Positions 1-64,000 of a DNA stretch of 64,000 bases are shown piece after piece. The position numbers were made by a program, and so were the translations under genes. Position 1 is the first letter of the stretch. The number at the start of each line of letters is the position of its first letter. The notes beneath the pieces are model-generated. The model saw only the letters and a list, made by a program, of their open reading frames with translations. It had not been told where the DNA came from and ran no database searches. Source of the DNA: Butyricimonas faecihominis (GTDB taxonomy: Bacteria > Bacteroidota > Bacteroidia > Bacteroidales > Marinifilaceae); contig NZ_AP028155.1 of assembly GCF_033096445.1 (NCBI RefSeq), positions 2,485,880 through 2,549,879 of the forward strand, written 5' to 3'.

Positions 1-315
1 CAGTAACTTAGCCGAAACTAGTAAACCATAGTTCAGCAAAAAGAACATCAACATCACCAACAAGTAAATCACAACGATCCTCCACCTTCTCCGGATATTC
101 AAAGCGTAGCTCACGTTCAGCCACGAGCTGATACGCATTGTGAAATACCCTAAAATATTAAATGCAAGAATACAGAACAGACAAGCCCCGAAAGAATACA
201 ACTCTTCCTGTACCAATGGTGAAAAACCGGAATAACTCACTAACAGGAGATATGAAAATACCCCCAACCCGGAAAATAATCCGGCATACAGCAAAATATC
301 CAGTTTCTTAGTCAT
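1..315 (-). CDS. N-terminal part of a membrane sensor protein, probably a LytS-type histidine kinase (partial)
   Basis: The frame is open from the ATG at 313-315 to the window edge (105 codons), so the gene continues outside the window. The visible part is hydrophobic, with three likely membrane segments (about residues 8-27, 38-60 and 80-103) separated by a basic stretch rich in Arg (about 73-79). It starts 36 bases after the TolC gene on the same strand, so it is probably the last visible member of the efflux operon. Membrane segments of this kind resemble the sensor part of Bacteroidota LytS/YehU-like kinases, which often follow RND operons, but the kinase domain is not in the window, so the function is inferred. 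Confidence 0.6.
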   Translation of the reverse strand, partial: MTKKLDILLYAGLFSGLGVFSYLLLVSYSGFSPLVQEELYSFGACLFCILAFNILGYFTMRISSWLNVSYALNIRRRWRIVVIYLLVMLMFFLLNYGLLVSAKLL

Positions 316-351
316 ATTATACTCCAATCTATTCAGCAAAGTTAGTCTAAT

Positions 352-1647
352 TTACAAAGATTCGTACGCGTTCAAGGCTTTTATTAACCCGGAATAATAG
401 CTCTGCGCCTCCGTTTTAGCCTGCACGTAATTAAGTTGCGAATTCTCCCGATAGGTCTGAGCATCGATCACTTCCAATATAGACGTTTTTCCCTCCCCAT
501 ACCGCTCCAACGCTTTCGTCTCATTTTCTTTGGCCTTCTCCAACGAATTTCCCGTCAATTTCACCTGTTCCAGTGCCTGTAACAAATTCAGCCGTGCCGT
601 CTGTACTTCCAGTGCCACGTTGTCTTTCACCCGGTTCAACTGATCGGAAGCCATACCGACTTGCCCCCGGGAAGCTCTCTTCTCACTTCGCCGCTTTCCC
701 CACTCAAACACCGGGATGGATACTTTCGCATACGCCACGTAATTCGGGTCCATATCCGTGCGGAAATTATACCCCGGAGAAGAATAACTCCCGTCAACCC
801 CGACATAGACCTGTGGCTTATACTGCGCATCATTCAATCGCAACGCACTTTCCGCCATCCTCACCTGTTCCTCGGCCATCCTGATCTCCGGCCGATTACT
901 CCCGTTTCCCCGAAGAACCGAATCCTCAACCAGCAATAAAGGAACATTCTCTTCTATCATGGTCGGGTTAGACAACTCCAACCCGATAATCGAATTTAAA
1001 GCCATACGCCCCGTCTCGAAATTACTCTTTGCTTGCAACAGACGGTACTCCGCCTCGTTCAGTTGCACCTCCGCCATCAATAAATCCTGCGGGTCCACCA
1101 ACCCGGCATCCACTCTCTCCCGGATCGTTTTTACCAACGAGGACATCGAATTTCGAAAATCCGTGGCCACGCCCACGATCTCCTGCCGGGCCACCGTGTT
1201 CCAATACTGAATATCCGTCTGGTAACACACGGCATTCTTCACCACCTCCGCCTGTTGTGCCGCCACGGCTTGCCGTGACTGGGCCATCCGAATCGATTCA
1301 AGCACCCATCCCCCGGTATAAAGCGGTTGCATGAGCGACATCGACACCCCGTATTTCATATTTTTTCCCTTAAACCCCACGGAACGTCCCAACGAAGGCA
1401 CATCTACCGATAGTTCCATGGGATTTCCCGTGTACTGAAAATTTCCTCCCGCCTCCACTTTCGGCTTCAAATCGGCACGGGCGGATTTCTCCAGTTCCAT
1501 ACTCACCGAAATATTCTTTTCCGCAGCCTTGAGATCATGGTTATATTCCAAAGCCATGTTCCGGTATTTCTCAAGAAGAGAGCTTTGTTGGGCGGACACG
1601 GTAAACGCACCCGCCAGCATACAACCTAATACAAATATCTTTTTCAT
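352..1647 (-). CDS. TolC-family outer-membrane efflux protein
   Basis: This 431-residue protein has a Sec signal peptide ending near residue 20 (SAQ) and two repeated alpha-helical OEP halves, the usual TolC build and length. It would form the outer-membrane and periplasmic tunnel of a tripartite pump. Its ATG overlaps the stop of the RND gene by four bases (ATGA), which indicates translational coupling. The adaptor lies further upstream on the same strand. Long helical stretches rich in Ala, Glu and Gln are visible in both halves. The substrate cannot be told from sequence. Confidence 0.93.
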   Translation of the reverse strand: MKKIFVLGCMLAGAFTVSAQQSSLLEKYRNMALEYNHDLKAAEKNISVSMELEKSARADLKPKVEAGGNFQYTGNPMELSVDVPSLGRSVGFKGKNMKYGVSMSLMQPLYTGGWVLESIRMAQSRQAVAAQQAEVVKNAVCYQTDIQYWNTVARQEIVGVATDFRNSMSSLVKTIRERVDAGLVDPQDLLMAEVQLNEAEYRLLQAKSNFETGRMALNSIIGLELSNPTMIEENVPLLLVEDSVLRGNGSNRPEIRMAEEQVRMAESALRLNDAQYKPQVYVGVDGSYSSPGYNFRTDMDPNYVAYAKVSIPVFEWGKRRSEKRASRGQVGMASDQLNRVKDNVALEVQTARLNLLQALEQVKLTGNSLEKAKENETKALERYGEGKTSILEVIDAQTYRENSQLNYVQAKTEAQSYYSGLIKALNAYESL

Positions 1648-4600
1648 CGTTGATTTTCTTTTACATTATAAAATATAGCATAAAGAGCCGGGGTAACAAA
1701 CAGCGTCAATAGCGTGGCAAATGTCAACCCGAAAATAATCGTGGCTGCCATCCCCCCGAAAGCAATATCAAACAACAAAGGAACCATCCCGAAGATCGTG
1801 GTTGTTGCAGCCATCAAAACCGGACGGGTACGTACAACCGTGGCCTCCACGATACAAGTGTACAAGTCCACCCCGTTCCCGTGCTGCACGTTGATCTCAT
1901 CAATCAACACAATCACGTTTTTAATAATCATACCCAATAATCCCAGCCATCCCGCGATAGGGAAGAACCCGAAATCAAATCCCGTGAGCAACATCCCGAC
2001 AGCCACGCCAATCAGTGACAAAGGTAACACGCAAAGAATAATGATTGGTTGCCGGAAGTTTCCGAACAAGGCCACCAGAATGACAACAAGCAACAGGAAT
2101 GCCAACGGGAAATACATCACGATGGCCTGTATGGCCTCCTTTTGATCCTTGAATTGAGCATCCCAAAAGAATGTATATCCCTCAGGGAGTTGTATTTTCT
2201 CAACTTCTGCCCGAATCTCCCCGTGTACTTCCGCCATAGTAGTACCCGGTTTCACCCCGCACATGGCGGCCATGGACAACTGCCGATTGTACGTCCGTAC
2301 CTGTGGGAACTCCCACGTGGTTTCAATCCGTTCCGTCACTTGCGACAGAGGGGCAGAATTCACCCCATTCCACACGGAGAAATTACCCAAAGCCTCGGCA
2401 TTCGTAATATTCACCCCGGCAGATTTCAACAACACGGGTACCTTCTTCTCGTCATCCCGATACACGCCAACCGTCAACCCGTCTTGAATGGATTTCACCG
2501 ACTGCATCATATCCGCCTTCGTGATCCCCAAGGCCCCGGCCTTCACGGGATCATACACCGGACGAATCATCATCGCCATACTTCCCCACTCGTTACGGGC
2601 ATCCGCCACTTTCGGATTGCGACGCATAATATCCACGGCAACACCCACCAAAGAATCCAACACCGCCGGGTCCGGTCCCAGAAAACGAGCTTCAATCAAC
2701 GCCTCGTTCAACGGACTCAATTCGAAACTATTCACCTTGATAAACGCCTCTGGGTATTTCGCCGGGAGAGAATCTTGTAACACGGCATGTAGCTGACGGG
2801 ATTCCGACGATGTTCTACATTTTATCAATAATTGAGCATAATTGGACTGGGGCCCGAATGACACGTTCGATAAATAATATCGTGGTGGAGTTCGCCCCAC
2901 AAAAGCCGACACCATCTCCATCTCGTGATAAGTGCTGACATAATCAGCCATATCGTCCGCCACCCGGTCAGTTTCTTCAATACGGGTCCCTTCCGGCAAC
3001 CACATATCGACCGTGAAATATTGTTTATCCAACGAAGGCACGAAAACTTTCGGGATAAACCGGAAACTCCACGCCGACACGCAAAGCATAACCACAAGAC
3101 AACCCACCACCACATATTTATGACGGATCACCACCCGTAACGAGCGTCGGAAACGATCATACCATTTACCAGTAAACAACTCTGCCGTCAACTCGTCCGG
3201 ACGTGGACGACGCACGAATTCCTGTATGAAGAACGGCGTTTGCGTGAGGGCAAATACCCAACTAAATATCAATGACACCCCGATCACAACAACCATCGAA
3301 GACAGCAATTCCCCCGTAATATGCGGTGAATAATAAATTGGCATAAAAGTCAGGATAGCAATAACCGTTGCGGCTAATAATGGCAAAGCCGTCGCAGAAC
3401 AAGCCCTCATAATGGCCATCCGCTTGCGCATCCCCCGTTGCATATTCACCAATGCGGAGTCCGATACCACGATCGCATTATCCACCAGCATACCCATGGC
3501 AATGATAATCGCGGCCAAAGACATACGCTGCAAGGCAATCCCGTCAGCAAACATCACGATCAACGTGGCGAAAATGGAAAACACCAACCCACTGCCAATT
3601 AACAACCCGTTTTTAAAACCGATAAAGAAGAGCAATATCGCCACGACAGTCAGCACGGAAACGATTAGGTTGACAATGAACCCCCGATTTGCCACGGCAG
3701 ACTCGTACCCTTGATCATAAATGCAGGAAAGAGCATATCCTTCAGGCATCTCGGATGTAAACCAATCTATCTTTTCTTTTACCGCATCGGCCATATCCAC
3801 CACGTTCCCCTTCGGAACCGTAGAAATAGCAATACCAATAGCGGGTTCCCCGTTCACACGCATCATATTGGAAGCCGGAGTCTGATAGGCTTCCTCGATT
3901 TCGGCAATATCCGCCAGCCGGAAATGCTCCCCGCCTTTAGAAACAATGGTCAGATTCCGAATGTCATCCAACGAATAGAAATTCCCGGTTGACTCGATAC
4001 GCACCCGATTCTCCCCGACATCTATCCCCCCGGCATCCACCACTTTATTCTGTCCCTCGAAAGCACGGGCAATATCCGCGGTCGTGATACCGCTAAGTGC
4101 CATCACCGAAGGACTGATTTTCACATCAATCGTCGGGGTCTGTACCCCGTATATCTCGACCTTGGCAACATCCTTCACCTTAAGAATCTCATTCTTGATC
4201 AACTTCGCCTGATCCTCCAGTTCCCGGTAGGTATGTCCCATTCCTGTCAGCCCATAGAAAACACCCAGCACATCCCCGAAATCATCATTCACGACAGAAG
4301 GCCCCGCTCCTGCCGGTAGTTTTCCCTGTACATCACTCACTTTTCTCCGGAGTTTATCCCAAAGTTGCTGCATCTCATCCGCCCGGATCTCTTTCTTCAC
4401 GTAAACCGTGATTTTTGACAGCCCGGCCCGATTCTCCGTCTTCAAATAATAGAGCTCCCCCAACGACTGTATGGATTCCTCCAACACGTCGGTCACCTGC
4501 GTCTGCACTTCCGATGGAGAGGCTCCCGGATAAGGGGTAAGCACCAAAGCCTGTTTGATCGTGAACGGGGCATCTTCCAGTTTCCCCATTTTCACGTAAG

Positions 4601-4682
4601 CGAACAATCCCCCTAACAGCACAAGCAAAAGCAACAGGATGGTCAGAGACTTTTTCTGTAAAAAATATTTAACCAGTTTCAT
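1644..4682 (-). CDS. Efflux RND transporter, inner-membrane permease
   Basis: At 1012 residues this is the normal length for an AcrB-type RND permease. It has a first membrane helix near residues 12-30, a large periplasmic porter domain, a helix cluster at about 335-480, a second porter domain and a terminal helix cluster at about 860-1000. The fourth helix carries LVDNAIVV, with D401 and N402 where AcrB has two Asp; a Lys in the late helix motif MIIKNVIVL matches the AcrB proton-relay Lys. The gene lies between the adaptor (62 bases upstream) and TolC (overlapping). It would exchange protons for an unknown drug or lipid-like substrate. Confidence 0.94.
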   Translation of the reverse strand: MKLVKYFLQKKSLTILLLLLVLLGGLFAYVKMGKLEDAPFTIKQALVLTPYPGASPSEVQTQVTDVLEESIQSLGELYYLKTENRAGLSKITVYVKKEIRADEMQQLWDKLRRKVSDVQGKLPAGAGPSVVNDDFGDVLGVFYGLTGMGHTYRELEDQAKLIKNEILKVKDVAKVEIYGVQTPTIDVKISPSVMALSGITTADIARAFEGQNKVVDAGGIDVGENRVRIESTGNFYSLDDIRNLTIVSKGGEHFRLADIAEIEEAYQTPASNMMRVNGEPAIGIAISTVPKGNVVDMADAVKEKIDWFTSEMPEGYALSCIYDQGYESAVANRGFIVNLIVSVLTVVAILLFFIGFKNGLLIGSGLVFSIFATLIVMFADGIALQRMSLAAIIIAMGMLVDNAIVVSDSALVNMQRGMRKRMAIMRACSATALPLLAATVIAILTFMPIYYSPHITGELLSSMVVVIGVSLIFSWVFALTQTPFFIQEFVRRPRPDELTAELFTGKWYDRFRRSLRVVIRHKYVVVGCLVVMLCVSAWSFRFIPKVFVPSLDKQYFTVDMWLPEGTRIEETDRVADDMADYVSTYHEMEMVSAFVGRTPPRYYLSNVSFGPQSNYAQLLIKCRTSSESRQLHAVLQDSLPAKYPEAFIKVNSFELSPLNEALIEARFLGPDPAVLDSLVGVAVDIMRRNPKVADARNEWGSMAMMIRPVYDPVKAGALGITKADMMQSVKSIQDGLTVGVYRDDEKKVPVLLKSAGVNITNAEALGNFSVWNGVNSAPLSQVTERIETTWEFPQVRTYNRQLSMAAMCGVKPGTTMAEVHGEIRAEVEKIQLPEGYTFFWDAQFKDQKEAIQAIVMYFPLAFLLLVVILVALFGNFRQPIIILCVLPLSLIGVAVGMLLTGFDFGFFPIAGWLGLLGMIIKNVIVLIDEINVQHGNGVDLYTCIVEATVVRTRPVLMAATTTIFGMVPLLFDIAFGGMAATIIFGLTFATLLTLFVTPALYAIFYNVKENQR

Positions 4683-4744
4683 GATAACATTCTTTTTAGC
4701 GAGTAATATCTTCCCTTAAAAAGGGCTATAACGAACCGAATCCA

Positions 4745-5806
4745 TTAAATACGTTTCTCGTCAGCCACTTGCACCGCCATATTCTCCGACAAAAAACGAA
4801 GTCCGCTCACGACAATTGTCTCTCCCGCTTCCAACCCGTCCACAACGGCGATCTCTCCTCCCGGCAACAATGTCCCTAAAGTCACGTTTTTTCGGCTTAC
4901 CCGGTTCCCATCGGCATTCAGCGTCCAGACATAATCGCCAACCACCGGGCGATGACAGACGGCCTTCTGCGGGACAATCACACCCGCCTGTTGCAAAGCG
5001 CCATCCGAGCGCAGGAATAGTTTCCCGGACATACCTGCCGGAAGATGCTCTTCCCGATTCGGCAATAAAGCTGTCAACAGATAAGACAAATTGTTCGAGG
5101 TCGTACTTTTAGAAATCTCTTCTACCTTCGCCTTATAAGTCTTACCGGGCATGGCATCAAATTCCAGTTCAACCTCCCGGACATTCCCTCGTCCGAAAGC
5201 GATCTCCTGTGTCACGTAGGCCTCCAGTTTCAACTGGCCGAGATCAACAAAGGAAATGACAGGTTGAGAGGCTTTCACATCTTGAAACTCCTCGATATAC
5301 ACCTCTCCCACATACCCATCGAAAGGAGCGACCAATCGGGTATCGTTCAACTCATTCATAGCTGTCTCGTAAGCGGTCTTCGCCGAAATATACTCCGCCT
5401 TGGCTTTCTCGAACGTACTTGCTGAAACGTTATTTTTCCGGTAAAGGACTTCGATACGCTCGTATTCGGCCTTCGCCTGATTGTATTGCGCCTCCATACG
5501 TTCCTTTCGGATTCGGAAATCACGAGGATCGATCTCCGCGATCACCTCTCCCCGTTTATAATACGTTCCGGCATACACCTCAAACCGCTTGATCGGTCCT
5601 CCTACCCGGAAGGACAATTCCGAAGTACGGAAAGGCTTCGATATAAAAGAAAATTCTTTCTGATCTCCCTCGGAAGGCTTCACAGCTTGTGTCACTCGGA
5701 CCACCATTCCCTGTTGACGGTCCTTTTGTTCAGCATCTTTACATGAAAGTAACATCATGCAAAAACATAGTAATATTCCAAAATTCCCTGTTGTTTTCAT
5801 TTTCAT
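4745..5806 (-). CDS. Efflux RND periplasmic adaptor (membrane-fusion protein), lipoprotein
   Basis: This 353-residue protein begins with a lipoprotein signal whose lipobox is LLSC (Cys22). It then shows the HlyD/AcrA order: lipoyl-like segment (about 75-100), helical hairpin (about 100-155), second lipoyl half ending near the DGYVGEV motif, beta-barrel and membrane-proximal domain. It would link the RND pump to TolC. It is the first gene of the operon. A TAnnTTTG-like box on the minus strand (CAAAAATA at 5824-5831) lies just upstream, but without a clear -33 element. Confidence 0.93.
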   Translation of the reverse strand: MKMKTTGNFGILLCFCMMLLSCKDAEQKDRQQGMVVRVTQAVKPSEGDQKEFSFISKPFRTSELSFRVGGPIKRFEVYAGTYYKRGEVIAEIDPRDFRIRKERMEAQYNQAKAEYERIEVLYRKNNVSASTFEKAKAEYISAKTAYETAMNELNDTRLVAPFDGYVGEVYIEEFQDVKASQPVISFVDLGQLKLEAYVTQEIAFGRGNVREVELEFDAMPGKTYKAKVEEISKSTTSNNLSYLLTALLPNREEHLPAGMSGKLFLRSDGALQQAGVIVPQKAVCHRPVVGDYVWTLNADGNRVSRKNVTLGTLLPGGEIAVVDGLEAGETIVVSGLRFLSENMAVQVADEKRI

Positions 5807-5938
5807 ATTTTTTTGTTCTGAAACAAAAATAACAGGGGGAGCCGTACCGAACCGACTTTATTTTCCCCAAGCCGGGAAATCCGTAACCGAAACAGGAATA
5901 GAAAAGATGAAGTCTCCACCGGAATAAACAAAAATTCC

Positions 5939-5946
5939 TATCTTTG
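5939..5946 (+). promoter_or_regulatory. Possible -7 promoter box for the YjbR-family gene
   Basis: TATCTTTG fits the Bacteroidota -7 consensus TAnnTTTG and lies 19 bases before the start codon. No TTTG is visible at the -33 position, so support is partial. Confidence 0.4.
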
Positions 5947-5965
5947 TGGAAATAACATCAATTTT

Positions 5966-6349
5966 ATGGACATCGTAGAACTCCGGGAGCTATGCCTCTC
6001 TTTTCCTCACACGACCGAAGAATTTCCTTTTGACGAAACCACGTTAGTCTTTAAGGTTTTCAACAAAATGTTTTGCTGCACGGACATCATGCCATTCGAA
6101 TGGATTGCCGTGAAATGTGACCCGGACTGGGCCATCGAATTACGGGAAAAATACCCGGAGATCACTTCTGCCTACCACTTCAACAAGAAATACTGGAACG
6201 GGATAAATATGCACGGCACCCTGTCCGACAAGTTCATTGAAGAACTCATTGAACACTCGTACCGGGAAGTTATCCAAAAACTTCCGAAAAGCTTTGTAAA
6301 AGAGAATTTCCCGGAGTTTTCACTCACGGAATCCAATCGGGGGAAATAA
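5966..6349 (+). CDS. YjbR/MmcQ family protein
   Basis: This 127-residue protein matches the small, single-domain YjbR (CyaY-like fold) family in length and in its conserved features: an N-terminal helix ending in SFPHTTEEFPF, a central strand pair around WIAVKCDPD, and the YHFNKKYWNGI segment. Family members are annotated as DNA-binding on structural similarity; the true role is unknown. It is a single plus-strand gene between two minus-strand operons. Its stop codon is embedded in the long hairpin that separates it from the convergent TlpA gene. Confidence 0.88.
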   Translation: MDIVELRELCLSFPHTTEEFPFDETTLVFKVFNKMFCCTDIMPFEWIAVKCDPDWAIELREKYPEITSAYHFNKKYWNGINMHGTLSDKFIEELIEHSYREVIQKLPKSFVKENFPEFSLTESNRGK

Positions 6350-6396
6350 TTACAAGAATGGGACCCGGCAACTGGGTCCCATTCTTGTAATTATTT
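6344..6396. terminator. Bidirectional intrinsic terminator with a 23-bp perfect stem
   Basis: The left arm (6344-6366) and right arm (6374-6396) are perfectly complementary over 23 bases, with a seven-base loop. The stem holds the stop codons of both convergent genes (TAA at 6347-6349 on plus; 6391-6393 on minus). An AT-rich base and a GC-rich tip give a U-rich tail in either direction. Confidence 0.85.
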
Positions 6397-7743
6397 CTGA
6401 AGTTCACTCTCGATCATTTTCTGTAAAGAAGGATCGGAAGGACGTGGAGCTTGAGATTCCACGATACTGCCATCCTTGGCAAAAACCATAAAGCGGGGAA
6501 TACCCGTAATCTTATAATCTTTCGTTATCTTACTCCATCCATCGGCAAACAATTGAACCCCGGGCAATTGCTCATCTACCAAGAATTTTTTCCATTTCTC
6601 GTAATTCTTCTTCTCGTCAACAGATACCCCGATAAAAACAACATCCTTACCTTCCATCGCTTTCTCCAGTTTCTTCAAGTGCGGTAATTCTCCCCGACAA
6701 GGCGAACACCAAGTTGCCCATACATCAACCACGACTACTTTCCCCTTATAGTCGGACAAAGAGTGCATATTACCTTCGGCATCCGGATAGGCAAAATCTA
6801 TTGCTTTCTCCCCCTTCTTGGCCTCGTAGAGGGCAGAAGCCTTAGCTTCCAACTCTTTCAATTGCTCGGCATCCACATATTTTTTAGCTTCCTCCATAAA
6901 CTCCAAATATTCGAAATAAGAACGCCCGAAACCTTTCGCCTGATTCACGACCAACTCACCCTGCAATTTCTTACTGGGGATGACAGATAGAGCCTCCTGT
7001 AACTCTCCCCCTCTTTTCCCATTCTCCAAACAATAAAACATCATGTACGATTTCAAGAGTTTCATTCCATCAGGCATTTCCAAAACCCTCTCATCCGTAA
7101 ACTTATTTTTATCCGTAATGGTACTATAATAGGCGATACGCTGTTCTTTAGAAGGATGCTTGGAACGCGGGGTATAAATAAAATTCAATGCAAACCGATC
7201 CAACTCGCAGCCGACAAAATATTTCATCAATTCGTTGAAACGAGTATTTTTCGTTTTAATACTCTTGCAAAACGGTTCTGTCTTTGCAAGTAAGGCTTCA
7301 AAGTCCGGGAAAAAATCTTCATACGTACTATTACGTACCCGCATGAAATATGTCGATTTTTCACACACCCGTTTAGAAAGATTTACCCACTCATACAACA
7401 CCTTATTCTCAGCCGTATTATGTTTACCCGTCAGATACACCGTATCTTTATCCATAAAAAGTGAAACGGCATCCCCCGCTTTCAGATAAAGCGGGTATTC
7501 ATAAAGCCTACCATCCCCCACGACATAAAAACCTTCGTATTTCGGGATAAAACTAAAACCATAATAACCATTTTGGTTATAAGAAGCACTTGCCAGCACT
7601 TTTTTCTCTCCTTTATCCACTCCGAACAACTGAATAGTCGTTCCTACCCCTTCTCCGACACTACATTCCACAGTTACCGGTTTCTGGGCGTGTAGCACCC
7701 CAGAAACCAGCAAACAAACAATCAATCCTAATTTTATTTTCAT
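6391..7743 (-). CDS. TlpA-family thiol-disulfide protein, last gene of locus A
   Basis: This 450-residue periplasmic protein has a signal peptide (cleavage near residue 19, LHAQ), an N-terminal beta-rich region like DUF4369 (about 22-110), a helical middle, and a C-terminal redoxin domain (about 310-450). The active site is WATWCSPC (Cys346 and Cys349), with a downstream cis-Pro in TGIPRFM. Such proteins act as periplasmic thiol reductants or oxidoreductases. It follows the PKD-like lipoprotein by 10 bases, so it is co-transcribed with the SusCD pair. The partner substrate is not known. Confidence 0.9.
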   Translation of the reverse strand: MKIKLGLIVCLLVSGVLHAQKPVTVECSVGEGVGTTIQLFGVDKGEKKVLASASYNQNGYYGFSFIPKYEGFYVVGDGRLYEYPLYLKAGDAVSLFMDKDTVYLTGKHNTAENKVLYEWVNLSKRVCEKSTYFMRVRNSTYEDFFPDFEALLAKTEPFCKSIKTKNTRFNELMKYFVGCELDRFALNFIYTPRSKHPSKEQRIAYYSTITDKNKFTDERVLEMPDGMKLLKSYMMFYCLENGKRGGELQEALSVIPSKKLQGELVVNQAKGFGRSYFEYLEFMEEAKKYVDAEQLKELEAKASALYEAKKGEKAIDFAYPDAEGNMHSLSDYKGKVVVVDVWATWCSPCRGELPHLKKLEKAMEGKDVVFIGVSVDEKKNYEKWKKFLVDEQLPGVQLFADGWSKITKDYKITGIPRFMVFAKDGSIVESQAPRPSDPSLQKMIESELQK

Positions 7744-7753
7744 ATCAATAATA

Positions 7754-9232
7754 TTACCAATAAGTTATACATTTTACAGCACCTTCCGTGTCAATCACTT
7801 CCTCTACGGTCAAATTACGGCTATCGGTACTCTCCGGAGTAAGCCGATACACTTTTCCGCCATTCGCCTCGCTATAAGTTGCAACAAAAATATTCGAACT
7901 ATAATCACCACTCGTAACTACATTCAAAGAAACGATAGCATCAAAACTCACATCCGGTACATTAACTTCTACACATTCATCAATTCCTTTTCGGTAAGTA
8001 TATAGCTTATTACCAACAGAGAAATACAAGAAACCGTTCATCCAATCAATAACCGTGTATTCAGCCCCCTCGATCATGGCTGCATTACCTTTCAACTCTT
8101 CCATTTGATCCAAATGTCCCTTGAACGTACCCGTCGGATTTTCTTCTATGCTAAACTGACAACGCTGATATTTCCCATCCTCATCTTTCACAATTGCTAC
8201 TGTCCCCTCATTCGTCACCCGTTGCATGTACAACAAATCCGAATTCGGAAGTGCCGACTCGTCATTCATGTCATAACAGGATTCTGTAACAAATCCACCA
8301 CTCTTCATTGCATAGGACACAAAACGTCCCCGATCCTGATCAAATAAAATTGCCGCATTACTACTAGCACCTCCATAATAAGGAGCAGCCTTGAATTTTT
8401 TATTATTCACATAAGTAACATCAGCCGAAAGAATACTCCTAGAAGTCAAAAGATGCACATTCCCCTCCCCGGTAAAGAAATACATAAATTGATTCGACAA
8501 ATAATACATGGACTTCATAGTATAACTAACCGGCTGGGGTGTCAACATAATCATACGCAACATATTCTTCTCTTCCCATGAAAAATCAGGCATATTCAAC
8601 CAACCGGTAGCCTCTCCGGTAGCCACCCATAGCCTTTTCCCGCCCCAATTCTTGACGTTTGTATAAACGATGGAATTTGCCCCTCCGGACAAATAAGGGA
8701 ATCCCGAACCACTCAACAAACCGGTCCGATGAACCTTATTTCCTTCCGTATCATCTGCATAGATTTCAATATCAACTTTACGGTCTGCATCTTCCGTCAT
8801 AAAGATAAATCCACCTTTCAGTTCCTCGACCACATTCAATTTAAAATCAGTGATCCAAGATACTCCTGTCTTTTTTTCTGTTACCGTATAATTTACCTGA
8901 TAACTAACCCCGCTCGCCAAGTCTATCGTCTCATTCAAATCTTTCTCAGTACTTAACACCACATCTCCATCACCCGTGATAACCTTCCATTCGAAAGTAT
9001 AATCCTCCGGATTAGCGACCTCAGTCTTACCCTCCGTTCCCAAAACTTGTTTTTTCAAGTCGACTTCAAGATACAACACATGACCACGCCCAACCGTCGT
9101 ATCTTTCAATACCTCTGTCAAATCGATATCCTGCACCCAATTATAACTATAATTACCTTTGTCTTCATAGCAAGAATTCAGTACTCCTGCCAACAACAAA
9201 CTTATTAACCCGATATAAATATATTTCAACAT
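7754..9232 (-). CDS. PKD-like family surface lipoprotein of locus A
   Basis: This 492-residue protein has a lipoprotein signal (LNSC, Cys21) followed by YEDKGNY, a start typical of the Bacteroidota PKD-like family found beside SusD and DUF4843 genes. An Ig/PKD-like segment spans about 35-135; the rest looks like a beta-propeller or beta-sandwich with repeated Trp, Tyr and Gly. It is probably a surface-exposed accessory lipoprotein that helps bind the substrate. It sits 12 bases after the DUF4843 gene and 10 before the TlpA gene. Its ligand is unknown. Confidence 0.85.
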   Translation of the reverse strand: MLKYIYIGLISLLLAGVLNSCYEDKGNYSYNWVQDIDLTEVLKDTTVGRGHVLYLEVDLKKQVLGTEGKTEVANPEDYTFEWKVITGDGDVVLSTEKDLNETIDLASGVSYQVNYTVTEKKTGVSWITDFKLNVVEELKGGFIFMTEDADRKVDIEIYADDTEGNKVHRTGLLSGSGFPYLSGGANSIVYTNVKNWGGKRLWVATGEATGWLNMPDFSWEEKNMLRMIMLTPQPVSYTMKSMYYLSNQFMYFFTGEGNVHLLTSRSILSADVTYVNNKKFKAAPYYGGASSNAAILFDQDRGRFVSYAMKSGGFVTESCYDMNDESALPNSDLLYMQRVTNEGTVAIVKDEDGKYQRCQFSIEENPTGTFKGHLDQMEELKGNAAMIEGAEYTVIDWMNGFLYFSVGNKLYTYRKGIDECVEVNVPDVSFDAIVSLNVVTSGDYSSNIFVATYSEANGGKVYRLTPESTDSRNLTVEEVIDTEGAVKCITYW

Positions 9233-9244
9233 ACACTTCTTCCT

Positions 9245-10069
9245 TTAATTGTTTGTATTCAATTCAGATGCAACAGGCCAATCTTCCGGTATCTCCACAC
9301 CGGGGAACGTCATGTATCCCTTATCCGCTTCATTCGTATTTTCCGGATCTTGAGGCATCTGCGTCGGATCTCCGGCCTCTATAATCGCATTCAGGTAATT
9401 GGCGAAATAAACATTCGCTATTAATATTTTATTGCCAATACTACTTTTTATTTCATTATCCGAACTAAACCAATCGGTAGCCTCAAATCCCATTTCCTGA
9501 TTAAAGAAATTAAATTTTGCCTCAGAGAAATATCCCAAAAAAGATTCCATCCACATGGACGGTTTAGTTAGTTTACTCGTAAACATCAACACGTGACGAG
9601 TAACATCGATAGTATCCTTGTCCACAATTTTCTGGGGTATATTTTGCAGGAAATATTCATTGGAAACCAAGCGCAACTCGATAGAAACCGTAGCATCTCC
9701 CAAGCCTTCCCGGTAAATATGAATAGGAATTTCCCCGTACACGCTGTCCTTAGGCAAGATATACTCAGATTGTAACTCGTCATAATTCGTTCCGGCCACA
9801 GCCGTCGCACTCTCAATTTTCACCTTAAATGCACGGTCACGGTCAACCATATCCCCTAAAGCCCTGACAGACAATCTAACAATCGTATCCGGCACATTAT
9901 ACATGGCAAAAGAAAAGACCGTTGTATCCATATACACGTTAGACACACCAGAAGTCACCTTCGGGTAACAGAAATAAATGCTATCCGAACCTTTATACAA
10001 ATCCAATTTGTCTTCTTCACAACTCCAGCAAAGCAAAACAATTCCTAAAAATATCAATATTTGTTTCAT
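9245..10069 (-). CDS. DUF4843 family lipoprotein of locus A
   Basis: The 274-residue product has a lipobox LLCWSC (Cys17) and a short acidic tether (EEDK), then the DUF4843 features: an early YFCYP-like strand, the DTTVFSFA segment, and GTNYDELQ, which recalls the Calx-beta-like GxDY motif. DUF4843 proteins are known as SusCD-linked surface lipoproteins of unknown function. It lies 12 bases from each neighbour, so it is an operon member. The same order (SusD, DUF4843, PKD-like, TlpA) recurs in locus C. Confidence 0.85.
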   Translation of the reverse strand: MKQILIFLGIVLLCWSCEEDKLDLYKGSDSIYFCYPKVTSGVSNVYMDTTVFSFAMYNVPDTIVRLSVRALGDMVDRDRAFKVKIESATAVAGTNYDELQSEYILPKDSVYGEIPIHIYREGLGDATVSIELRLVSNEYFLQNIPQKIVDKDTIDVTRHVLMFTSKLTKPSMWMESFLGYFSEAKFNFFNQEMGFEATDWFSSDNEIKSSIGNKILIANVYFANYLNAIIEAGDPTQMPQDPENTNEADKGYMTFPGVEIPEDWPVASELNTNN

Positions 10070-10081
10070 AATCCATTCTTC

Positions 10082-11515
10082 TTAATCTCGTCTGTTATCA
10101 GTTTCACTCTCAGGTAATGGAATAATATAATTGGGTTTCTTGGAGCCATTAGGGCCGGAAACAGAAGTAATACCATTACGTTTTAAGTAGTAATAATATT
10201 GTCCTTCTCCATAAAATTCCTTCTCCCACTCCTGCCGTAACGTTGTTTGAACATCCGTCCCCACCATTCCTGACTGATACCCTCTAATCATACGCAATTT
10301 CTCCAACCAAGAAGAAGCCACCGCATCATCATTTGTTGTCGCCGCGGCAATCAAGTAAAGCTCGCTCAATCGTAACATTGACTGAATTTCATATAAATAA
10401 GGATCACTTCTATTTTCCGTTTGTTCTGCATACTTCACAAATACCATCAAACCGGAAGTCTGCCGCCCGGTAGCCACCTCCCAAGAATGCTTACGATAAT
10501 CATTCGGTTCATCATAAAGTTTATTTATATAACTCTCGGTTGACAATAAAATATTATCATCTTCCAAATCGGAACTAAATAACTCTTTATACATAGTCGT
10601 ACGTTTCATGTTATGTAAGGCAAATAACTCCTCACAGAAGAAAACCCGATCTTTTACCGCGACTGTTTGCGAAACCGGAGTAAAGGCCGTATTAAAATTA
10701 TTCGCCTCGTTAGTCTTCGGATCTTTGCCTTCCAACAAGGTTGTTGCAATCCGGTATGCTTCATCTGCATATTCATCTCCTAAATACCAGCACATACGGG
10801 CTTTTAACGCCCACACGGCATAATAATTCAAACGCAGGTTACGATAATCCCAAAAATCTTCATCTTTGACAATACCCTCTGTCAAAATCACATCCTCAGA
10901 CAAAAGCACGATAGCCGAATCAATATCCGCGAATAAATGTTCAACCAACTCGTCTGCCGGAAGAATAGGCTGCGTGACATCCGTCACCATATTGTAATAA
11001 GGGATGGAGGATTCTTTCTTATTCGCCTCAGAGTACACCGGCCCGAAAATTCGAAACATATCAAAATGCAACAAAGTACGAATAGCCAAAGCCTCTCCCA
11101 TCGACATTCTGTAATTGGCTTGTGACATCAAATCTTGATGTTCGGGTACCTTTTCCAGAAACTCATTACAATCCGCTATCAATTTATAAGCCGCCTTCCA
11201 AATCGCTTCAAAGGTTCCCTTCGGTCCGTCATTCGTGTAATTATATTCATTTAAATCGTAATACGTATGCCCGCTGGACAACTTATACCGTTGCCCCAAC
11301 ACATCAATAGCACCACCTCCCAAATTCTCCGCATACAGGTCATTCGATGCAAGACTCAAATACAAGCCGTTCAACGCTCGCTGTATCCCGTTCTCCGTGG
11401 AATAAAGCTGATCTTCTGCCATCGAGTCGTAAGGTTTCACATCCAACCAGCTATTACAGCCCCCGAAGAATAAACCTCCCGCCAGAATTGTCAATATAAT
11501 AATCGTTTTTCTCAT
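10082..11515 (-). CDS. RagB/SusD family nutrient-binding lipoprotein of locus A
   Basis: This 477-residue lipoprotein (Cys20 in FFGGCNSW) starts with the SusD hallmark NSWLDVKP and shows TPR-like helical pairs through the N-terminal half. The C-terminal part has the usual LRLSELYLIAAE-like helix (here RLSELYLIAAAT) and the ending with PLPESE. It forms the lid of the SusC channel at the cell surface and captures the ligand. The gene follows SusC by 21 bases. The ligand is not deducible, but no glycan-degrading enzyme is nearby. Confidence 0.93.
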   Translation of the reverse strand: MRKTIIILTILAGGLFFGGCNSWLDVKPYDSMAEDQLYSTENGIQRALNGLYLSLASNDLYAENLGGGAIDVLGQRYKLSSGHTYYDLNEYNYTNDGPKGTFEAIWKAAYKLIADCNEFLEKVPEHQDLMSQANYRMSMGEALAIRTLLHFDMFRIFGPVYSEANKKESSIPYYNMVTDVTQPILPADELVEHLFADIDSAIVLLSEDVILTEGIVKDEDFWDYRNLRLNYYAVWALKARMCWYLGDEYADEAYRIATTLLEGKDPKTNEANNFNTAFTPVSQTVAVKDRVFFCEELFALHNMKRTTMYKELFSSDLEDDNILLSTESYINKLYDEPNDYRKHSWEVATGRQTSGLMVFVKYAEQTENRSDPYLYEIQSMLRLSELYLIAAATTNDDAVASSWLEKLRMIRGYQSGMVGTDVQTTLRQEWEKEFYGEGQYYYYLKRNGITSVSGPNGSKKPNYIIPLPESETDNRRD

Positions 11516-11536
11516 AATTTCATTTTTTACTCGTGC

Positions 11537-14500
11537 TTAAAATGTCATGTTCACAGAAAAAGAAACAGTCCGTGCAAATGGATAAGAAGTACCCCGCTCT
11601 GCCTTAATGGTAGAGCAACGGAAAACATCATTCATATTGGCACGTATCGTCATATTCTTTAAAAACACTTTTTTCAACCATTTCTGTTCCCCGAATTCAT
11701 AGGCTAAAGATATGGACTCACCGCTAAGCGTGTTCTCTTTCTGAACATAGCGGGAAGTCATCGGGGCAGTTTCATTATCACTAACCGTTGAAGTGATTTT
11801 CTTATATTGAGCATGATCCCCCGGTTTTTGCCAACGATCATACAAGGCACGCTTATCCTGATTATAAGTGGTCATTTCCGTTGTCTTCAGATTTTCAATG
11901 CGGTTATATAATTCCGTGTTAAAATAGTCGGCATCAATCCGGTAACGGAAATAAGCACTAATAGAAAAACCTTTATAATAGAGGTTGGTACCGAACACAC
12001 CTTCCAGCAAAGGTTCCGTGTTTCCCACCACCATCTCGTCATTTATATCATAATCGAAAGTATAACTCCCGTCCTTTTTAATGTAAATCTCCGATCCTGT
12101 CATAGGGTCTATACCGGCAGAACGAACCGCCCATATATCAGTCGGGCTACCTCCATCCCGGTAACGTGTCAAGGAAGTAGATTTCAACTCGTCATTCAGC
12201 AATTCCAAACTCGCGCCGATGTTACGATACGTCTGTTTCTGGTGCCGCCCGTTCAAAGAGAATGACCAGTTAAGACGATCCTCCGCCTTTTCCATAACAG
12301 TTCCGACAACATTGAAACTAACTCCTTTCGTACGCTGCGCTCCCAGATTCGTGATATAAGAATCACGCCCCGTGGAAGAGGCAATTGAAGTAGTTACCAA
12401 CATGGGGTCTGTATCTTTCCAATAGACATCCGTATTGATCTTCAAACGATTATTCAACACAGTCAAATCCAATCCCAAATTATAATCCATCGTTTTCTGC
12501 CATTTCAGATCGGGATTCCCGAAACCGGAAACATTAGCTCCCATCCCGAAAGCATTTTGCAGGTTCGTATTATACACGTAAGTCGTATAGGCCTTATAGG
12601 CAGAGAAGTTCTGATTTCCCGGATTACCAACTGAAAAACGCAATTTCAACCAGTTCACCCAATCCCCGATAAAAGCCTCATTATGAATATTCCAAGCCAC
12701 CCCGACAGACCAACTATCCGTGAAGCGCTTATTCGTCCCGAATACCGAAGATCCGTCTTTACGATAATTCACGTCCAACAGATACCGATTGTTGTAAGCA
12801 TAGTTTAAGTTCAGATAGATACTCGTGCTACGGGTAGTCGATTCACTATACGACGGTTTACTTTCCGTGGCATACTCGTTGGCAAAAGCGGGATTCGGAA
12901 CGTTATCATCCGGGAAACCGATGGCCGTAAAAGCATCATTGATCAAACGTGTAGAAGAAAAGTTCCATCCTAACACGGCATTCACCTGATGTACATCCCC
13001 CAACAATTTTCCATACGTCACGGTCACGTCCCCGTCATATCCCCAGCGATCGGTTGTTGATTTCGTGTAAGAACCCCGTTCCGTCTTTTCCGTTTCGTCA
13101 AAATCAGTATGGAAAGGAGACTTAAACTTTTCGCTTTTATTATTACCTTTCGTCAGACTGATTCTTCCCCGTGCCATGATCCCATCCATGGGACGCCATT
13201 CCATCTGGAAATTATTACGAAAAGAGATCTCTTTCGCATCGTCCAAATAATTCAAGCTGGCATTGTACAAAGGATTTTCTACTTTAATCGACCAAAAACC
13301 TCCATCCACGGAAGACTCTTCTAGATACTTCGGTACGGAACCCTCGTAATCTTTCGGGTAATAGGGATTTGTCTGTACATACACCGAAAAACTTTGCGGT
13401 GCATTCTGACTTTCCGTGTAATCCAACGTGAATTTATTATCAAAACTGAATTTACCTTTCCGGTAACGCAAATCAATATTGAAACTCAAAACATCACGTC
13501 CGGATTGTTTCATCACCCCCTGCGTTCCGTTATAACTCAACCCGACTCCATACAACATAGCATCATCTCCCCCTTCGACATACATATTGTGCTTATGAGA
13601 AAACCCCGTCCTGACTGGTTCACTCAACCAATAAGTATCCACCCCGCTCTGCACGTTTTTCAACCGCTGGTTGTAAAGATTCATTCGATCGACCAGATAT
13701 TCTTCATTCGAGGTCTTCGTGTAATAGCCCGTCAGCCACTCAAATTCCAACTTCTCCGCGGCATTCATCATATTGTAGTCGCTGAGATCCGGCATCTGAA
13801 CCGTGAGATCTCCATTATAAGACAGACGCAAGGTTCCCGGGGCAGGACGCTTAGTTTCAACGACCACCACTCCATTAGCGGCACGAGAACCGTAAATTGC
13901 CGTGGAGGCAGCATCTTTCAAAATTGTAACAGAAGCCACCCGCTCCATGTTCAAATCGACAATCGTCTGTAAATCTACTTCAAAACCATCCAAGATAAAC
14001 AAGGGTTGATTCGGGTCAACGGCATAATCCTCTTTCAGATTGACAATACTCGTTTTACCGCGAATATCAATATCGGGCAATTTGTTCGGGTCGGAACCGA
14101 ACTCGTTGTTCGGGGTAATATGAAAAGAAGGGTCCAGCGTTTTCAAACTCTGCAAAATATTTTGCGATCCCATCATTTTCAAATCCTCTTTCTTATATGT
14201 CGTCGCGGAACCGGTAAAACTTTCGGATTTACGTTCGAAAATACCGGTCACCACCACCTCGTCCATTTGGGTAGTTTCCTCTTCCAACACAATTTTTAGC
14301 TCCGCCTGCCCGGAGAATGTCACTTCAGTCGTTTTCATTCCGATGAAAGAAAATTGCAGAACCGTACCGGCCGTATTAGGAAAAGAAAGAGTGAATTTTC
14401 CATCCATATCTGTCGAAGTTCCCAACGTCGTACCTTTCAGTAAAACGGTCACCCCCGGCAAAGGTAATCCTTGAACATCCACAACGACCCCTTTCGCAAC

Positions 14501-14854
14501 CCGTTGCTGCACGGGGTCCGGTTTCGTTTCTTGCGGACGGATAACAACCGTGTTATCAACAATCCGGAACGTGAAATTCTTTCCCAAGACTTGCCGCAAA
14601 GCCTCATCCAAGGAAACATTCTGGCAACGAACCGAAACTTTCCCCACGGCATTAATTTCTTGATTGTTGTAGAAAAAGTCCAGTTTCGTCTGTTTCTTTA
14701 TCGCGTCAAGCGCTTCTTTACAAGTTGCATTACTTAGATCGAGACTAATACTATCCGTTTGAGCATAAGTGTCGGCACTTAATCTCAAAACACCAAAGAG
14801 GATTAAAAAAACGGTTAATTTCATAAACCTCCATGTTTTCAATAAAAAATTCAT
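11537..14854 (-). CDS. SusC/RagA family TonB-linked outer-membrane importer of locus A, with STN domain
   Basis: This 1105-residue protein has a signal peptide (about 1-31), an STN domain (about 35-105), a carboxypeptidase-regulatory-like domain (about 118-205, with PLPGVTVLLKGT), a TonB-box-like MDEVVVTG, a plug domain containing DAASTAIYGSRAANGV, and a C-terminal barrel ending in SFSVNMTF. The STN domain is the part that contacts FecR-type anti-sigma factors, consistent with the sigma/FecR pair just upstream. The barrel would import the SusD-bound ligand using TonB. It is close in type to the locus C SusC. Confidence 0.95.
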   Translation of the reverse strand: MNFLLKTWRFMKLTVFLILFGVLRLSADTYAQTDSISLDLSNATCKEALDAIKKQTKLDFFYNNQEINAVGKVSVRCQNVSLDEALRQVLGKNFTFRIVDNTVVIRPQETKPDPVQQRVAKGVVVDVQGLPLPGVTVLLKGTTLGTSTDMDGKFTLSFPNTAGTVLQFSFIGMKTTEVTFSGQAELKIVLEEETTQMDEVVVTGIFERKSESFTGSATTYKKEDLKMMGSQNILQSLKTLDPSFHITPNNEFGSDPNKLPDIDIRGKTSIVNLKEDYAVDPNQPLFILDGFEVDLQTIVDLNMERVASVTILKDAASTAIYGSRAANGVVVVETKRPAPGTLRLSYNGDLTVQMPDLSDYNMMNAAEKLEFEWLTGYYTKTSNEEYLVDRMNLYNQRLKNVQSGVDTYWLSEPVRTGFSHKHNMYVEGGDDAMLYGVGLSYNGTQGVMKQSGRDVLSFNIDLRYRKGKFSFDNKFTLDYTESQNAPQSFSVYVQTNPYYPKDYEGSVPKYLEESSVDGGFWSIKVENPLYNASLNYLDDAKEISFRNNFQMEWRPMDGIMARGRISLTKGNNKSEKFKSPFHTDFDETEKTERGSYTKSTTDRWGYDGDVTVTYGKLLGDVHQVNAVLGWNFSSTRLINDAFTAIGFPDDNVPNPAFANEYATESKPSYSESTTRSTSIYLNLNYAYNNRYLLDVNYRKDGSSVFGTNKRFTDSWSVGVAWNIHNEAFIGDWVNWLKLRFSVGNPGNQNFSAYKAYTTYVYNTNLQNAFGMGANVSGFGNPDLKWQKTMDYNLGLDLTVLNNRLKINTDVYWKDTDPMLVTTSIASSTGRDSYITNLGAQRTKGVSFNVVGTVMEKAEDRLNWSFSLNGRHQKQTYRNIGASLELLNDELKSTSLTRYRDGGSPTDIWAVRSAGIDPMTGSEIYIKKDGSYTFDYDINDEMVVGNTEPLLEGVFGTNLYYKGFSISAYFRYRIDADYFNTELYNRIENLKTTEMTTYNQDKRALYDRWQKPGDHAQYKKITSTVSDNETAPMTSRYVQKENTLSGESISLAYEFGEQKWLKKVFLKNMTIRANMNDVFRCSTIKAERGTSYPFARTVSFSVNMTF

Positions 14855-14957
14855 ACATTTGTAGTTATGGGTTTAACAATTACCGGACGCCTACTGCAAT
14901 TTGTGTCCGGCCGATTAAAACACACTTACGGTAATCGCACTAACGGTTACCGTTTTC
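14854..14957 (+). ncRNA. Predicted antisense RNA over the SusC leader, locus A
   Basis: On the strand opposite SusC, TACATTTG (14854-14861) fits TAnnTTTG and overlaps the SusC start. Downstream are a stem at 14883-14890/14903-14910 (one wobble) and a second stem ACGGTAA/TTACCGT (14928-14934/14947-14953) followed by TTTT, ending at the FecR stop. Transcription would start near 14868 and give about 90 bases. The same arrangement occurs in loci B, C and D. No -33 element is clear. Confidence 0.45.
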
Positions 14958-14960
14958 ATA

Positions 14961-16070
14961 TTATAAATTACGAAATACTTTCACCTGTTGTCCCTCCACC
15001 TTGAACCTGACATTAGTCGTCTCCTCGATTAATCCCAACACCTGTTCCAGCTCGTTATATCGTTTCATAACCCCGGTAAAGCGATAATATTTCGCCACCG
15101 TATCATCAAAACGAATCTCCACATCATACCAGCGCTCCAATTGATGGGCAATAGCCTCTAAAGACATATCGCTAAACACGAAACGCCCCTTCTTCCAAGC
15201 AATAATATCATCAACATTTACTTGTCCGGTCGTGATCACCCCTTCCTTCAAAACAGCCTGTTCCCCCGCTACAAGAATACATTCCTGACGAGTATCCGGA
15301 TAGGACACCCGAACTTTCCCTTCAGCCAAAGTCGTACGCAAACAATCGTCATCCCGATAAGCATTGATATTAAATTCGGTTCCCAAAGCCTCCACCTGCA
15401 TATCGTTCACCATCACCCGGAAAGGTTTCGTGGCATCTTTCGCCACTTGGAAATAAGCCTCTCCTTTAAGGAAAACCTTGCGTTCCGTACCGACAAAATC
15501 AACCGGGTAACGTAATTCCGATTCCGAATTCAACCATACCCGCGTCCCGTCGGACAATTGCACCTGATACTCCGTGGAACGGGGAACACTCAACGTGTTA
15601 AAGATCTCTTCCTCCAACTGCACGTTCTCCGCCTGATAAATCATCTGTTGCCCGGCACTCACCAAAATCCCGGTTCCGCTCTCTTGAATTACCGAATCGC
15701 CACTCCATTGTTGCACCTGAAGCACTCGCCCGTCATTCAAGGTAAGCGATACTTGATGACGTTTTCCCACGTTCTCCGACATCGGAACGACCTCGTTGGA
15801 ATGATGACCATAAAACCAGATACCGACAGTCAGGGGCATCACGATGGCTGCCGCCACCACCCATCTTCGCACCAGCTCTCTTCTCCGAGAATGTTTCAAC
15901 GTCCGGCAAACCTGTTCCCACATACGATCCTTATCCGGTGGAGTGGCCTTTTTCCGGCACTCATCCATACGGACCAGTAGAGAGAATAATTCCTTATCCA
16001 CTTTTTCCTTGTTACTACCCGACAAGAAATCATCCAACTTCTTATGTAACTGTTCTTTCTCCATTTTCAA
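14961..16070 (-). CDS. FecR-family anti-sigma factor of locus A
   Basis: This 369-residue protein has an N-terminal cytoplasmic helical region that would hold the sigma factor, one membrane helix (about 70-88), a periplasmic FecR domain (about 125-225, with STEYQVQLSDGTRVWLNS), and a C-terminal DUF4974 domain (about 290-369) that contacts the STN domain of SusC. This is the standard Bacteroidota FecR build and length. It follows the sigma gene by 88 bases and precedes SusC by 106 bases. It passes the ligand signal from the outer membrane to the sigma factor. Confidence 0.93.
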   Translation of the reverse strand: MKMEKEQLHKKLDDFLSGSNKEKVDKELFSLLVRMDECRKKATPPDKDRMWEQVCRTLKHSRRRELVRRWVVAAAIVMPLTVGIWFYGHHSNEVVPMSENVGKRHQVSLTLNDGRVLQVQQWSGDSVIQESGTGILVSAGQQMIYQAENVQLEEEIFNTLSVPRSTEYQVQLSDGTRVWLNSESELRYPVDFVGTERKVFLKGEAYFQVAKDATKPFRVMVNDMQVEALGTEFNINAYRDDDCLRTTLAEGKVRVSYPDTRQECILVAGEQAVLKEGVITTGQVNVDDIIAWKKGRFVFSDMSLEAIAHQLERWYDVEIRFDDTVAKYYRFTGVMKRYNELEQVLGLIEETTNVRFKVEGQQVKVFRNL

Positions 16071-16158
16071 AACCCGTCTTTACATTCTTATTGCATTCTT
16101 TCAAACACACTAATGACAGGTAACAGAAAAAAAAGGGTGAAAAAAGAAGGATCTTTTT

Positions 16159-16734
16159 TCACATATATCCTAAGAAAATAAGTAATGCAATGATTTCCAA
16201 ATCCTTTTCATTGAATTCGGTCCGCAATTTACTATAAGCACTTTTTAATTGCGTTTTGACCGTATTAACAGAAACATCCAATCTTTCCGCCACTTCCTTA
16301 TACTTCAACCCCTCAATACAGGCCAGAATAAATATCTCCCGGCACTTCTCCGGCAACGAGTCAACAAACACGTTCAAGCGTTCCCGCATGATATTCAACT
16401 CTTCTTCATCTTCCGGAACTTCTTCCTCCATGATCTCCCACCGCTGACTTTCCTCGTAATGATGCTTCACTTTCAAATGCTCCAAATAATTTTGGCAACG
16501 ATGATCCACGGCCTTACACAGATAGCCGGGAACAGAATCCGTTATCTTTAAATTTTTCCGCAATTGCCAGAAACGAATGAAAACCTCCTGCACGATGTCC
16601 TCCGCAACCAAATTATCCTTTACAAAACCAAACGCACGATAATACAACATATCCGTGTACTCTCGAAAAAAGTACTCCAAAGCGGAGGTATCTCCCCGTT
16701 GCATTTTTTCGAAAAGGATCAACTCATCTGGCAT
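16159..16734 (-). CDS. ECF RNA polymerase sigma factor of locus A
   Basis: This 191-residue protein carries sigma region 2 (about 20-90, with the core-binding VAEDIVQEVFIRFW) and region 4 (about 125-175, with a helix-turn-helix around YKEVAERLDVSVNTVK). There is no region 3, as is usual for ECF sigma factors. It would drive its own operon once FecR is activated through the SusC STN domain. A hydrophobic C-terminal tail (IIALLIFLGYM) is typical of the Bacteroidota subfamily. No clear TTTG/TAnnTTTG promoter was found directly upstream. Confidence 0.94.
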   Translation of the reverse strand: MPDELILFEKMQRGDTSALEYFFREYTDMLYYRAFGFVKDNLVAEDIVQEVFIRFWQLRKNLKITDSVPGYLCKAVDHRCQNYLEHLKVKHHYEESQRWEIMEEEVPEDEEELNIMRERLNVFVDSLPEKCREIFILACIEGLKYKEVAERLDVSVNTVKTQLKSAYSKLRTEFNEKDLEIIALLIFLGYM

Positions 16735-16891
16735 AAGACAATAGGCATTATTTCAATACAAACTCACTGTTATGCAAAAAAAGGTTTTTATTCCATATCG
16801 AAAAAGCGAAAAAATCATAAATAACAACAATAATAACACACGCAACACCCAAAAATCGTCACACTCTCGTTTCTACAGGACACAATCAAAG

Positions 16892-16960
16892 ACGGACAGT
16901 TGGGGAAATTCAACCTTTAATTATTCCAGAACACACAACGTATCCCCCAGCCGTCCGTCA
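16892..16960. repeat. Imperfect inverted repeat between the catalase and sigma genes
   Basis: The arms 16892-16907 (GACGGACAGTTGGGGA) and 16944-16960 (TCCCCCAGCCGTCCGTC) pair over about 15 bases with few mismatches, around a loop of 36 bases. It lies just past the catalase stop. It may help end catalase transcription, but neither side has a good U-run. The rest of 16735-16973 shows nothing recognisable. Confidence 0.45.
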
Positions 16961-16973
16961 GTAAAAATTATTA

Positions 16974-18452
16974 TTAATCTTCTTGTTGCTGGCGTTTCAC
17001 CTCGGCAAGCACCTCTTTCATGTCCAAGCCTGCCGCCTCGGCAATCCCTTTACCACAACGTTCGTCCGCTTGGTAAAAGCGTGCCGCCACCCGCACTTTT
17101 ATATTCACGGGTACCCCTTCCATCGCCGTGGCTACATTCGTGTGTATCCGCATTTTCTCGTCTTCCGGCACCAAACGATACAAGTCACCCGGTTGCGTGT
17201 AGTAATCCTTATCTTGTTGATAATGACTGCCCATCCCCCGGATATCAAAAGGCGGTTGATTATAAGCATGGTTATCTACCGGACCGCCGAAACTATTCGG
17301 CTCGTAGTTCACCGCTCCGCCACCGTTACCATCCACTCGCATGGCACCATCCCGGTGGTAATTGTGCATCGGGCAACGAGGCGCATTTACCGGGATGGAA
17401 TCCGCGTTAATCCCCAGACGATAGCGATGAGCATCCCCGTAAGCAAACAGACGTCCCTGCAACATCTTGTCCGGCGAAAAACTGATTCCCGGTACCACGT
17501 TAGCCGGGTTGAAAGCGGATTGCTCCACGTCGGCAAAGTAATTTTCCGGATTCCGGTTCAACTCGATCACTCCCACCTCGATCAACGGGTAATCCTTATG
17601 GCTCCACACTTTTGTCAAATCGAACGGGTTAAAACGATACGTCTCCGCGTCCTTTTCCGGCATGATCTGCACGCACATTTTCCATTTCGGGAAATCTCCC
17701 TTCTCGATACTCTCGAACAAATCCCGCTGGGAATGTTCCCGGTCTTTCGCCACGATCTTTTCCGCCTCCTCGTTCGTGAAGTTCGCGATTCCCTGCATAC
17801 AGCGTAAATGGAATTTCACCCAGCAACGTTCGTCATACTCGTTATAAAAACTAAACGTATGACTTCCGAAACCGTGCATATGACGGAAATCTTGGGGGAT
17901 CCCCCGGTCACTCATCAGAATCATGACCTGATGCAACGTCTCCGGAGACAAGCTCCAGAAATCCCACATCGCCGTGTTACTCCTCAGGTTCGTCTTCGGA
18001 TCCCGCTTTTGCGTGTGAATAAAATCGGGAAACTTCAAGGGGTCCCGGATAAAGAAAACAGGCGTGTTATTCCCGACCAGATCCCAGTTTCCCTCGTCAG
18101 TATAGAATTTCATGGCAAATCCCCGGACATCTCGTTCCGTGTCGGCAGCACCCCGCTCCCCGGCAACCGTGGAGAAACGCATGAACACGTCGGTCTTCTT
18201 GCCAACCTTGGCAAAAATACTTGCTTTCGTGTAACGGGTTATATCGTTCGTCACCGTGAACGTACCAAACGCCCCGCTTCCCTTAGCATGCACGATACGT
18301 TCCGGAATCCGCTCCCGGTTAAAATGAGCCAATTTCTCGATCAGCCAAACGTTTTGCAAGAGAGCCGGCCCATGAGGTCCCGCTGTCTGGATGTTTTGGT
18401 TATCACCGACCGGAGCGCCGGCCTCGGTGGTAAGTTTCTGTTTCTTTTCCAT
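16974..18452 (-). CDS. katA: Haem catalase, small-subunit clade
   Basis: This 492-residue protein is a typical small-subunit (clade 3) catalase that converts hydrogen peroxide to water and oxygen in the cytoplasm. The catalytic His55 lies in [18 protein letters not shown], the catalytic Asn128 in [11 protein letters not shown], and the proximal haem ligand Tyr338 in [14 protein letters not shown]. No active-site residue is missing. It lies 84 bases downstream of the PAS gene on the same strand. A perfect 17-bp inverted repeat in the leader takes in the first two bases of the start codon, so expression may be controlled at translation or by a protein binding there. Confidence 0.97.
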
Positions 18453-18507
18453 GGTTAATAAGGTATATTCGTTATCATCTATATCCCGATTATACCTTAT
18501 TAACCAT
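18451..18507 (-). promoter_or_regulatory. Perfect 17-bp inverted repeat over the catalase start codon
   Basis: ATGGTTAATAAGGTATA (18451-18467) and its exact reverse complement (18491-18507) are separated by 23 bases. In the catalase mRNA the second arm ends with the AU of the start codon, so folding would hide initiation. The first arm encodes a possible five-codon leader ORF (ATG GTT AAT AAG GTA TAA). No U-run follows, so it is not an intrinsic terminator. Confidence 0.6.
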
Positions 18508-18536
18508 TAAAAAGTTTTACAAACGAATCAAAATTT

Positions 18537-18878
18537 CTATTCCATTTTCGGTTTACGGATGTAGTGCGGCATTTCAAAAGGAATCTCCAAAGAAAATTCC
18601 ACCAACCCCATAAACTCGCCATTCTCGTACCACGGGGTCTGGTAAATCAATTTTTTCACGCCGTTTTTCTCGATCGTGTAAGCATTCGTGGCGTGTTCTT
18701 CCATCAACTGCACCAACTTCGTCCGGGCAGGCTCCGGGTGACAATCCAACACGTTCTGCCCAACAAGATCGCCGTGATTCGTTTTTTGGGATTTATCGTT
18801 CATTTGAAGAATCTTACCTTCTTTATCGCAAACCGTGATGGCCACGTTCAATTCTTTCATGTAATCCATAGCTGTCAT
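18537..18878 (-). CDS. Small single PAS-domain protein
   Basis: The 113-residue product consists almost wholly of one PAS domain: an early VAITVCDKEGKILQMND strand pair, a helical part, then the closing sheet around KKLIYQTPWYENGEFMG and LVEFSLEIP. No output domain, signal peptide or membrane helix is seen. It could bind a small ligand or cofactor. It lies directly upstream of catalase on the same strand, which suggests a link with redox sensing, but this is inference. A second Met at residue 4 is an alternative start. Confidence 0.85.
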   Translation of the reverse strand: MTAMDYMKELNVAITVCDKEGKILQMNDKSQKTNHGDLVGQNVLDCHPEPARTKLVQLMEEHATNAYTIEKNGVKKLIYQTPWYENGEFMGLVEFSLEIPFEMPHYIRKPKME

Positions 18879-18893
18879 TTTTTAATTGATCCA

Positions 18894-18901
18894 CAAAACT
18901 A
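18894..18901 (-). promoter_or_regulatory. Possible -7 promoter box for the PAS gene
   Basis: On the minus strand this reads TAGTTTTG, a match to TAnnTTTG, 16 bases before the start codon. No -33 TTTG is visible at the right distance. Confidence 0.35.
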
Positions 18902-18983
18902 CAATTTTTCATCGTGCCGCTCTCCCATTTTCACGAATTAATAGCCATGATCCACATTTTTCTTCAAATTTTCTTGCAAATAT

Positions 18984-19014
18984 TTTGCAGTTCTCCTGAA
19001 AACCCCTATATTTG
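18984..19014 (+). promoter_or_regulatory. Promoter of tRNA-Asn
   Basis: TTTG at 18984-18987 and TATATTTG at 19007-19014 are separated by 19 bases, matching the Bacteroidota housekeeping promoter. The predicted start, near 19021, is about 12 bases before the tRNA. Confidence 0.75.
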
Positions 19015-19032
19015 CATCGCTTTTGAGAAAAT

Positions 19033-19109
19033 TCCTTAGTAGCTCAGTTGGTTAGAGCGGCGGACTGTTAATCCGTAGGTCGTAGGTTCAAGTCCTACCT
19101 GAGGAGCCA
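19033..19109 (+). tRNA. tRNA-Asn (anticodon GTT)
   Basis: The sequence folds into a full cloverleaf. The seven-base acceptor stem pairs TCCTTAG with CTGAGGA (one G-U). The D-arm is GCTCAGTTGGTTAGAGC, the anticodon stem-loop has GTT at 19067-19069, and the T-arm contains GGTTCAAGTCC. Discriminator G is at 19106, and CCA is encoded (19107-19109). A promoter lies upstream and a terminator just downstream, so it is a single-gene unit. Confidence 0.96.
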
Positions 19110-19117
19110 AGAAGCTG

Positions 19118-19144
19118 AAAGCCAGTAGAAATACTGGCTTTTTT
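19118..19144 (+). terminator. Intrinsic terminator of tRNA-Asn
   Basis: A ten-base stem, AAAGCCAGTA (19118-19127) with TACTGGCTTT (19132-19141), closes a GAAA tetraloop and runs into a T-tract. Confidence 0.85.
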
Positions 19145-19275
19145 CATGCTCGCAAGTTTCGAATTTCATGCAAAAGCTCAAGCTATCTATTACATAAACA
19201 CTTGTTTAAAAACGACTTAACTACTTCATCCAAAATCATAGACATATTCAGACAGACAAGGTATTAAAATACCAT

Positions 19276-19353
19276 ATTTGCTATCATTTACACTTCATTT
19301 GCTATCAACTGGTCACCAAAGTGGTCACCTTCTCTAAAAAAAGTGGTCACCTT
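19276..19353. repeat. Two pairs of short direct repeats near the tRNA
   Basis: ATTTGCTATCA occurs at 19276-19286 and 19297-19307 (period 21). AAAGTGGTCACCTT occurs at 19318-19331 and 19340-19353 (period 22), with a third GGTCACC core at 19311-19317. Regular spacing of 10-14-base repeats by about two helical turns resembles integrase arm-type or other protein-binding sites. Confidence 0.55.
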
Positions 19354-19553
19354 TTTTCGAAGGATAAACTATTGTTTTAAAGGCTATTAATCTACATTTA
19401 TTAGCAACAAATAAAAGTAAATCATACCTGATTCCCCACCTCAAACCGGGTTGAAAGTGAAAAAAGGATCTCAATTGCTTATCTATTGCCTCATTATTGC
19501 ATTCCACCCCCAGAACACGGTGTATGTTATTTTTCCTTATATCCTGTTAAAAT

Positions 19554-19601
19554 GGCGGCGATAATCGGGCGATAAGGCGGCGACAATGGGGCGACAGCGC
19601 C
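19554..19601. repeat. GC-rich phased repeat block
   Basis: The units GGCGGCGATAAT, CGGGCGATAA, GGCGGCGACAAT and GGGGCGACAGCGCC follow one another with a period of 10-12 bases (22 for the double unit). The block stands out from its AT-rich surroundings. Confidence 0.5.
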
Positions 19602-19704
19602 TAACTGTCACCCAACAGTCGCCCAACAACCAGACAATTCCCATGATCAACCTTGGAAATACCCCTTTAAAACCAATATTATACCCAATTTTTCTATTCC
19701 AATA

Positions 19705-19742
19705 AAAACCAGCGTGCAGGATGATCCCCACACACTGGTTTT
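19705..19742 (-). terminator. Intrinsic terminator after the truncated thioredoxin gene
   Basis: AAAACCAGCGTG (19705-19716) pairs with CACACTGGTTTT (19731-19742) with one mismatch. Read on the minus strand the stem is followed by TTTTTATT. It shows that the 3' end of a former minus-strand operon is preserved here. Confidence 0.65.
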
Positions 19743-19776
19743 CCAATAATATTCGACGATTATTATACCCTTCCAA

Positions 19777-20040
19777 TCATTTCTTCAACAATTGCTCCCG
19801 AATAATCTGTTCATACTTTTCGGGAGTAGCCCCGGTTTCAATGATCGGTTTACCGCCCACCGGGATAAAAAACAAGGTCGGTAGAGCCACCACGTTAAAC
19901 ATACTGCATAACTCTTTTTCCTTGTCAGCATTGATTTTCAGGAATAAAACCCGATCCTTGTACTTCTCCGCCATCTCCTCCATTTCCGGAATCAAGCACA
20001 TACAAGGGTCGCACCATGTCGCCCAAAAATCAATAACCAC
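19777..20040 (-). pseudogene. Truncated 3' end of a retropepsin-thioredoxin fusion gene
   Basis: The 87 codons encode only the thioredoxin domain, starting at VVIDFWATWCDPC. They closely follow the last part of the fusion protein at 52451-53728 (shared LPTLFFIPVGGKPII and EQLLKK ending). Similarity stops sharply at 20040; reading upstream in frame gives only four unrelated codons and then a stop. The signal peptide and retropepsin part are missing, so the product could not reach the periplasm. The gene's terminator remains. It looks like the stub of an operon whose upstream part was deleted or moved when locus B took its present place. Confidence 0.8.
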
Positions 20041-20147
20041 ACATTCAGAGAATTATGCCTAAATTAAATTTTCCTTGAAAAAAGTGATACCTCAACTACC
20101 CCTGTTTGCCCGAGAAATTGTTATAAATATGTAAAAGGCAAGAAAAA

Positions 20148-21323
20148 ATGAACGATAAGTTTAATTTTAGGATAGCAGAATTATTAGCGGCACTTTTCAC
20201 CGGTTCCCACTCAGAACAAGACGTTGGAGAGTTGCGAAATTGGATTCAAGAAAACGAACGGCGTAGTAAGTTTACGACCAAGATTCTCAATGAAGATAAT
20301 TTCGAATATAACGAAAAAATGCTTGCAAAGTTTCCCAGCGAGGAGAGATGGCAGAGGGTTAAAGTCCTCTTGGATAAAACGGGAAAATCGAAAAAGTTGC
20401 GTCTGTGGATGGTCCGGTACACTGCCGCAGTCGTGCTTTTGCTCGTGGCCGTAGTCTCATCCTTGTGGTTGAACAAGGATGAGGTCGAAGAACAATGTCC
20501 ATTGCCAAGAGTGCTTGCAAGCGGAACGACCGGTGCCCGCTTGACAACAGGGAACGGCAAGGCGATCGACATCACGCAGAATGCCCACTTGCAATTACAC
20601 GAAGAAGATGGCACTTCGATCACGACGGATTCCCTAGGTATGGTTTACGAAGCCTCGGATTCGGTGGTTGAACAGGAAATATGGAACACAATGGAAACAA
20701 TGACAGGCAGGGAATACATGCTAGTGCTGGCAGATGGTACTCGGATTTTCATGAATGCCGAGACACAAGTGACATTCCCGGCAAGTTTCAAGGGGTGTGA
20801 ACGACGCATTCGTTTGTCGGGCGAGGCCTATTTCGAGGTGGCAAAAGATCCAATGCATCCTTTCATTGTCGAGACGGAGGGAGCGGAAGTACGGGTATTG
20901 GGAACTTCCTTTAACGTGCGGGCTTATGAAGGCGAGCAAGAGATGGTGACGACACTGGTCGAGGGGAAGGTTGCCGTGTCCGACAGCCTAACAAAACGGG
21001 AAATTCATCCTGGAGAGCAGGCCGTGTGTATGCTTGCCGAGGGACGTATAGACGTACGACAGGTGGAAGTGTCATTATACACGGCGTGGAAATCCGGTAA
21101 GTTCATATTCCACAATGAGCCTTTGGAGAAGATCATGACTTATCTGTCTCATTGGTACGGTTTTGAATGCCGCTTTTTGGACAACAAGGCAAGGGAGGTA
21201 CGGATAGGAGCAAGCCTTAACCGTTACGAGGATGCTACACCCATCCTTTCGATGTTGCAAAAGACCAACCTCGTCCATGTCACGCAAGTTGATAACGTGT
21301 TATATATTTCGAGTGCAAAATAA
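20148..21323 (+). CDS. FecR-family anti-sigma factor of locus B
   Basis: This 391-residue protein has the N-terminal cytoplasmic helical part, one membrane helix (about 88-107), a FecR domain (about 165-275, with REYMLVLADGTRIFMNAE) and a C-terminal DUF4974 domain (about 310-391). It would signal from the locus B SusC to an ECF sigma factor. Unlike the FecR genes of loci A, C and D, no sigma gene lies upstream. The 107 bases before it look like a normal sigma-FecR spacer, and beyond them is a broken thioredoxin gene on the other strand. Its sigma factor may be the orphan at 28853-29428. Confidence 0.93.
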   Translation: MNDKFNFRIAELLAALFTGSHSEQDVGELRNWIQENERRSKFTTKILNEDNFEYNEKMLAKFPSEERWQRVKVLLDKTGKSKKLRLWMVRYTAAVVLLLVAVVSSLWLNKDEVEEQCPLPRVLASGTTGARLTTGNGKAIDITQNAHLQLHEEDGTSITTDSLGMVYEASDSVVEQEIWNTMETMTGREYMLVLADGTRIFMNAETQVTFPASFKGCERRIRLSGEAYFEVAKDPMHPFIVETEGAEVRVLGTSFNVRAYEGEQEMVTTLVEGKVAVSDSLTKREIHPGEQAVCMLAEGRIDVRQVEVSLYTAWKSGKFIFHNEPLEKIMTYLSHWYGFECRFLDNKAREVRIGASLNRYEDATPILSMLQKTNLVHVTQVDNVLYISSAK

Positions 21324-21403
21324 AAAAGATGCGTTCGTGTTGGCCACACATAACGCATCGAGGTTAATATCAAAGTTCGTTATACTTTAATTATTCAAAG
21401 TTA
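21318..21403 (-). ncRNA. Predicted antisense RNA over the SusC leader, locus B
   Basis: Opposite SusC, TAACTTTG (complement of 21396-21403) overlaps the SusC start codon. The strand then reaches a strong hairpin GATGCGTT/AACGCATC (21352-21359/21328-21335) with an inner GTGT/ACAC stem, followed by TTTTTTATTTT across the FecR stop. A transcript of about 70 bases is predicted. The terminator is the strongest of the four loci. Confidence 0.6.
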
Positions 21404-24400
21404 TGAAAAAAAATGACACGTCCATTTCTTCTAAGCGAAGAAAATGGCGAAAATCTTTATTAGTTATGAATTTGAAAGTGATGTTGCTACTGTACACTTG
21501 CTTGTACATACCAACGTCTGTCTATGCACAGGAAGTCCGTCTGACAGTAAAGATGGAGAACGCCACCTTAGAGCAGGTAATTTGGCACATTCAACAGGAG
21601 ACTGATTTCGTGTTCATGTACGGATCAAATGACGTTGCCGAGGTGAAAGGACTGAATGTGAACATGAAGAATAAAACCATTAGCGAAATTTTAGATCATT
21701 GTTTGAAAAGTACGCATTTACGTTATGAAATTCAAAACAACGCAATTGTCATCCGCAAGCAGGACGAGAAAGACAAGGAACGAGTGGTAATCAAAGGTAT
21801 GGTGAAAGACACGAGGGGAGAACCATTGCCCGGAGTGACAATTTTGGAAAAAGGAACTTCCGTGGGAGTTGCAACCGACAGGGAGGGACGTTTCACATTT
21901 ACAACGGTCAAGAGCGACCAGATCGTGCTAGTGTTCTCTTTCGTGGGAATGAAGACAAAGGAGATAGCTTGGAAGGGACAAGAAGACTTAAACGTCGTAC
22001 TAGAGGAAGAAGCACAATCCATGGATGAAGTGGTTGTCACAGGTTACCAGAGAATGAAAAAATCAAACATGGCCGGTTCCGTGAGTACGGTAAAGGCAGA
22101 GGATTTGGTCTTAACGGGTACTCAATCTTTAGAGGCGGCTTTACAGGGGAAATTAACAGGGGTTGACATTCAAAACCAGAGCGGATTGGTAGGTACCCGG
22201 CAAAAGGTGCGTGTACGAGGTACCTCCACGCTTTTGGGTAGCCAAGAGCCAGTGTGGGTAGTTGATGGTATAATTCAAACGGATCCGCTTCCCTTCAAGG
22301 CCACCGATTTGTCCATGGCGAGCACGGATCCGGATAATATCGACATGATTCGCAACTTCGTGGGTAGCTCGATCTCTTGGTTGAACCCAGCGGACATTAA
22401 GGATATTACGGTATTGAAGGACGCCTCGGCCACGGCCATTTATGGAGTGAAAGCAGCTAATGGCGTTATTGTCATTAACACGAAACGAGGAGAGAAGGGA
22501 CGTATGTCCATCAATTATTCCGGTAGCTTTTCGATTGGCTCCAAAGTAACCTATGATAAATTAGATTTGATGAATTCCAAAGAACGTGTAGACGTGTCTC
22601 GAGAGATTTTCACGAGAGGACTGTGTGGCACGCAACCGTTATTGAAAGTGGGCTATCAAGACTTGCTTCGACAGTATCTGGAGGACAAGATTTCCCACGA
22701 AACATTCAATGCAGGCGTGAAGAAGTTGGAGGTGGTAAACACCGATTGGTTCGATTTATTGTACGAGAATCCGTTCAGCTATGCCAACACCCTTAGTATG
22801 TCTGGTGGTAACGAGAAGATCACGTACTACGCATCCTTCGGTGTATCCAACAATAACGGTACGGCTAAAGGTAATGATTCGAAAAGCTACCAAGGGAGCG
22901 TTAACGTGACGACTACTTTTTGGAACTGTCTGGATTTCTCCGCCCGAGTGAACGGGAACGTGCAGAAGACCCGCGCCTACCACTCCTGCGTGGAGCCATA
23001 TACCTACGCATCCACGACTAGTAGAGTGATACAAGCTTTCGATGACGAAGGGGAATTATACTACTATCACCATAATAATGGTTACAAATACAACGTGTTG
23101 AACGAGTTGGCGGAATCCGGAAACGAGAACACGACCAGTTCTTTAAACACGAACGTGAGCTTGAATTGGAACATCATGAAAGGCCTCCGTTACGAGATGT
23201 TGCTTGGTTACAACTACTCCTCTTCCCACGGAGAATCCTGGGCAACGGAGCGAACCAATTACATCACTTACATGCGTAAATACGAGTTCGGTCAATACAA
23301 TGCCCAAGACGAGGCATACAAAGCCAGCTACCTACCACATGGTGGTGTATTAAACTTACAGGAAACCCGCAACGAAAGCTACACGTGGCGTAACCAGTTA
23401 TCCTACGTGAAGAACTTCGGCCGACATTTGCTGACTGCCACGTTGGGCCACGAGATCAGCAGTTCCACGTATGGAGGGTTTACCGGTACATTTTACGGAT
23501 ATTTGCCCGATCGCGGGAAAACGATTAAAAATCCACCGTTGAACATCGAATCGCATGAACAGCTTTATCCCAACACAAATTATGCCCAAGGTTCATATAG
23601 CATTATAGATAATAAGACCAATCAAGTGTCTGTGTATGGGGCACTCAGCTACACATTCGACGAGCGTTATGTATTCAACGCCAGTTTGCGTTCTGACGCG
23701 TCCAACCGTTTCGGACAAGACAAAAATTCCCGTTTCTTACCAGTGTGGTCGTTCGGGTTGCGCTGGAATATGGGTCGGGAACACTTCTTCGAGGGGCAAA
23801 ATTTCTTGAACGAGTGCAGTTTCCGGTTGACCTATGGATACCAAGGTAATGCCAGTGAAGCCGCTTGTTCCGATTTGATTGCTAGGATACCATCGGACAA
23901 CGAAGGTGGTATTGTTATGGGAGAATACGTGCTGAATATCAAAAGTCTACCGAATCCGCAACTTAGATGGGAGAAGACGGCCACGTTGAATGCCGGGATC
24001 GATTTCGCTTTTTGGAAAAATAAGATCAACGGTTCGTTTGAGTATTACCATAAAAAGACGACTGATGCCATTGTCGAAAAGACAGTGCCGTTAGAGAATG
24101 GTGTGGTGAGCATGCCAATGAACGGTGGTACGCTGGAAAACTCGGGATGGGAATTGAGTTTCAGTTTTGCCCCTATTCGCACGAAGAATTTCATGTGGTC
24201 GGTGAGCTTGAACACGTCACAAAACTTCAACAAGGTGACGGACGCCTTGGAATCCAATAAAAATTGGACACAGGCGACAACCGGTAGGGTAAACAAGGAA
24301 GGCTATGCCATGTCCAGTTTCTGGGCGTTCGAGATGGAAGGGGTAGATCCGAAAACGGGCGTACCCGTGTACAACCTGCCAGACGTGGATAGTCCGGAGG

Positions 24401-24963
24401 CTCAGGCTGACGCAACAGTGTATATGAAATATATGGGTAAATTGAACCCAGATTTCACTTCCGGGTTGAGCATGATTTTCCGTTACAAGAACTTGTCATT
24501 GTCTTCGTCTTTCTATCTTTCTCTAGGTGGAAAGAAATTCCTAGCACCGATGTTCTCCTCGGATATGTACAACGACACACCGAACGAATATAATAATTTG
24601 CCCAAAGAGTGGGTGGGACGTTGGCGGAAACCGGGCGACGTGACGAACATTCCTTCTTTGCCGTTTAGAAATTGCGGCTCTATCGACCTGCCGAACGGCA
24701 AAGCGTACCTGTATCAGATGTATAATTACACGACGGACCGAGTCGTGAACGCTTCCTATTTGAGGTGCAATAGTATTTCGCTGTCTTACAATTTGTCCAG
24801 CGGACTGATTCGAAAGTTTGCCCAAAATGTGGGATTCTCGTTTAACGTAACCAACCCGTTCACGATCGTGAGCAGTGATTTCAAGGGTAAAGATCCGGAG
24901 GTTGCCTCAGGTTCTCAACCGTTAGCTAGGAATTATTCCTTTAGCATGAGTTTAAGTTTCTAA
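21403..24963 (+). CDS. SusC/RagA family TonB-linked importer of locus B, with STN domain
   Basis: This 1186-residue protein has a long basic N-terminus before the signal hydrophobic core (about 20-42), an STN domain (about 45-122), a carboxypeptidase-regulatory-like domain (about 130-215), the TonB-box-like MDEVVVTGY, a plug with DASATAIYGVKAANG, and a barrel ending in SFSMSLSF. It is a close paralogue of the locus E SusC, which lies in the opposite orientation. Its stop overlaps the SusD start by one base (TAATG), so the pair is translationally coupled. Confidence 0.95.
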   Translation: MKKNDTSISSKRRKWRKSLLVMNLKVMLLLYTCLYIPTSVYAQEVRLTVKMENATLEQVIWHIQQETDFVFMYGSNDVAEVKGLNVNMKNKTISEILDHCLKSTHLRYEIQNNAIVIRKQDEKDKERVVIKGMVKDTRGEPLPGVTILEKGTSVGVATDREGRFTFTTVKSDQIVLVFSFVGMKTKEIAWKGQEDLNVVLEEEAQSMDEVVVTGYQRMKKSNMAGSVSTVKAEDLVLTGTQSLEAALQGKLTGVDIQNQSGLVGTRQKVRVRGTSTLLGSQEPVWVVDGIIQTDPLPFKATDLSMASTDPDNIDMIRNFVGSSISWLNPADIKDITVLKDASATAIYGVKAANGVIVINTKRGEKGRMSINYSGSFSIGSKVTYDKLDLMNSKERVDVSREIFTRGLCGTQPLLKVGYQDLLRQYLEDKISHETFNAGVKKLEVVNTDWFDLLYENPFSYANTLSMSGGNEKITYYASFGVSNNNGTAKGNDSKSYQGSVNVTTTFWNCLDFSARVNGNVQKTRAYHSCVEPYTYASTTSRVIQAFDDEGELYYYHHNNGYKYNVLNELAESGNENTTSSLNTNVSLNWNIMKGLRYEMLLGYNYSSSHGESWATERTNYITYMRKYEFGQYNAQDEAYKASYLPHGGVLNLQETRNESYTWRNQLSYVKNFGRHLLTATLGHEISSSTYGGFTGTFYGYLPDRGKTIKNPPLNIESHEQLYPNTNYAQGSYSIIDNKTNQVSVYGALSYTFDERYVFNASLRSDASNRFGQDKNSRFLPVWSFGLRWNMGREHFFEGQNFLNECSFRLTYGYQGNASEAACSDLIARIPSDNEGGIVMGEYVLNIKSLPNPQLRWEKTATLNAGIDFAFWKNKINGSFEYYHKKTTDAIVEKTVPLENGVVSMPMNGGTLENSGWELSFSFAPIRTKNFMWSVSLNTSQNFNKVTDALESNKNWTQATTGRVNKEGYAMSSFWAFEMEGVDPKTGVPVYNLPDVDSPEAQADATVYMKYMGKLNPDFTSGLSMIFRYKNLSLSSSFYLSLGGKKFLAPMFSSDMYNDTPNEYNNLPKEWVGRWRKPGDVTNIPSLPFRNCGSIDLPNGKAYLYQMYNYTTDRVVNASYLRCNSISLSYNLSSGLIRKFAQNVGFSFNVTNPFTIVSSDFKGKDPEVASGSQPLARNYSFSMSLSF

Positions 24964-26498
24964 TGATTAAACAGATAAATCGTATGAGAAATATACTATT
25001 GTTTTTATTGTTGTTGGGGGTCGCCGGATGTAACGACTTCTTGGAAGAATCTAGTCAAGACGAGATCCGTCCGTCGACGGTGGAGGATTTGATGCAGGTA
25101 ATGACTGGCGAGGGATATCCGATGAATTTCTTGGAGTACGGTTATACCGAGCTATTGACTGACAATGTAAAATGTAACGGATCAAGTAGCGATGGCTCAA
25201 TGATCAGCACGATGGACAACATGCGCTCCCTGTTCCTTTGGGAAGACGATATGTTCGAGAAATTGACAGAAGACGGGTATAATTCTTGGAAAGCTTTGTA
25301 TCGCAAGATCATGGGCTGTAACACAATTTTAGGCTATATAGATAAAGTGAGCGGTTCTCAAGAGGTAAAGAACAATCTGTGCGGTCAAGCCTATGTGCTA
25401 CGAGCTTACTACTATTTCTTGTTGGTGAATTACTATGGAATGCCTTATAATGTTGGCGACCCCAAGACGAACTTGGGAGTACCCTTGAAATTGGTGATGG
25501 ACGTAAACGACGGTTTTATGAAGAGGAATACGGTGGCCGAGGTATATGATCAGATCGTGAAGGATTTGGAGGTTGGAATCCAATTATTAGAGGAACATCC
25601 TAAAGATATGTCTTTGTATAAAATTAATGCATTGGCTGGTGAAGCGATATTGTGTCGAGTGTACCTTTACATGGAGGATTGGGACCACGCGTTGGAATAT
25701 GCGAATAAGGTGTTAAAGAAAAAGCCGACGTTACTTTCCTTCGCGAGTATGCCGACAGGGATGATGGAACCAGGATTTATGGGTCCAACTTGGTCAGTTT
25801 ACAATTTGTCCGTAAGTGATGAGATTATTTGGATGTATGGTGATTATAAAACATTCTCATCTTGTTTTCCATCCTTGCAAGGATCAATCCCGCCTTTCTC
25901 GATTTCCGAAGACTTGCAGAATTTGTATGAATATAATGATTGGGGGTATGATACCGAGTCGGGTCAATGGTATTACAATTATGGCGATTTGCGCTTGCCC
26001 GCATATTATCAATACGTGATGGACTTTACTACAATGTTTGTAGGTTATATTTTCGGGTATAAAGGCGGACCGAGCCAGAATTATGCCAGTTTTGGTATTC
26101 GAACGGCAGAGATGTATTTGAACCGGGCAGAGGCACACATACGAAAATTCATGGAGACGGGAAACGATGAGTTCCGGGTGTTGGCATTAGCGGATCTGAA
26201 TAGATTGCGAGCCACCCGTTTTGATACGCAAAATGTAGCTTATAAAGATGTGGACTTCTCGGACAAGGATGATTTGTGGAACTTTTATGAAAAAGAACGA
26301 CGCCGCGAGTTGGCCTTTGAAGGACATCGTTGGTTTGACTTACGCCGTTTCGGGATGCCGGAGTTGACTCACATTTACTTTGTGGAGAAAGGATTGGAGG
26401 AAACGGTCACTTTACAAGAGGGTGATCCCCGCTACGTGTTGCCAATTCCACCATCAGCCATGGATAATAATACTTATTTAACACAAAATAAACGTTAA
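24963..26498 (+). CDS. RagB/SusD family lipoprotein of locus B
   Basis: This 511-residue lipoprotein has Cys23 in GVAGCNDFLEESS, the SusD start motif, then TPR-like helices (YVLRAYYYFLLVNYYGMPYN) and a C-terminal half with TAEMYLNRAEAHIRK and ERRRELAFEGHRWFDLRR. It forms the surface lid of the SusC channel. The start used overlaps the SusC stop by one base; the same overlap is kept in locus E, which supports it, although Met8 would also give a good signal peptide. It is paralogous to the locus E SusD. Confidence 0.94.
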   Translation: MIKQINRMRNILLFLLLLGVAGCNDFLEESSQDEIRPSTVEDLMQVMTGEGYPMNFLEYGYTELLTDNVKCNGSSSDGSMISTMDNMRSLFLWEDDMFEKLTEDGYNSWKALYRKIMGCNTILGYIDKVSGSQEVKNNLCGQAYVLRAYYYFLLVNYYGMPYNVGDPKTNLGVPLKLVMDVNDGFMKRNTVAEVYDQIVKDLEVGIQLLEEHPKDMSLYKINALAGEAILCRVYLYMEDWDHALEYANKVLKKKPTLLSFASMPTGMMEPGFMGPTWSVYNLSVSDEIIWMYGDYKTFSSCFPSLQGSIPPFSISEDLQNLYEYNDWGYDTESGQWYYNYGDLRLPAYYQYVMDFTTMFVGYIFGYKGGPSQNYASFGIRTAEMYLNRAEAHIRKFMETGNDEFRVLALADLNRLRATRFDTQNVAYKDVDFSDKDDLWNFYEKERRRELAFEGHRWFDLRRFGMPELTHIYFVEKGLEETVTLQEGDPRYVLPIPPSAMDNNTYLTQNKR

Positions 26499-26506
26499 GA
26501 GAAGAT

Positions 26507-27406
26507 ATGAAACGAAGAATATTTTTATTGTTATTGGTGATCTTCGCAGTTGCTTGTCACGAGGAAGAGACATTGACCCCGACGGAGACTCCGGAATTCG
26601 GATATTCTGTACCTCAAGGTAATCATGATTATGATGATAAGATCGTGGATTGGAAAGAGAGATTCAACACGTTCACTCTATATAAGTTTGAATTGAAAGA
26701 GTTGTATTGGGAAGTAGTCAAATGGATAGAGGAAACACCAATTGAGAATGGTGGTACGTATAAATCTACAGGTGGTTTTAAAGCTGCAGTTGCTGACGAG
26801 AAGTATGTGGGAAAACAACTGGAATTGATTCAAGAACAGTTCTTGCGCTTTTACTCGGACACAACATTGAAGCGTTGTTTGCCACTGAAGATTTTGCTGT
26901 GTAGCCAATTGGATCATTACAGCGTTTATGGATTATTCGATAAAACATATAATATGTACAGTGGTTATGATTGTTTGGCCTTCAACTGGGGGAATGAGAA
27001 GGTCTTGACGCTGACTGACGCACAAAAAAATGCGATTCGAGTGGAAACGAATGATGGATTCTTGAGACGTTTGATGTACAAAGCCAAGATAACAGTGGAT
27101 CCCGCTTTCTTCGAAGTGTCGAATTATAACCAATTGACTTCCACAAACGCATACGAGCAAGGCTGTTTGTTTTATAACACCTCGAAAGATACCGATGCGC
27201 TATTCTTTATTACTGCCATTATTTCGACTCCGTATGCAAATTTGATGGCGGAGGATACGACGCCGAATTCGTACAATGGGATTCTAAATCCGAAAAAGGA
27301 TAAGAACGGTTTGATTCGAAAAAAGTATGATTTGCTTGTAAATTGCCTTAAAGAAAATTATAATATTGATTTGCAGGCAATAGGTAATGCAACATTAGTA
27401 AATTAA
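26507..27406 (+). CDS. Metallohydrolase-like lipoprotein lacking the HExxH motif, locus B
   Basis: This 299-residue lipoprotein (Cys17 in FAVAC) resembles the SusCD-associated putative zinc metallopeptidase family in layout: an N-terminal LYKFELKELYW segment, a central part ending in DPAFFE, and a C-terminal KKYDLLVNCLKENYNIDL helix. Where the family's HExxH helix should be, about 13 residues before the Pro of DPAFF, it has LRRLM (about 186-190), and no HExxH occurs anywhere. It is therefore probably a non-catalytic binding protein. It lies 8 bases after SusD and is paralogous to 58900-59799. The family call rests on pattern and context. Confidence 0.65.
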   Translation: MKRRIFLLLLVIFAVACHEEETLTPTETPEFGYSVPQGNHDYDDKIVDWKERFNTFTLYKFELKELYWEVVKWIEETPIENGGTYKSTGGFKAAVADEKYVGKQLELIQEQFLRFYSDTTLKRCLPLKILLCSQLDHYSVYGLFDKTYNMYSGYDCLAFNWGNEKVLTLTDAQKNAIRVETNDGFLRRLMYKAKITVDPAFFEVSNYNQLTSTNAYEQGCLFYNTSKDTDALFFITAIISTPYANLMAEDTTPNSYNGILNPKKDKNGLIRKKYDLLVNCLKENYNIDLQAIGNATLVN

Positions 27407-27421
27407 AGAGGAAGAAAGAAT

Positions 27422-28693
27422 ATGTATTGCAAATTATTTATAGTATTGGCAATGTCGTTTACTTCAGTAGTGGGATTTGCGCAGTCGAAGAACACCGCCA
27501 CTGAGGTGTTAGATTACCGTGAAATGGACGGGAAAATGATTGTGGATGTGATGGTAAACGGGCGATTCCTCCCGTTCGCACTCGATCTAGCTGGGCATAC
27601 GACCATTTTGTCGAAATATGTGGACGAGGCAAACCCCGAAAAGCATATAGCACATCGACTATTGGATTCCACTTTCTTGTACAAAGATATGTCCTTGCCC
27701 CGATTGGAGACTTTCGGGTGGGTAACATTAGGAAATGTTGCCTACGCAAATAATCTCACCGCTTGCGTGTTGGAAGAAGCTCCTTATTTTCAAAAACTTG
27801 GCATAGCCGGAGTACTTGGCGGCGAAATGTTTTTAGGAAAAGTACTGACGATCGACACCCAACGCAAGAAATTGACCGTATCAACACCGACCGCCCCCCC
27901 TTACATGCAAGAGGATTATCAGATGAAGATGGAGCTAGTAGCCGGTACGACTGTCGCTTGTGAGATAATATTGGATGAAGAAGTTTTTCCTGTAGTTTTA
28001 GACACTTGGAACGAGGGATTCGTTTCCATGACCCCGGAAGATTTCGCCAAGGTAAACGGCAAAAAAGGTGGCAAGGCATCCATTACGAAGGGATATCTGC
28101 CGACGGAAAAGGCTACCGCCACCAAGGTCGTTGCTAAAGGTCGTTTCGTGAATGAGGAGTTGGGTGAAGTGGTCGTGGCCAAGAACGAAAATCTGCCCCG
28201 TTCCATACTGGGATCCGACATTCTCAGAAAAGGAATCGTCACCATTGATTACAAAAAGCAGAAACTTTATTTCCAACCATTTGATTTGGTGAAGGTGCAA
28301 AATGACGGGATGGACAATGTCGTGACTGAAATTGTGCCCGGCAAATTGAACTCGATTAACCGAAAGTATTTTTTGGAGCATCTTTACGATTATCGTAAAG
28401 ATAAAGAGTTCATATTTAAAGGAAATAAACCGATAGTTATCGATTTCTGGGCAACGTGGTGCAAACCTTGTATGCAATTGATGCCCGAGTTGGAAAAAAT
28501 GGCCGAGAGGTACAAAGACCAAGTGGTGTTCATGAAAATAGACGTGGACAAGGAAAAAGAACTTTGTGCGGTGTTCAATGTAAAACTGATTCCAATGTTA
28601 CTTTTAGTACCAGTAAGTGGAAAACCAACGGTACTAGAAGGATACCAACCAGAGAAATGTGAGGAAATCATTCAAGAACAGTTGTTGAAATAA
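27422..28693 (+). CDS. Retropepsin-like protein fused to a thioredoxin domain, locus B
   Basis: This 423-residue periplasmic protein has a signal peptide (to about 20), two retropepsin-like lobes and a C-terminal thioredoxin domain (about 335-423) with WATWCKPC (Cys347 and Cys350). The first catalytic-loop position reads DLAGHT (Asp55) and the second DTWNEG (Asp194), so the usual DTG is altered both times: Gly becomes Ala or Trp. The same changes occur in its paralogue at 52451-53728. The Asp residues remain but the loop geometry is probably not that of an active protease. It ends the locus B operon. A function in binding and reducing peptides is inference. Confidence 0.85.
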   Translation: MYCKLFIVLAMSFTSVVGFAQSKNTATEVLDYREMDGKMIVDVMVNGRFLPFALDLAGHTTILSKYVDEANPEKHIAHRLLDSTFLYKDMSLPRLETFGWVTLGNVAYANNLTACVLEEAPYFQKLGIAGVLGGEMFLGKVLTIDTQRKKLTVSTPTAPPYMQEDYQMKMELVAGTTVACEIILDEEVFPVVLDTWNEGFVSMTPEDFAKVNGKKGGKASITKGYLPTEKATATKVVAKGRFVNEELGEVVVAKNENLPRSILGSDILRKGIVTIDYKKQKLYFQPFDLVKVQNDGMDNVVTEIVPGKLNSINRKYFLEHLYDYRKDKEFIFKGNKPIVIDFWATWCKPCMQLMPELEKMAERYKDQVVFMKIDVDKEKELCAVFNVKLIPMLLLVPVSGKPTVLEGYQPEKCEEIIQEQLLK

Positions 28694-28711
28694 CATGAAA
28701 TTGATCGAGAC

Positions 28712-28796
28712 GTCTATGGCGAAGTGAAAGATTGGTGCAGATTAAATATATGTAATACCATTTATTCTATAACTTTACTATCAATTCGTCATAGAC
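28712..28796. repeat. 85-bp segment with imperfect terminal inverted repeats
   Basis: GTCTATGGCGAA (28712-28723) pairs with TTCGTCATAGAC (28785-28796) with one wobble. The similarity extends to about 19 bases with three differences (GTCTATGgCGAAgTGAaAG). The segment lies between the locus B end and the orphan sigma gene. It could be a MITE-like remnant or a hairpin; no target-site duplication is visible. The rest of 28694-28852 holds no recognisable gene. Confidence 0.45.
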
Positions 28797-28852
28797 TATC
28801 GTAAATTATCGTTCTTTGATGGACTTTTCTAAAACTAGTATTACTTTGGAAA

Positions 28853-29428
28853 TTAGACAAAAAATAGGAGATAAAAATGCTCTTTTAACTGTTCCCGCAA
28901 TTTACGATAAGCTGTTTTTTTCAAAGCATGAACTGTCCCCTCGGCAATCCCCATCTCACTGGCAATCTGTGGGTTTTTCAATCCTTCCATGGCATACTTG
29001 ATGATGGTTCTCATCTGAGGAGGCAACCCCTCAATGGCTTTCCGGACCAACATATAAGTTTCTTGCTCGATAACCTCTTCTTGAAAATATTCTTCTGATT
29101 CCCGGTTCGCCTCGTCCACGTATGCCTGATTTACTTGCTCTCGTTTCAAGTAATTCAAACACCGGTTACGTGCCACCATATAAAGAAATCCCTTTACTTT
29201 ATATATATCCTCGAAATCAGCCCGTTTCTCCCAATAACTCAATAGCGTCTCCTGCGCGATATCCTTGCATTGCTCCTCGTTCTTCACATACTTTGAGGCA
29301 AATACACATAGGATAGGATAATAATCTCCAAAGAACTCCTTAAACGAGTTCTTATCTCCCTCCCTTATATCTGCCACGATATTCCGCATATTACACTCAA
29401 TCTGTTTTTTCCAATTCCATTGACCCAT
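28853..29428 (-). CDS. Orphan ECF RNA polymerase sigma factor
   Basis: This 191-residue ECF sigma factor has region 2 (about 28-100, with CKDIAQETLLSYWE) and region 4 (about 130-185, helix-turn-helix around NPQIASEMGIAEGTVHALK). The true start may be Met14, since MRNIVADIREGD looks like the usual beginning of the family. It has no FecR gene downstream: the next gene on that side is the tail of locus B on the other strand, whose FecR lacks a sigma gene. The two may be a pair split by a rearrangement. Confidence 0.92.
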   Translation of the reverse strand: MGQWNWKKQIECNMRNIVADIREGDKNSFKEFFGDYYPILCVFASKYVKNEEQCKDIAQETLLSYWEKRADFEDIYKVKGFLYMVARNRCLNYLKREQVNQAYVDEANRESEEYFQEEVIEQETYMLVRKAIEGLPPQMRTIIKYAMEGLKNPQIASEMGIAEGTVHALKKTAYRKLREQLKEHFYLLFFV

Positions 29429-29450
29429 TATTGGCCATCTGATCTACATA

Positions 29451-29480
29451 CAAAAATACATAATAAATCGTACAATCAAA
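29451..29480 (-). promoter_or_regulatory. Possible promoter of the orphan sigma gene
   Basis: On the minus strand TTTG (29477-29480) and TATTTTTG (29451-29458) are separated by 18 bases, one short of the usual spacing. The predicted start is about 16 bases before the gene. Confidence 0.45.
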
Positions 29481-29855
29481 ATCTTCAGATTTTCCGGAGA
29501 AAGAATATACTATCGTACAATACGAATACTTTCTTATCACCATACATCTGTTTATCACCACGATACACTATCAACAAATAGCAAGCCTGCCTTTTTTAAT
29601 AAACATTTTATGCTGAAATTGTAAAAACAAAATGTTCAAAAGTGACGTTTAGAGGTAAGAAGTCGAATAACTATTTCGACAAATGAATATATTTATTAAA
29701 ATTCTCTAATCATCAATATTCCTTTATAAACAAAAGGAGTACGTCAAAATTATCTCAACGCACTCCTTGTAATTATCTTTAAAACCGGAAGCCATGCATA
29801 AACTGTGGATAAAAAGAAGCATTAAAATCTCATATAGCATCTCCCGGTTTTAATA
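29481..29855. other. Intergenic region between the orphan sigma gene and locus C
   Basis: No gene is supported here. It holds a terminator for locus C (29734-29768), a weak pairing of AAAACCGG with CCGGTTTT around 29781-29855, and a second copy of TCGTACAAT (29513) whose partner is at 29468. The rest is AT-rich without clear features. Confidence 0.5.
29734..29768 (-). terminator. Intrinsic terminator of locus C
   Basis: Read on the minus strand, AAGGAGTGCG pairs with CGTACTCCTT (29759-29768 with 29734-29743) through ten pairs including one G-U, with a 15-base loop, followed by TTGTTT. Confidence 0.65.
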
Positions 29856-32147
29856 CTATCTCACCATCATCATAGATGATTTAGCTGCTTTGGGTTTACT
29901 CCCATTTACCAATTCTTCCAACTTATCCATTAATGCCTGACCTCTCAAATTCGTTCCAACAATGCGCCCCTCTTTATCCAGAACTAGAACATAAGGGATC
30001 CCTGAGAATTGGTACAATCTCATCACATCTTTCCCTGCCTGCGGGGCACACACCTGTTCCCAAGGCATATTTTCTTCACCTAAAGCTTTTTTCCAAGCGG
30101 CATCGCTCTTATCAATTGACACGCTAAAGAAGGCTACTCCTTTATCGCCATACTTCGCATAGGCCTCTTTCAAATGGGGAATCTCAGCACGACAAGGACC
30201 ACACCAAGATGCCCAAAAGTCCATGACAAGAATCTTTCCACGAAAATCTTGTGGTCCCATATTCTTTTTCCCGTCAGGTGTCGGACAAGCAAATTCCGGT
30301 GCAACCTGACCTTGTCCTGATAATTCTTTCTGAGTTAACACCTCTTGAAACTCTTTCACAGCTGTACTTGTTGGATACAATTTTGACAAATTTGCTGCAA
30401 TTTTTTTTACCATTTCCGCATATTCATTTTTCTCCAGAGCTTTTAAGATCGCTATAACAGCCTCCCTATCAGCATACAACTCAGCCCAATATTGTAAACG
30501 ATTCGGTAAATCCCCACTCACAATATCAGCGACCTCAACGGCCAATTGCCTTTTTACACTATCAGCCAAACTGATATATTCACGAATAGGAACAGGAACC
30601 TTTGTCAACATTTCATACATTTGAAAAACTTCCCAGTTCAGAGCGTTCATCACCTCATTATCCTTTCCTCCACGGATCGGGTAATAAGAAGGACGAACAA
30701 CTTTAAATTTCGCATTACCAAAACCGGGAAAATCAACACTCAAATCCTCCGTCCCAGCCCAAAATTCCACTCTTTGGCCTCCTTGACATTCCAATATATA
30801 CACACCCGGAGTCGCTACACGCATTTTCAACTCGTAAGTTCCATCAGATTTTATTGCACACGAATCGACAACCTCCTTAAAAAACCCCTCCTTCTTGATC
30901 ACACGGATCATATCCTCTCCTTCCCGTAAAGCTGCTACTTTCCCGGAAATATTGATCGTCGGACGATAATTTTTATCATTCTTCTCCGGGTGTCTTAATT
31001 TATCAGCTACACCCAAAAATGTATTCTTCAAAGCAGCCATATCTTTATCATTCGGCTTTTTATCGCAATTGGCTGCAATTACATCAAGCCATTTAGCCGC
31101 CTCTTCACGTAACACCATGTCCTTACACAAAACATTCACTTTCAACCCCCAATTATAAATCATGAAATCGTCATTCAATCCTTTCTTGATTCGTTCATTT
31201 CCCAACCGAATATATTCTTGCCAATTATTCGTTTTCATGGCATAATACATACGAGCCTCATCTATAATCTGTTCTCTCTGCTTCAGATCGGTCTTCATTA
31301 ATTGACTCGTGTACCGATCAAACCCTTTCGTGTCAAACACATCATCCTTCCAGTAACGGTAAGCCCCCTCACTATACAATTGATACAATTTCCGATTTAC
31401 TTCTTTCTCCCCGAAAAGCGTGATAAATTCTTCCCGATTTTTATACATGTACTTAGAGATGCCAGCATCTACATCTTTTACATATTTTTGAAAAAGTTTC
31501 CAATACTCCGGTTCTTTCAATCTAGACTTCTCCAACGTATTGAAATAATCCACACATACACGGGCAGCAACCTTATCTTCCCCGGCAACACTCAACACTT
31601 CCATATACTCTTGTATAAAATCCGGCTGACGATTACCCTCTCCATACTTCTTTTTCATCACGCTATATCCATTCCCGTCCAAGGCACGAGCGGCCTCTTT
31701 CAACAGTATCTCTGCAGGCGTAGTCCCGACAATCCGATGAAACATATTACCTCCCCCATCAATAAAAAGCAATGTAGGATAACCTAGGATCTCATATTGT
31801 TTATTCAACGTTTTACCCTCTTTGGATTCCATATCCATCTTCACGTTAATGAAATGGGAGTTAAAATAATCCCCGACCTCTTTCTTCGTGAACACGGTTG
31901 TCGCCAACATTTTACAAGGCACACACCAAGAGGTGTAACAATCCATAAATATCGGTTTACCAGTACTTTTTGCCTCAGCCAAAGCCTGTTCCCATGAACC
32001 TTCGAAAAAACGAATTCCGTTTTCTGCCTGTTTTTCAACAGGCTGTTGATCGATTTTGGCAACCGTCATTTGCGCATCAGACACCTTTACACTTGAGAAT
32101 AAAATTCCCAGTATCCCAAGAAGCGTCAATAAATAATTACATTTCAT
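29856..32147 (-). CDS. Large periplasmic protein with two thioredoxin domains, last gene of locus C
   Basis: This 763-residue protein has a signal peptide (to about 26), an N-terminal thioredoxin-like domain (about 45-160) with SWCVPC (Cys75 and Cys78), a long helical middle (about 160-390), a beta-rich DUF4369-like segment (about 390-480), more helix, and a C-terminal redoxin domain (about 620-745) with WASWCGPC (Cys649 and Cys652). The N-terminal domain resembles thioredoxins of the DsbD C-terminal kind, and the C-terminal one TlpA. Two CxxC centres in one chain could pass electrons within the protein. It follows the PKD-like gene by 27 bases. Confidence 0.88.
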   Translation of the reverse strand: MKCNYLLTLLGILGILFSSVKVSDAQMTVAKIDQQPVEKQAENGIRFFEGSWEQALAEAKSTGKPIFMDCYTSWCVPCKMLATTVFTKKEVGDYFNSHFINVKMDMESKEGKTLNKQYEILGYPTLLFIDGGGNMFHRIVGTTPAEILLKEAARALDGNGYSVMKKKYGEGNRQPDFIQEYMEVLSVAGEDKVAARVCVDYFNTLEKSRLKEPEYWKLFQKYVKDVDAGISKYMYKNREEFITLFGEKEVNRKLYQLYSEGAYRYWKDDVFDTKGFDRYTSQLMKTDLKQREQIIDEARMYYAMKTNNWQEYIRLGNERIKKGLNDDFMIYNWGLKVNVLCKDMVLREEAAKWLDVIAANCDKKPNDKDMAALKNTFLGVADKLRHPEKNDKNYRPTINISGKVAALREGEDMIRVIKKEGFFKEVVDSCAIKSDGTYELKMRVATPGVYILECQGGQRVEFWAGTEDLSVDFPGFGNAKFKVVRPSYYPIRGGKDNEVMNALNWEVFQMYEMLTKVPVPIREYISLADSVKRQLAVEVADIVSGDLPNRLQYWAELYADREAVIAILKALEKNEYAEMVKKIAANLSKLYPTSTAVKEFQEVLTQKELSGQGQVAPEFACPTPDGKKNMGPQDFRGKILVMDFWASWCGPCRAEIPHLKEAYAKYGDKGVAFFSVSIDKSDAAWKKALGEENMPWEQVCAPQAGKDVMRLYQFSGIPYVLVLDKEGRIVGTNLRGQALMDKLEELVNGSKPKAAKSSMMMVR

Positions 32148-32174
32148 ACTTTTTTTGATAACAAAATTAATTTA

Positions 32175-33746
32175 CTATTCTATTTTCCATCCCATATCTT
32201 TTATCTTTCCGAAACCGGAGAAAGATAGCAGGCTCCCTTTGTCCACGGCTCCGCTGGAAGGGTCAACCATGAATTGGTACACGGTTCCATTACCTTCCTT
32301 CTCGTTGTACGTGGCGACATACAGCACCTCGCAATCATTTACCGGAATGGGAGCCATCATCGTCGTCCCGTAACAATATTTCTGCAACCGGATACAAGTG
32401 ATCTGTTCTCCTGTCGGCACATTCCAAACAGGTCCATCCCCCGTCGTATTCGTCCCCTTATAATCGTATAGATAAAGCCCGTTACCTGTAGCATAATAAA
32501 AAATCTCTCCCTTATACCCTGCCGCAACAGAAACTATTCCATCCGACAAACCTTCACATCTTCCCATATCATACTTCCCGACACCAACCATCGTTTGAGA
32601 ACTAAAATCAGCAATCAACAGATAATAATGCCCGGTAGCATCTCTCATCACAATATCCTCGTAATGCCCCATAACAAAACCAGAAGACATAATGGCCCGA
32701 CCATAATCACTCGCCACCAATTCCAACCCCACGTTCTTACAATCAAAAGCTACTGCTGCATCTTGAGCAGGGAAATCAGAAACCTCAGAACTATTTGCTT
32801 TCACACATTTAAAGCATTGCTGAACCTCATCATACAAGACAGCACTATAAGATGACGTTGTAGGACTCCAATTCGCCAATCGCCCGTATCCTCCGTAACA
32901 AGGCGCACCAAAATGAATGGACGATCTGTCCGAACCACTCGTCGTGTAATTAGCCGTATGTACTTTCCCGTCATTAATAACCATTTCTCGCTTGTTATAA
33001 AATGCAGTGTAATACCCCGGTGCTTTCACTTCGGGAGCCGTCCAAAACAAGGCATCAAAAGAATACAATTTAGTAAAAGACAATGGGTCTACCGCAACCA
33101 TATCCTTTTTGGTAACAGCCATAACAACCTCCGGTTTCGTCACTTTCGAATACAACAATCGCACAGGTTCCCCCTCTAACGATGCACCAGTAAACGTTTC
33201 AAACACATCAACCCAAACCTGTTCGTTAACAACATTCGGTGCAATCCGTTTATTAGCCAAGATCCCCACGTCAGTCTTTCCATCTCTTTCATACAACACC
33301 ATCCATCCCTCACTCAAACCGGCATTAACTTTCAACCCGAACTTCATAAATGCACGAACTCCCGTTTCCTTATTTAACACGGTGAACACCAACTCCCATT
33401 GGCGAGCATCCAGATTCAACGGAAGACTCAACTCGATTCCTTCCGCAATCGTATCTCTTCCCGCAATCGGAACATCTGTTCCCTGTTGATACACCACCCA
33501 GTTACATTCCAGTTCGGGATACAGATATTCTGAACCATTCACTAACTTTCCTTTGAAATACACCTTTATGGGTATATCCAAAACGTCTAACCGATTAACA
33601 GAATAATTCGCCAGAATCCCTGCGCCTGTTGAATCAATAACAATCTCATCCAAATCATGGTAATCGTAATTACCTTTATCATCATAACACCCCCATAAAC
33701 TCAAACAAGTCACGACGGTCAATAATATATATTTTAACATATCCAT
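32175..33746 (-). CDS. PKD-like family surface lipoprotein of locus C
   Basis: This 523-residue lipoprotein (Cys20 in LSLWGC, then YDDKGNYDYHD) has the same start as the locus A member. It also has an N-terminal Ig/PKD-like part (about 30-155) and a long beta-rich part with GEGYERDG-like turns. Met3 is an alternative start. It is probably a surface accessory protein of the SusCD pair. It lies 13 bases after DUF4843 and 27 before the double-thioredoxin gene. The ligand is unknown. Confidence 0.84.
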   Translation of the reverse strand: MDMLKYILLTVVTCLSLWGCYDDKGNYDYHDLDEIVIDSTGAGILANYSVNRLDVLDIPIKVYFKGKLVNGSEYLYPELECNWVVYQQGTDVPIAGRDTIAEGIELSLPLNLDARQWELVFTVLNKETGVRAFMKFGLKVNAGLSEGWMVLYERDGKTDVGILANKRIAPNVVNEQVWVDVFETFTGASLEGEPVRLLYSKVTKPEVVMAVTKKDMVAVDPLSFTKLYSFDALFWTAPEVKAPGYYTAFYNKREMVINDGKVHTANYTTSGSDRSSIHFGAPCYGGYGRLANWSPTTSSYSAVLYDEVQQCFKCVKANSSEVSDFPAQDAAVAFDCKNVGLELVASDYGRAIMSSGFVMGHYEDIVMRDATGHYYLLIADFSSQTMVGVGKYDMGRCEGLSDGIVSVAAGYKGEIFYYATGNGLYLYDYKGTNTTGDGPVWNVPTGEQITCIRLQKYCYGTTMMAPIPVNDCEVLYVATYNEKEGNGTVYQFMVDPSSGAVDKGSLLSFSGFGKIKDMGWKIE

Positions 33747-33759
33747 AATATCAACTTAA

Positions 33760-34527
33760 TTAAAAAGATATTGGTCCGTATTCATCCGAAAGAGGACGAT
33801 CGGGATTATCCGGATTATTATTATATTCCACAAGCGCAACACGGCATTTTTCCTGCAGGTACAAAGCCTCTGCGTACGACACTTCTCCGGGAGCCGTAGG
33901 TTTACCTCTATAAATGACCCTAGTGACCGCCTTGCCGATTACTTTTATCATAAACTGGTATTTCGTAAGACTATACGTACCGAAAAATTGTTTCAACGGT
34001 ATAAATTGTTCCGGATCATTATCCCAGTATATTGGTTTTTCTTCACGATCCTTCACGATCAACTTCAATCCGGAATACTCTTTCGTACCAATAGTCAACC
34101 AATCATTCGTCTTTAGCGCTAAAGAAATTGTAAATTCCCTATTTTTTAAATCACTCGTATTCTTGAAATAAATCGGGAAATAACCTCCTGATACTCCCGC
34201 TTTCAACACGTAAACCGGCAATTGATAATGCTTCCCCTCAATCAAAGAAGAAGAATCCCCTCCAACAACCTCCAATTCAAAAGGACAATCCTCCTCCAAC
34301 GACTTCCCGATCAATTTCACATAAAACTGTATGGAATCCAATTCCGTTCCCAGCGGACGGTAAGCGTAATTATACACCATGCTATCCACACGTCCGGAAT
34401 ACAACTCGGAACCAAACCAAAGATTCAAACTTCTCTCTGTCTGGTCATACATTAACTTATCCTCTTCATTACAGGCACACAGCATCCATGCCATGATAAT
34501 CCCTATCCATATAATTTGTTTTTTCAT
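33760..34527 (-). CDS. DUF4843 family lipoprotein of locus C
   Basis: This 255-residue lipoprotein (Cys19 in LCACNEEDK) has the DUF4843 pattern: an early LNLWFG strand, a DSMVYNYAYRPLG segment, and EGKHYQLP, which takes the place of GTNYDELQ in the locus A protein. It has the same position in the operon as in locus A and is four bases after SusD. The function is unknown; it is presumed to sit on the cell surface with SusD. Confidence 0.82.
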   Translation of the reverse strand: MKKQIIWIGIIMAWMLCACNEEDKLMYDQTERSLNLWFGSELYSGRVDSMVYNYAYRPLGTELDSIQFYVKLIGKSLEEDCPFELEVVGGDSSSLIEGKHYQLPVYVLKAGVSGGYFPIYFKNTSDLKNREFTISLALKTNDWLTIGTKEYSGLKLIVKDREEKPIYWDNDPEQFIPLKQFFGTYSLTKYQFMIKVIGKAVTRVIYRGKPTAPGEVSYAEALYLQEKCRVALVEYNNNPDNPDRPLSDEYGPISF

Positions 34528-34531
34528 ATCA

Positions 34532-35980
34532 TTACCTGTTATTTACCCAACCCGGATTTTGCAATTCATCCTTCGGTAAGGGAAGTTTATATAATCCTAA
34601 TCCTGTCATATCAGCATCTGTACGCTTGATTGTAGGCATATTCAAACGCTTATAACAAAAGAACAATTGTCCCTCTCCAATAATTTCTTTTCTAAACTCC
34701 GATACCAGCAAGGAATTAAAATTCTCCAAATCACCTGTTCCCAAATCCCCGATTCCCCGATGACGACGAACCTCGTTCAAAGCACCCAACACATCACCCG
34801 AAGTATGGTAACGACTCTCCGCCAAGATATAATACATCTCGGACAACCGCATCAATGGCATTTTATTCCGGTAAGCAACCGGCCAAACAGTTGATCCGTC
34901 ACCAGACAATTGGTCATACTTTTTCAAATAATGCATTCCTGCACTCAACCCGGTACCACTCTTAAACTGGTATAGGTAACGATAATCCTGCGTTCCCTCG
35001 TAATAATCCAATAACGAAGATTCATCCAAAGCAAAAGCGGAATTGCTACCGGAAAAATAAGTCTCAGCCCGACTTTCTAATGTCACCACGTTCAAGGCAA
35101 ACAAATGCTCGGATGAAAAAGACAGATCGGCCATTTTTTCATTAGTCAGATTCGATTGCTTTACCCATTCAAATTTTCCGGATTCAATCACTTCCATGGC
35201 ACAACGGATTGCATTCTGATAGTCCTTCTTGTAAAGATAAGCCCTAGCCATCAACCCCTTCACCGCATAATAATTTAAATGCACTTGTCGGTTCATCAGA
35301 TAACCATTATCTGTTGTCTCGGCAATTGCTTTTCCCGTATAAATCGGGTCACTTTTCAAATATTCAGCCGCATTTCCTAAATCTACTAGTACCATATCGA
35401 CAATCTCCGCAACAGTCTTCTGCGGGAACACCTCTGGCGTGTATTCCGTCACGTACGGGATTGCTTTCTTGGCGGGATCTTCAGCATAACTAGCCCCAAA
35501 CAATCGTAATAAATCGAAATGCAAGAAACCGCGTAATGCCAAAGCTTCCCCTTTAATTACCTCATAATTAGGATTTGTAAACAGCGATTTTTTCGCATCA
35601 ATTTCCCCCAGCAATTTATTTGTATTCGCAATTGCATTATATAACCCACACCACAAAGAATCGATTCGTATTTCCGTCTGAATACTCTCGTATGTATAAT
35701 CTTTATCATCCAGATAAACCATCGGTTGATAGTCCCACTCCTGCGCTAACACACCTAACATACCAAATGTCAACTCTTTCCCGTACAAATACTCTTGAGT
35801 CATAATACTATATACCCCGGACAGCGCCTCTTTAAAACCGGTTTCTGAAGAAAACAAATCCTTATCCTTCACTTGTGATTTCGGCTCCACGTCCAACCAA
35901 TCGTTACAAGATACCGTCGCCAGCATAACAACGCATAAGTACAAGCATCTTTTGTAAAAATGTATTTTATTTCTCATCAT
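34532..35980 (-). CDS. RagB/SusD family lipoprotein of locus C
   Basis: This 482-residue lipoprotein has Cys25 in TVSCNDWLDVEPKS, the SusD start motif, then TPR-like helices (LALRGFLHFDLLRLFG) and the C-terminal RLSEMYYILAESRYH helix. It is the substrate-binding lid for the SusC just upstream (14 bases). The overall pattern is close to that of locus A. Met2 could equally be the start. No sequence clue identifies the ligand. Confidence 0.93.
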   Translation of the reverse strand: MMRNKIHFYKRCLYLCVVMLATVSCNDWLDVEPKSQVKDKDLFSSETGFKEALSGVYSIMTQEYLYGKELTFGMLGVLAQEWDYQPMVYLDDKDYTYESIQTEIRIDSLWCGLYNAIANTNKLLGEIDAKKSLFTNPNYEVIKGEALALRGFLHFDLLRLFGASYAEDPAKKAIPYVTEYTPEVFPQKTVAEIVDMVLVDLGNAAEYLKSDPIYTGKAIAETTDNGYLMNRQVHLNYYAVKGLMARAYLYKKDYQNAIRCAMEVIESGKFEWVKQSNLTNEKMADLSFSSEHLFALNVVTLESRAETYFSGSNSAFALDESSLLDYYEGTQDYRYLYQFKSGTGLSAGMHYLKKYDQLSGDGSTVWPVAYRNKMPLMRLSEMYYILAESRYHTSGDVLGALNEVRRHRGIGDLGTGDLENFNSLLVSEFRKEIIGEGQLFFCYKRLNMPTIKRTDADMTGLGLYKLPLPKDELQNPGWVNNR

Positions 35981-35994
35981 TCAATTTTTTATTA

Positions 35995-38900
35995 TTAAAA
36001 CGTTGCCTGCAAACTAAAAGAAAAGGTTCTGGCAAACGGATATTCCAAGCCTCGCTCCGTTTTCACGGATGATACCCGAAACACGTCTGTCATGTAAAAA
36101 GCCAATTTCAAACGCTCCGCAAACTTAGATATATTCAGATGTTTAAAATCATACCCTAAATTCAACGATGCCAGAGATAACTCATTTTGTCTCTCAACGA
36201 AACGATCCGTTGGACGGGTAGTTGTCGGAGTTTCAGTTATTCGCTTAAAAAACGTAACATCGCCCGGATTTTTCCACGTTCCGGAGAATACCCGACGATC
36301 CAAATTATATTGAATATCAACATTCTCTACCCGATCAACTAACGTCTGATTATAGTAATCACCCCCAACCTTATAACTAAACGAACAATTCAAAGAAAAT
36401 CCCATATACTCCGTATTAAATCCAAAATTACCTTGAAATTTCGGATTAGACTCCCCACATACAACCTGATCGTTAATATTCCATTCGTAAGTCTTCTCCC
36501 CCTTACGATTCAAAAATAATTCATCTCCTGTCTCCGGATCGATACCCAATGAACGAACCGCCCAAATAGCACTGGTAGATTGTCCCTCTTCAAAGCGAGT
36601 GAAAGGCTTCGACGGATTAACATCATCGTCATTTTGAGCCTCATTCGAATGCGTCAAAGCATCTGAAATTTTCACGATTTTATTCTTATTATGAGAAACC
36701 GAACCAAAAATCGTGAAATAGGCATCCTTTTCCGTATTATTATACACCCGCCAATTCAACGTAGCATCAAACCCTTTATTCTGAACTTCTCCCAAATTTT
36801 CCTTGAAAGTATTGAACCCCGTTGAACCAGACAAATCGAAATCAACCAACAAATTATCCGTATTGCTCACATAATAATCGAAACGAAAAGTCAAAGAACC
36901 GAAAAACTGGGCATCCACACCAATATTAATATCTTGAGTCCGTTGCCATTTCAGCTTATCGTTCGCCATTCCCATCAAATACGCCCCCACAATATTATCA
37001 TATTCCGCATTCGTGAAATACTTATACGTTGCCATGGCTTGATAAGGATTAAAGTTCTGGCTACCCGTGTACCCGACAGAAGCCCGTAACTTCAATTGTT
37101 TCAACCATTCCTGCCCACTCATAAAACTCTCGTAATGCATATTCCATCCGATACCTGCCGACCAAAAACCACCCCAACGATTGTCCGATCCATACACGGA
37201 TGACCCACTCAACCGATAAGACAAATCCGCCAAATAACGATTATCGTAAGAATAATTTATCGCTCCGACAAGACCGATTTCCCGTGTCGTAGTCTCATCT
37301 CCCGACGGGCTGCCATTTTCCGCATATTGTTTGGCAAAAGCCACGTGATCCACCTTATCATTCAGGAAACCCCAAGCCTCCATACCATGATAATCATAAC
37401 TATCCTGTTGCAAATTCCAGTTCAAATTGGCAAACAACAAATGTTTATCCCATTGTTTCGAGTAATTCAACGTAGCATCCAATTTCAAGGTCTTACTCGT
37501 TCCATCCTTAATGTAATAAGAACCACGTTTGAAATAGTTATCTCCCGTCCAATCAGCAAACTTCGTATGATTACCCGGATAAAAATCCTCCCGACTATCC
37601 TGTTTCTGAGTATAACCGAAACGGCCGATAAACTTCAGATCTTTATGCATCTGCCATTCCATGTAGAAATTATTTGTAATCTCCGTATATTTTGAGAAAT
37701 TTTTTGTCCCCAATGTCGCATTATACAAAGGATTATAATACACACTTGCTGTCTGCCAATACGATCTCTGGAATGTTCCCAACACTCGTTTCAAATTACC
37801 ATTCTCATCTTTCGGACTCCAATAAGGATTCAACTTTGTATATTCTGAAAAACTACCATAAGGTGAATCATCTGCCCGATTAAACGCCACACTCAAAACA
37901 TTTCTAAAAATCATCTTATTATATCGGTAAGACAAAGTAATTGCTCCAGCCACATTTTCACGACTTGATTCTTTCATCACACCCGCAACTTTATTATATG
38001 AAAGATCAACCCCATATCGCAGATAGTCATCTCCTCCTTCCAAATATAGCGAATGTTTATGTCCCACGCCTGTTCTCAATGGTTTTGCGAGCCAGTAGGT
38101 ATTCACCCCACGGGCAATCTCCCGTTCAATCGCATTATACTGTTCCAAACTAAATTGCTCGTCTATCGGGTAATAAGCCTTATAACGCCCGCTCTCCCAC
38201 TCTACCTGTAACTTTTCTTTTGCATTACACAAATCATAACTAGACAAATCCGGAGTTGTAATATTCAAGTCACCGGAATACGAAACCTTTAATTTTCCTT
38301 TCTCCGGTTGTATCGTCTCGATAACCACCACCCCGTTAGCCGCACGAGAACCGTAAATAGCCTTAGCTGCCGCATCTTTCAAAAGTGTCACCGAAGCCAC
38401 CCGGTTCATGTCCAAATCGAACACTTTTTCTACCGTTGCCTCAAAACCATCCAAAATAAATAAAGGCTGATTCGGATTCGACTCGTATTCTCCCTTCACA
38501 TTAGGCAGACTGGAAGCTCCACGCACTTGAATGTCTGGAGTCCTGTTCGGATCAGAACCGAAATCCACATTCTCCATTACCATAAACGAAGGATCCATAT
38601 TCTTCAAACTTTGTAGAATATTTTGATTCCCCATCCGTTTTAAATCTGCTTGTTTAAACGTGGTCGCCGCACCAGTAAAACTTTCTGCCTTTCGGGTAAA
38701 AATTCCGGTAATAACCACCTCTTCCATTTCACTCACCTCATCCAATAACACTACATTTAACGTCTTCTCTCCTTTCCACACCACCTCTTTCGTGGTCATA
38801 CCCACGAAAGAAAACACCAGAACCACCGAATCACGTTTAGGAATCGTGATCGAAAAATCTCCATCATTTGCAGTAGCCACCCCCGTTGTGGTACCTTTCA

Positions 38901-39357
38901 ACACCACGGTTACCCCAGGAAGACCGTTTCCGTGAGAATCTTTCACGACACCATTTATCGTCACCGATTTTAAACTATCTGAAACAGGAGACGACAAATA
39001 CCGTTTAATAACAACCACCTTTCCCTGTATCTCATAGGAAAGATTCGTTCCTCTCAACACCTCAGTCAGTATCTTTTCCAAAGGAGCATCTTTAAACACG
39101 GCATCCACCTTATTACTTCCCGCAACATCCGTTACATTGTAAAAAAACGTGATGTCACTCTTTTTCTCTAAAGCCCAGATCACCTCTTCCAACGTCACCC
39201 CCTTCAGCTCCAAGCTCATTCTTGCATGTTGCGCCCGTACATTTGCCGATATTGACATGACGGAACATAATAACAAACACGTACATAATTTCATCATCCT
39301 AAAAATTTTTACATACATTTCCCCGTGGGGAAAGTATTCTTTCCACTTTTTTTTCAT
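35995..39357 (-). CDS. SusC/RagA family TonB-linked importer of locus C, with STN domain
   Basis: This 1120-residue protein has a signal peptide whose hydrophobic core lies at about 22-40, an STN domain (about 45-118), a carboxypeptidase-regulatory-like domain (about 130-215), the TonB-box-like EEVVITG, a plug with KDAAAKAIYGSRAANG and a barrel ending in SFSLQATF. The STN domain ties it to the FecR and sigma genes directly upstream. It is most like the locus A SusC. The gene starts 83 bases after FecR; the gap holds a predicted antisense RNA. Confidence 0.95.
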   Translation of the reverse strand: MKKKWKEYFPHGEMYVKIFRMMKLCTCLLLCSVMSISANVRAQHARMSLELKGVTLEEVIWALEKKSDITFFYNVTDVAGSNKVDAVFKDAPLEKILTEVLRGTNLSYEIQGKVVVIKRYLSSPVSDSLKSVTINGVVKDSHGNGLPGVTVVLKGTTTGVATANDGDFSITIPKRDSVVLVFSFVGMTTKEVVWKGEKTLNVVLLDEVSEMEEVVITGIFTRKAESFTGAATTFKQADLKRMGNQNILQSLKNMDPSFMVMENVDFGSDPNRTPDIQVRGASSLPNVKGEYESNPNQPLFILDGFEATVEKVFDLDMNRVASVTLLKDAAAKAIYGSRAANGVVVIETIQPEKGKLKVSYSGDLNITTPDLSSYDLCNAKEKLQVEWESGRYKAYYPIDEQFSLEQYNAIEREIARGVNTYWLAKPLRTGVGHKHSLYLEGGDDYLRYGVDLSYNKVAGVMKESSRENVAGAITLSYRYNKMIFRNVLSVAFNRADDSPYGSFSEYTKLNPYWSPKDENGNLKRVLGTFQRSYWQTASVYYNPLYNATLGTKNFSKYTEITNNFYMEWQMHKDLKFIGRFGYTQKQDSREDFYPGNHTKFADWTGDNYFKRGSYYIKDGTSKTLKLDATLNYSKQWDKHLLFANLNWNLQQDSYDYHGMEAWGFLNDKVDHVAFAKQYAENGSPSGDETTTREIGLVGAINYSYDNRYLADLSYRLSGSSVYGSDNRWGGFWSAGIGWNMHYESFMSGQEWLKQLKLRASVGYTGSQNFNPYQAMATYKYFTNAEYDNIVGAYLMGMANDKLKWQRTQDINIGVDAQFFGSLTFRFDYYVSNTDNLLVDFDLSGSTGFNTFKENLGEVQNKGFDATLNWRVYNNTEKDAYFTIFGSVSHNKNKIVKISDALTHSNEAQNDDDVNPSKPFTRFEEGQSTSAIWAVRSLGIDPETGDELFLNRKGEKTYEWNINDQVVCGESNPKFQGNFGFNTEYMGFSLNCSFSYKVGGDYYNQTLVDRVENVDIQYNLDRRVFSGTWKNPGDVTFFKRITETPTTTRPTDRFVERQNELSLASLNLGYDFKHLNISKFAERLKLAFYMTDVFRVSSVKTERGLEYPFARTFSFSLQATF

Positions 39358-39446
39358 AACTTTGTCATACAGCTTTAATTAAAAACACTTTATATCAAAG
39401 TGAAAGTTTGAACCGGTGATGTTCGCAGCATCACCTGTTTTTATTT
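39357..39446 (+). ncRNA. Predicted antisense RNA over the SusC leader, locus C
   Basis: TAACTTTG (39357-39364) on the strand opposite SusC overlaps the SusC start. GGTGATG (39415-39421) and CATCACC (39429-39435) form a stem followed by TGTTTTTATTT across the FecR stop. A transcript of about 70 bases from near 39371 is predicted. No clear -33 element is present. Confidence 0.58.
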
Positions 39447-40622
39447 CACCCCTAGAACTATTCGTTTTCCATTTACCTCCACCGTTAACTTATCCGTGGC
39501 CCGCAACACATTCAGAATCGGTGTTATATCTTCGCTACGATCCAGTTTCCCTGCAAAGGCCATATTTTTAATTGACTCATCCAAATAAACCACTTCCATA
39601 TCATACCACCGGGCTAAAGTTTTCATAATATTCTCCAGCCGATCCTGCCGGAAAATAAAATGCCCATTCTTCCACGCCACGAACAAATCCGGATCAACCT
39701 CCCGTACCTGCAATTTTACATTTTCCCGACTCCACTCTGCCTGTTGATTAGGTTTGATCTCTATTTTTTCTTTTTTATCAATCCCCGCAAAAACAGCTAC
39801 TTTTCCTCGCAATAAAGTTGTCTGGACATTCGATTCATCAGGATAAGCCTTCACGTTAAATTCCGTTCCAGTCACAAGTACATCCATATCCTTTGTCTTA
39901 ACAACAAACGGACGTTCCTTAGAAGCGGTCACTTGAAAATACGCTTCTCCCTCCAAAGTAACTTCCCGTTTCTCTCCGACAAATTTTTGAGGATACGTGA
40001 TAACACTCTCCGCATTTAGATATACCCAAGTCCCATCACTCAAAATCAAGTTATATTCCCCTCCCGTGGGAACAATAATTTTATTCATAACCTCTTTATC
40101 TCCTCCCCCTGCATTCCGATTATACTCTATTCGGGAGGAATCATTCACAACCACGATTCCACTTTCTTCCAAAACTTTATTCACATTCTGATTACTCAAT
40201 TCAATCTCTCTTCCATCACCTAAAACCAACAATGCTTTTGCTTTTCCCGGCTCTATCGTTGTCTGAGCTATTTCAGTGACACCAGCCTCTTCTCGTTCGT
40301 TCATCCAGATTCCAATGCCAACAACACACAACACGAAAATGGCCGCAGCATATCCCCAGTGCCAGCGCCTCATCCTCCGCTTACTCCCTAGACCTAACTC
40401 CCGTTCACAAGTAGTCATGTATTTTCTGACATCAATAGACTCCCGTTTCTCTATATATTGCCTTACCCGTTCCCGTTTCACAATCTTATCATAAAGCGAT
40501 TCGTTTCCCGGAGAGGAGTGAATCCACGACTGCAACTCTTCCCTTTCTTCATCACTCAATCCTTCCCAAAGTTGCTTGGCAATTAATTGACAAATTCTCT
40601 TATTTTGCGAAATTACATCCAT
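39441..40622 (-). CDS. FecR-family anti-sigma factor of locus C
   Basis: This 393-residue protein has a cytoplasmic helical N-terminus, one membrane helix (about 90-106), a FecR domain (about 180-285, with GEYNLILSDGTWVYLNAES) and a C-terminal DUF4974 domain (about 318-393). It follows its sigma gene by 109 bases and would control it in response to the STN domain of the locus C SusC. Length and order are normal for Bacteroidota FecR. Confidence 0.93.
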   Translation of the reverse strand: MDVISQNKRICQLIAKQLWEGLSDEEREELQSWIHSSPGNESLYDKIVKRERVRQYIEKRESIDVRKYMTTCERELGLGSKRRMRRWHWGYAAAIFVLCVVGIGIWMNEREEAGVTEIAQTTIEPGKAKALLVLGDGREIELSNQNVNKVLEESGIVVVNDSSRIEYNRNAGGGDKEVMNKIIVPTGGEYNLILSDGTWVYLNAESVITYPQKFVGEKREVTLEGEAYFQVTASKERPFVVKTKDMDVLVTGTEFNVKAYPDESNVQTTLLRGKVAVFAGIDKKEKIEIKPNQQAEWSRENVKLQVREVDPDLFVAWKNGHFIFRQDRLENIMKTLARWYDMEVVYLDESIKNMAFAGKLDRSEDITPILNVLRATDKLTVEVNGKRIVLGVK

Positions 40623-40731
40623 GTTTTCATTTTAATTACATCTATATAACAACTGAAAAAATGAAAACGATGAATCCACATGAAAAAAAATTACAATTTT
40701 AACATTTCTTCCGTATAAAAATGGACAACAA

Positions 40732-41283
40732 TTAATATAAGTCCGTATAATTCAGCAAGAAAAGAAGATAAAAATAATCTTGTAGCAATCCCTTCAACTT
40801 TTTGTAAGCATTTTGCTTTAACGTCCGCACGGAATTTATCGATATTCCCAATTGTTCGGCAATCTCCCCGTTCGAAAGTTCCTGAAGTGATAATAATATA
40901 ACTTTCTTCGATTGCGGTGCAAGCTCGTCAATCGCTTTATAAATCATCGAATACACCTCTTCCTCGATCACGTTATCCCGCAAGTACTCTTCCGACTCCA
41001 ACATTCCTCGTTCCACGTACTGGGACACGATGGAATCGTGTTTCAACTTATTCAAAGCCAAATTCCTCGCCATCGTGTACAAAAAGCCCCTCACCTTATC
41101 CTCCGTCTCGAAGGTCATATCTCCACGCCACAACCGGATAAAACACTCTTGGGCAACGTCAGCCGCCGCCTCCATATCATTCAGGTACTTATCGGCAAAC
41201 ATCACGATGGAAGAGAAATTTCCCTCGAAAAAAGCCTTGAATACCTGCCTGTCCTTATTATTTATCCCAGTTAGTACATCCAT
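40732..41283 (-). CDS. ECF RNA polymerase sigma factor of locus C
   Basis: This 183-residue ECF sigma factor has region 2 (about 12-80, with AADVAQECFIRLW) and region 4 (about 115-165, helix-turn-helix around NGEIAEQLGISINSVRTLK), and a hydrophobic tail (DYFYLLFLLN). A well-formed promoter lies upstream. It would direct transcription of locus C when FecR is triggered. Confidence 0.94.
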   Translation of the reverse strand: MDVLTGINNKDRQVFKAFFEGNFSSIVMFADKYLNDMEAAADVAQECFIRLWRGDMTFETEDKVRGFLYTMARNLALNKLKHDSIVSQYVERGMLESEEYLRDNVIEEEVYSMIYKAIDELAPQSKKVILLSLQELSNGEIAEQLGISINSVRTLKQNAYKKLKGLLQDYFYLLFLLNYTDLY

Positions 41284-41324
41284 GAAGGAGTTTTTACCAA
41301 TAACAACCTACTTAATTATTTTCC

Positions 41325-41355
41325 CAAAAGTAGGAAATATCTTGATAACAGCAAA
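41325..41355 (-). promoter_or_regulatory. Promoter of the locus C sigma gene
   Basis: On the minus strand TTTG (41352-41355), 19 bases, then TACTTTTG (41325-41332) match the Bacteroidota promoter consensus at both boxes. The predicted start leaves a leader of about 35 bases. Confidence 0.7.
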
Positions 41356-41450
41356 AAACAATCATTCACTAAATACATTTACCCACGACTCGTCATTTTC
41401 TATTACGCAAGTATAATTATTATAAGATAATAATGCAAGTATGGTAAACA

Positions 41451-41480
41451 AAACATGGTACCCCACCGAGTACCATGTTT
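41451..41480 (-). terminator. Intrinsic terminator of locus D
   Basis: AAACATGGTAC (41451-41461) pairs perfectly with GTACCATGTTT (41470-41480) around an eight-base loop. On the minus strand it is followed by TGTTT. Confidence 0.75.
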
Positions 41481-41526
41481 GACACCTAAAATGTCACATC
41501 CACAACAATTATCTAAACGAGACTTT

Positions 41527-42690
41527 CTACCGGGCAAAAAGCTCATCCATCTTTTTGGACAAAGCCTCTCCCCGTAAATCCTGCGCAATAATCTTTCCGT
41601 CCTTATCGATAATATACATCCGTGGAATTCCGGTTACCCGGAAACGCTGGGCTATCGGGCAATCGAACTTGTTCAACGTCGAAACGTGGTGCCAGTTCAA
41701 CTCGTTTTTCTCGATGGCATTCACCCACGGTTCTTTCTTCGAATCCAGCGAGACACCGAGAATCTCCAATCCCTGATCGTGATATTTCTTGTAAATCTCC
41801 TTCACGTTAGGCATCTCCGCCATACACGGCCCGCACCACGAGGCCCAGAAATCCAGTAACACGACACGGCCCCGCAAATCATACAAGGACAACTCCCGGC
41901 CACTGGGAGTTGTCGCTTTAAAGTTGGGAGCAACACCCCCAACGCTCACCATACCCATCTCGTCTATTTTCTTTTTCAACTCGATACCCGGTACAGATTG
42001 TTTCACCCGGTCGGTCAACTTATTGTAGAAACCTTGAACTTCTTCAAACGTGTAGTTATCCATCAAATGACTCTCGAAGAAATAAGTCGAGGCATAAGAA
42101 TTACGAGCCGAGTCCATGTAATTATTCACGGCGGCCATCAAAGAACTATCCAGAAGGGCAAACACTCGTTTCAACGAATCCACGGCCACCGGGTCGCTAT
42201 AGTCAGCTTGACTGGCTGCCATCATCTTCCCCAACTGCATAAAGGAAATCGTTGTTTTCAAAGTACTCCCTTTTTCCAAGATCTCCTGTTCCTTATTTCC
42301 CGTGCAAGTCACCGTCACCGAAGTCGTGGGCTTTCCTTTCCACTCTTTCGTAGTCTCCTCAAACATGACATTCATCGGCTCTCCATCCACGATAATCTCC
42401 TTCCTCTTGTCTGTATTATAAACTAATACCATCTTTTGCACCCGATCCACGTTTCCTTTCAACAAGAACGTGAAACCCGGAGCCACCACGGCAGAATCTA
42501 CCGCCCGAAACTCTTTATTCCCAACAATCTCACTCAAATAAATCTTCTTCCCTTCCCCGTTTTCCCAAGTCCCCGCGATCCGGTAAGAAACACCCTTCGA
42601 ACACGACAACACCAACGTGCAACACGCCAGCATGAATATCCCTCTCATCAACATTTTCATCATATTTTGCTTTATTATATTATTCTTCAA
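41527..42690 (-). CDS. TlpA-family thiol-disulfide lipoprotein, last gene of locus D
   Basis: This 387-residue protein has a lipobox LVLSC (Cys30), a DUF4369-like beta-rich N-terminus (about 33-130), a helical linker and a C-terminal redoxin domain (about 245-387) with WASWCGPC (Cys286 and Cys289) and TGIPRMY. The chosen start overlaps the preceding gene by 11 bases; Met10 or Met11 would remove the overlap and still leave a full signal. It is paired with a second TlpA gene just upstream. Both would act on disulfides in the periplasm. Confidence 0.9.
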   Translation of the reverse strand: MKNNIIKQNMMKMLMRGIFMLACCTLVLSCSKGVSYRIAGTWENGEGKKIYLSEIVGNKEFRAVDSAVVAPGFTFLLKGNVDRVQKMVLVYNTDKRKEIIVDGEPMNVMFEETTKEWKGKPTTSVTVTCTGNKEQEILEKGSTLKTTISFMQLGKMMAASQADYSDPVAVDSLKRVFALLDSSLMAAVNNYMDSARNSYASTYFFESHLMDNYTFEEVQGFYNKLTDRVKQSVPGIELKKKIDEMGMVSVGGVAPNFKATTPSGRELSLYDLRGRVVLLDFWASWCGPCMAEMPNVKEIYKKYHDQGLEILGVSLDSKKEPWVNAIEKNELNWHHVSTLNKFDCPIAQRFRVTGIPRMYIIDKDGKIIAQDLRGEALSKKMDELFAR

Positions 42691-43813
42691 ACAACTCGTC
42701 TATCTTTTCCCTCAGCTCTTCTCCCCGCAGGTCTTTGGCAATAATCTTCCCGTCTTTACCGATAATATACAACTTCGGGATGGCCACCACTTGGTACAAT
42801 TTAGCCACCGGACAACGATTCATCCCCTTCAAAGAAGAAACATGATGCCATACCAAACCGGCTCTTTCAATCGCTCTCTCCCAGTTGGCCTTATTATTAT
42901 CCATTGATACCCCCACGATCTCCAAGCCCCGGTCATGATATTTCTCGTAGATAGCTTTCACGTTAGGCATCTCATCCATGCAAGGTCCACACCACGAAGC
43001 CCAAAAATCAATCAACACGATATGCCCCCGCAAATCCTTCAACGCGAGCTTTTTCCCATCAGGGGTAGTCAATTCGAACTCGGGAGCCGGGCTACCGGGA
43101 GCCAACCGTTTCAATTGGGCAATACGCTCTCCCATCTCTTTTCCTTTCTCCGTCTGTTTCACCCGATCCGTAAAACGATCATAAAATGCGGAGATTTGTT
43201 CCAAAGACATCATCCTCAACATATTCACCTCGATAAAAAACGGAGCTACATCACTATCACTGTACGATTTCAAAAAGGCCTCCATCTGATCCTGTTGCTC
43301 TTTCGTAACTCGTTCTATTTCCCGGGCAATAGAATCCCGTTTTTGCCGAGTATCGGCTCTCTTCAACGAAAGTCCCAACCCTCCCAAAGAAAAATTACGG
43401 ATATAATCATCACTCCAAAACTGAATCATCGCTTGCGCTGCGGCCTGATCCCTTGTTTCATTCTCCAACACGTAAGGCCCGGACGGATTCTTGTATGAAT
43501 ACTCGGACTCCTTAATCGTCAGCCGCAAAGGTTTTCCGTCCAAAAAGATCATCCGGAATCCATTCTTCGCATTCATCAACATCGCACATTTCTTCTTGTT
43601 GACTTTCCCGCGTAAAGCAAACGTCCCGTCGGCAGTCACGACCACCGAATCCAAGAACTCGCCCTCGACATTACCATCTTCCAACGTCCGCACGCTAATC
43701 GTCCTGCCGGCACCGTTTTCCCAAACTCCCGTAATATCATACGTGATTTGAGAATAGGCTGTCCCCCAAAGGAGACAACACATCATCAAACTTAAAAATC
43801 CTCTCATCATCAT
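42680..43813 (-). CDS. TlpA-family thiol-disulfide protein of locus D
   Basis: This 377-residue protein has a signal peptide (to about 21, TAYSQ) without a lipobox Cys, a DUF4369-like N-terminal part (about 22-125), a helical middle, and a redoxin domain (about 235-377) with WASWCGPC (Cys275 and Cys278). The segment that usually has a GIP cis-Pro reads VAIPKLY, so the Pro is kept. It is paralogous to the next gene, probably by tandem duplication; one copy is a lipoprotein and this one appears soluble. It lies five bases from the metallohydrolase-like gene. Confidence 0.9.
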   Translation of the reverse strand: MMMRGFLSLMMCCLLWGTAYSQITYDITGVWENGAGRTISVRTLEDGNVEGEFLDSVVVTADGTFALRGKVNKKKCAMLMNAKNGFRMIFLDGKPLRLTIKESEYSYKNPSGPYVLENETRDQAAAQAMIQFWSDDYIRNFSLGGLGLSLKRADTRQKRDSIAREIERVTKEQQDQMEAFLKSYSDSDVAPFFIEVNMLRMMSLEQISAFYDRFTDRVKQTEKGKEMGERIAQLKRLAPGSPAPEFELTTPDGKKLALKDLRGHIVLIDFWASWCGPCMDEMPNVKAIYEKYHDRGLEIVGVSMDNNKANWERAIERAGLVWHHVSSLKGMNRCPVAKLYQVVAIPKLYIIGKDGKIIAKDLRGEELREKIDELFEE

Positions 43814-43818
43814 CTATT

Positions 43819-44769
43819 TTATTCTTTATCAAAATAACCGGCAGGAAGCGGATCGTTCGGGCAGAACGAATTCTGTAAGGCAATCGGATCCATCTCCATC
43901 TTTTTAACTATAAAATCAGCGATCAAGAAAGCTCTCTGTTTCACAATATCGAAACGGGCAAAAATGCGATCCATCTCGCTCTTCGGAGTTGACATCAAGA
44001 AGGAAAGATAATCCCCCAAATCCTCCCCATACTTATGCGGCATAAAAAAACCATAATCAATGAAAGCATTCGCCCCCACGAATCCATTTGTGTACAGGAC
44101 ATAATGGTAAGCGTCAAACTCCCCTTCCGGGTCGGCATTCTCCTCTTCATCGAACATATAAATAACCAAATACGTCACCAAAGCAAAGAACTCATCCGGA
44201 ACCTCCATCGTGTTATATATATTATTCATAATTGCCGTCACGATTCCCGAATTCATGGAATCCCAATCGCTATCCGTGAAAGATTCCATTTTCACACCGA
44301 CATTCGAAACCGCCAAACCATGATTATTCGTCACTAACGTGTTTACCAAATTCGATTTATTATAAGAAGACGTTTTACATATAGAATCTACCAGATAAAT
44401 TTTCTTCGGCAAAAACTTAGCAATAAACGCCTCCGGATAACCGGCAAACACTTTCTCCTGCATAAACGTAACTATTTGTCTCACGTAAGCCTCGCTCCCA
44501 CTTTTCACGGGAGCGTACCAGTAAACCGTCCGCCCGTTCCAAGTAGTATAAAACTCCGTCTGATCAAAATCGTACAGCACGAACGAACCGTATTTCTCGT
44601 ACACGGAATAAATCAACTCTTCCAATGAGCCCTCCTCCCCGCGAGGTAAATCAAAAGGAGGATTCCCCAATTCCGGCATCGGGTTTATTGAATCTTCCGA
44701 TCCACATGAGGCCATTCCCGACAGGAATAGAGCCAACATGATATATATCGCCATTTTTATCGTTTTCAT
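43819..44769 (-). CDS. Metallohydrolase-like lipoprotein lacking the HExxH motif, locus D
   Basis: This 316-residue lipoprotein (Cys22 in GMASC) has the layout of the SusCD-associated zinc metallohydrolase family: FVLYDFDQTEFY near the start, a helix leading to VPDEFF, GFVGANAF, and EDLGDYLSFLMSTPKSEMD near the end. The position expected for HExxH, about 13 residues before the Pro, reads TAIMN, and no HExxH exists elsewhere. It is more distant from the locus B and E members than they are from each other, yet has lost the same motif. Family assignment is by pattern, without a search. Confidence 0.6.
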   Translation of the reverse strand: MKTIKMAIYIMLALFLSGMASCGSEDSINPMPELGNPPFDLPRGEEGSLEELIYSVYEKYGSFVLYDFDQTEFYTTWNGRTVYWYAPVKSGSEAYVRQIVTFMQEKVFAGYPEAFIAKFLPKKIYLVDSICKTSSYNKSNLVNTLVTNNHGLAVSNVGVKMESFTDSDWDSMNSGIVTAIMNNIYNTMEVPDEFFALVTYLVIYMFDEEENADPEGEFDAYHYVLYTNGFVGANAFIDYGFFMPHKYGEDLGDYLSFLMSTPKSEMDRIFARFDIVKQRAFLIADFIVKKMEMDPIALQNSFCPNDPLPAGYFDKE

Positions 44770-44784
44770 CTTTATTTATTGTTT

Positions 44785-46362
44785 TTAATTTCCAACAATT
44801 GTTTCTCTAGAATTATTCGTCATCCCGTCATTGTATTCCGTTTCAGAAAGCGGAATCGGTAATAAATAATTCGGACTTCCCTGTTTCAACACAAATGTCT
44901 TCGACGAAGTCATCGAAGAATAGAATTCATGCTTTACCTCGGGCATCCCCTGCCGACGCATATCCCAGAAACGCATGGCCTCCTCGAAACAAAGCTCCCG
45001 ACGGCGTTCCTCCCAAATAAATTGAATCAAATCCTCCCGAGAAGCAAAATCCGAAACGTTCTTCGCCTGATAAATATCCCGGGAAATCTTCTTTACCCGC
45101 AACTGGTTCAACCAATTAATCGCCGTTTGGCTCACCCCGGTCTCCTTCCGGGCATACGCCTCGGCCAAATTCAGATACACCTCCGGACTCCGCCAACATT
45201 CACGAGCCTCTCCTTTACTCGTTGATAAATAGGGATCCGATTTCATCGGAAGAGCCTGTCCCGAAAAATACTCCGGTCTCAACCGAGTTCCTCCCAGTTT
45301 AAACAACCGGGCAAAATAAACCTCTTTACGTAAATCCCCCTCCTCGTACAAATTTAATAACGCATCGTCTCCCGTCCATGATGTATGGAATCCCAGCGTG
45401 TAATACGAGTAGAATTGAAAAGGTGCCAAATAATTAAACTTATTATCATTCTTACTAAAAAGAAACACCGTCTCGTCAATCGCAATCTGGTTAATCCAGA
45501 ATGTTCCGCCAGAAGCTCCCGGTAATCCGCAAGTCTCCCGATCAACATCATTCAAATCATAGAGTTCATTGCCACCTAGATCGATAAACTCTTCCGAAGT
45601 ACGAATCACCTCCTCCCAGTCCTCTTGGAACAAGGCCACCCGGGATGCCAAGAAATAAATAGCCGCAGGCGTGATCTCCCATTTCGTGTAATTCGTACTC
45701 GCGCTCTCCAGATATTTCTCCGCATTCTTCAAATCCTCATTCATCAGTGCGTAAATCTCTCCCACCGTAGCCCGTTCCGTCGGGCTGACATCCACGACCG
45801 GGGACGTACGTTTGATCACACCCAACTTATTCTTGTTCTCTTCCGACCAAGGTGCGCCATACGTGTTTACAAGACAAAAATAATGATAAGCCCGTAAAGC
45901 ATACGTCTGTGCCGCCAGCTTGCAATAAGTCCCGTATTCATTCGCCTCGTACTTCATGTCCGGCAAAGCATCAACGATAATATTACACGCCAGAATATTC
46001 TTGTAACGGGCATCCCAAAAATTATCCGTGATATACTGGGAATAATCCGCCCACCACGTGTACACCATCTCCCCGTAATCCATGCCGGGATCGAAATCGT
46101 CAATAAACGTCACCTTACTATTGTTATACATCGACTCGTCATAATATAACGGGCCCATCTCCACGTCATCCGTCATCAGATGAATCCATTCGATCTGGGA
46201 CGCAAACTCATCCGGATAACCCTCTCCCAATAATATCGGGACATAATCATTCACCAGTGAAGGAATTAACAAATCATCGGAATCTTCCTTCAAATAATCA
46301 TCACAAGCCGACAAAAACCACGGCAAGAACAAGATTAGAATATATACACTTACTTTTTTCAT
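44785..46362 (-). CDS. RagB/SusD family lipoprotein of locus D
   Basis: This 525-residue lipoprotein (Cys20 in LSACDDYLKEDSDD) has a SusD-like start, TPR-like helices (AQTYALRAYHYFCLVNTYG) and a C-terminal half with PEVYLNLAEAYARK and EERRRELCFEEAMRFWDMRR. It is the surface lid for the SusC upstream (12 bases). The ligand cannot be read from sequence; the neighbouring genes suggest a peptide-like substrate. Confidence 0.93.
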   Translation of the reverse strand: MKKVSVYILILFLPWFLSACDDYLKEDSDDLLIPSLVNDYVPILLGEGYPDEFASQIEWIHLMTDDVEMGPLYYDESMYNNSKVTFIDDFDPGMDYGEMVYTWWADYSQYITDNFWDARYKNILACNIIVDALPDMKYEANEYGTYCKLAAQTYALRAYHYFCLVNTYGAPWSEENKNKLGVIKRTSPVVDVSPTERATVGEIYALMNEDLKNAEKYLESASTNYTKWEITPAAIYFLASRVALFQEDWEEVIRTSEEFIDLGGNELYDLNDVDRETCGLPGASGGTFWINQIAIDETVFLFSKNDNKFNYLAPFQFYSYYTLGFHTSWTGDDALLNLYEEGDLRKEVYFARLFKLGGTRLRPEYFSGQALPMKSDPYLSTSKGEARECWRSPEVYLNLAEAYARKETGVSQTAINWLNQLRVKKISRDIYQAKNVSDFASREDLIQFIWEERRRELCFEEAMRFWDMRRQGMPEVKHEFYSSMTSSKTFVLKQGSPNYLLPIPLSETEYNDGMTNNSRETIVGN

Positions 46363-46374
46363 AACGACCTATTT

Positions 46375-49300
46375 TTAGAAAGACACATTTATCCCAAAAC
46401 TATACGTTGGAAGGGCCGGGATATTCGCACCATTCGTCTCCGGGTCCAGACCTTTCCATTTCTTATCGGCAATCGTGAACAAATTCATCACTTGGAACCG
46501 CACCAGCATACTGGAAACATGCAGAAAATCCAACACGTTCTGTGGTACGCTATAACTTAACGCCACCATTTTCAATTTCAGGAAATCGGCCTTCGCTACC
46601 CGAATGTCGCTGTCATTATACAACCTGTAAGGATTTGAATACCCGGAAATTCCCTCTGAAATATCATACACGCTGCCAGTCTCCGTACCCAAATAATTAT
46701 TCATATCCGTTGAGTTATAAGGAACCGGATAAATCGTGTTATCCCCCGCCTGTTTCCAACACTTCAGCCACTCGTCCGAAAGATTCGTCAAAGGATCGAC
46801 CGTGGAAGAATCGTAAAATTTCGGAAGACGGGACACGCTACCCATGCTGTAAGCGAAATTCAAAGATAACGACAGCACTTTCTTGAACGTCACCTGCGTG
46901 TCAAATCCCCCGGAAAGCTTCGGGAAAATAGAACCGCAATGCACTAACTCCAAATCCTGTCGTGACGCCCGATGCACCTTTTGCTCGTTCTTCGCGTAAA
47001 ACAAAGGATAACCGTTATCCTGATTCAACCCGGCAAAACGATAAGCATACATGGAACCGATAGGTTGCCCTTCCACGGCCAACGTCCCGGCCAGCATCTG
47101 ATCCACCACGGTAGCCATGCTCAAATCATCCCGGTTCGCCAACGTGATCTCGTTCACGTTACGCCCGAAATTAAACCCGAAGCGCCAATCCCAATCCCGG
47201 TTATTCACCAAGTCCAAGTTCACAAATCCCTCGAAACCCTTGTTCACCATTTTCCCCGCATTATAATACAACACGTTTTGCCCCGTGGAGGCCGCCACTT
47301 GTTTCGACATGATCAAATCGGAGGTATTCTTCCGGTAAATATCAAAGCCTCCCTTTACCCGCCCGTCAAACAAAGCGAAATCAACGGCCGCATTCCAAGA
47401 TTTTGTCTTCTCCCAACGCAAATCGGGATTCGGCAACCTTGAAATCTTCGAAACCGGTAACCCAGTCACCCTGTCCCGATCCCCCACCGTAACAATCAGG
47501 TAAGGAGTGGCGCTCTCGTGAATATTCCCTTGGATACCGTAAGAACCCCGGAATGACAAATTATTAATCCATTTTGCATTTTCCAAAAATGATTCATTCG
47601 AGGCAATCCATTTCACGGCAAACGAATAAGTCGGCAACCACCTGTACTTCGGGTCACTACCAAATTTATTGGAACCGTCCGAACGAATATTGGCATTGAA
47701 CACGTACCGGTTATCATAACAATAACTGGCAATCCCGAAGAATGAAGCGACTTGCGTGAACGAATTTGTATTCATCGGTTTATTTCCCCCGTACGTGCTG
47801 ATATAACTCGGTGTCTCCACCGGGCTGAACATCTCCCCGAACTCCGGCACCCAACCGTATCCCGTCGTGGAAACACCTTTATACTCGTTCCGACGAGCCT
47901 CTGTCCCGGCAGCAACCGAAACGTCGTGAACGCCGAACAGATGCGAATAAGACAACATATTACGCAACGTGTAACCGCTTTTGCGAGTACTTCCCTGCGT
48001 CAACATTCCCCCATAAGGTAACTTTGAATCGGAAAACTCCGAGTCGTACTCCGTATAAGCGCCATACTCGTATCCCCGGATTTCAGTCACTTTATACGAT
48101 TGTGCAGTCGCCCAATCCCTCGTATTCGTGTTCCCGGTATGCCACGAGAAGGTACCTTCGTACTTCAACCCTTTCCACAACTTTAACCTCAAAGCCAACA
48201 AAGCGTTAAAATCATCCATCTTGGAAGACTTACCCGTGTTCTTCAACTCTTTCAGAATATTATACCCGATATAATCCCGCCCCGTAATTCCGGCAGCCCG
48301 ATAACTCATGTAATACGAACCGTCCTCGTTATAAGCCGGCATGGTCCGGGTTGTCGAGTAAGCGTAATCAAACGGATTCACCACGGAAGAATACCCCGTG
48401 TTAGAAGTCGTGGCATAATCTATCTTGGCCGTAAAACCCAAATATTCATTATACTCCACGTCAACCTTTGCCAATGCACTGAACTTCTCCGAATCAGACC
48501 CTCGGGCTGCCCCCTCGATATTTGAATACCCCTCTGACACGTAGTATTTCACGGCCTCCGTCCCCCCGCTGACATTCAACGCGTGAGTATGCGTGACATC
48601 CGATCGGAATAACAAGTCAAACCAATCCGTGTTCCTCCTCTGCAACGTCTCCACCTTTTGCTCGAACTCCGCCTGTGAGATTTGCTTGCTCATCAATTGC
48701 TCGTAAGCTGCCTCGTACGTTTCTCCCGTGGGTACACGTCCGAAATTCATATTCGATTCGACCAACTGGCGAGAGAAAAGCACCCGTTCCCGCGAATTCA
48801 TCCGGTGATAATTCTTATAAGATGGCCGGGTATTCAGCGTCAAATTCCCGTTATACGAGATCACCGGACGACCCACCACGCCCTTTTTCGTCGTGATCAC
48901 GATCACCCCGTTGGCCGCCTTCACCCCGTAGATTGCCGTCGCCGAGGCATCCTTCAACACCGTGATCGTCTCGATGTCCTGCGGGTTCAATCCCGCAATG
49001 GCATTACCGATCAAATATTCGGCATCCTCGCTATTTATATCCGAGGCCGTGAACGGCACGTCCTGTTCCAGAATCACCCCGTCAACCACCCAAACCGGGG
49101 ACTTATTTCCATTGATCGTAGCATTTCCCCGGATTCTGATCTTCGGGGTCGCACTCGGTTCCCCGGAAGTGTTCAACACCATCATTCCGGGAATACGCCC
49201 CTGCAACATCTGGTCAATCGACCCGACTCCCTGTACCATAATATCCTTAGCCTTTACCGTAGAAATGGCACTTGCCGATTCCCTCCGGCTAATCGTCTGG

Positions 49301-49944
49301 TAACCCGTCACCACCACTTCCTCCATATCGTGGGAATCATCCTGCAACACCACGTGCAGCATCTTCTGCCCCGTCCACTTTACCTCCCGGCTTTTCATCC
49401 CGATGAACGAAAACAGAAGTGTCAGGGAATCCTGTTTCACGGTTGTCAGTGAAAACTCCCCCTTCGAATCCGTCGCCACCCCAATCGTCGTTCCCTTGAT
49501 CAAAACGGTCACTCCCGGCAACGGTTGCTCCCTCTCGTCCTTCACGACACCCTTGATCACCACCTCTTCCGGTCCTTTTTGTTGTTGCACTTTTGTCAAC
49601 ACGATCACGCCATTATCATACAGACACTTAATTCCCTTCCCCGCAAAAACCTCGTCCAACAAATCCATCACCTGCCGATCTTTAACACGCACGTCAAAAC
49701 GAGGAATAGCCTCCACGTACTCACTCTTGTACATAAAACGAATACCCGTTTGCTCCTTAATCTCCCGAAGAAACTCCTCCACGTTACAATTTTTCATGTC
49801 CACGCTGACCACCTGATTCTGGGCAACCACGTCCCCCCGAACCTGTACCAGCAACACGAACATTAGAAAACACATCATTTTCATCACTCTAAAGATTTTT
49901 TGAGCCGAGCGTAAATTTCCTTTACATTCTCCACTTTTTTTCAT
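46375..49944 (-). CDS. SusC/RagA family TonB-linked importer of locus D, with STN domain
   Basis: This 1189-residue protein has a signal peptide (core about 22-41), an STN domain (about 45-118), a carboxypeptidase-regulatory-like domain (about 132-215), the TonB-box-like MEEVVVTGYQ, a plug with KDASATAIYGVKAANG, and a barrel ending in YSFGINVSF. It is of the same longer type as the SusC proteins of loci B and E. The STN domain links it to the FecR gene 83 bases upstream. The gap carries a predicted antisense RNA. Confidence 0.95.
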   Translation of the reverse strand: MKKSGECKGNLRSAQKIFRVMKMMCFLMFVLLVQVRGDVVAQNQVVSVDMKNCNVEEFLREIKEQTGIRFMYKSEYVEAIPRFDVRVKDRQVMDLLDEVFAGKGIKCLYDNGVIVLTKVQQQKGPEEVVIKGVVKDEREQPLPGVTVLIKGTTIGVATDSKGEFSLTTVKQDSLTLLFSFIGMKSREVKWTGQKMLHVVLQDDSHDMEEVVVTGYQTISRRESASAISTVKAKDIMVQGVGSIDQMLQGRIPGMMVLNTSGEPSATPKIRIRGNATINGNKSPVWVVDGVILEQDVPFTASDINSEDAEYLIGNAIAGLNPQDIETITVLKDASATAIYGVKAANGVIVITTKKGVVGRPVISYNGNLTLNTRPSYKNYHRMNSRERVLFSRQLVESNMNFGRVPTGETYEAAYEQLMSKQISQAEFEQKVETLQRRNTDWFDLLFRSDVTHTHALNVSGGTEAVKYYVSEGYSNIEGAARGSDSEKFSALAKVDVEYNEYLGFTAKIDYATTSNTGYSSVVNPFDYAYSTTRTMPAYNEDGSYYMSYRAAGITGRDYIGYNILKELKNTGKSSKMDDFNALLALRLKLWKGLKYEGTFSWHTGNTNTRDWATAQSYKVTEIRGYEYGAYTEYDSEFSDSKLPYGGMLTQGSTRKSGYTLRNMLSYSHLFGVHDVSVAAGTEARRNEYKGVSTTGYGWVPEFGEMFSPVETPSYISTYGGNKPMNTNSFTQVASFFGIASYCYDNRYVFNANIRSDGSNKFGSDPKYRWLPTYSFAVKWIASNESFLENAKWINNLSFRGSYGIQGNIHESATPYLIVTVGDRDRVTGLPVSKISRLPNPDLRWEKTKSWNAAVDFALFDGRVKGGFDIYRKNTSDLIMSKQVAASTGQNVLYYNAGKMVNKGFEGFVNLDLVNNRDWDWRFGFNFGRNVNEITLANRDDLSMATVVDQMLAGTLAVEGQPIGSMYAYRFAGLNQDNGYPLFYAKNEQKVHRASRQDLELVHCGSIFPKLSGGFDTQVTFKKVLSLSLNFAYSMGSVSRLPKFYDSSTVDPLTNLSDEWLKCWKQAGDNTIYPVPYNSTDMNNYLGTETGSVYDISEGISGYSNPYRLYNDSDIRVAKADFLKLKMVALSYSVPQNVLDFLHVSSMLVRFQVMNLFTIADKKWKGLDPETNGANIPALPTYSFGINVSF

Positions 49945-50035
49945 AACTTTGTCGATAATAGATTATTATTAGCCAGAGCCAACTGGCGTTCACTACAAGA
50001 CGGAAAGACCTGCCAGTTTTTCCGTTTTTATTTTA
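49944..50035 (+). ncRNA. Predicted antisense RNA over the SusC leader, locus D
   Basis: TAACTTTG (49944-49951) opposite SusC overlaps the SusC start. ACGGAAA (50000-50006) pairs with TTTCCGT (50019-50025), followed by TTTTATTTT across the FecR stop. A competing stem AACTGGC/GCCAGTT (49981-49987/50012-50018) cannot form at the same time without a pseudoknot. The predicted length is about 75 bases. Confidence 0.58.
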
Positions 50036-51182
50036 TGCTCACTACAATCGTTTTATTTTTCACGCTAAAATGCGCCCCCGTGCTTATCTTCAGGAAATGC
50101 AGGAACTCTTCCACCTCGCCATACCGCTTCATATCACCGGACAAGCGGATTTCCTTCAATTCTTCATCGGCATACACCACATCGCAATCATACCATAAAA
50201 CCAATTTGTTCATCACGTCCTCCAGCCGATCATCGCTAAAAACAAAATCCCCGTTCGTCCAATCGATATACTTCCTGATGTCAACCTCTTTCACCACGAT
50301 CCCGCTCGTCTCCACGTCGCAAACGGCCAGTTGATTCGGTTTCAACATCACTTGGCTGGTTCCATTTTCCACGCCCACTCGTCCCTTTACCAGCACAGAC
50401 TCCACGACCTTCTCCTTCCGGGAATTCACGTTGAATTCCGTCCCGACTGCCGCCACTTCCACCCCGTTCGCCTCCACGACAAACGGGTGGTCCGCATCCG
50501 CTTGCACCTTGAAATAAGCCTCTCCCTTCAACCGCACCACTCTCTTCTTCCCCACAAAACGCACCGGATAGACCAGCTCGCTCTCGGAATTCACCCACAC
50601 CTCGGACCCGTCTGCCAACACGATCCGGTACTCTCCCCCTCGATTCACCACCAGCTTGTTATACACCACGTCCCCTGTCTCTTCCGCAGTCACCGAATCC
50701 CGGTAAGCCACCATCCCTTCCTGTTCCACGTCAATAGCAACCGCCTGTTGCTCCCGCAACGACTTCCGTTCCTTTCCCAACTCCACCACGTCCCCCGTCG
50801 AAAGAAACAACCGTGCCTTGGAAGAACCGTGATGGATCACCCCGCTTTCTGCCAATGGCATATTCCTCACCTCTCCTGTCCACCAGTAATACCCGCCCCC
50901 GGCCAAGAGCAAAACACTCACGCAAGCGGCAACTGCCACGGCTCGCCGGAACATCGCCCTCTTCCTTGCCATCTGCCGGAAACGTCGTTCGCCTTTCCGG
51001 CTAACCAACCTTTCCCGCATCACCCAGCGCTGACGCAAAAACTCTCGTTGCAAATCCTCGAAATACCGGCGATTCTCCTCCTTCTCACCCAACCAACTTT
51101 CCACTTCCCGCACCTCCTCCGAAGAGAGTGATTCTCCCTGCCAGTATTCAAGTAATCGTATATCCCGTTCTTCTTGATTCAT
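50028..51182 (-). CDS. FecR-family anti-sigma factor of locus D
   Basis: This 384-residue protein has a charged cytoplasmic N-terminus, one membrane helix (about 80-100), a FecR domain (about 180-285, with GEYRIVLADGSEVWVNSES) and a C-terminal DUF4974 domain (about 312-384). It controls the sigma factor upstream in response to the locus D SusC. The 476-base gap to the sigma gene is several times longer than in loci A and C, so it may have its own promoter or the gap may hold an inserted element. Confidence 0.93.
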   Translation of the reverse strand: MNQEERDIRLLEYWQGESLSSEEVREVESWLGEKEENRRYFEDLQREFLRQRWVMRERLVSRKGERRFRQMARKRAMFRRAVAVAACVSVLLLAGGGYYWWTGEVRNMPLAESGVIHHGSSKARLFLSTGDVVELGKERKSLREQQAVAIDVEQEGMVAYRDSVTAEETGDVVYNKLVVNRGGEYRIVLADGSEVWVNSESELVYPVRFVGKKRVVRLKGEAYFKVQADADHPFVVEANGVEVAAVGTEFNVNSRKEKVVESVLVKGRVGVENGTSQVMLKPNQLAVCDVETSGIVVKEVDIRKYIDWTNGDFVFSDDRLEDVMNKLVLWYDCDVVYADEELKEIRLSGDMKRYGEVEEFLHFLKISTGAHFSVKNKTIVVSIK

Positions 51183-51658
51183 ATTATTCTACTCAATATT
51201 CATATATAATAGACATCAACAAGCAAAACGGTTGACAAGAAAATGAAAATATTTTCAAAAATTATCGTGATGATTGATTTTTCTCCTCCTAGAGAGCATA
51301 TTAAAGATACAACTAAAATCGCTACCTTTACGAACACCCTTATTAGCAAGTAGCCCAAGTAAGCTGGAATTTGTCCCTATAAAATAAAAATTTCAATAAA
51401 ACACCTAACAGTTAGAACTATTATTCTGTGATCAAACTATTATAATAGACTTATCCAATCATTAACAATTACTATTATAACCTAATATTTTATCATTTCA
51501 ATAGGACAGGAATAGGGCCGGAATGGGAGCGGAATGGGAGCGGCTCACAATATGATAACAACATCATAGCATTTTAGTAACACTATTTTACATTTATTCA
51601 AACAAACCTTTTGTCAAACATTCCTAGATCAGAACGCTTACCACCATCTTCTCGGAAC
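51183..51658. other. Long AT-rich spacer between the locus D sigma and FecR genes
   Basis: No gene is supported here. The visible features are three copies of ACTATTAT between about 51417 and 51480 and a G-rich tandem repeat (51509-51541). No clear TTTG/TAnnTTTG promoter for FecR was found. In loci A and C the equivalent gap is only about 90-110 bases. Confidence 0.5.
51509..51541. repeat. 11-bp G-rich tandem repeat
   Basis: GGAATAGGGCC (51509-51519) and two copies of GGAATGGGAGC (51520-51530, 51531-51541) follow without gaps. The GGG runs recur every 11 bases, about one helical turn. Confidence 0.65.
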
Positions 51659-52273
51659 CTAAAGTTTCGGGGATTTATGACAAGATTTTCCAAACAATCG
51701 AGACCTTCTATGATCTTCCCCGTAAACAAGCACGTACAACAAAAAAGCCGTATCAGAAACAATCCCCCTCAACGTCTTCAGACTACGCACCAATAACGTT
51801 TTTACCGTGGCCACCGAAATTCCCAGTAATTCCGCCACCTCGGCATATTTCATATTTTTCAAATGCACGCATTCCAACACCTCCCGGCTTCTAGGCGGTA
51901 ACACGTCAAGCGCTTTCAGCACCTGATCTATCATGTCTTCGTGCGTCACCTCCTCATCCTCCCACACCCTTTCCACAACCGATATATCCGGAATCCGCCG
52001 CATCCGACTCTGATCCTTCACCTTTCGGATAGCCATATTCCGCACGGAAACATACAAATACGACCGAACCCGTTCCCCCTCCAGATTCTCATTCAACTTC
52101 TTCTCCCACAACCGCACGAAAAAGTCCTGCACTAAATCTTCCGCCTCCCCCATATCATTCAATATCGTATCAGCCCACAAAACCAATTCATCGTAAAAAC
52201 GATCGTACAACTCATCCACAGAGAAAACCTTCCCTCCAGAAAAATGAATCGTATGTCCCTGTTTCCCTCGCAC
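51659..52273 (-). CDS. ECF RNA polymerase sigma factor of locus D
   Basis: This 204-residue ECF sigma factor has region 2 (about 22-95, with AEDLVQDFFVRLWEKK) and region 4 (about 130-180, helix-turn-helix around YAEVAELLGISVATVKTLL), plus an unusual basic C-terminal tail of about 20 residues. The first 15 residues are not conserved, so a later start is possible. A promoter with both boxes lies upstream. It would activate locus D. Confidence 0.93.
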   Translation of the reverse strand: MRGKQGHTIHFSGGKVFSVDELYDRFYDELVLWADTILNDMGEAEDLVQDFFVRLWEKKLNENLEGERVRSYLYVSVRNMAIRKVKDQSRMRRIPDISVVERVWEDEEVTHEDMIDQVLKALDVLPPRSREVLECVHLKNMKYAEVAELLGISVATVKTLLVRSLKTLRGIVSDTAFLLYVLVYGEDHRRSRLFGKSCHKSPKL

Positions 52274-52305
52274 GTATTGAGTATTATTGCTTTTTTATCT
52301 AAACT

Positions 52306-52337
52306 CAAAAATAGACAAGATTTCTTCATTTTCCAAA
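52306..52337 (-). promoter_or_regulatory. Promoter of the locus D sigma gene
   Basis: On the minus strand TTTG (52334-52337), 20 bases, then TATTTTTG (52306-52313) fit the Bacteroidota consensus and spacing. Confidence 0.65.
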
Positions 52338-52401
52338 AGGCCGATCACTTTTCCTGAAAAACAGAGCTAAATCATATTTCCATCCGGTCTCATTAATCCA
52401 A

Positions 52402-52432
52402 AAAGGCAACCCTCACATGGAAGATTGCCTTT
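52402..52432 (-). terminator. Intrinsic terminator of locus E
   Basis: Read on the minus strand, AAAGGCAA pairs with TTGCCTTT (52425-52432 with 52402-52409) around a 15-base loop and continues into TT. It lies 19 bases after the last gene of locus E. Confidence 0.7.
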
Positions 52433-52450
52433 ATTAACGATTTCAAATCA

Positions 52451-53728
52451 TTACTTTTTCAGTAACTGTTCCTTGATGATTTGCTCGTGTTTTTCTGGTT
52501 GCGCACCCACATCAATAATAGGCTTTCCACCAACAGGAATAAAAAATAAGGTAGGCAAAGCGACCACGTTAAACATCGTGCAAAGTTCTTTTTCCTTGTC
52601 TGCATTCACTTTCAAGAACAAAACCTGATCCTTGTACTTTTCTGCCATCTTTTCCAATTCCGGGATCAGACGCATACAAGGCCCACACCATGTCGCCCAA
52701 AAATCAATGACCACGGGTTTATCTCCCTTGAACACGAACTCTTTATCTTTACGATAATCGTAAATATGCTCCAGAAAATATTCACGGGTAATCGGGTTTA
52801 ATTTTCCGGGGACAATTTGCGTTGCAATATCTTCAATCACGTCATCCTTCACTTCCGCCAAATCAAAAGACTGGAAATAAATCTTCTGTTTCTGGTAATC
52901 GATAGAGATAATTCCTCTCTTTAAAATTTCAGTTCCTAACACAGAACGTGCCAAATTCTTATTCTCCGTCACCACAACATCAGTTAAATGCTCCTTCACA
53001 AAATCACAAGTACCAACAATTTTAGTTTCAGAAGTTTTTTCCGTTTCCTTATATCCATTCGTGATGAAAGCCTCTCCACCCCTATTCCCAGAAAGTTTGG
53101 CATAATCATCCGCTTTCATGGCAATCATCCCGTCATACCAAGTATCAAACAATACCGGATAAGCAACTCCATCAAGTATCACTTGGCAAACTACCGGTAA
53201 TCCCGGTAGGGGATTCGCCAAATCTGCACGATGGTCCAGTTTCATATACGAGGGCCGATAAGGTTTAGAAGTTGTTATTTTCTTACGTTGTGCATCAATC
53301 GTCAAGACCACGTTCTGGAACAACGTACTTCCTATAATTCCTGCCACCCCCAATTTCCGTAAATAAGGTTCGTCTTCTAGAACGAAAGCTGAAATACCAT
53401 TACCGAACACGTTGTTTCCAAAAGCGATCGAATTAATGGACACGATGCCAGTTGTCGCCACCTGTTTGTACAAAAAATTGGTATAGGGTAAACGACCTGC
53501 CACATTCGTGTCAATATGGAATTTTTCCACGTATTCCGGTAATATTGCCGTATGTCCAGCCAAATCCAACACAAACGGAGCAACTTCCCCGTTCACGATC
53601 ACATCCAGAATGATTTTCCCATCTACCTCCCGGTAATCTTTTACCTCTGTAGCCGAGTTCTTTGTTTGAGCAAACGTAATCATCGAAATGAACATCAACC
53701 CCAAGAATATAATTAATTTATGATTCAT
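52451..53728 (-). CDS. Retropepsin-like protein fused to a thioredoxin domain, locus E
   Basis: This 425-residue protein has a signal peptide (to about 20), two retropepsin-like lobes and a C-terminal thioredoxin domain (about 337-425) with WATWCGPC (Cys348 and Cys351) and ALPTLFF. The catalytic-loop positions read DLAGHT (Asp55) and DTWYDG (Asp195) rather than DTG. The same altered motifs in the locus B paralogue show that the change is conserved, not recent decay. It is the last gene of locus E, five bases after a PDZ retropepsin-like gene that keeps both DTG motifs. The truncated copy at 19777-20040 is its near relative. Confidence 0.88.
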   Translation of the reverse strand: MNHKLIIFLGLMFISMITFAQTKNSATEVKDYREVDGKIILDVIVNGEVAPFVLDLAGHTAILPEYVEKFHIDTNVAGRLPYTNFLYKQVATTGIVSINSIAFGNNVFGNGISAFVLEDEPYLRKLGVAGIIGSTLFQNVVLTIDAQRKKITTSKPYRPSYMKLDHRADLANPLPGLPVVCQVILDGVAYPVLFDTWYDGMIAMKADDYAKLSGNRGGEAFITNGYKETEKTSETKIVGTCDFVKEHLTDVVVTENKNLARSVLGTEILKRGIISIDYQKQKIYFQSFDLAEVKDDVIEDIATQIVPGKLNPITREYFLEHIYDYRKDKEFVFKGDKPVVIDFWATWCGPCMRLIPELEKMAEKYKDQVLFLKVNADKEKELCTMFNVVALPTLFFIPVGGKPIIDVGAQPEKHEQIIKEQLLKK

Positions 53729-53733
53729 ATCTT

Positions 53734-54903
53734 CTAAAATTTAGTAATTTTCACCTTTTTCTCTTTCCCGTCTTTCAAAACAACGATCTCCGTCGAATTT
53801 CCCTCTACAGCATTCAACAACGCATCCACCTCTAATTGACTTTGTCCCAATTCAGATAAATCTTTACCATTAATCCGAATCACTTGATCACCCAACGCGA
53901 CCTCATCTTTCAAACTATCCCACACTAACGTAACCTCAAAATGTCCTTTCACGGGCAAAATACCCACATTCCACAATTCTTGCTTTCCCTGTCCATCTTC
54001 AACACGATCCTCGTAAGGGAAAAAATAAAAACGCCCGCGAATGTAATCAATCACCACCTTACCGTATTTCAGCATATCTACCCCCATAATAGAACTTCCG
54101 CTCCGAGTAGTAACACTTTCAAAATTCGTGAACTTTTTTCCCAAGAAATTAACCTCGTCAAAACGTACCTTGACGATCTCCTTCGCATTGTCCATATTCA
54201 GCCCTCCGATACCCAGTGCATTTATCCCAAATGCCTTCTCCAATGAATGAGTACTCTTCATTTCTTTCAATGCCTCGTAATCATTGTAAAACAAATGCAA
54301 TAAACCGTCTGCCCCCGTGTCAAACATTACAGGCTTTTTTACTCCTCCAAAATCAACGTCCACAAACGGTTGAGGGACACCGCCAACCATAGGCACGCCC
54401 TCCGTAATTTTCAAACCTGAAGGACGATAAGGGTAATTTATAATCATAATTTGCTCACAGGCATCAAAAGTAAGTACTGCCTGCCCGAAAGCATCACTAC
54501 CTAATAACCCAACTACTCCCAATTCTTTAAAAAAGCCATTCTGAGGAAATATCAGACTTTTTATTTCAGCTAATTTATAATTCGGACTCAGCTGTACATT
54601 GGACAAAATAGCTTCCTGATAAGAAACACGATTACCGTTCATGTCACTCACGCCAAGGTCCCCTCCTGCCGCAACAGCTTTCATTTCAACGGCCGCTTCC
54701 CGTATCGTCCCGGTCGTTCCTCCCGTATCCACGATATACTTCACCGTCACGCCATTTACCGTAACAGGAATAATAATTTTATCGTGGATAAACTCATAAT
54801 GAATCGTGTCACATATTCGTCGAGAAACCGCCTGTTGAGCAACTCCCCGCACGAATAATGACATCATCATCACGCACACGAATAATATTTTTAACTTTAC
54901 CAT
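53734..54903 (-). CDS. Retropepsin-like aspartic protease with PDZ domain (first copy)
   Basis: This 389-residue protein has a signal peptide (to about 23), two retropepsin-like lobes with intact catalytic loops VDTGGTT (Asp59) and FDTGADG (Asp195), and a C-terminal PDZ domain (about 315-389, with LGDQVIRINGKDLSEL). The two-lobe layout in one chain would give an active site without dimerisation. It lies three bases after its paralogue and five before the thioredoxin fusion. It may trim imported or surface-bound peptides; the catalytic call is from motifs only. Confidence 0.87.
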   Translation of the reverse strand: MVKLKILFVCVMMMSLFVRGVAQQAVSRRICDTIHYEFIHDKIIIPVTVNGVTVKYIVDTGGTTGTIREAAVEMKAVAAGGDLGVSDMNGNRVSYQEAILSNVQLSPNYKLAEIKSLIFPQNGFFKELGVVGLLGSDAFGQAVLTFDACEQIMIINYPYRPSGLKITEGVPMVGGVPQPFVDVDFGGVKKPVMFDTGADGLLHLFYNDYEALKEMKSTHSLEKAFGINALGIGGLNMDNAKEIVKVRFDEVNFLGKKFTNFESVTTRSGSSIMGVDMLKYGKVVIDYIRGRFYFFPYEDRVEDGQGKQELWNVGILPVKGHFEVTLVWDSLKDEVALGDQVIRINGKDLSELGQSQLEVDALLNAVEGNSTEIVVLKDGKEKKVKITKF

Positions 54904-54906
54904 AAA

Positions 54907-56040
54907 TTACTTCTTTTCGTACACGATAGTCTTCTCGCCATTTTTGGTCTGAACAGTCAATTTAACCTTTTTCTTCGCCTTCAATTCCGGGATTCCATTA
55001 ATGATACTCTCGCAAAAATCATACGTACTAACCGGCTGACCATCGATTTTAGTCACCTTATCCCCAACTTCTACTTCTCCTTTCATGGCATCCCACACGG
55101 TTGCAACCACCAAGACTCCATCTTTCACACGTAAGGCCACGTTATAGTGCTTGCTCTTCAAATCATTCTCCGCCTTGTAAGCCTCGAAGTAGAAACGAGA
55201 ACGGGCATAATCCAATGTCACTTTACCATAATCCAATAATTTCACTCCCAACAACGTCAACGGTGGCGTGGCTGTCTCCGAACTTACATTCAAAAAACGA
55301 GTACCGCCTATAGAAAGTTCCGGGAATTGTACCCGGTAAAAAGAAGCCGCAGATGACTCCCCGGCAACCCCGATTGACGCCCCCCCGAATCCTTCGGCCA
55401 ATACCGTAAAAGCGCCTACAGATTTCAAAGTCTCAAAATCCGTACTTTTTAAAGAGAAGAAACCGGGAAATCCCGTATCAAACAAACAGTTGATACTATT
55501 TCCTCTTCCGGCTTGCAAAGCAACCACCGGCATCCCCTTTTTCACAAAACCAAGCATTTTTCTTAAAGAGATCGTCGGAGCCTGTTCTCCATTCGAAATG
55601 GTGATCGTCTTCGCTTTACCATCAAGCTCCACGATCATTCCTTTCAGTATATCGCTACCGATCAACCCGTCCGTTTGAAAACAAGCAAACGGAGAAGGAG
55701 TTGGTAATTTAATGGCCGGAACATGCATGAAATGATACATTTTATCCGGGAAAAGCAAACTTTCAATTTCTACACGAGGATAGGCAAGTTTTTTACTATT
55801 CACATCCGTCACCACCAAAGAATCTGTTAATGGCAATCCCAACTCCTCACAAATCTCCCCAGACAACGCAGTCTGCCCGCCCGTGTCAAAAATAAACGAA
55901 CGGGGAGTTCCGTTCATGATCATCTCCACGATCATCTTTCCCCCCACCAAACGGTAAGGTAACACAGTTTTACGTGGCTGGGCAATCCCGGGGATTGCCA
56001 GCACACACAATAACAATGAAATCAATATTCTCTGTTTCAT
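54907..56040 (-). CDS. Retropepsin-like aspartic protease with PDZ domain (second copy)
   Basis: This 377-residue protein has a signal peptide (to about 20, GIAQ), two retropepsin-like lobes with FDTGGQT (Asp52) and FDTGFPG (Asp188), and a C-terminal PDZ domain (about 300-377, with VGDKVTKIDGQPVSTY). Both catalytic Asp loops look intact. It is paralogous to the next gene and probably arose by tandem duplication. It follows the subtilisin-like gene by 19 bases. Substrates are unknown. Confidence 0.87.
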   Translation of the reverse strand: MKQRILISLLLCVLAIPGIAQPRKTVLPYRLVGGKMIVEMIMNGTPRSFIFDTGGQTALSGEICEELGLPLTDSLVVTDVNSKKLAYPRVEIESLLFPDKMYHFMHVPAIKLPTPSPFACFQTDGLIGSDILKGMIVELDGKAKTITISNGEQAPTISLRKMLGFVKKGMPVVALQAGRGNSINCLFDTGFPGFFSLKSTDFETLKSVGAFTVLAEGFGGASIGVAGESSAASFYRVQFPELSIGGTRFLNVSSETATPPLTLLGVKLLDYGKVTLDYARSRFYFEAYKAENDLKSKHYNVALRVKDGVLVVATVWDAMKGEVEVGDKVTKIDGQPVSTYDFCESIINGIPELKAKKKVKLTVQTKNGEKTIVYEKK

Positions 56041-56059
56041 CTTGATTCCTCCATCAAAA

Positions 56060-57763
56060 TTATTTCGTTAACTTATCTGCCGCCATGATAGCTTGATAAG
56101 CATTTAAAATTCCCCCGGATAAACACAGATCTTCAAAAAGGAATAGATCTTGTGTCTGTTTATTATTCACAATAATCCCTTTCTCCACTTCTACGCCCTT
56201 GCGAGAGGTTACTGTTTTCAATAAGATATTACGTATTTGGGAACCAGTCAAGTTCGGGTAATAAGCTTTAACTAAAGCTGCAACTCCGGCAACCGTAGCC
56301 GACGATAACCCCGCACCACTTCCTGTTTGATAAGTATCTCCCATATATGAAGAATAGATGTCCATACCCGGAGCGAACAAATCCAACTCTTTTGCCCCGT
56401 AATTTGAATTCAAAGAAGGATTTCCATTTTTATCCGATGAAGCCACAACCATTAAATTAGTCAATTCTTTCTCTCCATCCATCCAGCGATTCGGGAAAAA
56501 AGTTTGTTTTGACAAGTCTCGTGATAATTCCCAAACCGGAACAATTACCAATACACCTTTACTTTCGGCATAACGCAACGCCTCGGCCACCCATTGTCCT
56601 TGTCCTTCAGGATATAACGTATTTTGCTGAGGCAACACAATTACATCCGCCTTATGATCAACAGCATAACGAATGGCCAATGCCATATCCTTCATATAAG
56701 GCTCCCCGCGGGAAGCACTCACTCGTAAACACATGATTTCCGCCTGATCCATAATTCCATTCCCTCCTAAATCATTATCTCTTTTACCACCGATCACCCC
56801 GGCTTGCATGGTACCCATTCCGGCTTCAGATGTCAACAGGACATTATTTCCATATTTGTTATCATTTATATCCATATAATCATCCCCGACAATATCAGCA
56901 CGTCCATCACTCCCATATCCTTTTAGTGTTCTTTCGTAATCCTTTTGGGATTCCGCCACTATTTTATTAACAAAATTCTTATACACGAAATCCAAACTAG
57001 GAGTTTTGTAAATATTAAAGCCCATGGCAATCATGGTAAAAGCCCGATCACGCAAAGGATCAGCTGGAGCTTTAGGATCATAACAAGTTGCAAATTCCGT
57101 TGCCGTAAGCTCTTTTCCCGGGTATTTTTTCTCCAGTTCCTCTTTAAATATCTGACCATATTCCTGATAAGTATAGGCGGCTTGCGACCCCAAGTAATAT
57201 CTACCAATTTCCGATTCCGGAACCACGTGGCTCATAAAATAAGTATATTCCGCTAAATTTTCAGGAGGAGCAACTTTTGTTCTTTTTCCATCTATAATTT
57301 TAAAATACTCACCCTCTCTACCTTGAAGATAATCACCATATTTTTCTTTCAAACGTAAGAATTCACGATCCCCTTCCTGCATCAATTTTTCCATCACTTG
57401 CCCGTCCTTACCTCCTAAAAAGTTCCAACCATTAATGTCGTCCACCAACCCGTTTTTATCATCATCTTTCCCGTTCGCCTTCTCTTTCTTGTTAAACCAA
57501 ATCGCTTGTTTCAAATCTTCGTGTTCCACATCCAATCCTGTTCCGATTAAAGCGACTACCGGCCTTTTCTTTACTTTTTTACCTTTCAAAAACTCATAAG
57601 CTTTATTCACTTCTGCCCCATATACTCCATCCTTATCAAAAGAACAGTTATACCAATCCAAATCCGACTGTTTCTTAGCCGTTTGATCATCCTGATTGAC
57701 AAGTTGTGCATTTAATATACCCACATACAAGCACATTAAAAATAAAAGAGAATATCTTTTCAT
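56060..57763 (-). CDS. Subtilisin-like (S8) protein without catalytic residues
   Basis: This 567-residue protein has a signal peptide (to about 19) and follows a Bacteroidota S8 subfamily with a long insert between the Asp and His motifs (about 85-305, starting with NGKDDDKNGLVDDINGWNF). The usual VIDTGID reads LIGTGLD (Gly74 for Asp), HGTH reads MGTM (Met316 for His), the oxyanion AAGNDG reads VPVWEL (around Trp411), and GTSMAAP reads GAGLSSA (Gly485 for Ser). The fold elements around them are kept, including VAGVAALVKAYYP. It is thus a likely pseudoprotease. It starts 127 bases after the TlpA gene. Confidence 0.88.
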   Translation of the reverse strand: MKRYSLLFLMCLYVGILNAQLVNQDDQTAKKQSDLDWYNCSFDKDGVYGAEVNKAYEFLKGKKVKKRPVVALIGTGLDVEHEDLKQAIWFNKKEKANGKDDDKNGLVDDINGWNFLGGKDGQVMEKLMQEGDREFLRLKEKYGDYLQGREGEYFKIIDGKRTKVAPPENLAEYTYFMSHVVPESEIGRYYLGSQAAYTYQEYGQIFKEELEKKYPGKELTATEFATCYDPKAPADPLRDRAFTMIAMGFNIYKTPSLDFVYKNFVNKIVAESQKDYERTLKGYGSDGRADIVGDDYMDINDNKYGNNVLLTSEAGMGTMQAGVIGGKRDNDLGGNGIMDQAEIMCLRVSASRGEPYMKDMALAIRYAVDHKADVIVLPQQNTLYPEGQGQWVAEALRYAESKGVLVIVPVWELSRDLSKQTFFPNRWMDGEKELTNLMVVASSDKNGNPSLNSNYGAKELDLFAPGMDIYSSYMGDTYQTGSGAGLSSATVAGVAALVKAYYPNLTGSQIRNILLKTVTSRKGVEVEKGIIVNNKQTQDLFLFEDLCLSGGILNAYQAIMAADKLTK

Positions 57764-57890
57764 TACTACAGAATTTATTATATTATACGATACAAAACTT
57801 CAAACATCCAAAAAATCATCTAGTCGATTTTTTAATTCACCATTTTGCAGTAAATCAAAAAACGCTAACTCAAAAAATATAAAATCAAAA

Positions 57891-58892
57891 TCAGTTTCCT
57901 CTTGCTCTCTCTATCGCCTCCCGGACTTTTTCTCCTCGCAAATCCCGATCAACAATCCGCCCTTCTTTATCGATTAAAACGATAAAAGGAATCGTGTAAA
58001 AGCCGTATGCTTTCTGTATCATGTTAGGTTCGTTTCCAGATGTAAATCCTTCCTTGTCCCACAACATGATCCAAGGTAATTTTTCTTCCTCAAGCATTTT
58101 CTTCCAGTCTTTTTCCCGTCTATCTAAAGATATACTGATAAATACAAGATCATCACCTTTCAATTCATCATAAATCGGCCTAAGATATTTCATCTCATAC
58201 CTGCAAGACCCACACCAAGAAGCCCAAAAATCAACAAGTACAAATTTACCCCGAAAATCACTCAACTTAACCATTTTTCCCTCCGGATCCACAAATTCAA
58301 AATTATACGCCTGTGCCCCCACGGCAAAGTGGCTTAAACTATCCACCCGGTGTGCCAACCAACGGGCTGAAGTTGTATTCCGATCTGCCTCAGGAACAAG
58401 CTCTAATAACATTTTGTTAGACTCCCATTGCGTCATATCTGCAATATAAGCTAAAGCACTATACATATTTCCCCGCAATTTTCCCTTTACTTCAGCATTC
58501 ACGACCCGTTTCTTTGCAGATAATTCCGTCGGAATCCATCGCGATAACTCCAAGAAATCGTCAATTCCTGTAAAAGCCAACGAACTACTCTCTGGAGCTT
58601 TTTCATTATAAAATCCTTTCACCGTTACATCCCCATTCGTCAAATAAATAGGCTGTTTCGTGCTACCAATAGTTAAGATATATACATCCGGTACTATTTT
58701 TTCCGGTCCTTTTCGAAATTCTTTTCCGTTCTCCACGGAAATGGAGAATATCTCGTTTCCATCAATAGAAGTCACTTTAACTTCAGTGGGAGACAATAGC
58801 CGTAATTTACCAGATAATGTTAAGCCTTTTTGAGCTTTCCCGGGGATAATCCCCCCGAGAAAGACTAAAAATATAAATAGAATTTTCAACAT
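57891..58892 (-). CDS. TlpA-family thiol-disulfide protein of locus E
   Basis: This 333-residue protein has a signal peptide (to about 20, GKAQ), a DUF4369-like N-terminal domain (about 22-110), a short helical linker and a C-terminal redoxin domain (about 190-333) with WASWCGSC (Cys227 and Cys230) and TIPFIVLID. The CGSC dipeptide differs from the CGPC of most paralogues and may shift the redox potential. It lies seven bases after the metallohydrolase-like gene. It has no counterpart in locus B. Confidence 0.9.
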   Translation of the reverse strand: MLKILFIFLVFLGGIIPGKAQKGLTLSGKLRLLSPTEVKVTSIDGNEIFSISVENGKEFRKGPEKIVPDVYILTIGSTKQPIYLTNGDVTVKGFYNEKAPESSSLAFTGIDDFLELSRWIPTELSAKKRVVNAEVKGKLRGNMYSALAYIADMTQWESNKMLLELVPEADRNTTSARWLAHRVDSLSHFAVGAQAYNFEFVDPEGKMVKLSDFRGKFVLVDFWASWCGSCRYEMKYLRPIYDELKGDDLVFISISLDRREKDWKKMLEEEKLPWIMLWDKEGFTSGNEPNMIQKAYGFYTIPFIVLIDKEGRIVDRDLRGEKVREAIERARGN

Positions 58893-58899
58893 ATCTTTT

Positions 58900-59799
58900 T
58901 TATTTCAACTCAGCATCTCCTATCGCCTGCAAATCGATCCCATAATTCTCCTTGAAACTATTTACAAGAATCTCATATTTTTTCCGAATTAAACCGTTCA
59001 CATCCTTCACCGGATTTAAAATACCCACATACGTATTCGTACTCGTATTTTCTGCAATCAAATCCTCATACGGATTCGAAATGATAGCTTCAATAAAATA
59101 TTTAGCATCGTCCGCTTGTTTCGTTCCAGCTTTAATAAAACCACGAGAGTACATGTCAGTAGCCGTAATTCTCTCATAATTCATTCCTTCGTAGAATGCC
59201 GGATCCACGATCACTTTGGCTTTATCCAACAAACGTGTAAGAAAAACATTATTTACCTCTTTTCTAAAACTATTCTTTTGCACATCAGTGAAGGTCAACA
59301 CACTTTCGTTTCCCCAGTTAAACGCTAAATAATCATAACCGTTATACACATTGAATGTCTTACTCAAGTCTCCATAAGCAGAATATTCGTCTAACTTACT
59401 ACACAATAATATTTTCAACGGCAAACAACGATTCAAGGTTGTATCTGGATAAAAGTTCAAAAACAACGATTCAATCAAATCCAACTGTTCCCCCACATAC
59501 TGTTCATCAGCAACTTCACCTCTCAACCCCTTCGTGAAAGGGTAGTAACTACCTTCCGGTTCCGGTTTTGACTCATACCAACCATTCACTTGCCAATACA
59601 ACTCTTTCATATTAAATTTATACAAAATGAATGTATTGCATCTCTCTTTCCAATCCACGATACGATCATCGTAATCATGTTCTCCTTGCGGCACGAAATA
59701 CCCGAACTCAGGAGTTTCCGTCGGGGTCAACTGATCATCATCACTACAAGCGACCGCCAAAGCCATCAATAATAATAAATAAATTATATGCTGTTTCAT
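58900..59799 (-). CDS. Metallohydrolase-like lipoprotein lacking the HExxH motif, locus E
   Basis: This 299-residue lipoprotein (Cys18 in LAVAC) is the paralogue of the locus B protein, of equal length, with shared LTPTETPEFGY, HDYDDRIVDWKER and a KKYEILVNSFKENYGIDLQAIG ending. At the position of the family's HExxH it reads LTRLL, about 13 residues before the Pro of DPAFYE, and no HExxH occurs anywhere. It is probably a non-catalytic surface or periplasmic binding protein. It is ten bases after SusD. Confidence 0.65.
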   Translation of the reverse strand: MKQHIIYLLLLMALAVACSDDDQLTPTETPEFGYFVPQGEHDYDDRIVDWKERCNTFILYKFNMKELYWQVNGWYESKPEPEGSYYPFTKGLRGEVADEQYVGEQLDLIESLFLNFYPDTTLNRCLPLKILLCSKLDEYSAYGDLSKTFNVYNGYDYLAFNWGNESVLTFTDVQKNSFRKEVNNVFLTRLLDKAKVIVDPAFYEGMNYERITATDMYSRGFIKAGTKQADDAKYFIEAIISNPYEDLIAENTSTNTYVGILNPVKDVNGLIRKKYEILVNSFKENYGIDLQAIGDAELK

Positions 59800-59809
59800 A
59801 ACTTTATAC

Positions 59810-61333
59810 TTAACGTTTGTTCTGTTCTAAATAAGGATTACGATCCAAAGCTACCTGCGGAATCGGCAACACGTAACGAGGGTCACCCTCGCGCAAAGTC
59901 GTAATTGTTTCCGCCTCACCCGTTTTTACAAAATAAACATGTGATAATTCAGGCATACCGTAACGGCGTAGATCGAACCAACGATGTCCTTCAAAACTCA
60001 GCTCTCTCCGACGTTCCTCTTGATAGAACTGCCACAACTCATCCGCATCCTTAATATCAACTTCTTCGTAAGCCGTAGTCCGCGTATCATAACGATTTTC
60101 ACGCAATTTATTCAAATCAGCCAAAGCCAAAGTTCGGAAATTTCCCTCTCCGGTTTCCATGAATTTACGTACATACACTTCCGCTCTGTTTAAATACAAC
60201 TCCGCAGTCCGGATTCCGTGGGCTGCATACGATAAACTCCGTCCTCCTTTATACCCGTATTCGGGGAAAGCAACATATTCAAATGGGGACCAATTCAAAT
60301 ACATATTCCAATAATAATATGCATATACCCGTAAATCTCCATGATTATTCGCATCCGTAGCTGAAAAATCATACAAGTCCATTAATTCATCAGAAGGAGT
60401 AAAAGGATTCATTGCTGAATAGGCCGACGGGTACAAACTGGAGAACATCCCCGATCCCCCATACATCCAAATAATCTCGTCACTCGTTGACGAATTATAA
60501 ATACTCCACACACTATTTCCTTGGTACTGCATAGCATCTGTCGGCATACTAGCTAAAGAAGTTAAAGTCGACTTTTCCTCCAATACCATATTAGCATATT
60601 TCAAAGTATTATCCAAATCCTCCATGTAAAGATACACTCTACATAAAATAGACTTTCCAGCTAAAGCATGGATTTTATATAGAGACATCTCCACCGGATT
60701 TTCTTCTAACAATTGAATTCCCTTTTCCAGATCTTTCACGATCTGCTCGTACACTTCTGCCACCGAATTCCGGGCCATAAAACCATCATGTACAGCCATT
60801 TCCAACTTCAACGGCACACCTAGATTTTCAGCAGGATTTCCAAAATTATAGGGCAACGCATAGTAGTTCACCAACAAGAAATAGTAATAAGCACGTAACA
60901 CGTATGCCTGCCCCCGCAAGTTATCTTTTGCCGTTTGTTCCCCTGTTACTTTATCAATATAATCCAAAATCGTGTTACATCCCATAATCTTATTGTAACA
61001 CTTTTTCCATGAGTTATAACCATCAGCCTTTAATATCTCGAACATATCATCTTCCCAGAGAAAGAGAGAGCGAATTTCTTCCACTCGACTTACCATAGTC
61101 TCATCAGTTCCCGCACCATTACATTGCACATCATCGGAAAGCAAATCTGTATAAGGATAGTCCAACATTCCCATGGGGTATCCCTCTCCAACCATCACCT
61201 GCATCAAATCATCCACTGTTGATGGACGTACTTCGTCCTTACTGGACTCTTCCAAGAAATCGCCGCATCCGGCAAATCCCAATAATAATAAAAATAATAG
61301 TATATTTCTCATACGATTTATTAGTCTAATCAT
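59810..61333 (-). CDS. RagB/SusD family lipoprotein of locus E
   Basis: This 507-residue lipoprotein (Cys23 in GFAGCGDFLEESS) is the paralogue of the locus B SusD, with the same YVLRAYYYFLLVNYYALPYN helix and a C-terminal ERRRELSFEGHRWFDLRR. Its start overlaps the SusC stop by one base, as in locus B. It is the surface lid of the locus E transporter. The protease-fold and thioredoxin genes that follow suggest a peptide-type ligand, by inference. Confidence 0.94.
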   Translation of the reverse strand: MIRLINRMRNILLFLLLLGFAGCGDFLEESSKDEVRPSTVDDLMQVMVGEGYPMGMLDYPYTDLLSDDVQCNGAGTDETMVSRVEEIRSLFLWEDDMFEILKADGYNSWKKCYNKIMGCNTILDYIDKVTGEQTAKDNLRGQAYVLRAYYYFLLVNYYALPYNFGNPAENLGVPLKLEMAVHDGFMARNSVAEVYEQIVKDLEKGIQLLEENPVEMSLYKIHALAGKSILCRVYLYMEDLDNTLKYANMVLEEKSTLTSLASMPTDAMQYQGNSVWSIYNSSTSDEIIWMYGGSGMFSSLYPSAYSAMNPFTPSDELMDLYDFSATDANNHGDLRVYAYYYWNMYLNWSPFEYVAFPEYGYKGGRSLSYAAHGIRTAELYLNRAEVYVRKFMETGEGNFRTLALADLNKLRENRYDTRTTAYEEVDIKDADELWQFYQEERRRELSFEGHRWFDLRRYGMPELSHVYFVKTGEAETITTLREGDPRYVLPIPQVALDRNPYLEQNKR

Positions 61334-64000
61334 TAGAAACTCAAGTTTACACTAAATGAATAGTTCCGTGTTATCGGTTGCGATCCGGTTGCCACCTCGG
61401 GGTCTCTGCCCTTAAACTCACTGCTCACGATTATGAAAGGATTGGACACATTGAACGAGAAGCTCATATTTTGGGCAAACTTCTTGATCCATCCCTTGGA
61501 CAAGTTGTAGGACAATGAAATATTGTTACAACGCAAGTAAGAAGCATTTACCACCCGAATATCTGCGTAATTATATACTTTCGCAAAATATTCACTCGAA
61601 TTCGGTAAAGTTATCCCCTTTTCCCCTTTCTGAGGTAAAGATGGTATATTCGTATAATTTTCATCCCCCGGTTTACGCCAACGTTTCACCAAATCTTTTG
61701 GCAAATTATTATATTCGTTCGGAGTATCATTATACATCTCTGCAGCATACATTGGTGCTAAAAATTTCTTCCCACCCACGGAAAGATAGAACGACGAGGA
61801 AAGTGACAGATCCTTGAAACGAAAACCCATACTCAAACCGGAAGTAAAGTCGGGATCCAATTTACCCATGTGTTTCATATATATCGTGGCATCTGTTTTA
61901 GCATCAGGAGTATCGACTCCCGGTAAGTTGAAACGAGGCGTACCATCCTCTGGATTCAACCCGTCAAATTCAAATGCCCAAAAACTGGACACAGCATATC
62001 CTTCTTTGTTCACGTTTCCAGTCGTGGCTTGGGTCCAGTTCTTGTTGGACTCTAATTTACTCGTCACCTTATTATAGTTCTTGGAAGTATTCAACCCTAA
62101 TGTCCAAATGAAATTATTCGTACGCACTGGAGCGAAACTAAAACTCAATTCCCATCCATAATTCTCCAACGAACCACCATTCATTGGCATACTCGTCACT
62201 CCATTTTCCATTCCCACCTCCTTGTTAATAACTGCATCTGTAGTCTTTTTGTAATAATACTCAAATGATCCGTTAATCTTATTTTTCCAAAACACAAAAT
62301 CAACCCCAGCATTCAATGTTGCCGTTTTTTCCCATTTTAATTTCGGATTAGGCAAGCTCTTAATATTCAATGCATATTCACCCATAACAATACCTCCCTC
62401 ATTATCGCCTGCAATTCTAGCGATCAAATCGGGAGAGGCAGCCTCATTAGCATTCCCTTGGTATCCATAAGTCAATCGGAAACTACACTCGTTCAAGAAA
62501 TCTTGTCCTTCTAAGAAATGTTCCCGTCCCATATTCCAACGCAACCCGAACGACCACACCGGTAAAAAGCGAGCGCTTTTATCTTGCCCGAAACGATTGG
62601 ATGCATCTGATCGTATACTAGCGTTAAATACATAACGCTCATCGAAAGTGTACGTAAATGCACCATAAAAAGACAATTTATTCGCCTTGTTATTAATAAT
62701 CGACTTCGAAGGCTGTGCGTAAGTTGTATTCGCTGAAAGATATCCATTATTTTCGGTATTCAATGGGGGATTTTTAATCGTATTTCCACGTTCCGGTAAA
62801 TATCCCCAAAAAGTACCAGTAAAACCGTCATATTTAGAGCTACTGGCCTCCTGACCTACCGTGGCTGTCAACAAGTGTCTACCAAAATTTTTCACGTATG
62901 ATAACTGGTTTCTCCAAGTATAATTCTCATTACGCGAATCCTGCATATTCAATTCACCTCCATGGGGCAACCCACTCTTTTTATATTCTGCATCATTCGC
63001 ACCATATTGCCCGAATTCGTAGCCACGTTTAGCCGTAATATAATAAGTTCTTTCTGTTGCCCAAGACTGTCCGTGAGAGGAAGTGTAGCTATAACCAATT
63101 GACATCTCATATTTCAAACCACGTAAAATATCCAAATTCAAACTAATATTCGCATTCAATGAATTGGAAGTGTTCTCATTTCCGGTGCCTGCCAACTCAT
63201 TTAATATATTGTATCTAAACTTATTAGCATTCTTGTAATAATATAAATCTCCATTATCATCAAAAGCCGAAATCACACGACTCGTAGTAGAAGCATAAGA
63301 ATAGGGTTGCACGCTACCATGAAATCCCTTTGTCTTAGCAACACTCCCGGCCACTTTAGCAGAAAAACGCAAACGGTCCCAAAATATCGTTGTCACGTTC
63401 ACACTTCCCTGATAATTCTTAGAATCATTTCCCTTAGCCGTACCATTATTATTTGACATACCAAAAGAGGCATAATACGTAGTCTTATCACTACCTCCGG
63501 ACACGCTGATACTATTAGAATAAGAGAATGGATTTTCAAACAACAGATCGAACCAGTCCGTGTTAACTGTCTCTAATCTCTTTACACTAGCATTAAATTG
63601 GTCATAGGAAATCTTATCCTGCAAATATTGCTGTAACACTTCTTGATACCCTACATCCTGCAACACGTTACCGTTAACCAAACCTCTCTCGTATATTTCC
63701 CGGGAAACATCCACGCGCTCTTTAGAGTTCATCAAATTCATCTTGTCGTAAGTTACCTTAGACCCTATTGAAAAACTGCCAGAATAGTTAATAGACATAC
63801 GTCCTTTTTCTCCTCTTTTTGTGTTGATCACGATAACCCCATTAGCCGCTTTCACGCCATAAATCGCTGTAGCAGAAGCATCTTTCAATACAGTAACATC
63901 TTTAATATCTGAAGGGTTTAACCAAGAGATTGCACTACCCACGAAATTACGGATCATATCAATATTGTCCGGATTCGTGTTAGACATAGACAAATCGGTT
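61333..64000 (-). CDS. SusC/RagA family TonB-linked importer of locus E (partial, 5' end outside the window)
   Basis: The frame stays open to the window edge, so the start is not present; the TTG at 63991-63993 is an internal Leu codon (residues TDLSMSNTNPD match TDLSMASTDPD of the locus B SusC). The visible 888 residues cover the end of the plug (KDASATAIYGVKAANG) and the whole barrel, ending in SFSVNLSF. It is a close paralogue of the locus B SusC in the opposite orientation. The STN domain and any FecR or sigma genes would lie beyond 64000. Confidence 0.94.
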   Translation of the reverse strand, partial: TDLSMSNTNPDNIDMIRNFVGSAISWLNPSDIKDVTVLKDASATAIYGVKAANGVIVINTKRGEKGRMSINYSGSFSIGSKVTYDKMNLMNSKERVDVSREIYERGLVNGNVLQDVGYQEVLQQYLQDKISYDQFNASVKRLETVNTDWFDLLFENPFSYSNSISVSGGSDKTTYYASFGMSNNNGTAKGNDSKNYQGSVNVTTIFWDRLRFSAKVAGSVAKTKGFHGSVQPYSYASTTSRVISAFDDNGDLYYYKNANKFRYNILNELAGTGNENTSNSLNANISLNLDILRGLKYEMSIGYSYTSSHGQSWATERTYYITAKRGYEFGQYGANDAEYKKSGLPHGGELNMQDSRNENYTWRNQLSYVKNFGRHLLTATVGQEASSSKYDGFTGTFWGYLPERGNTIKNPPLNTENNGYLSANTTYAQPSKSIINNKANKLSFYGAFTYTFDERYVFNASIRSDASNRFGQDKSARFLPVWSFGLRWNMGREHFLEGQDFLNECSFRLTYGYQGNANEAASPDLIARIAGDNEGGIVMGEYALNIKSLPNPKLKWEKTATLNAGVDFVFWKNKINGSFEYYYKKTTDAVINKEVGMENGVTSMPMNGGSLENYGWELSFSFAPVRTNNFIWTLGLNTSKNYNKVTSKLESNKNWTQATTGNVNKEGYAVSSFWAFEFDGLNPEDGTPRFNLPGVDTPDAKTDATIYMKHMGKLDPDFTSGLSMGFRFKDLSLSSSFYLSVGGKKFLAPMYAAEMYNDTPNEYNNLPKDLVKRWRKPGDENYTNIPSLPQKGEKGITLPNSSEYFAKVYNYADIRVVNASYLRCNNISLSYNLSKGWIKKFAQNMSFSFNVSNPFIIVSSEFKGRDPEVATGSQPITRNYSFSVNLSF

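Follow-up and report, generated by a model that had tools for sequence, protein, structure and literature searches.

The window, the whole stretch of 64,000 nucleotides of Butyricimonas faecihominis DNA that was analysed, ends in a gene run, designated locus E, which consists of the following features.

61333..64000, minus strand: SusC, a TonB-dependent barrel, cut by the window end (TIGR04056, 511.4 bits, cut-off 368.25)
L003:4213-7842: complete SusC ORF, 1209 aa, with STN, CarboxypepD, plug and barrel domains
59810..61333, minus strand: SusD lid lipoprotein, 507 aa (PF14322, 106.9 bits; PF07980, 70.6 bits)
58900..59799, minus strand: Mx1/TIGR04549-like lipoprotein, 299 aa, without HExxH
57891..58892, minus strand: TlpA-like thioredoxin-fold protein, 333 aa, with intact CxxC and an export signal read by eye
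56060..57763, minus strand: subtilase (S8) homologue, 567 aa, without Asp, His and Ser, the oxyanion Asn now Glu
54907..56040, minus strand: PDZ-retropepsin A, 377 aa, two lobes, each with DTG
53734..54903, minus strand: PDZ-retropepsin B, 389 aa, two lobes, each with DTG
52451..53728, minus strand: fusion of a retropepsin-like domain (loops DLAG and DTW) to a thioredoxin (WCGPC), 425 aa

All eight minus-strand genes of the preliminary description are present in the order claimed. Upstream of SusC lie FecR and FecI, the latter an ECF sigma factor, giving the order FecI, FecR, SusC, SusD, Mx1-like, TlpA, S8, two PDZ-retropepsins and retropepsin-thioredoxin fusion, with SusC, FecR and FecI extending beyond the window end. 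SusC and SusD constitute a SusCD importer, a SusC/RagA TonB-dependent protein with its SusD, as TIGR04056, PF14322 and PF07980 all score above their cut-offs. The claimed lack of a glycan enzyme is borne out, since a profile scan of the eight proteins detected no carbohydrate-active family, placing locus E outside the definition of a polysaccharide utilisation locus, which includes at least one glycan-active enzyme; iron-related families were likewise not detected in the eight proteins. Promoter-like sites number 38 and terminator-like sites 13, with shuffle means of 32.4 and 8.3, respectively, and are uninformative. Read by eye, S8, TlpA, both PDZ-retropepsins and the fusion each start with an ordinary export signal; reduction and trimming would therefore follow import, not precede it. 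The substrate, as proposed earlier, may be disulfide-bonded peptides.

Co-occurrence of the gene set in other genomes, on which the preliminary description depended, is upheld, the locus E cassette being found as 22 related copies in 12 genomes. Searches run independently from S8 and from the fusion converge: all 20 close S8 matches have a fusion 1.2–4.1 kb away (start to start), and 20 of the 24 match rows of the fusion search adjoin an S8, which rules out a chance neighbourhood. The other four rows are a C-terminal piece (G011:C1), a copy with stops (G015) and two features of the window itself.

20148..28693, plus strand: locus B, consisting of FecR, SusC, SusD, an Mx1-like protein and another member of the retropepsin-thioredoxin fusion family; TlpA, S8 and PDZ-retropepsins are absent
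19776..20046, minus strand: remnant of another fusion copy, covering its thioredoxin end, with 84% protein identity to the locus E fusion

Each of the five SusCD loci that lie wholly or partly in the window has a thioredoxin-fold gene; pairing of SusCD with thioredoxin is therefore ordinary here and says little. Cassette composition varies to some extent, as TlpA was not found in three of 21 cassettes (L072, L073 and L111), nor in L075, and L068 and L075 yielded no PDZ-retropepsin; most cassettes keep intact retropepsins. Single genes are broken in some copies (SusC in L063, SusD in L074) and L072 contains inserted ORFs. Related loci offer a peptide-like context, with a DPP-IV/S9 peptidase in L079 and a GH85 in L082. 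For the co-variation comparison below, genes were picked on the S8 strand, the fusion and PDZ-retropepsins downstream of S8 and the others upstream, so that gene order is partly built into the count made from them; a separate, unforced map exists. The cassette was not found in the literature searched.

The S8 homologue has a subtilase fold, matching PF00082 at 92.3 bits (cut-off 21.8), in which G, M, E and G occupy the Asp, His, oxyanion Asn and Ser places, respectively. The dead subtilisin reported earlier is thus confirmed and the loss is general among cassette copies: Asp and His are lost in 22/22, neither being kept by any member as the Asp-His-Ser triad of an S8 enzyme requires, Ser is lost in 21/22 and the oxyanion Asn is replaced by Glu or Asp in 22/22. 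The sole exception is L075, with Ser at the catalytic Ser place. All four residues are kept in seven of eight non-cassette S8 relatives. A Cys at place 40 (window S8 numbering) occurs in 19 of the 22 dead S8s and in none of the eight non-cassette S8s aligned. Together with one truncated relative, the dead S8s form a single clade (support 100/100). dN/dS was 0.039–0.114 in the six gene pairs with a finite ratio, nine having been tried and three being saturated; the dead S8 is under purifying selection and is not decaying. In L075, a single ORF of 966 aa encodes S8 and fusion together, with no signal peptide inside it; an AlphaFold model of this natural chain matches solved subtilisins and, with a pTM of 0.54, supports no domain contact.

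Both PDZ-retropepsins of locus E carry DTG in both lobes, as previously described, and their PDZ matches lie below the Pfam cut-off (20.3 and 14.1 bits versus 27). D[T/S]G is found in both loops in 26/26 aligned rows, 24 of them from cassettes, with L077, L111 and L112 left out of the alignment. The retropepsin part of the fusion is clearly homologous to the PDZ-retropepsins (hhalign E 9.1e-37) and contains D-x-x-G and D[T/S]W in place of DTG in 23/23 fusions, none of which retains D[T/S]G; Leu, Ile or Met follows the loop 1 Asp. Trp replaces the Gly after D[T/S] in the second loop in all 23, and both Asp residues are kept throughout (23/23). The earlier description of these loops as altered is correct, while loss of activity, judged from the substitutions, is likely only, both Asp being kept. 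CxxC is conserved in the fused thioredoxin (23/23) and in TlpA (18/18), as expected of proteins of the thioredoxin/TlpA type.

The Mx1-like lipoprotein, previously described as a metallohydrolase homologue without HExxH, lacks the motif as stated and resembles the family in predicted fold, while its homology is weak by sequence. Scores fall below the cut-offs of TIGR04549 (17.0 versus 75 bits) and PF15890 (13.8 versus 25.6), and the best PDB match of the predicted fold is 4l7a, a putative zinc metallopeptidase of Bacteroides caccae (E 1.6e-5, probability 1.00, TM only 0.47). HExxH is missing from 22/22 ORFs in the Mx1 slot, three of which were assigned by place and one of which is the L072 remnant, and from 14/14 Mx1-like proteins aligned alongside three family members with HEFTH or HEFAH (L113, L119 and L120). 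L117 is a further member without the motif; L114, L121 and L122, three of eight family or near-family members, and L115 were left out of this alignment. An acid-rich stretch follows the lipid Cys (CSDDD). Across the S8, Mx1-like and fusion alignments, protease folds are thus conserved with their catalytic motifs lost or altered, in keeping with the preliminary description.

Co-variation of whole genes was compared in 21 cassettes, L075 being left out and the split SusC (L063) and split SusD (L074) dropped, with 15 to 21 loci in common. TlpA, S8, PDZ_A and the fusion co-vary as a back block (rho 0.87–0.95) and SusC, SusD and Mx1 as a front block (0.83–0.89), whereas rho between the two is only -0.01 to 0.27, the re-tested pairs being stable under two ways of thinning. 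Saturation is unlikely to cause this absence of correlation, as the front-end genes are strongly inter-correlated. FecI and FecR correlate with the periplasmic block (0.44–0.61) and not with Mx1 or SusD (0.06–0.11). The division runs through SusC itself: in 19 cassettes the STN domain correlates with the periplasmic block at 0.48–0.56 and with Mx1 and SusD at -0.09 and -0.04, STN tracking FecI/FecR while plug and barrel track SusD and Mx1. Importer type differs among species within one orthologous operon. Importer type is the same in the window and L060, and their S8s are 76% identical, but STN differs (30–38% in the first three steps of 40 aa). A mosaic structure of the operon, with separately inherited blocks, is newly found here. 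The idea of an importer-specific unit is not supported, as there is next to no co-variation of the periplasmic genes with SusC plug-barrel, SusD and Mx1, and the back end could be unrelated to the imported cargo. This block structure would split a substrate-deciding front end from a processing back end, and, since SusC can be mosaic, regulation guessed from the barrel or substrate guessed from the neighbours can mislead.

Known systems resemble locus E in part. The nearest solved relatives of SusC and SusD are 8ypu/8ypt, followed for SusC by RagA; a substrate deduction from 8ypu and 8ypt was dropped, as no paper on them was found in the literature searched. RagA of Porphyromonas gingivalis RagAB is described, in the text available, as a peptide importer whose importer genes occur as alleles, the N-terminus of RagA being highly conserved (PMC11817032). 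Locus E shares the SusC/SusD-type importer and, by analogy, may be a RagAB-type peptide importer; unlike locus E, RagAB is presented in the descriptions available with no mention of a dead subtilase, retropepsin or thioredoxin fusion. Subtilisin pseudoproteases of the CspC type in Clostridioides difficile similarly have an S8 fold without triad, retained, in the accounts available, for a non-cutting role, but CspC works in spore germination whereas the locus E S8 belongs to an import operon, and NF040808 (CspC-type) matches the window S8 at 43.0 bits, far under its cut-off of 675. The zinc metallohydrolase lipoproteins encoded next to SusCD (TIGR04549/PF15890), a family named import-associated, share the predicted fold of the Mx1-like protein, which differs from them in zinc motif and score. 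In the Bacteroides fragilis SusC/SusD shufflon, as outlined in the text available, alternative SusCD-like pairs are moved behind one promoter around the starts of susC homologues (PMC5729914); that is DNA inversion in one genome, whereas locus E reflects divergence of paralogues and species with a joint inside SusC.

Combined, these results are best read as an exchangeable importer placed before a conserved module in the periplasm that comprises pseudoproteases, thioredoxins and retropepsins. Locus E would be one copy of a three-part import operon under sigma/anti-sigma control, a reading which, with its mechanism, is given a probability of roughly 0.4. Sensing would fall to FecI and FecR together with the STN domain at the SusC N-terminus; SusC plug and barrel, SusD and the metallopeptidase-fold lipoprotein, the latter probably only binding as it lacks the zinc motif, would form the exchangeable outer-membrane front end; and TlpA, the dead subtilase, one or two intact PDZ-retropepsins and the altered fusion would form the conserved periplasmic back end. 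The importer would bring in peptides or glycopeptides, pseudo-subtilase and altered retropepsin, possibly in a complex, would grip the chain without cutting, TlpA and the fused thioredoxin would keep thiols of the cargo, or of the module's own proteins, reduced, and the intact PDZ-retropepsins would provide the cutting step. Preservation of the catalytic loss in many related copies while the importer varies independently suggests that the dead proteases are working, non-cutting handlers of imported material. Two or three non-cutting protease folds in one operon, with the same replacements in several genera, are unusual and point to non-catalytic handling under selection. We extend this only tentatively, and with some doubt, to nutrient-import operons of gut Bacteroidales at large, which would consist of three separately inherited parts with a joint inside SusC, sensor end and periplasmic module staying while the front end is swapped, the back end acting as a general station that receives and reduces peptides without cutting them and feeds the intact PDZ-retropepsins.

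SusCD systems are mostly glycan importers, and locus E could be an ordinary glycan or glycoconjugate importer in which the pseudoproteases are plain binding proteins and the thioredoxins general helpers. The GH85 of L082 fits such a role, but the lack of carbohydrate-active families in the eight proteins and the intact retropepsins of most cassettes render it unlikely. The periplasmic block might instead serve signalling, PDZ-retropepsins, pseudo-subtilase and thioredoxins controlling the redox state of FecR or of the SusC N-terminal domain, or their cleavage. PDZ proteases cleave other anti-sigma factors, and both the co-variation of FecI, FecR and STN with this block and the place-40 Cys of the dead S8s are consistent with this possibility. 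However, the same correlation is expected if the middle is replaced and both flanks are simply retained, the window and L060 are alike in importer and S8 and unlike in STN, and locus B has FecR without S8, TlpA or PDZ, leaving a signalling function improbable.

Capture of iron or haem from host or dietary proteins is a slight prospect: a run of SusC, RagB and 'substrate import-associated zinc metallohydrolase' of Riemerella anatipestifer appears with values of 3.06–3.81 in the portion available of an iron-limitation table (PMC5429918), but locus E itself encodes no iron-related family in its eight proteins. That the altered fusion retropepsin is a still-active aspartic protease with an unusual loop has an equally small chance; retention of both Asp favours activity, but the Gly after D[T/S], now Trp, and the residue following the loop 1 Asp, now Leu, Ile or Met, both matter in the retropepsin family. 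Pseudogene decay, suggested by several genes without catalytic residues and by the single broken genes of L063, L074 and L072, is rejected by the dN/dS and single clade of the dead S8s and by the identical replacements kept in 23/23 fusions (D[T/S]W) and at the oxyanion place of 22/22 S8s.

The evidence is that the periplasmic back end of locus E (TlpA, S8, the PDZ-retropepsins and the retropepsin-thioredoxin fusion) is one unit, found behind differing importers. The window corresponds to G000:C1:2485880-2549879 in the 4.85 Mb genome of Butyricimonas faecihominis (G000). Locus E reads, on the minus strand, FecI, FecR, SusC, SusD, the Mx1-like lipoprotein (Mx1), TlpA, S8 (a subtilase homologue lacking catalytic residues), PDZ-retropepsins A and B (PDZ_A, PDZ_B) and the fusion, while locus B on the plus strand is a short relative containing FecR, SusC, SusD, an Mx1-like gene and a fusion.

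SusCD loci touching the window, and sensor genes of locus E (L003 is locus E with its flanks)
Window 6391-16734: SusCD locus
Window 20148-28693, plus strand: SusCD locus (locus B)
Window 29856-41283: SusCD locus
Window 41527-52273: SusCD locus
Window 52451-64000, minus strand: SusCD locus (locus E)
L003:7889-9052, outside the window: FecR of locus E
L003:9141-9695, outside the window: FecI of locus E

Each of these five loci has at least one thioredoxin-fold gene, and DUF4843 and PKD-like lipoproteins occur in two. The sole sigma gene close to locus B is on the opposite strand (28853-29428); a remnant of the thioredoxin end of another fusion gene adjoins locus B on the minus strand (window 19776-20046).

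The preliminary description had presented the gene set as a candidate system, and its neighbourhood is indeed conserved in related genomes, the set co-occurring as 22 cassettes in 12 genomes when two extra families are included. In separate searches of 56 family genomes, S8 matched 13 (E <= 1e-30) and the fusion 11. A fusion gene lies 1.2-4.1 kb, start to start, from all 20 S8 matches of at least 45% identity and near full length (one more, 47% identical in G020, is cut by a contig end), and 20 of 24 fusion rows adjoin such an S8. Among 393 order genomes, S8 (E <= 1e-85) and fusion (E <= 1e-15) were detected in the identical four, namely G000, G045 of the family and two from other families, and across 395 phylum genomes the fusion was found in G000 only. 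A pattern scan of one genome per species (84,980 species) returned 12 loci, every one from a record with Butyricimonas or Odoribacter in its title. In unforced maps the order FecI, FecR, SusC, SusD, Mx1, TlpA, S8, PDZ, fusion holds save for absent members, the sole exception being a truncated PDZ-retropepsin behind the fusion in L077; a scripted check gave this order for 21/21 cassettes, though gene picking went partly by side. Of these 21, SusC, SusD and Mx1 were found as whole genes in 19 each and TlpA and PDZ_A in 18 each; PDZ_B turned up in 9 loci. The cassette L076 (G045:C10:63400-82400) is without SusC and SusD and, by eye, adjoins opposite-strand genes resembling mobilisation or recombinase genes. 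Also by eye, two transposase-like ORFs occupy the Mx1 slot of L072 (G009:C1:3372200-3391200, at 6589-9125), of which L073 in G006 is a close version with intact Mx1.

Co-variation of pairwise identities over the 21 cassettes (500 label permutations) separated two blocks, with rho of 0.87-0.95 within TlpA, S8, PDZ_A and fusion and 0.83-0.89 within SusC, SusD and Mx1 (0/500 permutations as high for each), and -0.01 to 0.27 between them (12 gene pairs). The cross-block pairs reached by fewer than 25 permutations were TlpA-SusC (0.27, 5/500) and TlpA-Mx1 (0.19, 14/500). FecI and FecR correlated with the periplasmic block at 0.44-0.61, with Mx1 and SusD at 0.06-0.11 and with whole SusC at 0.18-0.19 (17/500 and 14/500). 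SusC was split, with cuts within ~16 residues of Pfam STN 89-138, CarboxypepD 151-233 and plug 241-376, to test a prior prediction that the STN domain stays with FecR. Residues 1-135 gave 0.48-0.56 against FecI, FecR, TlpA, S8 and fusion, versus -0.09 and -0.04 against Mx1 and SusD; the plug and both barrel parts gave 0.82-0.93 against Mx1 and SusD, versus 0.06-0.13 against S8. The CarboxypepD part was intermediate (0.33-0.45 versus 0.26-0.27). The 11 re-tested pairs gave the same pattern without the syntenic group, and also when near-duplicates were thinned to a single member per pair. The co-variation of FecR and STN with the back-end block makes service of this block in FecR signalling a real alternative, although retention of the flanks accounts for the same correlations.

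Single loci serve as examples of this mosaic structure. L059 and L064, the same operon in two species, share FecI (73%), FecR (66%), TlpA (77%), S8 (83%), both PDZ-retropepsins (68 and 64%), fusion (73%) and three downstream genes (69, 54, 75%), but SusC is only 49%, SusD 36% and Mx1 27% identical; in the control pair L064 and L066, with S8 likewise at 83%, these are 81, 66 and 60%. Within the window, loci B and E are alike in SusC plug (87%), barrel (75%), SusD (67%) and Mx1 (63%) and unlike in STN and FecR (35% each). Between L059 and L065, dS is uneven (Mx1 0.017, SusD 0.026, fusion 0.065, PDZ_B 0.076, PDZ_A 0.135, TlpA 0.238, S8 0.571), which argues for recent between-species recombination, with dS lowest at the importer but the signal not limited to it.

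The fusion has D-[L/I/M]-x-G in lobe 1, D[T/S]W in lobe 2 and CxxC in 23/23 rows (21 cassettes, locus B and L075), whereas each lobe of the PDZ-retropepsins carries D[T/S]G in 26/26 rows, of which cassettes supplied 24. By profile comparison the two groups are related (E 9.1e-37). In L075 (G019), S8 and fusion form a single 966-aa ORF. A mere lost stop is unlikely here since the fusion signal peptide is replaced by a Pro-containing linker, and this one-chain arrangement suggests that S8 and fusion work together. The AlphaFold model of the chain (13 rows; mean pLDDT 73.8) gave no confident domain packing at pTM 0.54.

In the 22 cassette S8s, Asp is replaced in all (Gly in 20), His in all and Ser in 21 (L075 has Ser). 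None has the oxyanion Asn, 17 carrying Glu there and 5 carrying Asp. In L072 and L073, Cys stands at the Ser place, with Asp and His gone. Eight other relatives were aligned and seven have all four residues intact; L082 has lost His, Ser and oxyanion Asn and falls outside the dead clade. A 31-row tree (midpoint root, several long branches) has a 100/100 branch with all 22 dead S8s on one side, together with L084, which runs into a contig end and lacks Asp and His. As judged from substitution rates, the dead S8 is held by selection, decay being ruled out by dN/dS of 0.039-0.114 in six of nine pairs, the remaining three being saturated; the least saturated three gave 0.059, 0.114 and 0.075 at dS 0.57, 0.67 and 0.32. 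In the related locus L082 (G010:C10:284300-303300), a GH85 gene accompanies SusCD, Mx1, TlpA, S8 and PDZ; an unassigned 493-aa protein comes next. L078 (G047:C13), with Mx1, a TlpA-like gene, S8 with intact triad and a PDZ-retropepsin but without a fusion, is a cousin operon whose subtilase looks catalytic.

From its residues, the back end is kept without S8 catalysis and probably without fusion catalysis. It would handle peptides without cutting, add thiol chemistry and pass them to the intact PDZ-retropepsins; we infer a peptide cargo from kinship with RagA and from peptidase and GH85 genes in related loci. Every part of the cassette is of a known kind: SusCD exchange is reported for RagAB alleles (PMC11817032) and a B. 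fragilis shufflon (PMC5729914), and dead subtilases for CspC (PMC6636752). No description of the cassette or the SusC joint was found in the literature searched, which covered few subscription journals.

HExxH is absent from 22/22 Mx1-slot ORFs, and an alignment that includes three HEFTH- or HEFAH-bearing members shows both this motif and the Glu-rich EDFAE segment to be absent in 14/14 rows. The predicted Mx1 model (mean pLDDT 85.2, pTM 0.80) best matches 4l7a among solved structures. At least two acidic residues lie within four places after the lipid Cys in 20/20 Mx1 rows, counted by eye, consistent with a surface export signal. Elsewhere in G000, the sole Mx1-like match above the TIGR04549 cut-off is at C1:194751-195503, with weak matches at C1:49933-50253, 828545-828688 and 3097832-3098494.
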